Part shown: in pieces, positions 1 to 36,146 of the stretch
How positions within the stretch are numbered: position 1 is the stretch's first letter
Layout: each line of letters starts with the position of its first letter
The notes under the pieces: model-generated
Seen by the model: only the letters and a program-made list of their open reading frames with translations
Told to the model about the DNA's origin: nothing
The model's database searches: none
DNA from: Bacteroidales bacterium
GTDB taxonomy: Bacteria > Bacteroidota > Bacteroidia > Bacteroidales > Marinilabiliaceae
DNA: 36,146 nt
Assembly: GCA_024401395.1 (NCBI GenBank)
Contig: JAKSLD010000028.1
Location: forward strand, 1-36,146
Direction of reading: 5' to 3'
Made by a program: the position numbers and the translations under genes

Positions 1-132
1 TTCTTTAACCTCTTTGATATCAAGAATACTATATCTTATTTCTGGGTGACTGATACTCAGAAGCGCGACCTCGCAGTGCCTAATTATCTTACTTCTCGCC
101 GTATCAACGTGCGCCTTTCTATTAAATTCTGA
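1..132 (+). CDS. C-terminal end of a TonB-dependent receptor-like outer-membrane beta-barrel (5' partial)
   Basis: The window opens inside a reading frame that runs for 43 codons and stops with TGA at 130-132. The tail ends in alternating hydrophobic and polar residues with a terminal phenylalanine (RRINVRLSIKF), as expected for the last strand of an outer-membrane barrel recognised by the BAM machinery. The preceding ISYFWVTDTQKRD and AVPNYLTSRR segments resemble ends of Bacteroidetes TonB-dependent receptors. Only the tail is visible, so plug, TonB box and substrate cannot be judged; another barrel protein is possible. Confidence 0.55.
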   Translation, partial: FFNLFDIKNTISYFWVTDTQKRDLAVPNYLTSRRINVRLSIKF

Positions 133-218
133 CGTTTCTTATCCACGAACGTTTGCTTTTCTTCAACTTTAGTCTCTTCCTATGAAAGTATGATTTATTC
201 TTACTTTCGTTGAATTTG

Positions 219-250
219 TTTGCTGACGTTATTATTTGGTCCAATCTTTG
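219..250 (+). promoter_or_regulatory. Candidate Bacteroidetes-type promoter of the HtrA gene
   Basis: TTTG at 219-222, a 20-base spacer, then AATCTTTG at 243-250. This fits the Bacteroidetes -33/-7 consensus (TTTG, 19-21 bases, TAnnTTTG) with one mismatch. Transcription would start near 257, giving a leader of about 70 bases. Confidence 0.45.
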
Positions 251-326
251 CAACGTCATAAAACGATAATAGTCAATATTTAAACTGACACATATAACAA
301 GACATAAACATTAAACACTTAAAGAC

Positions 327-1805
327 ATGAAAATGAAAAAGACATTGGCAACAGTAGCTATCACAGCAGGCTGCATCGCATTGGGTGCTTATCTGCACGC
401 TCGCTATACAGAATATACAGAGGCCCCAGTAGTAAAGATTTCTCCAGAGGATACCGCTACGGTATTCAGTGGTCAGGCCACAGCTTCTCGCGTGGCTATG
501 TCTTATGCTCCAACTGATTTTACCGAGGCAGCAGCTAAGAGCGTAGAGAGCGTGGTTCACGTTAAGGTTCTGCAGGAGTCTCGCCAGAGTGCTTACGGCT
601 CTTCTGATCCTTTCCTCCAGTTCTTCTTCGGACCTCGTGTTCAGCCTCAGCAGCCTCAGGGTCCTCAACTGACAGGTTCTGGTTCTGGCGTCATCATCAG
701 TAATGATGGTTATATCGTAACTAATAATCACCTTATCGAAAACGCTGATAAGATTGAAATAGTCCTCAACGACCGCCGCGTATTTGAGGGTACACTCATC
801 GGTACTGATAAGACAACAGATATCGCTCTCGTGAAAATCGAAGCGTCGGACCTTAAGCCTCTCGCTTTCGGTAACTCTGATGCTCTTAAGGTGGGCGAGT
901 GGGTTCTCGCTGTGGGTAACCCTTTTAATCTTACATCTACCGTTACTGCTGGTATCGTTAGCGCTAAGTCTCGTAAAATGGGTATCAATCAAAGCCAGAT
1001 GAGTGTCGAGTCGTTCATCCAGACTGATGCCGCTGTCAATCCTGGTAACTCGGGTGGCGCTCTCGTCAATACCCGTGGCGAATTGGTGGGTATCAATACT
1101 GCTATCGCTTCTAATACGGGTTCGTATACTGGCTATTCTTTTGCCGTACCTACCTCTATTGTCCAGAAGGTAGCTGCCGACCTCAAGGAGTATGGTGAGG
1201 TTCAACGTGCTCTTCTCGGTGTCTCTATCGCTGAGATTAATAGCGAACTCCAGAAGAAATATAACCTCGAAAAGCCAGAGGGTGTCCTCGTAATGGATGT
1301 TAACGAAGGTAGCGCAGCTCGTGACGCTGGTATTCAGTCCGAGGATATAATAATTGCTGTAGATGGCAGGCCAACTATGACTGTAGCTCAGCTTCAGGAA
1401 CAGATTGCTCAGCATCGTCCAGGTGATACAGTGAAACTTACATACATTCGTGATGGTAAGGAAATGACGACTATGTGTACTCTCCGTAACGTACGTGGTA
1501 CAACTGAGGTTGTCAAGGTAGCCGATGCTACAGACGTGCTCGGTGGCTCTCTTCGCCCAATTTCTGACGATGAGAAGCAGAATATGCACCTCCGATATGG
1601 TATCAAGGTAGAGAAGGTAGGCAATGGTAAACTCAAGGAGAGTGGCGTTCGCGACGGTTTCATCATCCTCAAGGCTAACCGTACACCTCTTACCACCGTC
1701 AAGGAGTTGGAGCAGATTACAGCTACCGCATCCGAGGGTCTCTTTATCTCAGGTATCTACCCTAATGGTAAGGTAGCATATTACGCAATTAACCTCCAGG
1801 ACTAA
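327..1805 (+). CDS. htrA: HtrA/Deg-family periplasmic serine protease with two PDZ domains
   Basis: Trypsin-like serine protease and chaperone of the HtrA/DegP family, which degrades or holds misfolded envelope proteins in the periplasm. The 492-aa product starts with a hydrophobic signal sequence or anchor (about residues 5-23). The catalytic triad is readable: His135 (VTNNH), Asp165 (TTDIAL) and Ser242 (PGNSGG), with the GSGSGVIIS strand just before the histidine motif. Two PDZ-like regions follow, about 290-385 (LLGVSI to TCTLRN) and 410-490 (GIKVEKVG to the end); the second is shorter and more divergent. The length suits a two-PDZ member. The gene appears monocistronic, with its own promoter and a hairpin terminator downstream. 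The cysteine at residue 16 lacks a convincing lipobox, so a lipoprotein is unlikely. Confidence 0.95.
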   Translation: MKMKKTLATVAITAGCIALGAYLHARYTEYTEAPVVKISPEDTATVFSGQATASRVAMSYAPTDFTEAAAKSVESVVHVKVLQESRQSAYGSSDPFLQFFFGPRVQPQQPQGPQLTGSGSGVIISNDGYIVTNNHLIENADKIEIVLNDRRVFEGTLIGTDKTTDIALVKIEASDLKPLAFGNSDALKVGEWVLAVGNPFNLTSTVTAGIVSAKSRKMGINQSQMSVESFIQTDAAVNPGNSGGALVNTRGELVGINTAIASNTGSYTGYSFAVPTSIVQKVAADLKEYGEVQRALLGVSIAEINSELQKKYNLEKPEGVLVMDVNEGSAARDAGIQSEDIIIAVDGRPTMTVAQLQEQIAQHRPGDTVKLTYIRDGKEMTTMCTLRNVRGTTEVVKVADATDVLGGSLRPISDDEKQNMHLRYGIKVEKVGNGKLKESGVRDGFIILKANRTPLTTVKELEQITATASEGLFISGIYPNGKVAYYAINLQD

Positions 1806-1837
1806 TCTCAAAGCAATATTACCGTATAAATTCCGTC

Positions 1838-1875
1838 AAAAGATGGGTCAACAATACCTGTTGTCCCATCTTTTT
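1838..1875 (+). terminator. Rho-independent terminator after the HtrA gene
   Basis: A 16-bp inverted repeat with one mismatch (left arm 1838-1853, right arm 1859-1874; core AGATGGG/CCCATCT) and a T-run on the plus strand, starting about 30 bases after the HtrA stop codon. Confidence 0.85.
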
Positions 1876-1893
1876 CGCTAAAATATGCTTAAT

Positions 1894-1916
1894 ATTTGTT
1901 ATTCTGTATAACAAAT
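1894..1916. promoter_or_regulatory. Perfect 9-bp dyad upstream of the LytTR gene (candidate operator)
   Basis: ATTTGTTAT at 1894-1902 and its exact reverse complement at 1908-1916, separated by TCTGT. It lies about 65 bases upstream of the LytTR start and downstream of the preceding terminator. No T-run follows, so it does not look like a terminator. An operator for autoregulation is an inference. Confidence 0.45.
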
Positions 1917-1981
1917 CGTCGTTTACGCCGTATATTACCAAAACACTAAGGAATATACCGAACAACTAATAATTTAAGACA

Positions 1982-2359
1982 ATGGTAGAAGTCGCTAAAA
2001 ATAATCTGGTCAATCCTAATTATCAGCCACAGTATCTTTTTGTGCGTTGTGAGTCTCGTATCCTAAAGATACGTTTTGATGAAATCCTCTATATCGAGGG
2101 TATGTCAGAGTATGTCCGCATTGTGGTAAAGGACAGACCAAAACCTATCATGCCTCTTCTCTCGATGAAGCGTATGATGGACGCCCTTCCTCCGCATCTC
2201 TTTATGCGTATCCACCGTTCTTATATAGTGAACCTTGAGGCTATCGATGAAGTACAGCGTATGCACGTAATCATCGGTCAAGAGTCTATCCCTATTTCGG
2301 ATATGTACAAGGATGACTTCTATAAGTATATTGATGCCCACCTCGCTGGCGCAATCTGA
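1982..2359 (+). CDS. Stand-alone LytTR-domain DNA-binding protein
   Basis: A 125-aa protein that is almost entirely a LytTR DNA-binding domain (about residues 18-120). Diagnostic stretches are FVRCESRILKIRFDEILYIEG, EYVRIVV, MKRMMDALPPHLFMRIHRSYIVNL and the closing IPISDMYKDDFYKYI. The usual N-terminal receiver domain with its phospho-acceptor Asp is absent, as are membrane segments. It therefore resembles small LytTR regulators not controlled by direct histidine-kinase phosphorylation. No sensor gene is adjacent: HtrA is upstream behind a terminator, and the next gene downstream converges. Targets are unknown; a perfect dyad at 1894-1916 may be autoregulatory. Confidence 0.9.
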   Translation: MVEVAKNNLVNPNYQPQYLFVRCESRILKIRFDEILYIEGMSEYVRIVVKDRPKPIMPLLSMKRMMDALPPHLFMRIHRSYIVNLEAIDEVQRMHVIIGQESIPISDMYKDDFYKYIDAHLAGAI

Positions 2360-2382
2360 TTATCAACTAGTGTATCAATACT

Positions 2383-2433
2383 GAGGAAGCCGATACCCCA
2401 TATTTTTTGGTGTATCGGCTTCCTTGTTTTTTG
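2383..2433. terminator. Strong hairpin terminator between convergent genes
   Basis: An approximately 18-bp stem (2383-2400 with 2408-2425, core GGAAGCCGATAC) and a loop rich in T, followed by a T-rich run on the plus strand. It ends the LytTR transcript and could also stop the converging DUF805 transcript. Confidence 0.8.
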
Positions 2434-2475
2434 TCGCTGTTTTCGAACTCTTCTTCGGCTCTGTGGTTTCGCCTG

Positions 2476-2910
2476 CTAGTCTTTAAATGCATCTAGCACT
2501 TCATTACGTGACGATGGATCTTTAGGGTCTGGTCCCCACTTGTTTGGTCCAATCTGACCAGCTTTACAGGTCCACACTAGAAGGATGATGCCTCCAATCA
2601 GAGGAATAAATGAAAGGAAAATCCACCAGCCACTCTTGCCATAGTCGTGCAATCTTCTAACAAATACACTGAGACTAGGTATCGTTAGAACTAAAGAAAT
2701 CAGTATAAATATGACAAGTGTTATGACGAAAGGTACATTATTCTTAGAATTCATTGTACCTGCAGCAAATTCTGAGGAAACCGCCTGAAAGAGCATATTG
2801 ATTACCCACATTACCAAATTGAAATACCAGAACTCGGTACGACGGGCACGCCCTTTGAAGTTGGCGTAGTTCTCAAAAACTGATTTCTTAAAATAATCTA
2901 TTATCTCCAT
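2476..2910 (-). CDS. DUF805 family inner-membrane protein
   Basis: A 144-aa polytopic protein of the DUF805 (YhaH/YhaI-like) family, whose molecular function is not established. Family hallmarks are GRARRTEFWYF (residues 20-30), VRRLHDYGKSGWW (84-96) and the C-terminal GPNKWGPDP (121-129). Three hydrophobic spans are visible, at about 27-45, 62-80 and 95-115. The start codon lies two bases beyond the stop of the upstream RDD gene, so the two are almost certainly co-transcribed and translationally coupled. Confidence 0.9.
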   Translation of the reverse strand: MEIIDYFKKSVFENYANFKGRARRTEFWYFNLVMWVINMLFQAVSSEFAAGTMNSKNNVPFVITLVIFILISLVLTIPSLSVFVRRLHDYGKSGWWIFLSFIPLIGGIILLVWTCKAGQIGPNKWGPDPKDPSSRNEVLDAFKD

Positions 2911-2912
2911 AT

Positions 2913-3638
2913 TTATATGCTTTTTTGTTTAGACATTTCTATGTACTTATAATCATTCATGATTGTCTGCAAAAACGTTCTTCCTGTTTCTCTCGTTTTT
3001 GTGAGCTTGAGTTTTTCTCGGACTTTCTTTTCTATAAGTTTATGAGAGTCTTTGTATACGTAGTCGTGAAGTACCTTCTGTATAGCTAGGGCTTGCTCTT
3101 CTGTCAGTTTCTCCGATTCTGGGTATTGTACCTTATAGTTGGGACTTAGATAAGCAAATTCGTTGGCTATGTTCACTTTGTCTTGTCTCCCGCTGCGACA
3201 GCCTACTACATAGCATCCCGAGAGTATGTCTCCTAGTCTCTGGTTGCCCTTGGCAATGAAGAATAGTCCGACAAAGAAATCTATCGGCATCATTATCCAC
3301 CTGTAGAATGACTGCAGAAAGGTGGGAGGCTGACAGTCTTTGTTGATGACTTTTATCCTCAGTATCATCTTTCCGATTGTCTGTCCCGAAAAAAGTAACT
3401 CAAGAGTCATGTCAAAAAAAAGCACTAGCATGTACGCAAGAACGTATGCAATGTAAAGTAGAGCATTGTTTTCTATCCACGAAAATGTTCTGACGATGGC
3501 TAATGACAACAAGAAACCCATTATACCCAGTATAGTCATGTCAATCAGATAGGCAAAAGCACGTGCGCCAGGGGAGGCAACATCATATTGTAGTTTTACA
3601 TATCCTCCAGTAATTAATTGTATGGATTGATTGTCCAT
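2913..3638 (-). CDS. RDD-domain membrane protein
   Basis: A 241-aa protein with an N-terminal RDD domain. The Arg26/Asp33 pair lies in ARAFAYLID, followed by GQTIGKMILRIKV (85-97) and QRLGDILSGCYVV (133-145). There are three or four hydrophobic spans (about 27-50, 60-80, 110-130). The C-terminal 90 residues are charged and soluble, ending in a lysine-rich tail. RDD proteins in Bacteroidetes commonly sit beside the SpoIIM-like/DUF4129/MoxR/DUF58 operon, which here starts divergently 62 bp away, so a shared membrane role is likely. The biochemical function is unknown. Confidence 0.9.
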   Translation of the reverse strand: MDNQSIQLITGGYVKLQYDVASPGARAFAYLIDMTILGIMGFLLSLAIVRTFSWIENNALLYIAYVLAYMLVLFFDMTLELLFSGQTIGKMILRIKVINKDCQPPTFLQSFYRWIMMPIDFFVGLFFIAKGNQRLGDILSGCYVVGCRSGRQDKVNIANEFAYLSPNYKVQYPESEKLTEEQALAIQKVLHDYVYKDSHKLIEKKVREKLKLTKTRETGRTFLQTIMNDYKYIEMSKQKSI

Positions 3639-3661
3639 TACGTATATAATTTATTACTTTG
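3630..3661 (+). promoter_or_regulatory. Candidate promoter of the SpoIIM/DUF4129/MoxR/DUF58 operon
   Basis: ATTG at 3630-3633, a 20-base spacer, then TTACTTTG at 3654-3661, an imperfect match to TAnnTTTG. The predicted start near 3668 leaves a leader of about 33 bases. It overlaps the first codons of the divergent RDD gene. Confidence 0.35.
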
Positions 3662-3700
3662 TAGTGCGAAGATATATGTTTTTTTCTAACGTACATCGTT

Positions 3701-4690
3701 ATGCAGGAATTTACTTTCATAAAGCAGAACATAGATAAGTGGAAGGTATATGACACTCTTACAGGATGGCTAGAACGTCCTAAAGTGGATGATCTCATAC
3801 ATGCCTACGATGACGTGATGGCTGATTTGGCTTATGCCAATACACAATACCCTAATTCAAGAATTTGTACATATCTCAACGACTTGTGTATGCGTCTCCA
3901 TGAAGCCGTATATTCACGTAAGAGGTATGATTTTCGCTCTTTTCTGCATCTTTTTACCTATGAGATTCCTCGAGTCGTAGCTCTCAATCATCGTATTCTC
4001 ATCGCTTCTTTTGTCATTTTCGCTTGTTTTACAATAGCTGGTGTCATCTTGGCATTTCAGGATGAGGCTAATATTCGCAAGACTTTAGGCGACTATTATG
4101 TCAATATGACTGTAGAGAATATCCGAAACAATGAGCCTACAGCAGTCTATGCTGGTGGCGATCAGATGTCTTCTTTTCTGGGGATTCTCTTGAATAATGT
4201 CAGGATAACATTTCTGATGTTCGCTTCTGGTATGATTCCTTTCCTTGGCCCGATATACTATATGTACCATAATGGTATCATGTTGGGTGAGTTCCAGTCG
4301 CTTTTTTTTCTCTATGGCGCCGACATAGGGTTCCGTTCCATGACAGCTATATGGATTCATGGCGCGTTTGAAATCTCTTCTATCATTATCGCTGCAGGTG
4401 CCGCCCTTACTCTTAGCTGGGGGTGGGTATTCCCGGGTACATATTCTCGCAGACAGTCACTCCGTATTCACGGTCAGGTGGCTATACGTATTCTGGCTTC
4501 TGTAGTGCCGCTGCTTACTGTGGCCGCATTCTTCGAGGGATTCCTTACCCGCCATGTCGAATATCCTCTTGTTTTCCGACTTTTCATTATATTTGGCTCA
4601 TTTGGCTTCATCATATTCTATTATGTCTTATTGCCATACTCTATTTGGCGTCGCGAGCGTAAGTTTATCAATATGGAGGATTTGAAATGA
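3701..4690 (+). CDS. SpoIIM/DUF95-like integral membrane protein
   Basis: A 329-aa protein resembling the stage II sporulation protein M family (DUF95). It has a soluble N-terminus of about 95 residues, then several membrane segments from ILIASFVIFACFTIAGVILAF onward. The conserved central loop reads NNVRITFLMFASGMIPFLGPIYYMYHNGIMLGEF, followed by WIHGAFEISSIIIAAGAALTL, typical of the family. In non-sporulating Bacteroidetes this gene precedes DUF4129, MoxR and DUF58 genes, as here. The stop codon overlaps the next start by 4 bp (ATGA), so translation is coupled. Function is inferred only as a membrane partner of the MoxR system. Confidence 0.85.
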   Translation: MQEFTFIKQNIDKWKVYDTLTGWLERPKVDDLIHAYDDVMADLAYANTQYPNSRICTYLNDLCMRLHEAVYSRKRYDFRSFLHLFTYEIPRVVALNHRILIASFVIFACFTIAGVILAFQDEANIRKTLGDYYVNMTVENIRNNEPTAVYAGGDQMSSFLGILLNNVRITFLMFASGMIPFLGPIYYMYHNGIMLGEFQSLFFLYGADIGFRSMTAIWIHGAFEISSIIIAAGAALTLSWGWVFPGTYSRRQSLRIHGQVAIRILASVVPLLTVAAFFEGFLTRHVEYPLVFRLFIIFGSFGFIIFYYVLLPYSIWRRERKFINMEDLK

Positions 4691-5298
4691 GCGATAAGGT
4701 TTTTTCAGATTCTACTTTTACTGCTGCTGCCGAACGCTATGCCGATAGTTGGAATGAGTTCAGTACGCTGAATATGCGTGTTGAAGAGCAGCACGTCGAC
4801 AACTCCTTTGGCTTTCTTTTTAATGCTCTGGATTCTGTTTTCGAAGTTTTGACTTATGTAGTCGTAACTTTATTGATTTTGTTGTTGCTCGTAATAATTT
4901 ATAAGCAGAGGGGTTTGTTATCTGATTTGTTTTCTCGAAAATATAAGGATCATCCTGTGGAAGAATCTTCTTCTTTGTATTCTGTCAATATTTTCGGACA
5001 TGATTATGACCACGAGATTGCAGCTTGTCTTTCAAAAGAACAGTATGCCGAGGCTATACGTCTGGTATATCTTAAGACTCTCTATTATCTCCAACGTCAT
5101 AATTGTATCTCTTGGAATGAGTCTAAAACAGCTACTGAATATTACTATGAGTATAGAAACGTTAAGCGACGCCCTGTCTTCCATGAACTGATAGACCTCT
5201 ATCTCGTGGCTGTCTATGCTGATAATTCTGAACGCCCGATGACTGAAACAGACTATCAGCATGCTCGTGAGTTGAACCAAATCATCACTAAGCTATGA
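4687..5298 (+). CDS. DUF4129-like single-pass membrane protein
   Basis: A 203-aa protein with one clear membrane helix (about residues 54-73, VLTYVVVTLLILLLLVIIY). Its C-terminal cytoplasmic domain resembles DUF4129: YAEAIRLVYLKTLYYLQRHNCISW, then the SKTATEYYYEYR segment and a helical end. DUF4129 domains are found in transglutaminase and MoxR/DUF58 clusters, where their role is not known in detail. It overlaps both neighbours by 4 bp, which suggests near-stoichiometric production with the SpoIIM-like and DUF4350-like proteins. Confidence 0.8.
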   Translation: MSDKVFSDSTFTAAAERYADSWNEFSTLNMRVEEQHVDNSFGFLFNALDSVFEVLTYVVVTLLILLLLVIIYKQRGLLSDLFSRKYKDHPVEESSSLYSVNIFGHDYDHEIAACLSKEQYAEAIRLVYLKTLYYLQRHNCISWNESKTATEYYYEYRNVKRRPVFHELIDLYLVAVYADNSERPMTETDYQHARELNQIITKL

Positions 5299-6779
5299 GA
5301 AGCATACCGTCATATATAGTATCTCTCATTGCCATCTGTCTGGTAATGGTCTCTTGCAAAGAGACGCGGAAATTGGATTGGAATCCAACAATGCATGACT
5401 ATACTGCGTACCCGTTTGATATGGGCCGTTTCATTAATTTGTGCTATTATAATCATGACATAGCAGAAAATGTCAATAGGAAGGTGAGACTAGTTTCTAC
5501 AGAGGCAGAGTATGAGTCCAATGACTACTATGATATTATCAACGATGCAGACCTGGCTTTCGTCTCTGCTGATACTTTGTGGATTCGCTCTAGATACCTC
5601 AATTATCGCATCCAAAAGGGAAATAATACTCTTATTGTTGCTCAGAATATCATTCCAATCGTAGGTGGTTATATTTATGATTATGATGAGGATGAAGAGG
5701 AGAATGATAAAGAGGAGATTTATGAGGAGGATAAAGAGGAGATTTATGAGAATTATGACGAGGAAACTGATAATGATGCTTACAAGAGTTCTTATGAGGG
5801 TACCTCTGAAGAAAGAGTTGGACAGCCTGTTAAAAGTATCAGTGGTGAGCTGTTCAGCCTGGAATCTTTCCTCTCTCAGGCTTCAAAGCAGGATTTCCCG
5901 TTGTCTGATATCTCTACTTATCCAGCTAGGCCTAAGATTCAAATGCCTGGTATATTTTGTTCTCGCCGTTTGTCAAGGGCTACCTTGCTTCAGGAACTAG
6001 GTGTTGCATATTCCCCTCGTTATACAGAGGTTATGATGGCTAGTGACAGACATACAATAGCAGTACGTTATACATTCGACAGTGGGGCTCATCTCTCAGT
6101 GCTGGTCAACCCGCTTTTGTTGTCCAATTATGCTGTCTCGTATGAGAATGCTCAGTTCGCTCATGTGGCAATGGATTTTATGCGATTCGCTTTTACGAAA
6201 AAGGTCCATCCCGATAACTATTTGTCTGAAATCTGTTTCCACCTTGAGTCGCATTCTTTTGATCCTCTGCCAGAAAACACCTATATTTCTGATTATGATC
6301 CTACAAAAAAGCAGGGACGTGCCATTTCTACTAATAATAATACTGGCAGCGAAGATTCCCGTGATTCGTTGTTTTCCAAACTATGGCCTCTCTTGTTGCT
6401 ATTCTTACCTCTCCTCTTATCTCGCCGTCAGCGTGAGATACCTATCTTCGAAGGTTATAGGAATCGTTCGGCAGAATATGCAAAGCATGTCGGTACTATG
6501 TATGCCAACGAGGGTAATCTCCGTCAGATACTTAATAATCGCATATCATATTTTTACTATCATATAAAGAGTAAGTATGGCATCGACTTGTCTGAACCGG
6601 ATCGCTTATATGATAGCTCTTCTATTCTCGCTTCGCATTGGAATATGGATGTCAATGAGGTGAGGGCTTTTCTCTCTCGTCTGAATAATATACGTAATTC
6701 AACTCAAGAGCAGGGCGTTATCACTGAAGCGTATCTGTCCACCGTCTGCGAACAAATGAACAAATATTCTAATCTGTAA
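5295..6779 (+). CDS. DUF4350-like lipoprotein with an acidic low-complexity insert
   Basis: A 494-aa protein beginning with a signal peptide and a lipobox-like VMVSC (Cys21), so probably a lipoprotein. A DUF4350-like periplasmic part follows (NTLIVAQNI; a segment with ICFHLESHSFDPLPE). A membrane helix at about 360-378 (LFSKLWPLLLLFLPLLLS) leads to a cytoplasmic C-terminus with an LNNRISYFYYHIKSKYGI segment. Residues 129-164 are a run of Asp and Glu encoded by a short imperfect tandem repeat. A lipid-anchored N-terminus together with an internal helix is unusual but typical of this operon position. Function unknown; context implies a partner of the MoxR ATPase encoded next. Confidence 0.7.
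   Translation: MRSIPSYIVSLIAICLVMVSCKETRKLDWNPTMHDYTAYPFDMGRFINLCYYNHDIAENVNRKVRLVSTEAEYESNDYYDIINDADLAFVSADTLWIRSRYLNYRIQKGNNTLIVAQNIIPIVGGYIYDYDEDEEENDKEEIYEEDKEEIYENYDEETDNDAYKSSYEGTSEERVGQPVKSISGELFSLESFLSQASKQDFPLSDISTYPARPKIQMPGIFCSRRLSRATLLQELGVAYSPRYTEVMMASDRHTIAVRYTFDSGAHLSVLVNPLLLSNYAVSYENAQFAHVAMDFMRFAFTKKVHPDNYLSEICFHLESHSFDPLPENTYISDYDPTKKQGRAISTNNNTGSEDSRDSLFSKLWPLLLLFLPLLLSRRQREIPIFEGYRNRSAEYAKHVGTMYANEGNLRQILNNRISYFYYHIKSKYGIDLSEPDRLYDSSSILASHWNMDVNEVRAFLSRLNNIRNSTQEQGVITEAYLSTVCEQMNKYSNL
5683..5785 (+). repeat. Short tandem repeat encoding an acidic stretch
   Basis: Two near-identical copies of a unit containing GATAAAGAGGAGATTTATGA lie end to end within GAG/GAT/GAA-rich sequence in the DUF4350-like gene. 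Units are multiples of three, so copy-number change would lengthen or shorten the acidic stretch without a frameshift. Confidence 0.7.
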
Positions 6780-6797
6780 ATAATAGCTTTTGATAAT

Positions 6798-7775
6798 ATG
6801 GAAGATAACCAAAATTCCACCCCTTTCTCAGGGCAAGTAACAGACAACCGCATAGAGTCTATGCGTTCTGCCATAAATAATATAGTCATCGGTCAGGCTT
6901 GGAGCGTTGACCTCCTTCTTACTGCTATCCTCGCTAATGGTCATGTCCTCATCGAGGGCGTTCCTGGTGTGGCTAAGACTCTCTCTGCTCGCTTGATAGC
7001 TAAGCTTATCGATGCTAAGTTCTCTCGCGTTCAGTTTACATCGGATATTATGCCGTCGGACGTGCTTGGTACTAATGTGTTCAATATGGGTACTAATAAG
7101 TTCGATTTCCATGCAGGCCCGATATTCGGAGATATCGTCTTGGTGGATGAGATCAACCGTGCTCCGGCAAAGACTCAGTCTGCTCTCTTCGAGGTTATGG
7201 AGGAAAAACAGGCTACTATAGATGGCGTGCGTTATCCGATGAGTGATATCTATACTGTCTTCGCTACGCAGAATCCTATCGAGCAGGAGGGTACATACCG
7301 ACTCCCAGAGGCTCAGATGGACCGTTTTATGTTTAAAGTGGTAGTCGGCTATCCGAATGCAGATTCTGAGCTGGAGGTCCTTCGCCTGCATAACTCATCG
7401 ACTGCTTTTTCAAAACTCGACCAGGTGTCGCCTCTCTTGAGCCATGATGATATCATTGAGCTCCGCCAGAAAGCCCAGAGCGTTCATGTCGATGATAAGC
7501 TGATGTCTTATATCGTTCAAATCATTGCACAGACTCGCCAGCATCAGAATATCTACGTGGCAGCTTCGCCTCGTGCATCTATTGCTCTCCTTAATTCGGC
7601 AAAGGCTTTTGCCCTCGTCAATGGTCGTGATTTCGCTATTCCTGATGATATCAAGATGTTGGCTACTCCGGTTCTCCAGCACCGTATATCTCTCACAGCC
7701 GAGGCTGAGATGAATGGGGTGACTATCGAGCAGGTCGTTAAGGATATCATTAATAAGGTAGAGGTTCCTAAATAA
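6798..7775 (+). CDS. MoxR-family AAA+ ATPase
   Basis: A 325-aa AAA+ ATPase of the MoxR family, ATP-dependent chaperones that usually act with VWA or DUF58 proteins. It has Walker A GVPGVAKT (residues 54-61), Walker B IVLVDE (113-118), a sensor-1 Asn159 in ATQNP, and the family stretches TSDIMPSDVLGTN and FEVMEEKQATIDG. EGTYRLPEAQMDRF carries the conserved arginine. The C-terminal lid has VAASPRASIALLNSAKAFAL and VLQHRISL. Length and order are standard. It lies 18 bp after the DUF4350-like gene and 6 bp before DUF58, its likely partner. Confidence 0.96.
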   Translation: MEDNQNSTPFSGQVTDNRIESMRSAINNIVIGQAWSVDLLLTAILANGHVLIEGVPGVAKTLSARLIAKLIDAKFSRVQFTSDIMPSDVLGTNVFNMGTNKFDFHAGPIFGDIVLVDEINRAPAKTQSALFEVMEEKQATIDGVRYPMSDIYTVFATQNPIEQEGTYRLPEAQMDRFMFKVVVGYPNADSELEVLRLHNSSTAFSKLDQVSPLLSHDDIIELRQKAQSVHVDDKLMSYIVQIIAQTRQHQNIYVAASPRASIALLNSAKAFALVNGRDFAIPDDIKMLATPVLQHRISLTAEAEMNGVTIEQVVKDIINKVEVPK

Positions 7776-7781
7776 TAGCGT

Positions 7782-9119
7782 ATGTTTTCTGAGCGCCGAT
7801 TAGAAATTGCTTTTGTTGTATGCCTTGTCCTGTACTCAATGGGACACCTGTGGGATTTCTTTTATGCCATATGTTATACCGCTATGGCCATATCTTTTGT
7901 CGGTTTGGTATATAACATCATTCGCCTTTATTCATATAAGGGCTCTGTAACAGCAACCCGTAAAGTCGACGCTAAATTGAGTAATGGTATGGATAATCTG
8001 GTTGAGCTGTCCATTACCAGTACATATCCTTTTAAGGTTGAGATTGTTGTCCTGGACGAAGCTCCTGATATCCTTCAGTTGCGTGATAACGGACTTAAGG
8101 CTACACTGGAACCAGGCTCTACAGTCACATTGTCCTATAATGTCCATCCGGTGAAGCGTGGACTGTATACTTTCCATAACACTAATGTCTTCATTAATGT
8201 GTGGCCATATTTTATCAGTCGCTGCTTCATTTCCAAGAATGAGGAGCAAGTGAAGGTCTATCCGGCTTTCAATTTTCTCCGTAATATGGAACTTCTCTCA
8301 TTCCGTAATCGCGAGATGACACTTGGTGCACATACTCAGAGTCGTATCGGACAGAGTAAGGAATTTGAGAATATCCGCGAGTATGTTCTTGGCGATGACT
8401 ACCGTATGATCAACTGGAAGGCTTCTGCCCGCCGTCACTTACTGATGGTTAACCAATACGCTCAGGAGAAACGTCAGGATATCTATGCCTTTGTAGATAA
8501 GGGGCGCGGAATGCAGCATACATTCGAAAAGCTAAGCCTGCTGGATTATTCTATCAATTCCACACTGCAACTTAGCTTTATATGTATTCAACAGCAGGAT
8601 AATATGGGTCTCCTCACTTTTGAGCGTAACATCAATACATTCTTTCCTGCCACTGGAGGTATGTCTCAGATTCATAAGTTCCATGATGCTCTGTATGACG
8701 AAAAAACCGAATTTGCTGAGAGCGACTATTCGGCGCTCTTCGCCTTTTGTCAGCGTAATATCAAGAAGCGAAGCCTCTTGATTATCTATACCCAGTTTGA
8801 TTCTGTCAACTCACTCAATCGTCAGATGCCTTATATCAAGGAGTTGGCGAAGCTCCATCTTGTCTTGATAGTGTTCTTTATTGATTCTGATATCCAACAG
8901 CTTTGCTACCAATCACCATCAGAGATGTCAACTATCGATAAGCCTATGACAGATACTGAGGTGTATGCTACACAGATGGTGGCTCAACGTATGTCTTTTG
9001 AGCAGCATCAGATAGTCCGAGAACTCAAAAACCATGGTATCTTCTCTCTTCTGACTAGCCCAGAATCACTGACTGTTAACGTCATAAATCAGTATCTCGC
9101 ACTCAAGGAGCGTATATAA
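7782..9119 (+). CDS. DUF58 family protein, MoxR partner
   Basis: A 445-aa protein with two N-terminal hydrophobic helices (about residues 8-24 and 28-48) and the DUF58 signature ENIREYVLGDDYRMINWKASAR (196-217). The family often carries a VWA-like fold after the signature; here the first strand reads DIYAFVDKGRGM, so the MIDAS DxSxS motif is degenerate. DUF58 proteins are coupled to MoxR ATPases by strong gene-order conservation. It is the last gene of the operon. Its final 78 coding bases lie inside a 96-bp segment found again at 14880-14975, the far end of the restriction-modification island. Confidence 0.9.
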   Translation: MFSERRLEIAFVVCLVLYSMGHLWDFFYAICYTAMAISFVGLVYNIIRLYSYKGSVTATRKVDAKLSNGMDNLVELSITSTYPFKVEIVVLDEAPDILQLRDNGLKATLEPGSTVTLSYNVHPVKRGLYTFHNTNVFINVWPYFISRCFISKNEEQVKVYPAFNFLRNMELLSFRNREMTLGAHTQSRIGQSKEFENIREYVLGDDYRMINWKASARRHLLMVNQYAQEKRQDIYAFVDKGRGMQHTFEKLSLLDYSINSTLQLSFICIQQQDNMGLLTFERNINTFFPATGGMSQIHKFHDALYDEKTEFAESDYSALFAFCQRNIKKRSLLIIYTQFDSVNSLNRQMPYIKELAKLHLVLIVFFIDSDIQQLCYQSPSEMSTIDKPMTDTEVYATQMVAQRMSFEQHQIVRELKNHGIFSLLTSPESLTVNVINQYLALKERI

Positions 9120-9137
9120 AAACGTAAAAGAACGGAC
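9042..9137 (+). repeat. Direct repeat, left copy: 3' end of the DUF58 gene
   Basis: These 96 bases match 14880-14975 with four substitutions and no indels. They cover the last 25 codons of DUF58, its TAA, and 18 bases of downstream DNA. The other copy encodes the same residues except Ser to Asn. The two copies bracket the restriction-modification island. Confidence 0.95.
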
Positions 9138-9189
9138 TTTTTTCCTCTGGAGACGTTTTTTGTAGATTTTGGTGGCACACGGATTCAGG

Positions 9190-9226
9190 GGATAAAGAAA
9201 GCCCCGACGCGGTTGGCGACGGGGCT
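9190..9226 (-). terminator. Terminator of the restriction-modification operon
   Basis: Hairpin with AGCCCCG (9200-9206) pairing with CGGGGCT (9220-9226), the stem extended by near-complementary ACGC/GCGA. On the minus strand it is followed by TTTCTTTA. It lies about 25 bases after the stop of the last methyltransferase. Confidence 0.75.
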
Positions 9227-9252
9227 GTGATGAGGAAATGAATGCACAATGT

Positions 9253-10629
9253 TTAAATGTTTAGTACTCTGTAACTCCATCCACGAGACAAATTATTTAT
9301 ATACAGAGGCTGAATAAGTTGCTTGAAAAGCGATAACGACAATACAAGCCTTTTGTCATGAGGAGAGATTGAGTTTGAAATATCGTGTGGTAGTTCGAGA
9401 CGAGATTTAATACAGACAGAGGTAATGTTATATATTGTTGTTATTTTGCCGTTTATTATAGGTGCAAAATACTTCATGTTATTGACGATATCGGCGAAGT
9501 CTGAACGAGAAGAATGAGAGCGACCGAAATAGTATTCTACATCTCTGCTATTTTGCGAGAACTCGATAAAAGTATTGTTGTTCTTGTTTGGAAAAACTGT
9601 TACAGCCAGAACAGTAATATCATTACGATTGTCTTTTGGGGAGGCTTCAAATGCGTCGACTATTTGACAAGCAATAGCTTGAGCAAAAAGAGGAGGTACA
9701 GCATTGCCTACCATTTTGTAACCATCGCGAATATCATTGTATATGAATTTGAAATCGTCAGGAAATGACTGAATACGAGCACATTCACGAATACTCAAAC
9801 GTCGATAAACAGCATTTGGAGCAAATGCCCTTTTATTTGGTGAAACAAAAAGCATCTTTGGGGCACTTGGGTGGAGAGGCTCGTTTTTAGCTTGTGCTTG
9901 TATGGTAAACGAAGGTTCGTCCCAACTGCGAACGCGATTACGAGACATGAATTTGACGTCATAGGGTGCGTCAAAAGTATCGTGATTAGCATAAGGACAT
10001 ACACTCGTGTCAGCAGTTGCCGAAATTGATGAATTTACTATTTTAGGTTGAAATTGTGCAAGGTCGCCAATAGACTGGCGTAGTGTGACATGCTTAGAAA
10101 TAGATGGGGATGGAAATTCAAAAGATGTAGTTATATCGTTTCTGATACCTACAACAATAACTCTTTTTCTATTTTGGGGCACGCCAAAGTCTGCAGCATC
10201 GAGCAACTTGTATTTGATTTTATAACCGGGTGATTCTAATTGTGATATGAAAGATTTAAATGTGTTGATGTGTTGAGGGGATAGAATGCCAGGTACATTT
10301 TCAATGACAAAAAATTTGGGCTGCTTCTCTTTGACTATGCGGATATAGTCCAAGAATAATTTGCCACGTTCATCTTCAAGCCCTAAACTTTTGCCACCTT
10401 CACTCCATGCTTGGCAAGGCGGACCACCGATTATTCCATCAGCATCGGGTATTTCACTTGCAGATAACTTGCGTATATCTGCATTGGAAAACATGGTAGC
10501 TGGGTGGTTAAGACGATAAGTTGCTTCGATTGCTGTGTCATATTCATTTGCCCAAATCACATTTACCCCGGCTCTTTCAAAGCCAAGGTCTAGACCGCCA
10601 CAACCAGCAAACAGCGAAACGACGTTCAT
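9253..10629 (-). CDS. Second DNA cytosine-C5 methyltransferase with a 130-residue C-terminal extension
   Basis: A 458-aa DNA (cytosine-5) methyltransferase. Motifs are in order: FAGCGG (I, 7-12), GGPPCQ with catalytic Cys72 (IV), ENV 110-112 (VI), QNRKR 152-156 (VIII), a target-recognition region about 180-270, RECARIQ from 281 (IX) and GNAVPP 308-313 (X). The enzyme should end near residue 325, but about 130 further residues follow, rich in beta-type sequence (ITTIYNITSVCI, RLVLSLSLFKQL), which I do not recognise. The target-recognition region shares [11 protein letters not shown] with the neighbouring HaeIII-like enzyme but then reads FTIQAQAKNEPLHPSAP instead of [17 protein letters not shown], so its specificity may differ. 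Start and the preceding stop overlap by one base (TAATG), showing coupling. Confidence 0.93.
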   Translation of the reverse strand: MNVVSLFAGCGGLDLGFERAGVNVIWANEYDTAIEATYRLNHPATMFSNADIRKLSASEIPDADGIIGGPPCQAWSEGGKSLGLEDERGKLFLDYIRIVKEKQPKFFVIENVPGILSPQHINTFKSFISQLESPGYKIKYKLLDAADFGVPQNRKRVIVVGIRNDITTSFEFPSPSISKHVTLRQSIGDLAQFQPKIVNSSISATADTSVCPYANHDTFDAPYDVKFMSRNRVRSWDEPSFTIQAQAKNEPLHPSAPKMLFVSPNKRAFAPNAVYRRLSIRECARIQSFPDDFKFIYNDIRDGYKMVGNAVPPLFAQAIACQIVDAFEASPKDNRNDITVLAVTVFPNKNNNTFIEFSQNSRDVEYYFGRSHSSRSDFADIVNNMKYFAPIINGKITTIYNITSVCIKSRLELPHDISNSISPHDKRLVLSLSLFKQLIQPLYINNLSRGWSYRVLNI

Positions 10630-11630
10630 TATTCAAATCCTTTTTCTTTCAACACTTCTTTGATTCTTAATGCTACATGGTATGCGAGATTAACAGGCAC
10701 AGCGTTGCCTATCATCTTGTAGCCATAGTTGACATCATCATAGATGAAATTGAAATTGTCAGGGAAGCTTTGAACTCGTGCAACTTCACGGACAGTCATT
10801 CGACGGTACAAATGTTCTTGTCCGGGAACAAATATTTGTTTATTTGCTTCGATTTTCACCATTTTAGGAGCTTGTGGATGCAATTGACATTGACGACCGC
10901 TAGCTTGAACCGTAAAACCAGCTTCGTCCCAACTTCTGACTCGATTTCGAGATAAGAATATTGGAGAAAATGACCCAATAAAATATTCATGATTGGGAAC
11001 TTTACACTTGTTGCCATTCGTCTTGTTCTTGTCAAGCGCTGGAATGGCAGAGTCTTGCAGATCCCAAATGGCTTCTCTTAACGTAGGTTTGTGTTCAAGA
11101 GGAGTAGGATACTGAAAATCTTTAACTTCGAGGTCTTTTCTAAACCCGATGTAAAAGATTCGATCTCTATCTTCAGGAACATCAAAATCGTTGGCATTTA
11201 ACATTTTGAGGTTTACATCGTAACCTGCTTCGTCAAACAACTTTAAAAATCCTTTTACAGCCTCTGAATGACGATTCGCCAACATGCCAGATACATTTTC
11301 AGCAACAAAGAATAGTGGTTGCTTATCTTTGAGAATACGTATATATTCGTAGAATAGTTGGCCACGAGCATCTTCAATGCCACGGAGAGAACCGCCCTCG
11401 CTCCAGGATTGACATGGCGGACCTCCAATAATACCTTGGATATCGTTTGGAAACTCGTCTGAAGAAATGTTTCTTATATCTTTGTCGCTGAGTTCTACGT
11501 TTGGAAAATTTGCTCTAAATGTTGGACAAATTTTCTTATCGAACTCGTTAGCCATTACAGTAGTAAATCCTGCCTTATGGAAACCAAGGTCGAGACCACC
11601 GGCACCACTAAACAAACTAATCAATCTCAT
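10629..11630 (-). CDS. HaeIII-like DNA cytosine-C5 methyltransferase (predicted GGCC)
   Basis: A 333-aa methyltransferase, nearly the length of M.HaeIII. From memory of that enzyme, similarity is high over the whole length: [16 protein letters not shown] (motif I), [16 protein letters not shown] with catalytic Cys73, AENVSGM (motif VI), and especially the recognition region [33 protein letters not shown] and [17 protein letters not shown]. This supports methylation within GGCC. The ATG at 11630 is preferred over a longer frame to 11690 because motif I begins immediately after it and the extra residues look non-coding. It overlaps the upstream endonuclease gene by 14 bp. Confidence 0.95.
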
Positions 11631-12591
11631 TTTCTTGAAACAAATACTGAGTGAAAAGTACTGGTGGGTTGCCAAGAAGCTTAACATCAAACTTCAAAGA
11701 TTGTTCAACCTTAGTTGATGCATTATGAATTCTAAAAGATATTTCCCAGCCACCGTCTAGAATCATATTAAGGGTATTGTCGGAATCTGCTTTCATCTTG
11801 AACTCCACTATGCGAGTAGGTAAGTTTAATTTAGGCGTTTGAAAACGAGGTTTAACACCTTCATAACTCTTGTTCAGCTCTCCTTCTAAATTGAACGCCT
11901 TCACAACTACGAGGTTGTGGCTATCATCTTTTATAATCTTATAGAAAGCATACTTGCCTAACAAGTAGCGAATTAGTTTCTGTGGTATGTCAGCGTTATT
12001 GTTGTTGATGAGCATCAACTCCTTTCTAAATGCTTCAAGTAGAGGTATGTAAACTCTAGTTGCCTTTTCTTCACCAAGGTCGTTCCAAGTTTTGTTTTTA
12101 CATTCTCCCAAATATGAAAATATAGGTTTGATATCATCCCAATAGTTCTTAGAACAAGGAACGTCGAACCAAGATTTGCCGAAGTCAAGGACTTTGCTAA
12201 GACGAGAGTGCTTAACTGCATCGTTGTTATTCTTTGCGGAGAAACCAATTTCCCAACTTGGCTGCATACGTTGAAAAACGACATCGCGTACGTCGCCAAA
12301 CTCTCCAGCGCTATCATGATTAATATAGATTTGAAGACATTCATTGGGTTTGCCTATCGCAGTCAATCCTGGTTCAATTCGAACCATAGTATCGATGGTT
12401 AATGCTGCGCAGTAGTCAAAGCGACGTCTGTCAGCAAAAGTAGATGCATCGTAATATCTTTTAGCATCATCATAAGCAGCGTTTTGAACAAGAACGAGAT
12501 TTACACCATTCTCTTTCAGATAGCTACTATATTGCACGGCAAGAGCGTATTCAAAAGCTTTGCCATTCTTCACTTGATCACCTTGTGCCAT
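11617..12591 (-). CDS. HaeIII-family type II restriction endonuclease
   Basis: A 324-aa protein that I place in the HaeIII endonuclease family (PF09556), which cuts GG/CC. Support is the N-terminal [16 protein letters not shown], the hallmark [20 protein letters not shown] (about 112-131) and [23 protein letters not shown]. Asp100, Glu114 and Lys120 could form a PD-(D/E)xK-like site; this is inference. It is first in a three-gene operon, followed by the matching GGCC methyltransferase. Having the nuclease promoter-proximal means the methyltransferases depend on readthrough or an internal promoter. The gene looks intact, so the system may be active. Confidence 0.88.
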
Positions 12592-12625
12592 ATAACTATA
12601 AAAAATAGTCTAAACGTTTTAGGTG

Positions 12626-12660
12626 CAAAGGTAGGAAAAATGATTGGTAAAAATGTCAAA
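12626..12660 (-). promoter_or_regulatory. Candidate promoter of the restriction-modification operon
   Basis: On the minus strand TACCTTTG (12633 to 12626) matches TAnnTTTG exactly. TTTG occurs 23 bases upstream (12660 to 12657), slightly longer than the usual spacing. The predicted start is about 28 bases before the endonuclease ATG. Confidence 0.5.
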
Positions 12661-12813
12661 TGACTGTATAAATTAATGAGACAAAGATAGTTACGTTTGT
12701 GTAGTTCTTGAATTTCAACAAGATAGATTTGCTATTATGCAATTAAATATAATTGGCTATAGATAATAAATTGATTCATAAACACCTGGATGCCCTCAAA
12801 ATTTCATGCCGTT

Positions 12814-13002
12814 TTATTGTTCCGGTAGTTCGATGCAGAAGTGGTCTACGATGGCTTTGACGATGTTGGGAGGGAGAAGGCGCATCGAGGGACGGTAGCC
12901 GAGGGGCTGGAGTTTGTGGTGGATGGAGCGAAGCCAGCGGTTGAAGGTGGATGGGGAGACTTCGGCAAAGGCGGCGAGCTGTTGTTTGGTGTAGCTTTTC
13001 AT
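12814..13002 (-). CDS. Small DUF4248-like helix-turn-helix protein
   Basis: A 62-aa protein reading KSYTKQQLAAFAEVSPSTFNRWLRSIHHKL, then LGYRPSMRLLPPNIVKAIVDHF. It resembles DUF4248-type small proteins common in Bacteroides and often found beside other accessory genes. The first half has helix-turn-helix character. Function is unknown. It shares strand with the frameshifted gene upstream and is separated from it by a TATTAC-type repeat region. Confidence 0.65.
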   Translation of the reverse strand: MKSYTKQQLAAFAEVSPSTFNRWLRSIHHKLQPLGYRPSMRLLPPNIVKAIVDHFCIELPEQ

Positions 13003-13066
13003 GGTGTTATCCTATTACTATGTTATTACTGTCCTATTACTATCCTATTACTTTGGTATTACATTG
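13003..13066. repeat. Imperfect tandem repeat of a CCTATTACT-type unit
   Basis: TCCTATTACTAT recurs about four times with variants (TCCTATTACTATG, TGTTATTACTG, TCCTATTACTAT, CCTATTACTTTGG). It fills the gap between the small HTH gene and the frameshifted gene. Role unknown; it could hold a promoter or a protein-binding array. Confidence 0.6.
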
Positions 13067-13714
13067 TTATATGCCGCCACTGCTCTTGTTCATGAGCTTG
13101 TAGCCTGCGTATGCGACAATGCCTACGCCTGCCGCGATGAGGACGTACTTGCCGTATTTCTTGATTTTTTCGCCCATTGTGGAAAAGTTGTTTGATGTTG
13201 GTTGAGAGATGATAGTCGTGCTGGTGACATCGGACTGTGCCTGCTGCGTGTCGGCCACAGAGCTGGAGCCAGGCTCGGCAAGATACTGTGACGAGACGAA
13301 GCCCTCGGTGGCGTTGTAGCGAACGGCTGTCCATCCGCTAGTTGAGGCGCAGTTGAGGACATACACTGATGGGATTGAAGCGAATGAGGAATTTGACAAC
13401 CTTCTTGGCAACTTTGGCAATCTTCTTGCCGATCTTCTTGGTGATCTTGGTTACTGCTTTGGCGGCATTCTTAACGCCCTTGTACAGTCTGGGCAGCCTT
13501 CTTGATGCCTTTGCCAACCTTTTTGATAGCCTTCTTCAGGAAGCCGAAGAGAGCCGAAGAGTTTGGACTGAGAGCTGGGTTGTTTTGCGCCTGAGTGAGG
13601 GTAATGTTGCGTAGTTTGGGATTGTCCCAATAGTCGAGGACTGAGCCTAGTCCGCTTGCCATTGCACGTGCTTCTCGTTCAGTCGGGAAGAAGAGCGTCG
13701 TAGTGATAGATGTG
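13067..13714 (-). pseudogene. Frameshifted cationic / SH3-like / transmembrane protein gene, 5' end lost
   Basis: Read on the minus strand, one protein is spread over three frames. Frame one gives TTTLFFPTEREARAMASGLG... to KKAIKKVGKGIKKAAQTVQG. Removing one base from CCC at 13477-13479 continues into VKNAAKAVTKITKKIGKKIAKVAKK. Removing one base from GGG at 13374-13376 continues into PSVYVLNCASTSGWTAVRYNATEGFVSSQYL, an SH3-like segment. It ends with a membrane helix (KYVLIAAGVGIVAYAGYKLM). The repaired product has more than 200 residues: a lysine-rich amphipathic region, an SH3-like domain and a C-terminal anchor. The open frame extends past the ATG at 13662 to about 13714, where a stop appears next to a truncated unrelated gene, so the 5' end also looks lost. 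I do not recognise the family. Confidence 0.65.
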
Positions 13715-14875
13715 CCTCAAGCGGCGTATAATTTACGTCCTATATACATCAACAATAATATGCAAAATGGTTCGTATAAACGAAACCATGAAGGAGACTA
13801 CAAATGCAATGAGCAGGAACTGAAAATGATGCTCAGAGATGCCAATGACGAAGGGAATGATGGCATTTTGCTGGAAAACTATGGCATGGAAGACATTGAT
13901 GGAGAAACGTTGAGGAAATATAGGCAGTTGTTCAAGACAGACCATCCTGAACATGCATGGAATGATCTCGAAGACAAGGAGTTTTTGAGAAATATGGGAG
14001 GATATGGAAAGAACAGAAATACAGGAACAGAGGCGTTGACATTGGCAGGATTGCTGATGTTTGGTAAAGGACTGTCGGTGAGAGAACGTTTTAGCAATGT
14101 TCGTATGGACTACGTTGACTATACAAATATTAGCGGTGAGCAGAGATATAGCGACAGACTGACATACGATGGCAGTTGGGAGAATAATCTGTTTAACTTC
14201 ATAAGAATGGTGCTTCCGAAACTGACAAGAGACTTACCTCGCCCTTTTAAAATGGAGGGTATGCAAAGGATTGATGACACTCCATTGCACAAGGCGGTAA
14301 GAGAGGCGGTAACGAATGCTGTGATACATTCGGACTACATGTTGAATGGAGTTTTGCGTATAGAGAAACATGATGAGGGTTTTGTTTTAAAGAATCCAGG
14401 ACTGTTGAAGTTGCCAGTAAGAGCAATTTATGAGGGCGGAGAATCGAAGTCTCGCAATCCACGTATGCAAGATATGTTGAGAATGATAGGTTACGGAGAA
14501 AACTTGGGGTCGGGATTTCCGTCTATACTGAAGGCATGGCATGACACTCGACTTGCTGAGCCGATGCTTGTGGAGCAGACTGAGTTGATGCAAGTAGAAC
14601 TCACAATGCAGATTGTATTAGGAAACAACGATTTCCTAAAAGATTTCCTAAAAGAACTCACTGAAAGACAGATAGATATATTAAAGATAATAAATACCGA
14701 TTTCCTAATAACCACACAGGGAATAGCCGACAAGACAGGAACAACAGACAGGACTGTTAGAAATGACATAAAGACATTGAAGGAGAAAGGATTGCTAGAT
14801 AGAGAAGGAGGACGCAAAGATGGGAAATGGATAGTGACAGGAAATGGTGTGGCATTATTGGAGGTTATTAGATAG
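13703..14875 (+). CDS. 5'-truncated RecG-like ATP-binding protein (AlbA_2 domain missing)
   Basis: A 390-aa frame opening with GTG at 13703. IDVPQAAYNLRPIYINNN matches the interior of proteins with an AlbA_2 domain followed by a RecG-type ATPase-like domain (HATPase_c_4). The ATP-lid features are present: EAVTNAVIHSDY (201-212), GGESKSRNP (245-253) and GYGENLGSGFPS (263-274). A C-terminal winged helix follows (TERQIDILKIINTDFLITTQGIADKTGTTDRTVRNDIKTLKEKGLL). The expected N-terminal AlbA_2 domain of more than 100 residues is absent. The frame stays open upstream into the opposite-strand pseudogene, so a deletion or recombination junction probably lies at about 13690-13703. Translation could instead start at an ATG near 13760. 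The stop codon lies 5 bp before the second DUF58-end repeat. Probably non-functional or altered. Confidence 0.75.
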   Translation: MIDVPQAAYNLRPIYINNNMQNGSYKRNHEGDYKCNEQELKMMLRDANDEGNDGILLENYGMEDIDGETLRKYRQLFKTDHPEHAWNDLEDKEFLRNMGGYGKNRNTGTEALTLAGLLMFGKGLSVRERFSNVRMDYVDYTNISGEQRYSDRLTYDGSWENNLFNFIRMVLPKLTRDLPRPFKMEGMQRIDDTPLHKAVREAVTNAVIHSDYMLNGVLRIEKHDEGFVLKNPGLLKLPVRAIYEGGESKSRNPRMQDMLRMIGYGENLGSGFPSILKAWHDTRLAEPMLVEQTELMQVELTMQIVLGNNDFLKDFLKELTERQIDILKIINTDFLITTQGIADKTGTTDRTVRNDIKTLKEKGLLDREGGRKDGKWIVTGNGVALLEVIR

Positions 14876-14879
14876 TAAA

Positions 14880-14975
14880 TTCTCTCTTCTGACTAACCCA
14901 GAATCACTGACTGTCAACGTCATAAATCAGTATCTCGCACTCAAGGAGCGTATATAATAACGCAAAAGAACGGAC
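14880..14975 (+). repeat. Direct repeat, right copy: displaced 3' end of a DUF58 gene
   Basis: 96 bases matching 9042-9137 with four substitutions. In frame it encodes FSLLTNPESLTVNVINQYLA and then LKERI plus stop. It is a DUF58 gene tail without its gene and marks the right edge of the island. Confidence 0.95.
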
Positions 14976-14999
14976 CAAGGGTGAACCAGGATTGAAGGG

Positions 15000-15039
15000 A
15001 TAGAAAAGAAAGGCAGCGCCAGTTTCCTGATGCTGCCTT
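15000..15039 (-). terminator. Terminator of the Fib_succ_major-like gene
   Basis: AAGGCAGC (15010-15017) pairs perfectly with GCTGCCTT (15032-15039). On the minus strand it is followed by a T-rich tract (TTTCTTTTCT). It lies about 45 bases after the stop of the gene ending at 15085. Confidence 0.75.
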
Positions 15040-15084
15040 GTGAGCGTTATAGCGCTATGTGAGACGTCGTTGTCGTCTCTATGT

Positions 15085-15921
15085 TTACAACTTGCGACCT
15101 GCTATGTCGTAGCGTTCGCCATTGCGGATGATGACAACCTTGCCGTTTTCGATGGTTTTGGTTACCTTGCCAGCATTGTCGGTGTTGACAGACTCGATGG
15201 CTGTTGGGGTTGTGTCTGGAACATCATAAACAGGACGAACAGGGAACCCGCGATAACGGCTATCGTCGATGTTCGGGTCGACGTTGTCCGAATCGAAGTC
15301 GAGGTAGTACGCGCCGTAGGCGCTGCCTGGGTAAGGAGTAGACGACCAGTAGAGGCCGCTCGAACCCTTGTCGAGGAGGTACTCCCCGCGACGATAGCCA
15401 GCAGCAGGAAGGAAGATAGAGTTGCCTGTATAGCCTGCCTTCTTTGATGTTACCTTATAGCCAGCTACACCATTGAATTCGGTATTGTCTTCATCATACC
15501 ATACCCATGCACAGTTGTCCGTATTTGCTAGCTCTGCAAACTCTGTCTGTGTAGGCATACGGTAGCCCGCACCTAAAGCTGCAGTTGCAGCATCGTAAGC
15601 CGTTCCACCGATACCTTTTGAATAATTCGCACCACCATAAACATACTCCTTGAGAGGGTCTTTATCCGTACCTGCATCATCCCAAGATGTCATTGTACCG
15701 TCAAGGTCTGACAGATAAGTCTCCCATGTGTAGTTTGCCTTTGGCGATGTCTCGCCCCACGCCAGATACCATCCTGCGGCTGTTGAAGAAGTTGCACCAA
15801 GGTTACATGTTGCCCACTTGACGGACAAGCCGAGGTCGACATACTCGCCACTCAGAGGCTCTTCTGCCCATGCACCTACAGCGAACAAGGCAGAAACGAA
15901 TAAAGAAATTAATTTTCTCAT
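15085..15921 (-). CDS. Secreted Fib_succ_major/DUF1566-like protein
   Basis: A 278-aa secreted protein with a signal peptide (MRKLISLFVSALFAVGAWA). The body carries YVDLGLSVKWATCNLGA, WYLAWGETSPKANYTWETY, GYRMPTQTEFAEL, SIFLPAAGYRRGEYLLDKGSSGLYWSS and GFPVRPVYDV, the pattern of Fibrobacter-succinogenes-major-like domains frequent in Bacteroidales. The C-terminus (ENGKVVIIRNGERYDIAGRKL) resembles the conserved tail of many exported Prevotella proteins, possibly a sorting signal; that is inference. It likely acts at the cell surface or outside; the ligand is unknown. It is monocistronic, with a terminator beyond its stop, and lies immediately outside the island. Confidence 0.85.
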   Translation of the reverse strand: MRKLISLFVSALFAVGAWAEEPLSGEYVDLGLSVKWATCNLGATSSTAAGWYLAWGETSPKANYTWETYLSDLDGTMTSWDDAGTDKDPLKEYVYGGANYSKGIGGTAYDAATAALGAGYRMPTQTEFAELANTDNCAWVWYDEDNTEFNGVAGYKVTSKKAGYTGNSIFLPAAGYRRGEYLLDKGSSGLYWSSTPYPGSAYGAYYLDFDSDNVDPNIDDSRYRGFPVRPVYDVPDTTPTAIESVNTDNAGKVTKTIENGKVVIIRNGERYDIAGRKL

Positions 15922-16062
15922 ATAGTTATTGTAAATAAATTATTCCCGGGAACCAGATAAGCCTCCCTCTGATGCGCATGGCACCTGCAGGTGGCTTGTG
16001 TAGGTATGTGATATGTATGTTTAGTGTATTTCATAGTTATGAATTTGCGCATAAGTACTTTG

Positions 16063-16096
16063 CAAAAGTATCAAAATAGTTTGATTTAGATGCAAA
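16063..16096 (-). promoter_or_regulatory. Candidate promoter of the Fib_succ_major-like gene
   Basis: Minus-strand TACTTTTG (16070 to 16063) matches the -7 consensus exactly, with TTTG 22 bases upstream (16096 to 16093). The implied leader is about 135 bases, long enough for post-transcriptional control. Confidence 0.4.
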
Positions 16097-16286
16097 AAGA
16101 GATGTTTTTTTGATGCGAAGATTGCGACCGCAGGAGGGGCTGTACTTGCCCTTATGAAGATGCTATCATCAGCTAGGCATCATGTTACGTTGGAGTCTAT
16201 GGGTAGACTATTGCTAATATAAGAGTAGGCTCTGTTTGCTCGCAATTTTTTTTAATATGGAGTGTACAAAATGGGAGGGGATGTAT

Positions 16287-16294
16287 TATATTTG
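16287..16294 (+). promoter_or_regulatory. Candidate -7 element of the basic-protein gene
   Basis: TATATTTG is an exact TAnnTTTG match 35 bases before the ATG at 16329. No clear -33 element is visible. Confidence 0.4.
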
Positions 16295-16328
16295 CAGTCG
16301 GATTTTTTAAACAGAATATTCACAAAAG

Positions 16329-16853
16329 ATGGCAAGAGTCAGCATAGTACATAAGTGCGTCACTATGGCCAGGAAGGCTATGAGGGAAGACAGCAAAGCA
16401 AGAACGACAGGGAGAAGTATATACATAAAACGCTGTCCCAGTGGATATTTCATCATGGGAGTAAAGGTCAGCAAGAAACAGAGGAACTGCAGAGATATGT
16501 TTGCCGACGCGCAGAAACTCGCCTCGTACGAACTGAAGTTGTGGAACAAGCGCAGACATTGGGAGAGAGAAGCCAGAAGGCACAAGATAAAAGGAGCGCA
16601 CAGAGCTGCAGTGTCCTATTTCTACGGCTTGCTGAAAGAGTACGGGATAGAGCTAGAAGAAGCGTTGAGGAGAATGAGGATAGGGCGACTAAAGAAGAAG
16701 AATGAGAATAGGGGAGATATGAAAGACCTGGGAGAGAGCAAATTGTACGTTTCCAGAAAATGGAAAGAGATGGATAAAGCCTCGCCTTTTTATTACAAGA
16801 AATTCGGGAACGAAGAAGAATACTTTGCTGCCATAGAGAAAGTCGCGGCGTAG
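16329..16853 (+). CDS. Basic protein of unknown function
   Basis: A 174-aa soluble, strongly basic protein, rich in Lys and Arg throughout (NKRRHWEREARRHKIKGAHR, RMRIGRLKKKNENRG). It has no signal peptide, membrane helix or motif I recognise. The N-terminus (MARVSIVHKCVTMARKAMRED, RSIYIKRCPSGYFIMGVKVS) looks globular; the middle is helical and charged. Arginine is coded mainly by AGA and AGG, whereas nearby core genes prefer CGT and CGC, so the gene may be horizontally acquired. A nucleic-acid-binding role is only a guess from composition. A hairpin with T-run at 16952-16983 could terminate it. Confidence 0.6.
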   Translation: MARVSIVHKCVTMARKAMREDSKARTTGRSIYIKRCPSGYFIMGVKVSKKQRNCRDMFADAQKLASYELKLWNKRRHWEREARRHKIKGAHRAAVSYFYGLLKEYGIELEEALRRMRIGRLKKKNENRGDMKDLGESKLYVSRKWKEMDKASPFYYKKFGNEEEYFAAIEKVAA

Positions 16854-16898
16854 GAGAACCTGGCACCGAATGAAATACTTGTTTTATTAAGGCATTCC

Positions 16899-16983
16899 CT
16901 TATTGTACCTTTGTAATGCATTTATAATCAATACATTAAGAGGCGTTTTTCAAATAAGCATGTTTGAATGTACTTATTTTTAC
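16899..16983 (+). repeat. 86-bp direct repeat, copy A, with a 28-bp dyad
   Basis: Similar to 18586-18671 at about 86% identity. It ends in a dyad (16952-16979) of AAATAAGCA, loop, TACTTATTT, then a T-run. This copy also carries TACCTTTG at 16906-16913, an exact -7 consensus on the plus strand. It abuts the stop codon of the DUF4143 ATPase. Confidence 0.85.
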
Positions 16984-18440
16984 AATCCGTACGATACCTT
17001 TGTTTGCTTGAGTGTATTTTCACCTATGATATAGGCATAACAAGCCGAAGGAATGAATATCAGCGTTGCCTTGTCCAACTCTTTTTTGCCTTCAGCATTA
17101 ATACTCGTAACTATAGCATCTTTCAGGTTGTTTTTCTCCATGAAATATAGCAAAGATTCCAGTTCCCCTGGTCTGTCATAATATCTGTCAGTCCATTTTA
17201 TTTCAACAGCCCAATTAGGTTTCTGCTTGAGTATACTGAGTCCGACAATATCAACCTCTCCCTGTTTTTTTGCATTTATTCTCCAGTTGGCATAATGAAT
17301 GTCTGTGCTCTGGCGTGGGAACCACTGTGCATAGATAGCAGTTTCCACCATATTGCCGATAGTCTCATCTGTCTCTGATATAGGTTGGAATAGAGCGCAT
17401 CTCAAAGAAGGATTAGTCAGGTATATCTTGAACTGAGTTTCCCTAACATACTTCTTTGCTGTATCATCTGTTCTCCTGACAACCTTGATCAGAAATGCAG
17501 CTTCAAGGTAATTGATATACTTTTTAAGAGTTTCCTTCTTAACCCCTGATTCCTTCGAAAGCGTTTCATACGAGAACTGATCACCAGAATGATACGCAAT
17601 CATCGTAAACAGAGAATTAAGTTCCTGAACGTCAGTAATGCCATATAAACTTGGCAGATCGCGCAAGAGAACTTTATCAATGATATCATTCCTTATAAAT
17701 TGTTGTGGATTTTCTCGGACAGATTGCGAGAAAACGACTTCCGGATATCCTCCATAATTTATATAATCAATAAAGAGTTTATTGAGGGTTGTCATATCAA
17801 ACGACCTGTATATACTGGATGTGTAATTAGATGTTTCCAATTCATACGGAATCATGATTTGAGAGTACTTGCGAAGATGAACGTATTCATAGAATGTGAG
17901 AGGAGGGAGATTAAAATCGGTAAATCTGCCTGCACCACTTTCATTACTTCTCTTCTTTAACTCTGCAGCAGCAGAACCAGAGGCAACGAACTTAACATTT
18001 CTATAGGTATCGACCAGTGATTTCAACTCCACCTCCCATTCTTTCAAATACTGTATCTCGTCATAGAATACATACATCTGATCTTTTGTAGGAGATTTGC
18101 CCAGTGCGTTGCAAGCTAAGTTATACAACTGCTCCAATAATATCTTGTTGTATATTGGGGTTTCTACAGACACATAGATAATATTCTGTGCTGGTACGCC
18201 GTCATTTATCAGTCTCTGGATTGTGTGGTACATCATTACCGTTTTGCCCACGCGTCTTGGTCCCATCAGAATTGTTGCTCTACGGGTTACAGTATCTTTG
18301 ACCAATGGATAAAAGATATCAAGGTATAATCGAGGCGACATATTTCTGAAAAATTCAGAGATATCACCATCTGTCCACCATGGATTATCAACCTTAAGCC
18401 TACCTACTATTTGTTTCTCTAAAAGTTCTGTATATTCCAT
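16980..18440 (-). CDS. AAA_14/DUF4143 ATPase
   Basis: An ATP-binding protein of the AAA_14 plus DUF4143 type (490 aa if counted from an upstream ATG at 18452, 486 from 18440). Numbered from the longer form, Walker A is GPRRVGKT (64-71) and Walker B is MYVFYDEIQ (Asp131, Glu132). SGSAAAELKKRSNESGAGR is the family arginine-finger region. The middle has LPPLTFYEYVHLR and an HTH-like stretch (SKESGVKKETLKKYINYLEAAFLI). The C-terminus carries GEVDIVGL and WAVEIKWTDR, a PD-(D/E)xK-like D/ExK arrangement common in DUF4143. The biological role is unclear; some relatives are thought to act in defence or mobile-element contexts. The ATG at 18440 is preferred because a -7 box at 18462-18469 would leave almost no leader for 18452. 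It is flanked by direct repeats. Confidence 0.88.
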   Translation of the reverse strand: MEYTELLEKQIVGRLKVDNPWWTDGDISEFFRNMSPRLYLDIFYPLVKDTVTRRATILMGPRRVGKTVMMYHTIQRLINDGVPAQNIIYVSVETPIYNKILLEQLYNLACNALGKSPTKDQMYVFYDEIQYLKEWEVELKSLVDTYRNVKFVASGSAAAELKKRSNESGAGRFTDFNLPPLTFYEYVHLRKYSQIMIPYELETSNYTSSIYRSFDMTTLNKLFIDYINYGGYPEVVFSQSVRENPQQFIRNDIIDKVLLRDLPSLYGITDVQELNSLFTMIAYHSGDQFSYETLSKESGVKKETLKKYINYLEAAFLIKVVRRTDDTAKKYVRETQFKIYLTNPSLRCALFQPISETDETIGNMVETAIYAQWFPRQSTDIHYANWRINAKKQGEVDIVGLSILKQKPNWAVEIKWTDRYYDRPGELESLLYFMEKNNLKDAIVTSINAEGKKELDKATLIFIPSACYAYIIGENTLKQTKVSYGL

Positions 18441-18461
18441 GTACAAAGTCATTAATTAACA

Positions 18462-18469
18462 CAAAAGTA
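18462..18469 (-). promoter_or_regulatory. Candidate -7 element of the DUF4143 ATPase gene
   Basis: Minus-strand TACTTTTG is an exact TAnnTTTG match, with a predicted start about 15 bases before the ATG at 18440. A 28-bp dyad at 18483-18510 covers the -33 region, so a dyad-binding protein could block the promoter. Confidence 0.5.
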
Positions 18470-18482
18470 ACGAATTCGTTTC

Positions 18483-18510
18483 AAATAAGCATATTTGAAT
18501 GTGCTTATTT
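18483..18510. repeat. Third copy of the 28-bp dyad, over the ATPase promoter
   Basis: AAATAAGCA and TGCTTATTT as perfect 9-bp arms around a 10-base loop. It differs from the dyad at 18639-18666 by one loop base, but the rest of the 86-bp repeat is absent here. Confidence 0.85.
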
Positions 18511-18585
18511 TTCATCTTTTCGACGAGAATGTGCAAATAACTAGAAATATTTAAGAGATTTGCCTGGCTTTTCTAGCTAGTTTCT

Positions 18586-18671
18586 CTTATTGTACCGCCG
18601 TAATGCGTTTGAAATCAATGTATTAATAGACGTTTTTCAAATAAGCATGTTTGAATGTGCTTATTTTTTAC
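18586..18671 (+). repeat. 86-bp direct repeat, copy B, with a 28-bp dyad
   Basis: Same orientation as 16899-16983 and about 86% identical. Its dyad (18639-18666) is perfect and followed by a T-run. The position of the -7 box of copy A reads TACCGCCG here, so that promoter would be lost. It lies between the ATPase and the downstream phosphatase gene. Confidence 0.85.
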
Positions 18672-18709
18672 CATAACAACTTCTTGCTAGTCATATATTC
18701 GTATTATGA

Positions 18710-20938
18710 CTAAATGATAATGCCTATCAGAGAAACATCATCGGTCTGTGGACAGTTGCCTTTCCAATCTTCAAATGCACGTTCGATAGCATCGCGCTGC
18801 TGGTCGGCTGGCATGGAGCATACCGACTGGAGCAATCTTCTAAGCCCGATGGATTTGAGCCTCTTGCCGTGCGGATGATCGTCATCGGCAGACCCGAACT
18901 GGTCGGCAATGCCATCAGAGAATAGGTAGATTACATCGCCTCTCTGCATCTGCATAGAGCCTCCTTCAAAAGGTAGTTCACTACTCTTCTCGTCTCTGTC
19001 GCCTATGCTTCGTTTAGTCCCTTTTATTTCGATAAGCTCGCCATTTCTCATGACGTATATCGGTCTTCGTGCCAAGGCATATTCCATCGTCAGATTGTTT
19101 GGATTGTAGCTTATTAGGGAGATGTCCATGCCGTCTTTCACATTGTCTTCGTTCTTGTTGCTTAGAGCATTGATGATCTGCTTGTCAAGCTTTGTCAGCA
19201 TCTGACTTGGTTCTGCCTTAATGCCAGGAGCGCAAAGCTCGTTGAGGATTGTAGTTCCGATCATAGACATGAAAGCTCCAGGTACACCATGACCCGTGCA
19301 GTCGGCGCAAGCAATCATCAGCCTGCCTTCATGCTCCTTTGCCCAGTAGAAGTCGCCACTGACGATGTCGTGAGGGTGGAATATCGTGAATATGCCAGAA
19401 AGGCCATATTTATTGTCGTATGGCCTAAGGTCAGGCAACAGAGCGTTCTGTATTCTTTGCGCATAGCTGATGCTGTCGGTTATCTCACGGTTAGTCTCGC
19501 TTATTATTCTATTTCTCTCGTCAAGAATTTCATTTTGGGTGGTTATCTCTTCGTTCATATCTCGCAGTTCCTTGGTCTGTCGAGCCACCTCCTGTTCAAG
19601 ACGGATGTTCTGTTCGCTAAGTATGCGTTGTTTTTCTTGTTCGCGTCGTTTCTTTTGAACTTCAATCAATATGGCGATGCCTGCCAAGGCGAGTAAAGTT
19701 ATGGCGATGAGACCCATCATCCAAGTCTGTTGCTTGATCTTTGCCTCTTGAGCTTCAATCTTCAACTTGTCCATACCAAGCAGAGTGCTCATTTCCTCGA
19801 CGTTCGATTCATTGGTCTCATGAGCCATAGATTCGGCAAGAGCAAGCACCTCCTGGGCAATATCGTAGTCCTGAGGATAATTACTCATGCCATGGTTGGC
19901 ATCAAGTTTCAGTTTCAGAGCGTCAAGCTCGGCACTGGAGTCGAAACCGTGGGTATAGTATGCTGCTGAATCAGCGTAGACGCATGCTTGGGCATAGTCT
20001 TGCGTTGCCAGGGCATATTTTGCCAATGTGGAGAAATACGTTCCTGCAATATTGTCATGAGCCTGATCTATCTGGCTGACAATATTCTTCATCTTCGCAA
20101 CGTGAGACTTAGTTTTCTCCAGCTCTCCAATAGATATATATATGTTGGTATAGGCATCGTGTATATAGAATTCGTACATCTGATAATTCTCGTCCTCTGA
20201 GCGGAAGTCATCTTTTGTCTTTTTGTACTCTTCGAGATAATCTTCAAACTCCTTGGTGTAGCGCAGAGCCCTTTGCTTGTCATTGATTTTGAGAGCAGCG
20301 AGCATACGTCCGTCGAAAGCATCACGTCGCTCGGCAATAAGCAATTTAGGCCATCTGTCGGTTATCTTGATACATTCTTCTTGGTATGCGATAGATTCTT
20401 CCCAGTGCTTCATGCAATATTCTGCAGTCGCAAGGCAGGCAAGAGAATTAATCCTGTTGGTTATCTTGAGTGGGGTAGCAGCTCGGGTTGTTGGGTTAGC
20501 TTCTACAGTCTCGTTTTCGTAGCCATTACTGTCGTCGTAAAGTTCCATAGCGACATTCATGGCCAACCTGTATTTCCCTTGATAGTTATATGATTGAGCC
20601 AGAATATACTTTATATAGTAATAGGTGTGTTTTATGTTGTTTTTCATGCCAAAGTTCTCGGCACTGTCGGCGAGTTCCTGTATTCTGTCGTGCATGCCCA
20701 GATTGATATAGCTGCCGGCTTTAAGCTGCAGAGCACTGGCTTCGTAGTTTCGGGCATTAAACTTCTGGGATTCGACGATAAGAGTGTCGAGAATGCTTAA
20801 TCCATGATATGTACTATAGTTGGCGTATGAATCTTTGTAAAGATAGTCTAAGCGCACGCTATCCTGATGTGTCATTTGTCCAGTAATGACCATCGGAAAG
20901 CACAATGCTATAAGAAATATGAAAATTATTCGCATCAT
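18710..20938 (-). CDS. TPR-transmembrane-coiled-coil SpoIIE-type protein phosphatase
   Basis: A 742-aa membrane signalling protein. It has a signal peptide (about 1-20) and a periplasmic TPR-like helical region (about 25-390). A membrane helix (407-427) is followed by a coiled-coil linker (about 428-485) and a cytoplasmic PP2C/SpoIIE domain from about 515. Phosphatase motifs are IVSGDFYWA (525-533), the metal-binding DCTGHGVPGAFMSMIG (Asp546), GMDISLISY and YLFSDGIADQFG. SpoIIE-type enzymes dephosphorylate anti-anti-sigma proteins in Firmicutes; the substrate in Bacteroidales is not established, and no SpoIIAA- or RsbW-like gene lies in the window. The architecture matches the gene at 25745-28027. 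Confidence 0.93.
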   Translation of the reverse strand: MMRIIFIFLIALCFPMVITGQMTHQDSVRLDYLYKDSYANYSTYHGLSILDTLIVESQKFNARNYEASALQLKAGSYINLGMHDRIQELADSAENFGMKNNIKHTYYYIKYILAQSYNYQGKYRLAMNVAMELYDDSNGYENETVEANPTTRAATPLKITNRINSLACLATAEYCMKHWEESIAYQEECIKITDRWPKLLIAERRDAFDGRMLAALKINDKQRALRYTKEFEDYLEEYKKTKDDFRSEDENYQMYEFYIHDAYTNIYISIGELEKTKSHVAKMKNIVSQIDQAHDNIAGTYFSTLAKYALATQDYAQACVYADSAAYYTHGFDSSAELDALKLKLDANHGMSNYPQDYDIAQEVLALAESMAHETNESNVEEMSTLLGMDKLKIEAQEAKIKQQTWMMGLIAITLLALAGIAILIEVQKKRREQEKQRILSEQNIRLEQEVARQTKELRDMNEEITTQNEILDERNRIISETNREITDSISYAQRIQNALLPDLRPYDNKYGLSGIFTIFHPHDIVSGDFYWAKEHEGRLMIACADCTGHGVPGAFMSMIGTTILNELCAPGIKAEPSQMLTKLDKQIINALSNKNEDNVKDGMDISLISYNPNNLTMEYALARRPIYVMRNGELIEIKGTKRSIGDRDEKSSELPFEGGSMQMQRGDVIYLFSDGIADQFGSADDDHPHGKRLKSIGLRRLLQSVCSMPADQQRDAIERAFEDWKGNCPQTDDVSLIGIII

Positions 20939-21044
20939 GATAGAGTGATACGAAACAAACGATAATTAGTTTTCTCGATAAGATGCAGACTTCACGCCTG
21001 CATCATTTATCTATTGTCGAATGACACTAATAGGCTATAAATGC

Positions 21045-22877
21045 CTATTTAAGTTGCTGGAGCTCATGTAATTTCTTGTATACTCCAGTCTCTTTTTCAA
21101 TGAGTTGCTCATGAGTGCCTATCTCCACTATCTCTCCTTCATTGAATACGCATATCAGATCTGCATTTCTGATTGTAGAGAGTCTGTGAGCTACGACTAG
21201 TGATGTCCTGCCTTTCAACAGGTTCTCCAGTGCATCCTGTACCAGCCTTTCGCTTTCTGTATCCAATGCTGATGTAGCCTCGTCAAGTATCAGAATATCT
21301 GGATTTCTCAATACGGCTCTAGCTATTGAGATGCGTTGTCTCTGACCACCACTCAGCTTTGAGCCTCTGTCGCCGATTACTGTCTGATAGCCATTCTCCT
21401 GATTCATAATGAATTCATGAGCATTTGCTACCTTGGCAGCAGCCTCGACCTGCTCTTGGGTTGCATTCTTTACACCAAATGCTATATTGTTGTATATTGT
21501 ATCATTAAACAGTATGGCATCCTGGTTCACATTGCCCATCAGTCCACGTAGATCGCTTAGCTTGTAATCCTTGATATTCACGCCGTCAATGAGTATCTCT
21601 CCTTGGGCGATATCCCAGAATCTAGGCAGCAGATCAACGAATGTCGACTTTCCACTGCCGCTTTGCCCTACCAGGGCTATCATCTTGCCTTTAGGTATCG
21701 AGAGCGATATGTTCTTCAGTACGTCCCTGTCTCCAGTGTACGAGAATGTCACATTCTTATACTCTATACCCTGACTCAATGTCTTTATTGATTTGCCTCC
21801 TGCATTCTCAAATATCTTGTCTGGCGCAAGCAGTATCTTGTCTATACGCTCCATAGCCGCCATACCTTTCTGTATCGAGTAGTAGGCTTGTGAGAATGCC
21901 TTGGCTGGATTGATAATCTGATAGAATACTCCGAGATAAGCGAGGAATGTAGCGACAGATAGCGCATCTTCTCCAGTAGTAAGAATCAATGTTCCGCCAA
22001 ACCATACGACAATAATCATTACTATCGTGCCAAGGAATTCAGATACCGGATGAGCCAAATCTCTCTTCCTGGCTATCTTCTTGGCAATGTCGCAGTAGTT
22101 TTGAGACTCTGTCTGGTATTTTGCGTTCATCTTATCTTCTGCGTTGAACGCCTTGACAATTCTCAGGCCCGAGAGAGTCTCGTCAAGTATGCCCATCAGT
22201 TCGCCCATCTTGTTCTGTCCAGCCTTCGATTTATTCTTAAGGCTCTTGCCAATCCTACCGATGATGCCACCAGCTATTGGTAATAGGACAAACGCAAATA
22301 TGGTGAGCTGAGGCGACATTATCACCATAGAGACCAGGAATACGATAATCATTACCGGATTCTTGAGAAACATATTTACAGATGACATTACCGTAGCTTC
22401 CAGTTCAGCTACGTCGCCCGAGGCTCTTTGCAGGATATCTCCCTTCTGGGTATTCTGGAAAAAGCCTAGAGGCAGTGTGACAATCTTCGCATATATCTCT
22501 GTCCTGATGTCTCGTACTACATTGTTTCTCAGTCCGACATTAGTATACTCAGCCAGATACGCTGTCGCACACTTGAGAAAAGTGCCCGCAATCATGAATA
22601 CTCCGGAGAATAGCAATGCCGACCCCGGACCGTACTCATGCTTGTATTGGGTTACGTAGTAATAAAAGTTATGTACAATGTCTTTGGAGTTGAAAGCCCA
22701 TGGTACCATATCATTGACTTCCTGTCCCGCATTGAAGAGGATCTCCAATACAGGTATCATCAGTACCATCGACAATACTGAAAATAAAGCCGATAGTATA
22801 TTGAATCCAAAGCTCACAAGTACCATAACCCAGTATGGTTTGATATACCTGCCAGCTACTTGAAAAAAGTATCTCAA
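21045..22877 (-). CDS. MsbA-like ABC exporter (fused membrane and ATPase domains)
   Basis: A 610-aa half-transporter with six membrane helices in the first 330 residues. The nucleotide-binding domain has Walker A GQSGSGKST (404-412), signature LSGGQ (508-512), Walker B ILILDE (528-533) and the H-loop His564. Length and order match MsbA/lipid-type exporters; lipid A-core flipping is possible but a drug exporter cannot be excluded. The frame begins at TTG (22877), four bases after the purB stop, and RYFFQVAGRYIKPYW looks genuine, so a TTG start or an upstream start overlapping purB is likely. Co-transcription with purB is implied by the spacing. Confidence 0.9.
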   Translation of the reverse strand: MRYFFQVAGRYIKPYWVMVLVSFGFNILSALFSVLSMVLMIPVLEILFNAGQEVNDMVPWAFNSKDIVHNFYYYVTQYKHEYGPGSALLFSGVFMIAGTFLKCATAYLAEYTNVGLRNNVVRDIRTEIYAKIVTLPLGFFQNTQKGDILQRASGDVAELEATVMSSVNMFLKNPVMIIVFLVSMVIMSPQLTIFAFVLLPIAGGIIGRIGKSLKNKSKAGQNKMGELMGILDETLSGLRIVKAFNAEDKMNAKYQTESQNYCDIAKKIARKRDLAHPVSEFLGTIVMIIVVWFGGTLILTTGEDALSVATFLAYLGVFYQIINPAKAFSQAYYSIQKGMAAMERIDKILLAPDKIFENAGGKSIKTLSQGIEYKNVTFSYTGDRDVLKNISLSIPKGKMIALVGQSGSGKSTFVDLLPRFWDIAQGEILIDGVNIKDYKLSDLRGLMGNVNQDAILFNDTIYNNIAFGVKNATQEQVEAAAKVANAHEFIMNQENGYQTVIGDRGSKLSGGQRQRISIARAVLRNPDILILDEATSALDTESERLVQDALENLLKGRTSLVVAHRLSTIRNADLICVFNEGEIVEIGTHEQLIEKETGVYKKLHELQQLK

Positions 22878-22881
22878 CGCT

Positions 22882-24231
22882 TTATCGCTTTATACCGGTG
22901 TATGATTGTGGAGTGATAGCACGGAGTTCTGCCTTCACTGAGTCTGAAACATTCAATGTGTCAATGAACTCAGAGATTGTCTCGCGTGTCATCTTTGTAT
23001 TTGTACGAGTCAACGCCTTCAATGCCTCGTATGGGTTTGGATATGCCTCTCTGCGAAGTATTGTCTGGATACCCTCTGCTACTACTGCCCAGTTGAGCTC
23101 AAGGTCCTTCTCTAGAGCGTCTGGGTTCAAAAGCAACTTGCCGAGACCCTTCTCCAATGAAGCAATAGAAATCAAAGCGTGTGCTACAGGTACACCTACG
23201 TTACGGAGAACTGTCGAGTCTGTCAAGTCGCGCTGCAAACGGCTTACAGGCAACTTAGCGCTCAAGTGCTCAAGGATAGCATTGGCAATACCGAGGTTAC
23301 CTTCAGCATTCTCATAGTCGATAGGGTTAACCTTATGTGGCATAGCCGATGAACCAACCTCTCCTGCCTTGATCTTCTGCTTGAAATACTCCATCATGAT
23401 GTACATCCAGAAGTCACGAGCCAAGTCAATGAGGATGACGTTGATTCTCTTCAGTGCGTCAAATACCTCCGACAAACCGTCGTAGTTCGAAATCTGTGTT
23501 GTCCACTGCTCTCTCTCAAGACCAAGGCTGTTTGCTACGAAATTGTTTGCAAATGTTACCCAGTCAACAGCAGGATATGCCACATTGTGTGCATTCATGT
23601 TACCTGTAGCACCACCAAACTTGGCTGGCAATGGAAGACGCTCAAGAGACGCTATCTGACGGTCGAGGCGACTTACGAATACCATAATCTCCTTGCCAAG
23701 GCGAGTTGGAGATGCAGGCTGACCGTGTGTCTTAGCTAGCATCGATACATCTTTCCACTCTTCAGCGAGCGAACGCAAGTGGTCTGTCAATGCGTGGATA
23801 GCTGGCAAGTATACATCTGCCAAGCACTCCTTTATCGACAATGGAATAGATGTGTTGTTGATATCTTGTGATGTGAGGCCGAAATGGATGAACTCCTTGT
23901 AGTCTGCGAGGTTCATCTTGTCGAACTTACCCTTGATGAAATACTCTACAGCCTTCACGTCATGGTTTGTCGTTGCCTCAATATCTTTGATGCTCTGAGC
24001 ATCTTCAGCAGTGAAGTTCTGGTAAATCTCACGCATCTTAGGGAACAATGCCTTGTCTACACCCTTGAGCTGTGGAATACCTGCCTCACAAAGAGCAATG
24101 TAATACTCTATCTCTACTCGTACACGGTAACGCATCAATGCGTACTCCGAAAAATACTCACCAAGTTGGTCAACTTTGTTTCTGTAACGGCCATCAATAG
24201 GCGAAATTGCTGTCAATGCTGAGAGCGTCAT
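22882..24231 (-). CDS. purB: Adenylosuccinate lyase
   Basis: Catalyses two fumarate-releasing steps: SAICAR to AICAR in purine synthesis and adenylosuccinate to AMP. The 449-aa product begins MTLSALTAISPIDGRYRNK, typical of the E. coli-type PurB branch. The signature GSSAMPHKVNP is at 293-303. Catalytic residues are visible as His169 in KTHGQPASPT and in the TTNHDVKAVE segment (His90). FIHFGLTSQDINNT is also conserved. Length is normal. It is the first gene of a pair with the ABC exporter, and a consensus -7 box lies upstream. Confidence 0.97.
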   Translation of the reverse strand: MTLSALTAISPIDGRYRNKVDQLGEYFSEYALMRYRVRVEIEYYIALCEAGIPQLKGVDKALFPKMREIYQNFTAEDAQSIKDIEATTNHDVKAVEYFIKGKFDKMNLADYKEFIHFGLTSQDINNTSIPLSIKECLADVYLPAIHALTDHLRSLAEEWKDVSMLAKTHGQPASPTRLGKEIMVFVSRLDRQIASLERLPLPAKFGGATGNMNAHNVAYPAVDWVTFANNFVANSLGLEREQWTTQISNYDGLSEVFDALKRINVILIDLARDFWMYIMMEYFKQKIKAGEVGSSAMPHKVNPIDYENAEGNLGIANAILEHLSAKLPVSRLQRDLTDSTVLRNVGVPVAHALISIASLEKGLGKLLLNPDALEKDLELNWAVVAEGIQTILRREAYPNPYEALKALTRTNTKMTRETISEFIDTLNVSDSVKAELRAITPQSYTGIKR

Positions 24232-24276
24232 GTCTTATTATTTGGTTTTATGTTATTATTCAGTTTATTACGACCG

Positions 24277-24284
24277 CAAAAATA
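24277..24284 (-). promoter_or_regulatory. Candidate -7 element of the purB operon
   Basis: Minus-strand TATTTTTG is an exact TAnnTTTG match, giving a leader of about 40 bases. The -33 side is T-rich without a clear TTTG. Confidence 0.4.
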
Positions 24285-24325
24285 GCTATAATTGTCTACA
24301 TATTAGGTAAAAAAGACTTAAAAGC

Positions 24326-25669
24326 CTATTTCATCTTCTTCATTACTCTAAATGTCAGTGGCAATGCCAATGCAAAAGTAAATACATCTGCAACTGCCTG
24401 ACACATTTCTACACCCAATAAACCGAAGAAGTATGGCAATATCACAATAAGCGGTATGAAGAATATGCCGTTACGCGAAGCTGCCAGTATATTAGCCGGT
24501 ATTGCGTGTCCCGTCGTCTGCATCATCATGTTACTTAGCTGTATTACAGATACTAGTGGGAAGGTAATAAGTTGGAATCTTAGCGCCATGGCTCCGACTT
24601 CCACTACATCCATATCGTCTCGGAATATGTGTACCATCTCCTCCGCAAAGTAGAGTCCGAATATGGTCCAGCAGAGAAGGAATGCTACCGAAACCTTCAC
24701 AGCGAAGTAATATCCCTCTTTTACCCTTTCGTATAGCTTGGCTCCGTAGCAGAACCCACATAGAGGCTGGAATCCTTGTCCTATTCCAATCACTACAGAA
24801 TGTATCACGAAAGTCAGTCTTGTTACAATTGACATACCGGCAATGGCTGCATCGCCATATACTCCCATGGCAGTATTGAGCATCGATGTGCTGATGGCCA
24901 TAAGAGCCTGTCTTGTCAGCGATGGAGTTCCGCCCCTCACAATCTCTTTTATATACATTCCTGAGAAAGAGAAGTATTTAGGGTTTATCTTCAGATTGCC
25001 ACCCATACGCGACATGATGAAGAGTACAGTGAAGCCGCATATCTGACCAATCAATGTACCTAATCCGGCGCCGAATATGCCCATATCCATCACAAAGATG
25101 AATAGAGGAACGAGTATTACATTGACTACTCCTCCCGAGAGCATACCATACATCGCGTATCCGGCATTACCTTGGAATCTCATCTGGTTATTGAGTACCA
25201 TCGAGCCTGTCATGAATGGAGCTCCTACTAGTACGCATCCGAGAAACTTTTCCGTGTAGGGTAGGATAGTGCTGGTCGAACCTAATAGCAACGACAACTG
25301 CGTCAGGCAAAGCAGACCTATCGCCGTAATCAAAAGACCGACAGATATGGCGTAAATAAAAGCCGTAGAGGCCATCTTATTGGCACTCTCGGTGTCTTTG
25401 GCTCCTAACTGCCTGCTGATATAAGTACCTGAGCCCTGACCGAAGAAAAAACCGACTGCCTGTATGATAGACATTACCGCAAAGGTAACACCCACAGCAG
25501 CTGTAGCCTGCGTATTTATCTGTCCCACAAAGAACGTGTCCGCCATATTGTATATGCTGGTGGTCAGCATACTGATAATAGACGGCACAGCCATAAGCAT
25601 TATTGCCTTAGGCACCCTCTCTTGTGTCAGAAATTCGTATTTATTCTTGTTTCGTGTTGACAGTTTCAT
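24326..25669 (-). CDS. MATE-family efflux transporter
   Basis: A polytopic transporter of about 447 aa with around 12 membrane helices. MATE features near the N-terminus are AIMLMAVPSIISMLTTSIYNMADTFFVG, AAVGVTFAVMSIIQAVGFFFGQGSG and YISRQLGAKD. GIGQGFQPLCGFCYGAK marks the second half. MATE proteins export drugs or metabolites using Na+ or H+. I use the ATG at 25669; a longer frame starts only at TTG (25684). A textbook promoter lies at 25710-25741. Substrate cannot be told from sequence. Confidence 0.93.
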   Translation of the reverse strand: MKLSTRNKNKYEFLTQERVPKAIMLMAVPSIISMLTTSIYNMADTFFVGQINTQATAAVGVTFAVMSIIQAVGFFFGQGSGTYISRQLGAKDTESANKMASTAFIYAISVGLLITAIGLLCLTQLSLLLGSTSTILPYTEKFLGCVLVGAPFMTGSMVLNNQMRFQGNAGYAMYGMLSGGVVNVILVPLFIFVMDMGIFGAGLGTLIGQICGFTVLFIMSRMGGNLKINPKYFSFSGMYIKEIVRGGTPSLTRQALMAISTSMLNTAMGVYGDAAIAGMSIVTRLTFVIHSVVIGIGQGFQPLCGFCYGAKLYERVKEGYYFAVKVSVAFLLCWTIFGLYFAEEMVHIFRDDMDVVEVGAMALRFQLITFPLVSVIQLSNMMMQTTGHAIPANILAASRNGIFFIPLIVILPYFFGLLGVEMCQAVADVFTFALALPLTFRVMKKMK

Positions 25670-25709
25670 CCTCTTCCCCCACAATCTTAGCTGTAGGTCA
25701 TATCGCAGT

Positions 25710-25741
25710 CAAAAGTACAAAGAAATGGCAAAAAAGACAAA
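25710..25741 (-). promoter_or_regulatory. Strong Bacteroidetes-type promoter of the MATE gene
   Basis: Minus-strand TTTG (25741 to 25738), exactly 20 bases, then TACTTTTG (25717 to 25710). Both elements match consensus. The predicted start is about 35 bases before the ATG, and the site sits just after the stop of the preceding phosphatase gene. Confidence 0.65.
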
Positions 25742-25744
25742 ACT

Positions 25745-28027
25745 TCATATCCTTATGCCAAGCATTATATTGTCGTCTGTCTGCTCTGTCTCGTTATATG
25801 AGCCTATTTGCCTCCATTGGTCTATGGCGCTTTGCAGACGGGCTAGCTGCTCATTGCAAGGGAGAGTGTTTATCTCATCAAGCAGTGCCCTGAGTCGTCG
25901 TGTCGTAAATTTCACCTCTTTCCCTCGTTTCTCGTCATAGCCGAACTGGTCGACAATACCATCCGAGAATATATATAGCATATCTCCTTCAGACAATGCT
26001 ATTTCATGGTTGGTGAATGGTAAATCTGCCGATACATTACCTCCTATGTGCATTCTGTCGGCATCTATCTTGCTGAATTCGCCGTTATGATAGATAAACA
26101 GCGGTCTGTATGCCCCTGCATAGTGTATGGTATTTGTATTGTTGTCAATAATGATGAGAGCTATATCCATGCCGTCGCCATTGCCAGACTCTTCCCCATG
26201 CTGGTGGAGCGCCTCTCGCAACATAGCGCGTAGGTTTTCCAGGAAATTGGCTGCAGATACCGAAATATCTTCTCCATTTAGTACATTCTGTAAATCGTTG
26301 CTGAGACTGAAACGTGCCACTATCTCATTCAGAAGGCTGATGCCAAGCATAGATATAAATCCTCCCGGTACACCATGCCCTGTACAGTCTGCTACTACTG
26401 CCAATCTCCTGTTCGCTCCCTTGTGAGCCCAGTAGAAATCGCCGCTTACAATGTCCTTAGGCCTGAAAAAGACAAAATGGTCTCCTAATGTCTCGTTAAG
26501 GAATTTCGTTGATGGCAATGCCGCATTCTGTATCAGGCTGGCGTAGTTTATACTGTCTGTAATCTGCGAATTTACTTTGTGTAGAAGGTCTCTCTGGTGT
26601 TCAAGGCTCTCATTGGTGGTGAGTATCTCCTCCTTCTGCTGCTCCAGCTCCGCATTCTTCTCGTCAAGCAGGTAATTGTCTTTTCTGCTCTTCCAGAAAC
26701 TATAGCCGAGTATCAGAAGGATAATGACCGATGCTATGATCACTATCAGCTGCATCTTGGAGTTCGCCTCGTATTGTAGCTGTTTGGCCTGCATCTGGAT
26801 GTCGAAGCGGGTCTGAGCCATATTGGTGGCCGACTTAGCGGCAAAGTCGTTTTGCCTGTTATGTCGGTACATTCGCTGGAATTTCTTACTGTAGGTGTAA
26901 GCCTCCTTGTAGTCCTTCATCTCGCTGTAGAGCTCAGTGTACCAGTTATAGGTATCTTCTATCTCTATGCCGTGGTTTTCTATGTTGGCCGAGTATTCCG
27001 AGTATAGCGAGTCGAGGTAGCCCTTTGCCTCTTGGTATCTATGCTTCTTAATCAGCCATGCCAAGCGGGAGTTCTTATACATGTCGAGGAGCGAATCGAA
27101 TCCATTCCCAATACATATTCTGTATGCTTCGTTAAGAAGTATCTCGCAGGAATCAAGCAGAGTCTTACTATTTGATTTTTCTATGTCGCTTAATTCTGCA
27201 TAATTCTGAACAATGTATATGTCGCATTTTGCAATGTCGAAAGCTTCATTATCCGACAACGAAATATTTCTGGATACATATAGATAATCTATGCTGCGTC
27301 TGAGTATGTCGGCATTGTCGCTTGTGCCTTCAAAATCATATCTGCTAGACATGACTCCAGCCTTTATGAAATAGCTCTCAGCTAATGATGCTTTGTTCCC
27401 GATTTTCTTGCTTAGGTAGAGGGTTGTGTCGGAATAGCTGTCTGCCACATCAAACATATCGTTGTTGAGCGCATTAATAGCCATGTTGTTCATTACGCTC
27501 ACCATTTTTTTTGTGTATCCCAACTGCCCGTAGATATTGTAGGCTTTGTTCCAATAGTCATCCGCTAGGGTAGCATTGGCCCTCATTCCATAGCCGTTTC
27601 CTAGGGAAGAGTAGAATTCGGCTGTCATTCTTGCGTCACCGATGTAATCGGCCAGAGTAAGACCTTCGTAGCATAGATCGCAGCAAATGCCATATTCTCC
27701 CTGAAAATAGTAGCAGTTGTCCAGTTGCTTGCACCCTAGCATCTGATATTTAGCCATTCCGCATTGCTTCGCCTCGTCATAGAGCATCTGCGCATAATAT
27801 TGCGACGTGTCTACGTTCAGGTACAGATAATCCATGCTTATCTCGTTCAGTAGCCACATCTTCAATGTATCACACTCCTCAAAGTGCCTGGTGTGCAGTT
27901 CTGTAACCAGACTATCCAGATGTCCGGGTGCGCCTTCATCGGCCCTGACTGGCTCACACCAGTTCAAAACCATCAGAAGGATTATCCATAACGTAGTGCC
28001 TCTACAAATCATCACTCTGCGATACAT
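25745..28027 (-). CDS. TPR-transmembrane SpoIIE-type protein phosphatase (paralogue)
   Basis: A 760-aa protein with the same architecture as the 18710-20938 product: signal sequence (about 10-29), TPR-like periplasmic helices (about 45-410), membrane helix (426-445), coiled coil (about 450-490) and SpoIIE/PP2C domain. Motifs are IVSGDFYWAHKG (526-537), DCTGHGVPGGFISMLG (Asp547), GMDIALIIID and YIFSDGIVDQFGYDEKRGKEV. The phosphatase halves of the two proteins align closely while the sensor halves diverge, suggesting different inputs and similar targets. The second Met (residue 6) is an alternative start. Confidence 0.93.
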   Translation of the reverse strand: MYRRVMICRGTTLWIILLMVLNWCEPVRADEGAPGHLDSLVTELHTRHFEECDTLKMWLLNEISMDYLYLNVDTSQYYAQMLYDEAKQCGMAKYQMLGCKQLDNCYYFQGEYGICCDLCYEGLTLADYIGDARMTAEFYSSLGNGYGMRANATLADDYWNKAYNIYGQLGYTKKMVSVMNNMAINALNNDMFDVADSYSDTTLYLSKKIGNKASLAESYFIKAGVMSSRYDFEGTSDNADILRRSIDYLYVSRNISLSDNEAFDIAKCDIYIVQNYAELSDIEKSNSKTLLDSCEILLNEAYRICIGNGFDSLLDMYKNSRLAWLIKKHRYQEAKGYLDSLYSEYSANIENHGIEIEDTYNWYTELYSEMKDYKEAYTYSKKFQRMYRHNRQNDFAAKSATNMAQTRFDIQMQAKQLQYEANSKMQLIVIIASVIILLILGYSFWKSRKDNYLLDEKNAELEQQKEEILTTNESLEHQRDLLHKVNSQITDSINYASLIQNAALPSTKFLNETLGDHFVFFRPKDIVSGDFYWAHKGANRRLAVVADCTGHGVPGGFISMLGISLLNEIVARFSLSNDLQNVLNGEDISVSAANFLENLRAMLREALHQHGEESGNGDGMDIALIIIDNNTNTIHYAGAYRPLFIYHNGEFSKIDADRMHIGGNVSADLPFTNHEIALSEGDMLYIFSDGIVDQFGYDEKRGKEVKFTTRRLRALLDEINTLPCNEQLARLQSAIDQWRQIGSYNETEQTDDNIMLGIRI

Positions 28028-28047
28028 ATATCAACCAATATAATCGC

Positions 28048-28079
28048 GAAAGTTATCAATAAGTTGCGAAATTCCCAAA
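28048..28079 (-). promoter_or_regulatory. Candidate promoter of the second SpoIIE-type gene
   Basis: Minus-strand TTTG (28079 to 28076), 20 bases, then TAACTTTC (28055 to 28048), one mismatch from TAnnTTTG. Confidence 0.45.
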
Positions 28080-28094
28080 ATCATCCTTGATGCC

Positions 28095-28715
28095 CTATAG
28101 CGTGTCTTTCAATTTGCCGTCCGAATCAAATATCCGTTGACTTAGTTGCGGATCTGTCCCAATCCAACTGAACATCCAGAGCAAATCGTCTTTGTTGCCT
28201 ATATCCATCTTCTTGCATAGTGTCTTCGCTGCATTCGCCGCCATCGAATAGTTGCCTTCTGATGCGTGTATATACGCCTCAAATACCATCAGAGAACCCG
28301 ATACCGTATCCGAAAAGTATCTCTCGTCGGTAGTTATCGAATAGAGTATTTCCTTAGTGCCTCCACTCAGATCTAGCATTGTCGACATGTTGCTCTCTAT
28401 CAAGTCGTCTCTGTACTCGTAGTTCCCAAACAGCTCGTTTAGACGAGGCAATTTGTCGTTGTCTTCTTTATCTAATGGCAGGGTCACACTTTTTACCAAG
28501 GTGTCTATCTGTCGCAGAAACATCATGAAATATCCTACATATATGCACAACGGCGCCAATATCCATTCTGCCCACCAGGCATCTTCAAGAATGTAATGGC
28601 ACACCAGGTACATCCCTCCCACAAGCAGAGGCGTGGTATACACAAAAGCCCACGTCTTCGTTATTACCTTGAACTTGAAAAAGTAGTATACTGCTAAAAT
28701 TGCCCAGATAATCAT
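28095..28715 (-). CDS. Membrane protein of unknown function
   Basis: A 206-aa protein with three hydrophobic spans in the first 70 residues (about 2-13, 22-40, 51-66), then a soluble helical C-terminal domain of about 135 residues (YSMAANAAKTLCKKMDIGNKDDLLWMFSWIG) with TPR-like character. I do not recognise the family. It has its own promoter candidate and is divergent from the DUF3592 gene 186 bp away. Confidence 0.7.
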   Translation of the reverse strand: MIIWAILAVYYFFKFKVITKTWAFVYTTPLLVGGMYLVCHYILEDAWWAEWILAPLCIYVGYFMMFLRQIDTLVKSVTLPLDKEDNDKLPRLNELFGNYEYRDDLIESNMSTMLDLSGGTKEILYSITTDERYFSDTVSGSLMVFEAYIHASEGNYSMAANAAKTLCKKMDIGNKDDLLWMFSWIGTDPQLSQRIFDSDGKLKDTL

Positions 28716-28748
28716 ATTGTGCGTTTTTTGTTATTCTCGTATCTCGTT

Positions 28749-28780
28749 CAAATATACTGATTTTTTTTTCTAAAACGCAA
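28749..28780 (-). promoter_or_regulatory. Candidate promoter of the 206-aa membrane-protein gene
   Basis: Minus-strand TATATTTG (28756 to 28749) matches the -7 consensus exactly. TTGC lies 20 bases upstream at the -33 position. The leader would be about 27 bases. Confidence 0.45.
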
Positions 28781-28790
28781 TATCGTACGC

Positions 28791-28880
28791 TCGTCATCCC
28801 AAAACGTATTTTCGTCACTCCAAACCTTTCACTCGTTAAATGACCAAAGATGATTTTACTGTTTGTCATAATATTGCACT
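28791..28880 (+). promoter_or_regulatory. Promoter module, copy 1, before the DUF3592 gene
   Basis: This stretch recurs at 29821-29911. Conserved parts are two CGTCA-type boxes 21 bp apart, CTCGTTAAATGACC, and AATATTGCACTC. The last contains TAATATTG (28869-28876), one mismatch from the -7 consensus, 26 bases before the ATG. Spacing between the first box and the AATATTGCAC box is 74 bases in both copies. Confidence 0.75.
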
Positions 28881-28901
28881 CAATAATTAAATCTTATTAA
28901 T

Positions 28902-29579
28902 ATGAAAAAGATACTGAATATAGTTGCCGGCCTATTCCTCGCAGTAGGCGTCATTTTGCTCATCGCTACTTATGTCGTGCATTCAAATTATGAGGATTTT
29001 AAGTCGCATGCCGACCTTGTTGATGCCGAGATAGTGGACATGACTGCCTCGCAAGATAATGTCAGAGTACTCATTGCCTACGAATACGATGGCAAATCCT
29101 ATGGCCCAGCCATGCTCAACGGTTACTCTTCTTCTATGTATGTGGGCGGTACCGTCGAAATATATGTCGACCGCGAAAACCCTAGCGACTTCTCTTGGGG
29201 CAGTGGTATAGCCCAGACCATCCTTCTCATCCTTGGATTGGTGTTCGCCGGCATCGGTGGCGGTATCTTCCTCGTGAGAGCTATTTCTGGCTCTGGCGCT
29301 AAACGCCTCGTCAAAGAGGGCGACAAGCTCGTGGGCAAAGTGGAGAACGTTTCACGTAATACAGCTGTGGAGATTAATGGCGAAAACCCATGGGTAGTCG
29401 TATGTACCTGGACTAAGTCTAATGGCGAGATATATAGGTTCAAGAGCAAGAACATCTATACCGACCCTATGGATACATTCCGCCCGGGAGATGACATTAT
29501 AATATATGTCGACCGCAACAATATGAAGAAGTATTATGTGGATGTCGACCAGAAAATGAGTATGATTCATGATATGTAA
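28902..29579 (+). CDS. DUF3592-like membrane protein
   Basis: A 225-aa protein with an N-terminal membrane helix (about 5-25), an extracytoplasmic domain of the DUF3592 type (LVDAEIVDMTASQDNVRVLIAYEYDGKSYGPAM, VGGTVEIYVDRENPSDF), a second helix (about 104-127), then a repeat of the same domain pattern (GKVENVSRNTAVEING, WVVVCTW, FRPGDDIIIYVDRNNMKKYYVD). Two DUF3592-like units around one helix suggest internal duplication. Function is unknown. It shares a promoter module with the giant repeat protein downstream and has a strong terminator. Confidence 0.8.
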   Translation: MKKILNIVAGLFLAVGVILLIATYVVHSNYEDFKSHADLVDAEIVDMTASQDNVRVLIAYEYDGKSYGPAMLNGYSSSMYVGGTVEIYVDRENPSDFSWGSGIAQTILLILGLVFAGIGGGIFLVRAISGSGAKRLVKEGDKLVGKVENVSRNTAVEINGENPWVVVCTWTKSNGEIYRFKSKNIYTDPMDTFRPGDDIIIYVDRNNMKKYYVDVDQKMSMIHDM

Positions 29580-29641
29580 TACACATATAATGCTCAATCC
29601 TTGTGATTAAATGGTAGACAACTTGTAGATCCTCTATTGAT

Positions 29642-29678
29642 AGAGGCTGTGTCAAAATACCGGCACAGCCTCTTTTTT
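29642..29678 (+). terminator. Rho-independent terminator of the DUF3592 gene
   Basis: A perfect 10-bp stem (AGAGGCTGTG at 29642-29651 with CACAGCCTCT at 29664-29673), a 12-base loop and a run of six T. Confidence 0.9.
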
Positions 29679-29820
29679 GTCTTCATCATTTGAAAAAATT
29701 GCGATGAACAAGGGTGTTCTATAGGTCTAGCATAGGTGCTCCATAGTTCCAGAGTGCGACTGACTATGTAATCTGTCCTACCATTCAAATCTGCTCTCTC
29801 CAATCTCAAAAAAATTACCG

Positions 29821-29911
29821 TTCATCATCCCAAAACGTATTTTCGTCATCCCAAACCGGTCGCTCGTTAAATGACCGAAGAACGTATATGCTCTTATTTT
29901 AATATTGCACT
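29821..29911 (+). promoter_or_regulatory. Promoter module, copy 2, before the giant repeat-protein gene
   Basis: Second copy of the 28791-28880 module, with identical 74-base spacing between its first and last conserved boxes. CATCATCCCAAA and CGTCATCCCAAA lie 21 bp apart, and the -7-like TAATATTG is at 29900-29907, 58 bases before the ATG. Confidence 0.75.
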
Positions 29912-29965
29912 CTGATAATTGTGCAACACGCATTACATGTGTAATAATTTTTTAACAACTATCAT

Positions 29966-32900
29966 ATGACAATGAAACGAATAACATCATTTATCCGTCT
30001 GTTAGTCTGCCTCATCTTCATGGCGGCAACTACACAGCACGCGCTGGCTGCAATAGACATCACAGCCACGCAACCAGCCAATGGTACGGGTACCGAAGCC
30101 GACCCTTACCAAATCTCTACTCCTGGCGAACTCTACTGGTTTGCCAAGCAGGTTAATGGTGGACAATCCACTATGGTTTATGATGGACAATCCACTATCT
30201 GCGCTAAGTTGACTGCCGACATTGTGGTAAACGAGAATGTGCTGAAAGCAGGAACTTTCACTTTAAATGGCACACCTGCCAATGTGTGGACTCCTATTGG
30301 AAATACTACCAATCAGTTTAAAGGCACTTTCGATGGCAATGGCCACACCATTAGCGGTTTGTATTTTAACAATACAGCTAATGCAACTGCAAACAAATAT
30401 ATCGGCCTTATAGGCTATGCCACTGGTGCCACCATCAAAAATGTTGTGGTTAAGGACTCGTATCTTAGAGGATATGGTTATGTTGCTGGCATTTGTGGAA
30501 ATGCAACAGGCTCAACCAAAATATCAAACTGTGGTTTCGAAGGCTATTCGTGGAATTACGGCATTACCGATAATGAATATTCTGCAACTGTTGAAAACTG
30601 CTATAGTGTGTCAAACATGCGTTTGGCATATAGAGCAACCACCAATTGCTACCACGACAATACCAAATACAAAGATTTAACCTCAAATAGTATTGGCAAG
30701 CCAAGCACTGTCTTTGCAAGTGGTGAGGTGGCTTGGCTGTTGAATGGTGGTAGTAGTGATGGTCCATGGGGACAAAAAGTAGGAACTGATGCTACTCCTG
30801 TTTTTGGCGGTGACAAAGTATATGCTACTGCCATCTGCCCACACGCAAACAGCTATAGCAATATCGAGAGTGTATATACTCCAATTGCCGATGGAGATGA
30901 GCATTACGATGCTGATGGCTTTTGCAAAGTATGTGGCGCAGGACATCCAGCAACTCTTGTTGGTGATTATTATGAAATTGACAACGCAGGTAACCTCTAT
31001 TGGTTCGCCGCACAGGTTAATGCAGGACAAGCTACAATCAACGCTAAATTGACAGCCGACATTGTGGTGAACGAGAATGTGCTGCAACCAGGAACATTTG
31101 ACTTAAATGGCACCCCTGAAAAAGTATGGACTCCTATTGGAAATTATAACAATGACTTTAAAGGAACATTTGATGGCAATGGACACACCATCAGTGGCTT
31201 GTATAACAATGCAGCATACTCATATATCGGCCTTATAGGCTATGCCACTGGTGCCACCATCAAAAATGTTGTGGTTAAGGACTCGTATCTTAGAGGAGGT
31301 AGTTATGTTGCTGGCATTTGTGGAAATGCAACAGGCTCAACCACAATAACCAATTGTGGTTTTGAAGGATATGTGAATGCTTATGCGCAATACTTTTTTG
31401 GCATTGCCTATAATTATTCTGCAACTGTTGAAAATTGCTATAGCGTGTCAAACGCACCTTTGTCAAGTAAGGCAACCACCAACTGCTACCACGACAATAC
31501 CAAATACACAGGTTCAACCAATTACAGCGAAGGCAAGCCAAGCACGGCTTTTGCAAGTGGCGAGGTGGCTTGGCTGTTAAATGGAGGTAGTAGCGATGGA
31601 CCATGGGGACAAAAAGTAGGAACCGATGCATTGCCAGTTCTTGGTGGTGATAAAGTGTATAGAATTTCCAGCTGTCCACATAAAGCCAGCTACACCAACA
31701 CTGAGAGTGTATATACTCCAATTGCCGATGGAGATGAGCATTACGATGCTGATGGTTTTTGCAAAGTATGTGGTCAAGACCAACCGGCAACTCTTGTTGG
31801 TGATTATTATGAAATTGACAATGTAGGTAAATTGTATTGGTTTGCAGAACAGGTTAACGCTGGTCAAACCACAATCAACGCTAAATTGACTACCGACATT
31901 GTGGTGAACGAAAATGTGCTGAAACCCGGCACTCTCACATTGAACGGCACCCCTGAAAGAGTATGGACTCCTATTGGAAATAAAACCAATCAGTTTAAAG
32001 GAATATTCGATGGCAATAACCATACCATCAGCGGTTTGTATTTCAACAATACAGCCTACGTAGATGCAAACAAGTATATCGCTCTTATAGGCTATGGCAA
32101 TGGAGCTACCATTAAGAATGTGGTTGTAAAAGACTCGTACCTTAACGGAAACAATTATATTGCCGGTATTTGCGGATATGCAACTGGCTCAACCACAATA
32201 ACCAACTGCGGATATGAGGGGTATGTATATGGCAGTAATACTTACGGCATTGCCTACAACTATTCTGCTACAGTTGAGAATTGCTATAGCGTGTCGGATC
32301 AGCCTTTGTCAAATAAGGCAACCACCAACTGCTACCACGATAATAGCAAATACACAAGTTCAACCACATATAGCACTGGCAAGCCAAGCTTAGCCTTTGC
32401 AAGTGGCGAGGTGGCTTTGTTGTTAGGTGATGCTTGGGGTCAGAAAATTGGTACTGATGTATTGCCTATACCTGGCAGCGACAAGGTGTATAAGAACACC
32501 TACTCAGGCGAATGCCCTGGTGAAGGTTATAGCAATGTGGACGAACATGGTGTAGTTACCGAACGTAACCATAATTGCAATGAAGAAGGTGTATGTATTC
32601 AATGCGGTTTTTATATTATTTCAACAGCCGACCAGTTGTATGCATTTGCAGCAAAAGTTAATAGCGGGAAATCCACAATCAGCGCCAAGTTGACTGCCGA
32701 CATTGTGGTTAACGAGAATGTGCTGAAAGCAGGAACTTTTGACTTGAATGGCACACCTGCCAACGTGTGGACTCCAATTGGAACATCTAGCAAAAACTTT
32801 AAAGGCACATTTGATGGCAATGGCCACACCATTAGCGGTTTGTATTTCAACAATACAGCATACTCAGATGAAAACATCTATATCGCTCTTATAGGCTATG

Positions 32901-35900
32901 GCAATGGAGCTACCATTAAGAATGTGGTTGTAAAAGACTCGTACCTTAATGGATATGATTATGTTGCCGGTATTTGTGGATATGCAACTGGCTCAACCAC
33001 AATAACCAACTGCGGTTTTGAAGGATATGTGTATGGTAGTACTTCGAACAAAATCCACGGCATTTCCTATAATCATTCTGCAACTGTTAAAAACTGCTAT
33101 AGTGTGTCAAACAAACCTTTGGCAGAAGGAACAACCACCAACTGCTACCACGATAATAACAAATACACACATTCAACCACATATAGCACTGGCAAGTCAA
33201 GCATAGCCTTTGCAAGTGGCGAGGTGGCTTTCTTGTTAGGTGAAGGTTGGGGTCAGAAATTTGGTACTGATGTATTGCCTATACCTGGCGGCGACAAGGT
33301 GTATAAGAACACCTACTCAGGTGAATGCTCTGGTGAAGGTTATAGCAATGTGGACGAACATGGTGTAGTTACTAATCGTAACCATAATTTCAATGAAGAA
33401 GGTGTATGTACGCAATGCGGTTTTCATTTGATATCAACAGCCGACCAGTTGTATGCATTTGCAGCAAAAGTAAATGCAGGTGGAACAACACTCTGTGCCA
33501 AGTTGACTGCCGACATTGTGGTTAACGAGAATGTGCTGAATTCAGGAACTTTTGACTTGAATGGTACACCTTCAAGAAGCTGGACTCCAATTGGAACATT
33601 TATCAAAAGATTTCAAGGTACATTTGATGGCAATGGCCACACCATTAGCGGTTTGTATTTCAACAAAACAACCAATTCTACTTATCCTGCTGGTGGTAAT
33701 TATATCGGCCTTATAGGTGAAGCCAATGGAGCCACCATTAAGAATGTAGTGGTTAAGGACTCGTACATCAAAGGTAGCTGCTTCGTAGCAGGCATTTGCG
33801 GAGGTGCTTATGGTTCAACCCAAATAACCAACTGCGGATATGAGGGGTATGTATATGGCGATAGTTATGCTTACGGCATTGCCTACCACGAATCTGCTAC
33901 AATTAAGAATTGCTATAGCGTGTCGAGTCAGCCTTTGTCAAATAAGGCTACAACCAACTGCTACCACGATAAGAACAAATTCACAGAGTCAACCACATAT
34001 AGCACTGGCAAGCCAAGCGAAGCCTTTGCAACTGGCGAGGTGGCTTTCTTGTTAGGCGATGCTTGGGGTCAGAAATTTGGTACTGATGCAACTCTAAGAC
34101 TGGGCGGCGACAAGGTGTATAAGAACACCTACTCAGGCGAATGCTCTGGTGAAGGTTATAGCAATGTGGACGAACATGGCGTTGTTACTGAACGTAACCA
34201 CAATTGCAATGCAGAAGGTGTATGTACGCAATGCGGTTTTTATATTATTTCAACAGCCGACCAGTTGTATGCATTTGCCGCAAGAGTCAATGCAGGACAA
34301 ACAACACTCAGTGCCAAGTTGACTGCCGACATTGTGGTTAACGAGAATGTGCTGAAAACAGGAACTCTCACTTTAAATGGCACACCTTCAAGAAGCTGGA
34401 CTCCAATTGGAACATCTAGCAACAACTTTAAAGGCACATTTGATGGCGATGGCCACACCATTAGCGGTTTGTATTTCAACAATACAACCAATTCTAATTA
34501 TCCAGAAGGTGGTAAATATATCGGCCTTATAGGTTATGCCTATGGTGCCACCATTAAGAATGTGGTGGTTAAGGACTCGTACCTCAATGGTCCCCAATAC
34601 CTAGCAGGCATTTGCGGATCTGCTGGTAGTTCAACCCAAATAACCAACTGCGGATATGAGGGGTATGTATATGGCGATAGTTATGCTTACGGCATTGCCT
34701 ACAACTCTTCTGCTACAGTTGAGAATTGCTATAGCGTGTCGAATCAGCGTTTGGCATTTAAGGCAACCACCAACTGTTACCACGATAATAACAAATTCAC
34801 AGGTTCAACCGCAAATAGCACTGGCAAGCTAAGCGAAGCCTTTGCAAATGGCGAGGTAGCTTTCTTGTTAGGTGAAGGTTGGGGCCAGAAAATAGGAACC
34901 GATGCAACTCCTAAGTTGGGTGGTGCTGTAATATATTCAATTACAACTACTATAGCCACAGGGGGGCATGGCACATTTATCTGCCCATCGTATGCTAATG
35001 AAGGTGAAACTATAACATGCTCTTCAGAGCCAAACATTGGTTATGAGTTAGTACTTAATGTAAACGGCAATGCTCACACAGGCAATACATTTACTATGCC
35101 TGCAGAAAACACAACATTGTTGGTTGACTTTACTAAGATTGACTACGCTGTTACAACAGCAACAGGTTTGACTGGTGGTTCAGTTTCAGCTGACGCTACA
35201 GCACAATATCAAGACGAAGTAACCGTAACAGTAACACCAGCTACTGGTTACAAGCTTGATGCTATATCAGTGAAAGACGCAAGCGACAACGCTGTATCAG
35301 TAAGCAATGGCAAGTTCACTATGCCAGCAAGCGCAGTAAATGTTACCGCTTCGTTCAGCAAGATTGACTACGCAGTTACAACCGCAACAGGTTTGACTGG
35401 TGGTTCAGTTTCAGCTGACGCTACTGCTCAGTACCAAGACCAGGTAACCATCACAGCAACTCCAGCCGTAGGTTACAAGCTTGATGCTATTACAGTTAAG
35501 GACGCAAGCAACAACGCCGTAGCAGTTACCAATGGCAAGTTCACTATGCCAGCAAGCGCAGTAAATGTTACCGCTTCGTTCAGCAAGATTGACTACGCAG
35601 TTACAACAGCAACAGGTTTGACTGGTGGTTCAGTTTCAGCTGACGCTACAGCACAATATCAAGACGAAGTAACCGTAACAGTAACACCAGCTACTGGTTA
35701 CAAGCTTGATGCTATATCAGTGAAAGACGCAAGCGACAACGCTGTATCAGTAAGCAATGGCAAGTTCACTATGCCAGCAAGCGCAGTAAATGTTTCTGCT
35801 TCGTTCAGCAAGATTGACTACGCAGTTACAACCGCAACAGGTTTGACAGGCGGTTCAGTTTCTGTTGACCGTCTGACTGCTCAGTACCAAGACGAAGTAA

Positions 35901-36146
35901 CCGTAACAGCAACTCCAGCCGTAGGTTACGTACTTGATGCTATATCAGTGACAGACGCAAGCAACAACGCCGTAGCTGTAACCAATGGCAAGTTCACTAT
36001 GCCAGCAAGTGCTGTAAACGTAACAGCTCAGTTCGTCAAGATTGACTACGCTGTTACAACAGCAACAGGTTTGACTGGTGGTTCAGTTTCAGCTGACGCT
36101 ACAGCACAATATCAAGACGAAGTAACCGTAACAGTAACACCAGCTA
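29966..36146 (+). CDS. Giant secreted GLUG / InlB-B-like repeat protein (3' partial)
   Basis: A frame open from ATG at 29966 to the window end with no stop: 2060 codons visible. A signal peptide (KRITSFIRLLVCLIFMAATTQHALA) directs export; ATG at 29972 is an alternative start. Six units of 268-280 aa follow, marked by KLTADIVVNENVL at 30206, 31046, 31883, 32687, 33500 and 34316. Each unit has WTPIG, FKGTFDGNGHTISGLYF and a GLUG-type motif (YIGLIGYATGATIKNVVVKDSYL, then AGICG). Between units sits a cysteine motif such as HYDADGFCKVCG or HNCNEEGVCIQCG, a possible zinc site. After residue 1640 come InlB-B/Flg_new_2-like repeats of about 75 aa (IDYAVTTATGLTGGSVS to KFTMPASAVNVTASF). Likely a surface or secreted adhesin-like protein; ligand unknown. 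The C-terminal sorting signal lies beyond the window. Confidence 0.9.
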   Translation, partial: MTMKRITSFIRLLVCLIFMAATTQHALAAIDITATQPANGTGTEADPYQISTPGELYWFAKQVNGGQSTMVYDGQSTICAKLTADIVVNENVLKAGTFTLNGTPANVWTPIGNTTNQFKGTFDGNGHTISGLYFNNTANATANKYIGLIGYATGATIKNVVVKDSYLRGYGYVAGICGNATGSTKISNCGFEGYSWNYGITDNEYSATVENCYSVSNMRLAYRATTNCYHDNTKYKDLTSNSIGKPSTVFASGEVAWLLNGGSSDGPWGQKVGTDATPVFGGDKVYATAICPHANSYSNIESVYTPIADGDEHYDADGFCKVCGAGHPATLVGDYYEIDNAGNLYWFAAQVNAGQATINAKLTADIVVNENVLQPGTFDLNGTPEKVWTPIGNYNNDFKGTFDGNGHTISGLYNNAAYSYIGLIGYATGATIKNVVVKDSYLRGGSYVAGICGNATGSTTITNCGFEGYVNAYAQYFFGIAYNYSATVENCYSVSNAPLSSKATTNCYHDNTKYTGSTNYSEGKPSTAFASGEVAWLLNGGSSDGPWGQKVGTDALPVLGGDKVYRISSCPHKASYTNTESVYTPIADGDEHYDADGFCKVCGQDQPATLVGDYYEIDNVGKLYWFAEQVNAGQTTINAKLTTDIVVNENVLKPGTLTLNGTPERVWTPIGNKTNQFKGIFDGNNHTISGLYFNNTAYVDANKYIALIGYGNGATIKNVVVKDSYLNGNNYIAGICGYATGSTTITNCGYEGYVYGSNTYGIAYNYSATVENCYSVSDQPLSNKATTNCYHDNSKYTSSTTYSTGKPSLAFASGEVALLLGDAWGQKIGTDVLPIPGSDKVYKNTYSGECPGEGYSNVDEHGVVTERNHNCNEEGVCIQCGFYIISTADQLYAFAAKVNSGKSTISAKLTADIVVNENVLKAGTFDLNGTPANVWTPIGTSSKNFKGTFDGNGHTISGLYFNNTAYSDENIYIALIGYGNGATIKNVVVKDSYLNGYDYVAGICGYATGSTTITNCGFEGYVYGSTSNKIHGISYNHSATVKNCYSVSNKPLAEGTTTNCYHDNNKYTHSTTYSTGKSSIAFASGEVAFLLGEGWGQKFGTDVLPIPGGDKVYKNTYSGECSGEGYSNVDEHGVVTNRNHNFNEEGVCTQCGFHLISTADQLYAFAAKVNAGGTTLCAKLTADIVVNENVLNSGTFDLNGTPSRSWTPIGTFIKRFQGTFDGNGHTISGLYFNKTTNSTYPAGGNYIGLIGEANGATIKNVVVKDSYIKGSCFVAGICGGAYGSTQITNCGYEGYVYGDSYAYGIAYHESATIKNCYSVSSQPLSNKATTNCYHDKNKFTESTTYSTGKPSEAFATGEVAFLLGDAWGQKFGTDATLRLGGDKVYKNTYSGECSGEGYSNVDEHGVVTERNHNCNAEGVCTQCGFYIISTADQLYAFAARVNAGQTTLSAKLTADIVVNENVLKTGTLTLNGTPSRSWTPIGTSSNNFKGTFDGDGHTISGLYFNNTTNSNYPEGGKYIGLIGYAYGATIKNVVVKDSYLNGPQYLAGICGSAGSSTQITNCGYEGYVYGDSYAYGIAYNSSATVENCYSVSNQRLAFKATTNCYHDNNKFTGSTANSTGKLSEAFANGEVAFLLGEGWGQKIGTDATPKLGGAVIYSITTTIATGGHGTFICPSYANEGETITCSSEPNIGYELVLNVNGNAHTGNTFTMPAENTTLLVDFTKIDYAVTTATGLTGGSVSADATAQYQDEVTVTVTPATGYKLDAISVKDASDNAVSVSNGKFTMPASAVNVTASFSKIDYAVTTATGLTGGSVSADATAQYQDQVTITATPAVGYKLDAITVKDASNNAVAVTNGKFTMPASAVNVTASFSKIDYAVTTATGLTGGSVSADATAQYQDEVTVTVTPATGYKLDAISVKDASDNAVSVSNGKFTMPASAVNVSASFSKIDYAVTTATGLTGGSVSVDRLTAQYQDEVTVTATPAVGYVLDAISVTDASNNAVAVTNGKFTMPASAVNVTAQFVKIDYAVTTATGLTGGSVSADATAQYQDEVTVTVTPA
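30206..34900 (+). repeat. Six long units of 804-840 bp within the giant gene
   Basis: Spacing between equivalent positions is 840, 837, 804, 813 and 816 bp. Units 1 and 2 share long identical stretches, such as the GLUG region at about 30404 and 31231. The linker after units 3 to 5 is of a second type (CSGEGYSNVDEHGVVT), so two unit lineages exist. Confidence 0.85.
35135..36146 (+). repeat. 75-aa InlB-B-like tandem repeats with ABABA order
   Basis: Units start at AAGATTGACTACGC at 35135, 35360, 35585, 35810 and 36038 (period 225, 225, 225, 228 bp). Units 1, 3 and 5 are almost identical, while units 2 and 4 share other variants (ACTCCAGCCGTAGG, GCAAGCAACAACGCC). The array continues past the window. 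Confidence 0.92.

Follow-up and report, generated by a model that had tools for sequence, protein, structure and literature searches.

Integrative elements that insert at gene 3' ends leave a whole gene end at one junction and an orphan end at the other. Another route, insertion with long target duplication, was reportedly described by Nobusato et al. in 2000 and by Furuta et al. in 2010 from comparison of Helicobacter pylori genomes. Restriction-modification (R-M) systems are said to insert with target duplications of about 100 bp (PMC3874152, PMC1643837). The locus described here lies in a 36,146-nt stretch of a gut-type Bacteroidales genome (GCA_024401395.1, contig JAKSLD010000028.1), hereafter the window. 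It resembles the gene-3'-end elements in having a whole gene end at one junction and an orphan end at the other, and it differs from them in that no integrase was found, that only one gene is involved and that the repeat is longer. With insertion with long target duplication, the locus shares a recombinase-less gene flanked by a direct repeat of about 100 bp that is specific to the locus, and an R-M system within the same interval; however, the bracketed unit here is a gene for an AlbA_2 protein, and the R-M system comes second. In the reports of such insertions an R-M system is usually the inserted unit, a feature that is not strictly defining and that this locus does not show. Because the insert is something other than the R-M system and 15 genus and 71 family genomes yielded no empty site with a single tail and without the AlbA_2 gene, membership in this class is unproven. 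We consider it probable that an older insertion of one gene left the 96-bp duplication as its scar, that the tract was exchanged between lineages, and that an R-M system arrived later and broke the gene.

The left repeat copy (9042..9137, + strand) is hosted by an intact DUF58 gene (7782..9119, +; PF01882, E 5.9e-19), which stands behind a MoxR-type AAA gene; the copy comprises the last 78 bp of the DUF58 gene and the 18 bp that follow. The right, orphan copy (14880..14975, +) has no gene of its own and lies 4 bp after the AlbA_2 stop codon. A repeat search matched 9034-9137 to 14872-14975 at 93% over 104 nt, with a clean core of 96 nt that contains four substitutions, at copy positions 17, 36, 79, and 84. 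Searching the genome itself (47 contigs, 3,303,652 bases, completeness 97.93) recovered the same two places. The duplicated gene end and the four substitutions recorded in an earlier note are thereby confirmed; the remaining matches were eight, each of 14-26 bases (E 0.3 to 3.9). The presence of the repeat at just two places rules out a general, dispersed repeat, a case which that note had raised.

The region between the copies is accessory, and its genes are largely those that the earlier note had listed. A stretch common with the relative G011 (9138..9190, +; 96% identity), which we read as the left edge of the old insert, ends where the blastn match with G011 stops, at 9190. Two C5 cytosine methyltransferase genes follow on the minus strand, one encoding 458 aa (9253..10629; PF00145, residues 1-324, E 2.9e-92) and one encoding 353 aa (10629..11690; PF00145, E 1.3e-97); the longer protein extends about 130 aa past its Pfam match. 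The third gene (11617..12591, -) encodes a HaeIII-family restriction endonuclease (PF09556, RE_HaeIII, profile positions 1-298 of 298, E 1.1e-96; PADLOC REase_II). Next comes a relic (13072..13698, -) of a gene cluster in genome G001, which encodes an SH3 protein and another of 777 aa; the relic shows DNA identity of 79% to L071:5273-5563 and 70% to L071:6957-7318. Its two pieces adjoin in the window, and in G001 roughly 1.4 kb separates them. The IMG/VR contig IMGVR_UViG_3300021326_000214 contains two of the G001 cluster's proteins at 100% identity, and the relic is predicted to derive from a viral cluster. The interval closes with an AlbA_2/HATPase_c_4/HTH gene that lacks its first 100 or so codons (13691..14875, +; ORF 13703-14875). 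In agreement with the earlier note, which saw no integrase or recombinase, families of integrases, transposases, and recombinases gave no match among the 26 of 119 listed window ORFs scanned with Pfam (E <= 0.001); the other 93 are at most 187 aa long, apart from 273-1589 (minus), which lies antisense to one of the scanned genes.

The close relative compared here is G011, apparently a Bacteroidales metagenome-assembled genome from horse faeces and the only relative that carries the locus. It has both repeat copies, with starts 1,775 bp apart; the copies agree at every base over exactly 96 bp and diverge directly beyond them. The 1,679-bp insert between them holds the AlbA_2 gene with its own upstream region: a single intact gene encoding 495 aa, no R-M system, no recombinase, and no other ORF longer than 92 aa. 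The earlier note had taken the duplication to bracket the R-M cassette as a unit; a relative with both copies and one AlbA_2 gene in place of the R-M genes rules this out, and such a relative without the R-M genes is what the note itself had named as refuting. An R-M system is not necessarily delimited by a duplicated gene end beside it, a point that corrects an easy misreading. The note had also seen in the substitutions a sign of the tail's origin in a diverged relative. Since G011's two copies are identical, a foreign allele is unsupported, and the four substitutions, judged by this alignment, most likely postdate the duplication. Compared with the G011 copies, the window has three private changes in the left copy and one in the right. 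At copy position 27 the two window copies have A and the two G011 copies have G, a pattern that counts against the reading preferred here and implies that one copy converted the other or that events were more complex.

The G011 protein has the domain order AlbA_2 (PF04326, Schlafen), HATPase_c_4, HTH, the same as in Schlafen AlbA_2/RecG-C-terminal-like HATPase proteins, whereas most of the AlbA_2 domain is missing from the window copy: PF04326 is absent from ORF 13703-14875 in the Pfam scan. The window gene is 99% identical to residues 101-495 of the intact protein and thus retains the last 80% of the gene, its start and upstream region being replaced by the R-M genes and the relic. A search of the order found an AlbA_2 homologue (E <= 1e-80) in 12 of 393 genomes (own included). 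The other 11 genomes contain 13 homologue places, all of which align from query residues 1-16 onward, and this points to the long form as ancestral and the window form as derived. A diverged AlbA_2 fragment in genome G009 aligns with the window as far as 14878, 3 bp beyond the stop codon; there the two sequences part and no DUF58 tail follows in G009, which indicates that the tail belongs to the site and not to the gene; the repeat is target sequence, the DUF58 coding end. A 79-bp stretch from upstream of the AlbA_2 gene also precedes a DUF1016 gene in genome G010. DNA matching 8800-9140 was present in two of the 15 genus genomes (own included), both with the site filled; a longer query matched in 5 of 71 family genomes, and the tail matched in the same two only, with at most four candidates scored per genome.

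Identity to G011 steps up and down at the two ends of a tract (8793..15174, unstranded) that is interrupted at about 9191-13690. It is 77% in the DUF58 gene at 7782-8792 (235 differences in 1011 positions), 96.5% at 8793-9190 (14 in 398) and 99.4% at 13691-15174 (9 in 1484); over the whole DUF58 protein it is 86%. The right end falls inside the C-terminal part of a FISUMP/Lcl_C-like gene (15085..15921, -; PF07603 and TIGR02145, both under the curated cut-off), of which only the 3' end is common with the G011 gene at the same place, identity falling after about 15174. Of the earlier proposal that recombination carried the R-M cassette with its flank, exchange of the flank between lineages stands, but the R-M genes are not the bracketed unit. 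Divergence in the left part of the tract is 5-6 times that in the right part (Fisher p 3.6e-5, for a left boundary picked from the data), a gap that a single transfer does not predict and that counts against the history preferred here. As a whole, the earlier interpretation is partly supported.

We suggest the following order of events. The AlbA_2/HATPase_c_4/HTH gene, together with its own upstream region, would have entered the 3' end of the DUF58 gene and produced a direct repeat of exactly 96 bp, with DUF58 whole at the left and an orphan tail at the right; the duplication itself probably arose at the moment of insertion. The likeliest route would be recombinase-independent insertion with long target duplication, since the insert has no recombinase and its ends no notable inverted repeat: the longest inverted matches between the insert ends, and within the 96 bp, are 6 bases, no longer than in shuffled sequence. 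The ends may have been joined to staggered target points, or a circle may have recombined at the repeat. The stretch that begins inside DUF58 and reaches the end of the gene after it would then have been swapped between two species lineages by homologous recombination, an order of insertion and exchange that we infer. Finally, in the window lineage, the HaeIII-type R-M system and the relic of the predicted viral cluster would have replaced about 420-440 bp, taking in the AlbA_2 upstream region and the first 100 or so codons. Short shared sequence may have served at the right R-M-side junction, where window 13691-13698 reads as the G011 AlbA_2 gene and also, but for one mismatch, as the cluster gene of G001.

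A non-autonomous integrative element, acted on in trans by a site-specific recombinase with the DUF58 3' end as attachment site, is an unlikely alternative: insertion at a gene 3' end that keeps the gene whole and the exact repeat in G011 both speak for it, but an attachment core of 96 bp would be long, the insert has no recombinase, no notable inverted repeat lies inside the 96 bp, the repeat is found nowhere else in the window's own genome, and the G009 AlbA_2 fragment is not followed by it. Somewhat less credible is a tandem duplication that took in a larger DUF58-AlbA_2 segment, after which most of the second DUF58 copy was deleted. This would produce the same tail-gene-tail order without insertion at a repeat; however, AlbA_2 must already have adjoined DUF58, the deletion must end a few bases from the AlbA_2 stop codon, and self-comparison revealed neither a second AlbA_2 gene nor any additional DUF58 sequence. 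That the R-M system itself inserted with a long target duplication and was then lost in G011 is very improbable. Its genes do sit between the copies, and duplications of the order of 100 bp are ascribed to such systems in parts of the literature (PMC3874152, PMC1643837), but with its loss in G011 the upstream region and the first 100 codons of AlbA_2, which align with homologues, would need to have been rebuilt, and the R-M block stops short of the right copy, with the relic and 1.2 kb of AlbA_2 intervening. An assembly chimaera is the least plausible, for although both genomes are fragmented draft assemblies and the R-M junctions occur in one assembly only, the tails and the AlbA_2 gene are present in both assemblies, in versions that differ, and contamination of the window's own genome is given as 0.03, evidence that covers the repeat and AlbA_2 and, less so, the R-M junctions.

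With the older one-gene insertion as the preferred reading, the R-M system becomes a later arrival. Its full-length RE_HaeIII match and adjacent C5 methyltransferases are those of a HaeIII-type (type II) system, which it departs from in having two methyltransferase genes, 46% alike, one with an extra C-terminal part; GGCC specificity and activity are predicted. GGCC was seen 33 times against 77.6 expected in window positions 1-29600, and 16 times against 34.8 in the G011 stretch. It is about equally rare in G011, and GATC is under-represented too, so the count does not discriminate and GGCC avoidance is uninformative as a sign of long residence. The R-M stretch matched 22 plasmid records, all in the 60-80% identity band; the 10 listed of these 22 (64-67%) are annotated with methyltransferases, one also with a HaeIII-family endonuclease, or with none. 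Phages gave no match, and viral contigs contained no AlbA_2 relative, no HaeIII relative, and 0 exact matches to a 33-base tail pattern.

The two genomes form a clean pair, with an exact 96-bp duplication around one intact accessory gene in G011, useful for the study of gene movement without a recombinase. Literature searches for AlbA_2 or DUF4143 in a Bacteroid- context, and for Schlafen/AlbA ATP-binding proteins in phage defense, returned nothing on these subjects; we make no claim of absence from print. The 18 AlbA_2 loci checked (L019, L057, L060-L062, and L094-L106, with L057 a gene fragment only and L095 only 4.6 kb) do not support the idea that AlbA_2 genes always duplicate gene ends. 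Among the 17 besides L019, a bracketing repeat of at least 100 bp was present only in L100, a 117-bp repeat of different sequence whose copies lie roughly 1.3 kb ahead of the gene and 0.2 kb after it. The brackets in L096 measure 50-53 bp and stand at a distance of some 2.3-3.1 kb, and the other listed bracketing matches are 23-41 bp. That single accessory genes of the genus (AlbA_2, DUF4143 ATPases, a DUF3592 gene) repeatedly insert without a recombinase of their own, with direct repeats of about 60-130 bp, is a speculative and rather doubtful generalization; if true, it would describe a general mode of one-gene mobility, of which the Helicobacter R-M cases are one instance. The window has three genes or gene groups so bracketed, whose repeats are full-length only at the bracket in this genome. 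There are hints that DUF4143 genes of the genus are unusually often bracketed by direct repeats, in 6 of 60 cases versus 2 of 125 control ORFs, with repeats mixed in kind, and, if this holds, the route would be wider than R-M genes.

The repeat at the end of the DUF58 gene is most likely the trace of an older one-gene insertion, accompanied by an exact 96-bp duplication of the gene end and, judging from the sequence, later broken by a HaeIII-type restriction-modification (R-M) system. As the earlier note had described, the clean repeat core is 96 bp long (positions 9042-9137 and 14880-14975), with four differences between the copies; the intact DUF58 gene (7782-9119) ends in the left copy, and the right copy is a tail without its gene. 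In the genome from which the window comes (47 contigs, 3.3 Mb), good matches to the repeat occur at these two places only; the remaining eight matches are of 14-26 bases each, with E values of 0.3 or worse. A DNA search of 15 genomes of the genus, including this one, with 8800-9140 found matches in two: this genome and a close relative, G011.

G011 likewise has two tail places, with starts 1,775 bp apart. The insert between them is 1,679 bp long and contains one long ORF of 495 aa, whose product has SLFN_AlbA_2 (PF04326, E 5.8e-14), HATPase_c_4, and HTH_11 domains; no R-M system lies between the G011 copies. The idea that the R-M system is the unit bracketed by the duplicated gene end was therefore not borne out. 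In the window, ORF 13703-14875 (Pfam domains HATPase_c_4 and HTH) shares 99% identity with residues 101-495 of the G011 protein. The G011 sequence missing from the window amounts to 421 bp by blastn ends (L019:9875-10295, in the G011 locus), or 436 bp when counted to the resumption of exact identity at window position 13691, and the window carries about 4.5 kb in its place.

Between the copies, Pfam profiles identified two C5 methyltransferases (9253-10629 and 10629-11690) and a full-length RE_HaeIII endonuclease (11617-12591), all on the minus strand. These are followed by a relic of a gene cluster found in another genome, G001 (13072-13698, by DNA match to G001 pieces). The methyltransferase at 9253-10629, the second one beside HaeIII, continues for about 130 aa after its Pfam match ends, and this part hits no further Pfam family. 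A methyltransferase region in G007 (L072:5453-6453), consisting of two overlapping ORFs, has 74% DNA identity to window 10639-11658; the endonuclease gene has no DNA match in the 8.9-kb G007 stretch around it.

Which allele came first follows from a search of 393 genomes of the order, with up to three candidates scored per genome: a homolog of the AlbA_2 protein was found at E <= 1e-80 in 12 of them, our own included. In the remaining 11 genomes, the alignments at the 13 places begin at query residues 1-16, so the long form is ancestral and the R-M system and relic of the window are the later change. The relic pieces lie side by side in the window and about 1.4 kb apart in the G001 cluster. 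A single IMG/VR contig encodes two proteins of this cluster with 100% identity, and the cluster is thus predicted to be viral; when five of its proteins were scanned, PHROGs hits were sparse and weak, and Pfam recognized an SH3 domain and a transglutaminase-like one. At the right junction, 13691-13698 agrees with the G011 AlbA_2 gene and also, with one mismatch, with the G001 cluster gene; possibly, it is an 8-bp sequence common to both partners.

The four substitutions had been taken to suggest a diverged tail donor. Such a donor is unnecessary: the G011 copies are identical across exactly those 96 bp and differ immediately outside, and relative to them, three changes are private to the left copy of the window and one to its right copy. 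Conversion inside G011 could also account for the likeness of its copies, and a fifth site, with A in both window copies and G in both G011 copies, is at least one indication that copies converted each other or that something else complicates the history. Most simply, the repeat would have started as an exact duplication and diverged later.

The anatomy of the G011 locus matches that of an "insertion with long target duplication," as outlined for R-M genes in comparisons of Helicobacter genomes (PMC3874152, PMC3031569, PMC1643837). The locus works like such an insertion; we do not claim that it is one, since such insertions are defined by comparison with an empty allele, a site with a single tail and no AlbA_2 gene. 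G009 carries a fragment of a related AlbA_2 gene whose match runs until 3 bp beyond the stop codon; the sequence then diverges and no DUF58 tail follows, so the tail belongs to the site. No inverted repeats exceeding those in shuffled sequence were detected at the G011 insert ends or within the 96 bp. At the left edge of the G011 insert, a 35-bp stretch recurs (89%) further along the same contig. Two unrelated genes share a 79-bp stretch (94%) in front of them, a DUF1016/YhcG nuclease gene in G010 (L058:5953-6031) and AlbA_2 in G011 (L019:9903-9981).

Identity to G011 changes in steps: 77% in DUF58 7782-8792 (235 differences in 1011), 96.5% in 8793-9190 (14 in 398), and 99.4% in 13691-15174 (9 in 1484), beyond which the genes soon diverge. 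These steps indicate an exchange of the segment between lineages. On the right, the exchanged segment ends within the C-terminal coding region of a FISUMP-like gene, and the stretch 14976-15215, which partially matches 29 places across 6 of the 15 genus genomes, could plausibly have served as a recombination point. Divergence is significantly higher in the left part than in the right (Fisher p 3.6e-5), so either there were multiple events or constraint was unequal.

The locus is ordinary in kind and fairly cleanly documented, and it raises a modest question, the frequency of such insertions. Of the 18 AlbA_2 loci examined, just two, L019 (in G011) and L100, are bracketed by a repeat of at least 100 bp. 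Two more single genes in the window are bracketed. A DUF3592 gene (28902-29579) is bracketed by a direct repeat of about 102 bp (28788-28888 and 29819-29920, 80%), present at full length in its own genome at the bracket only; elsewhere in the genus it has a single match in G011, a single match in G008, and no others. An 87-bp direct repeat (16895-16981 and 18582-18668, 86%) brackets a DUF4143 ATPase gene (16980-18452) and again occurs at full length in its own genome only at the bracket; apart from an adjacent partial third copy of 34 bp (18479-18512), this repeat has no match in the 15 genus genomes at E <= 0.001.

Given these two cases, DUF4143 genes (128 rows, 14 of 15 genomes) were tested under one fixed bracketing criterion, using the first 60 rows in table order, from which the window gene was left out, and, as controls, 20 stretches of the same contigs. 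Six of the 60 genes were bracketed (two of the 60 loci have short flanks) vs 2 of 125 controls (Fisher p 0.015), which comprise 73 neighboring ORFs from the tested loci (2 bracketed) and 52 ORFs from the control stretches (0 bracketed). Four of the 73 neighbors are themselves DUF4143 genes, including one of the two bracketed; when they are left out, 1 of 121 controls is bracketed. Two pairs of test loci overlap, and 12 of the 52 control-stretch ORFs overlap another one, so the items lack independence. The repeats are also of mixed kinds: dispersed, recurring elsewhere in the fetched loci (L148, L190, L198, and, outside the test, L074), local with a repetitive or palindromic character (L149, L173), or just local (L176). 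For both reasons, the excess is a hint and no finding. The dispersed repeat that brackets a DUF4143-type ATPase gene in G008 (L074:128-1658) also brackets, in opposite orientation, an AbiEii gene and its upstream ORF in G011 (L019:13136-14890).

No Rfam matches were found in the window. Positions 30175-34925 and 35135-36146 are ORF-poor and contain long repeats, with units about 820 bp apart and 72-84% alike, and the contig ends with 4.5 copies of a 225-bp unit.
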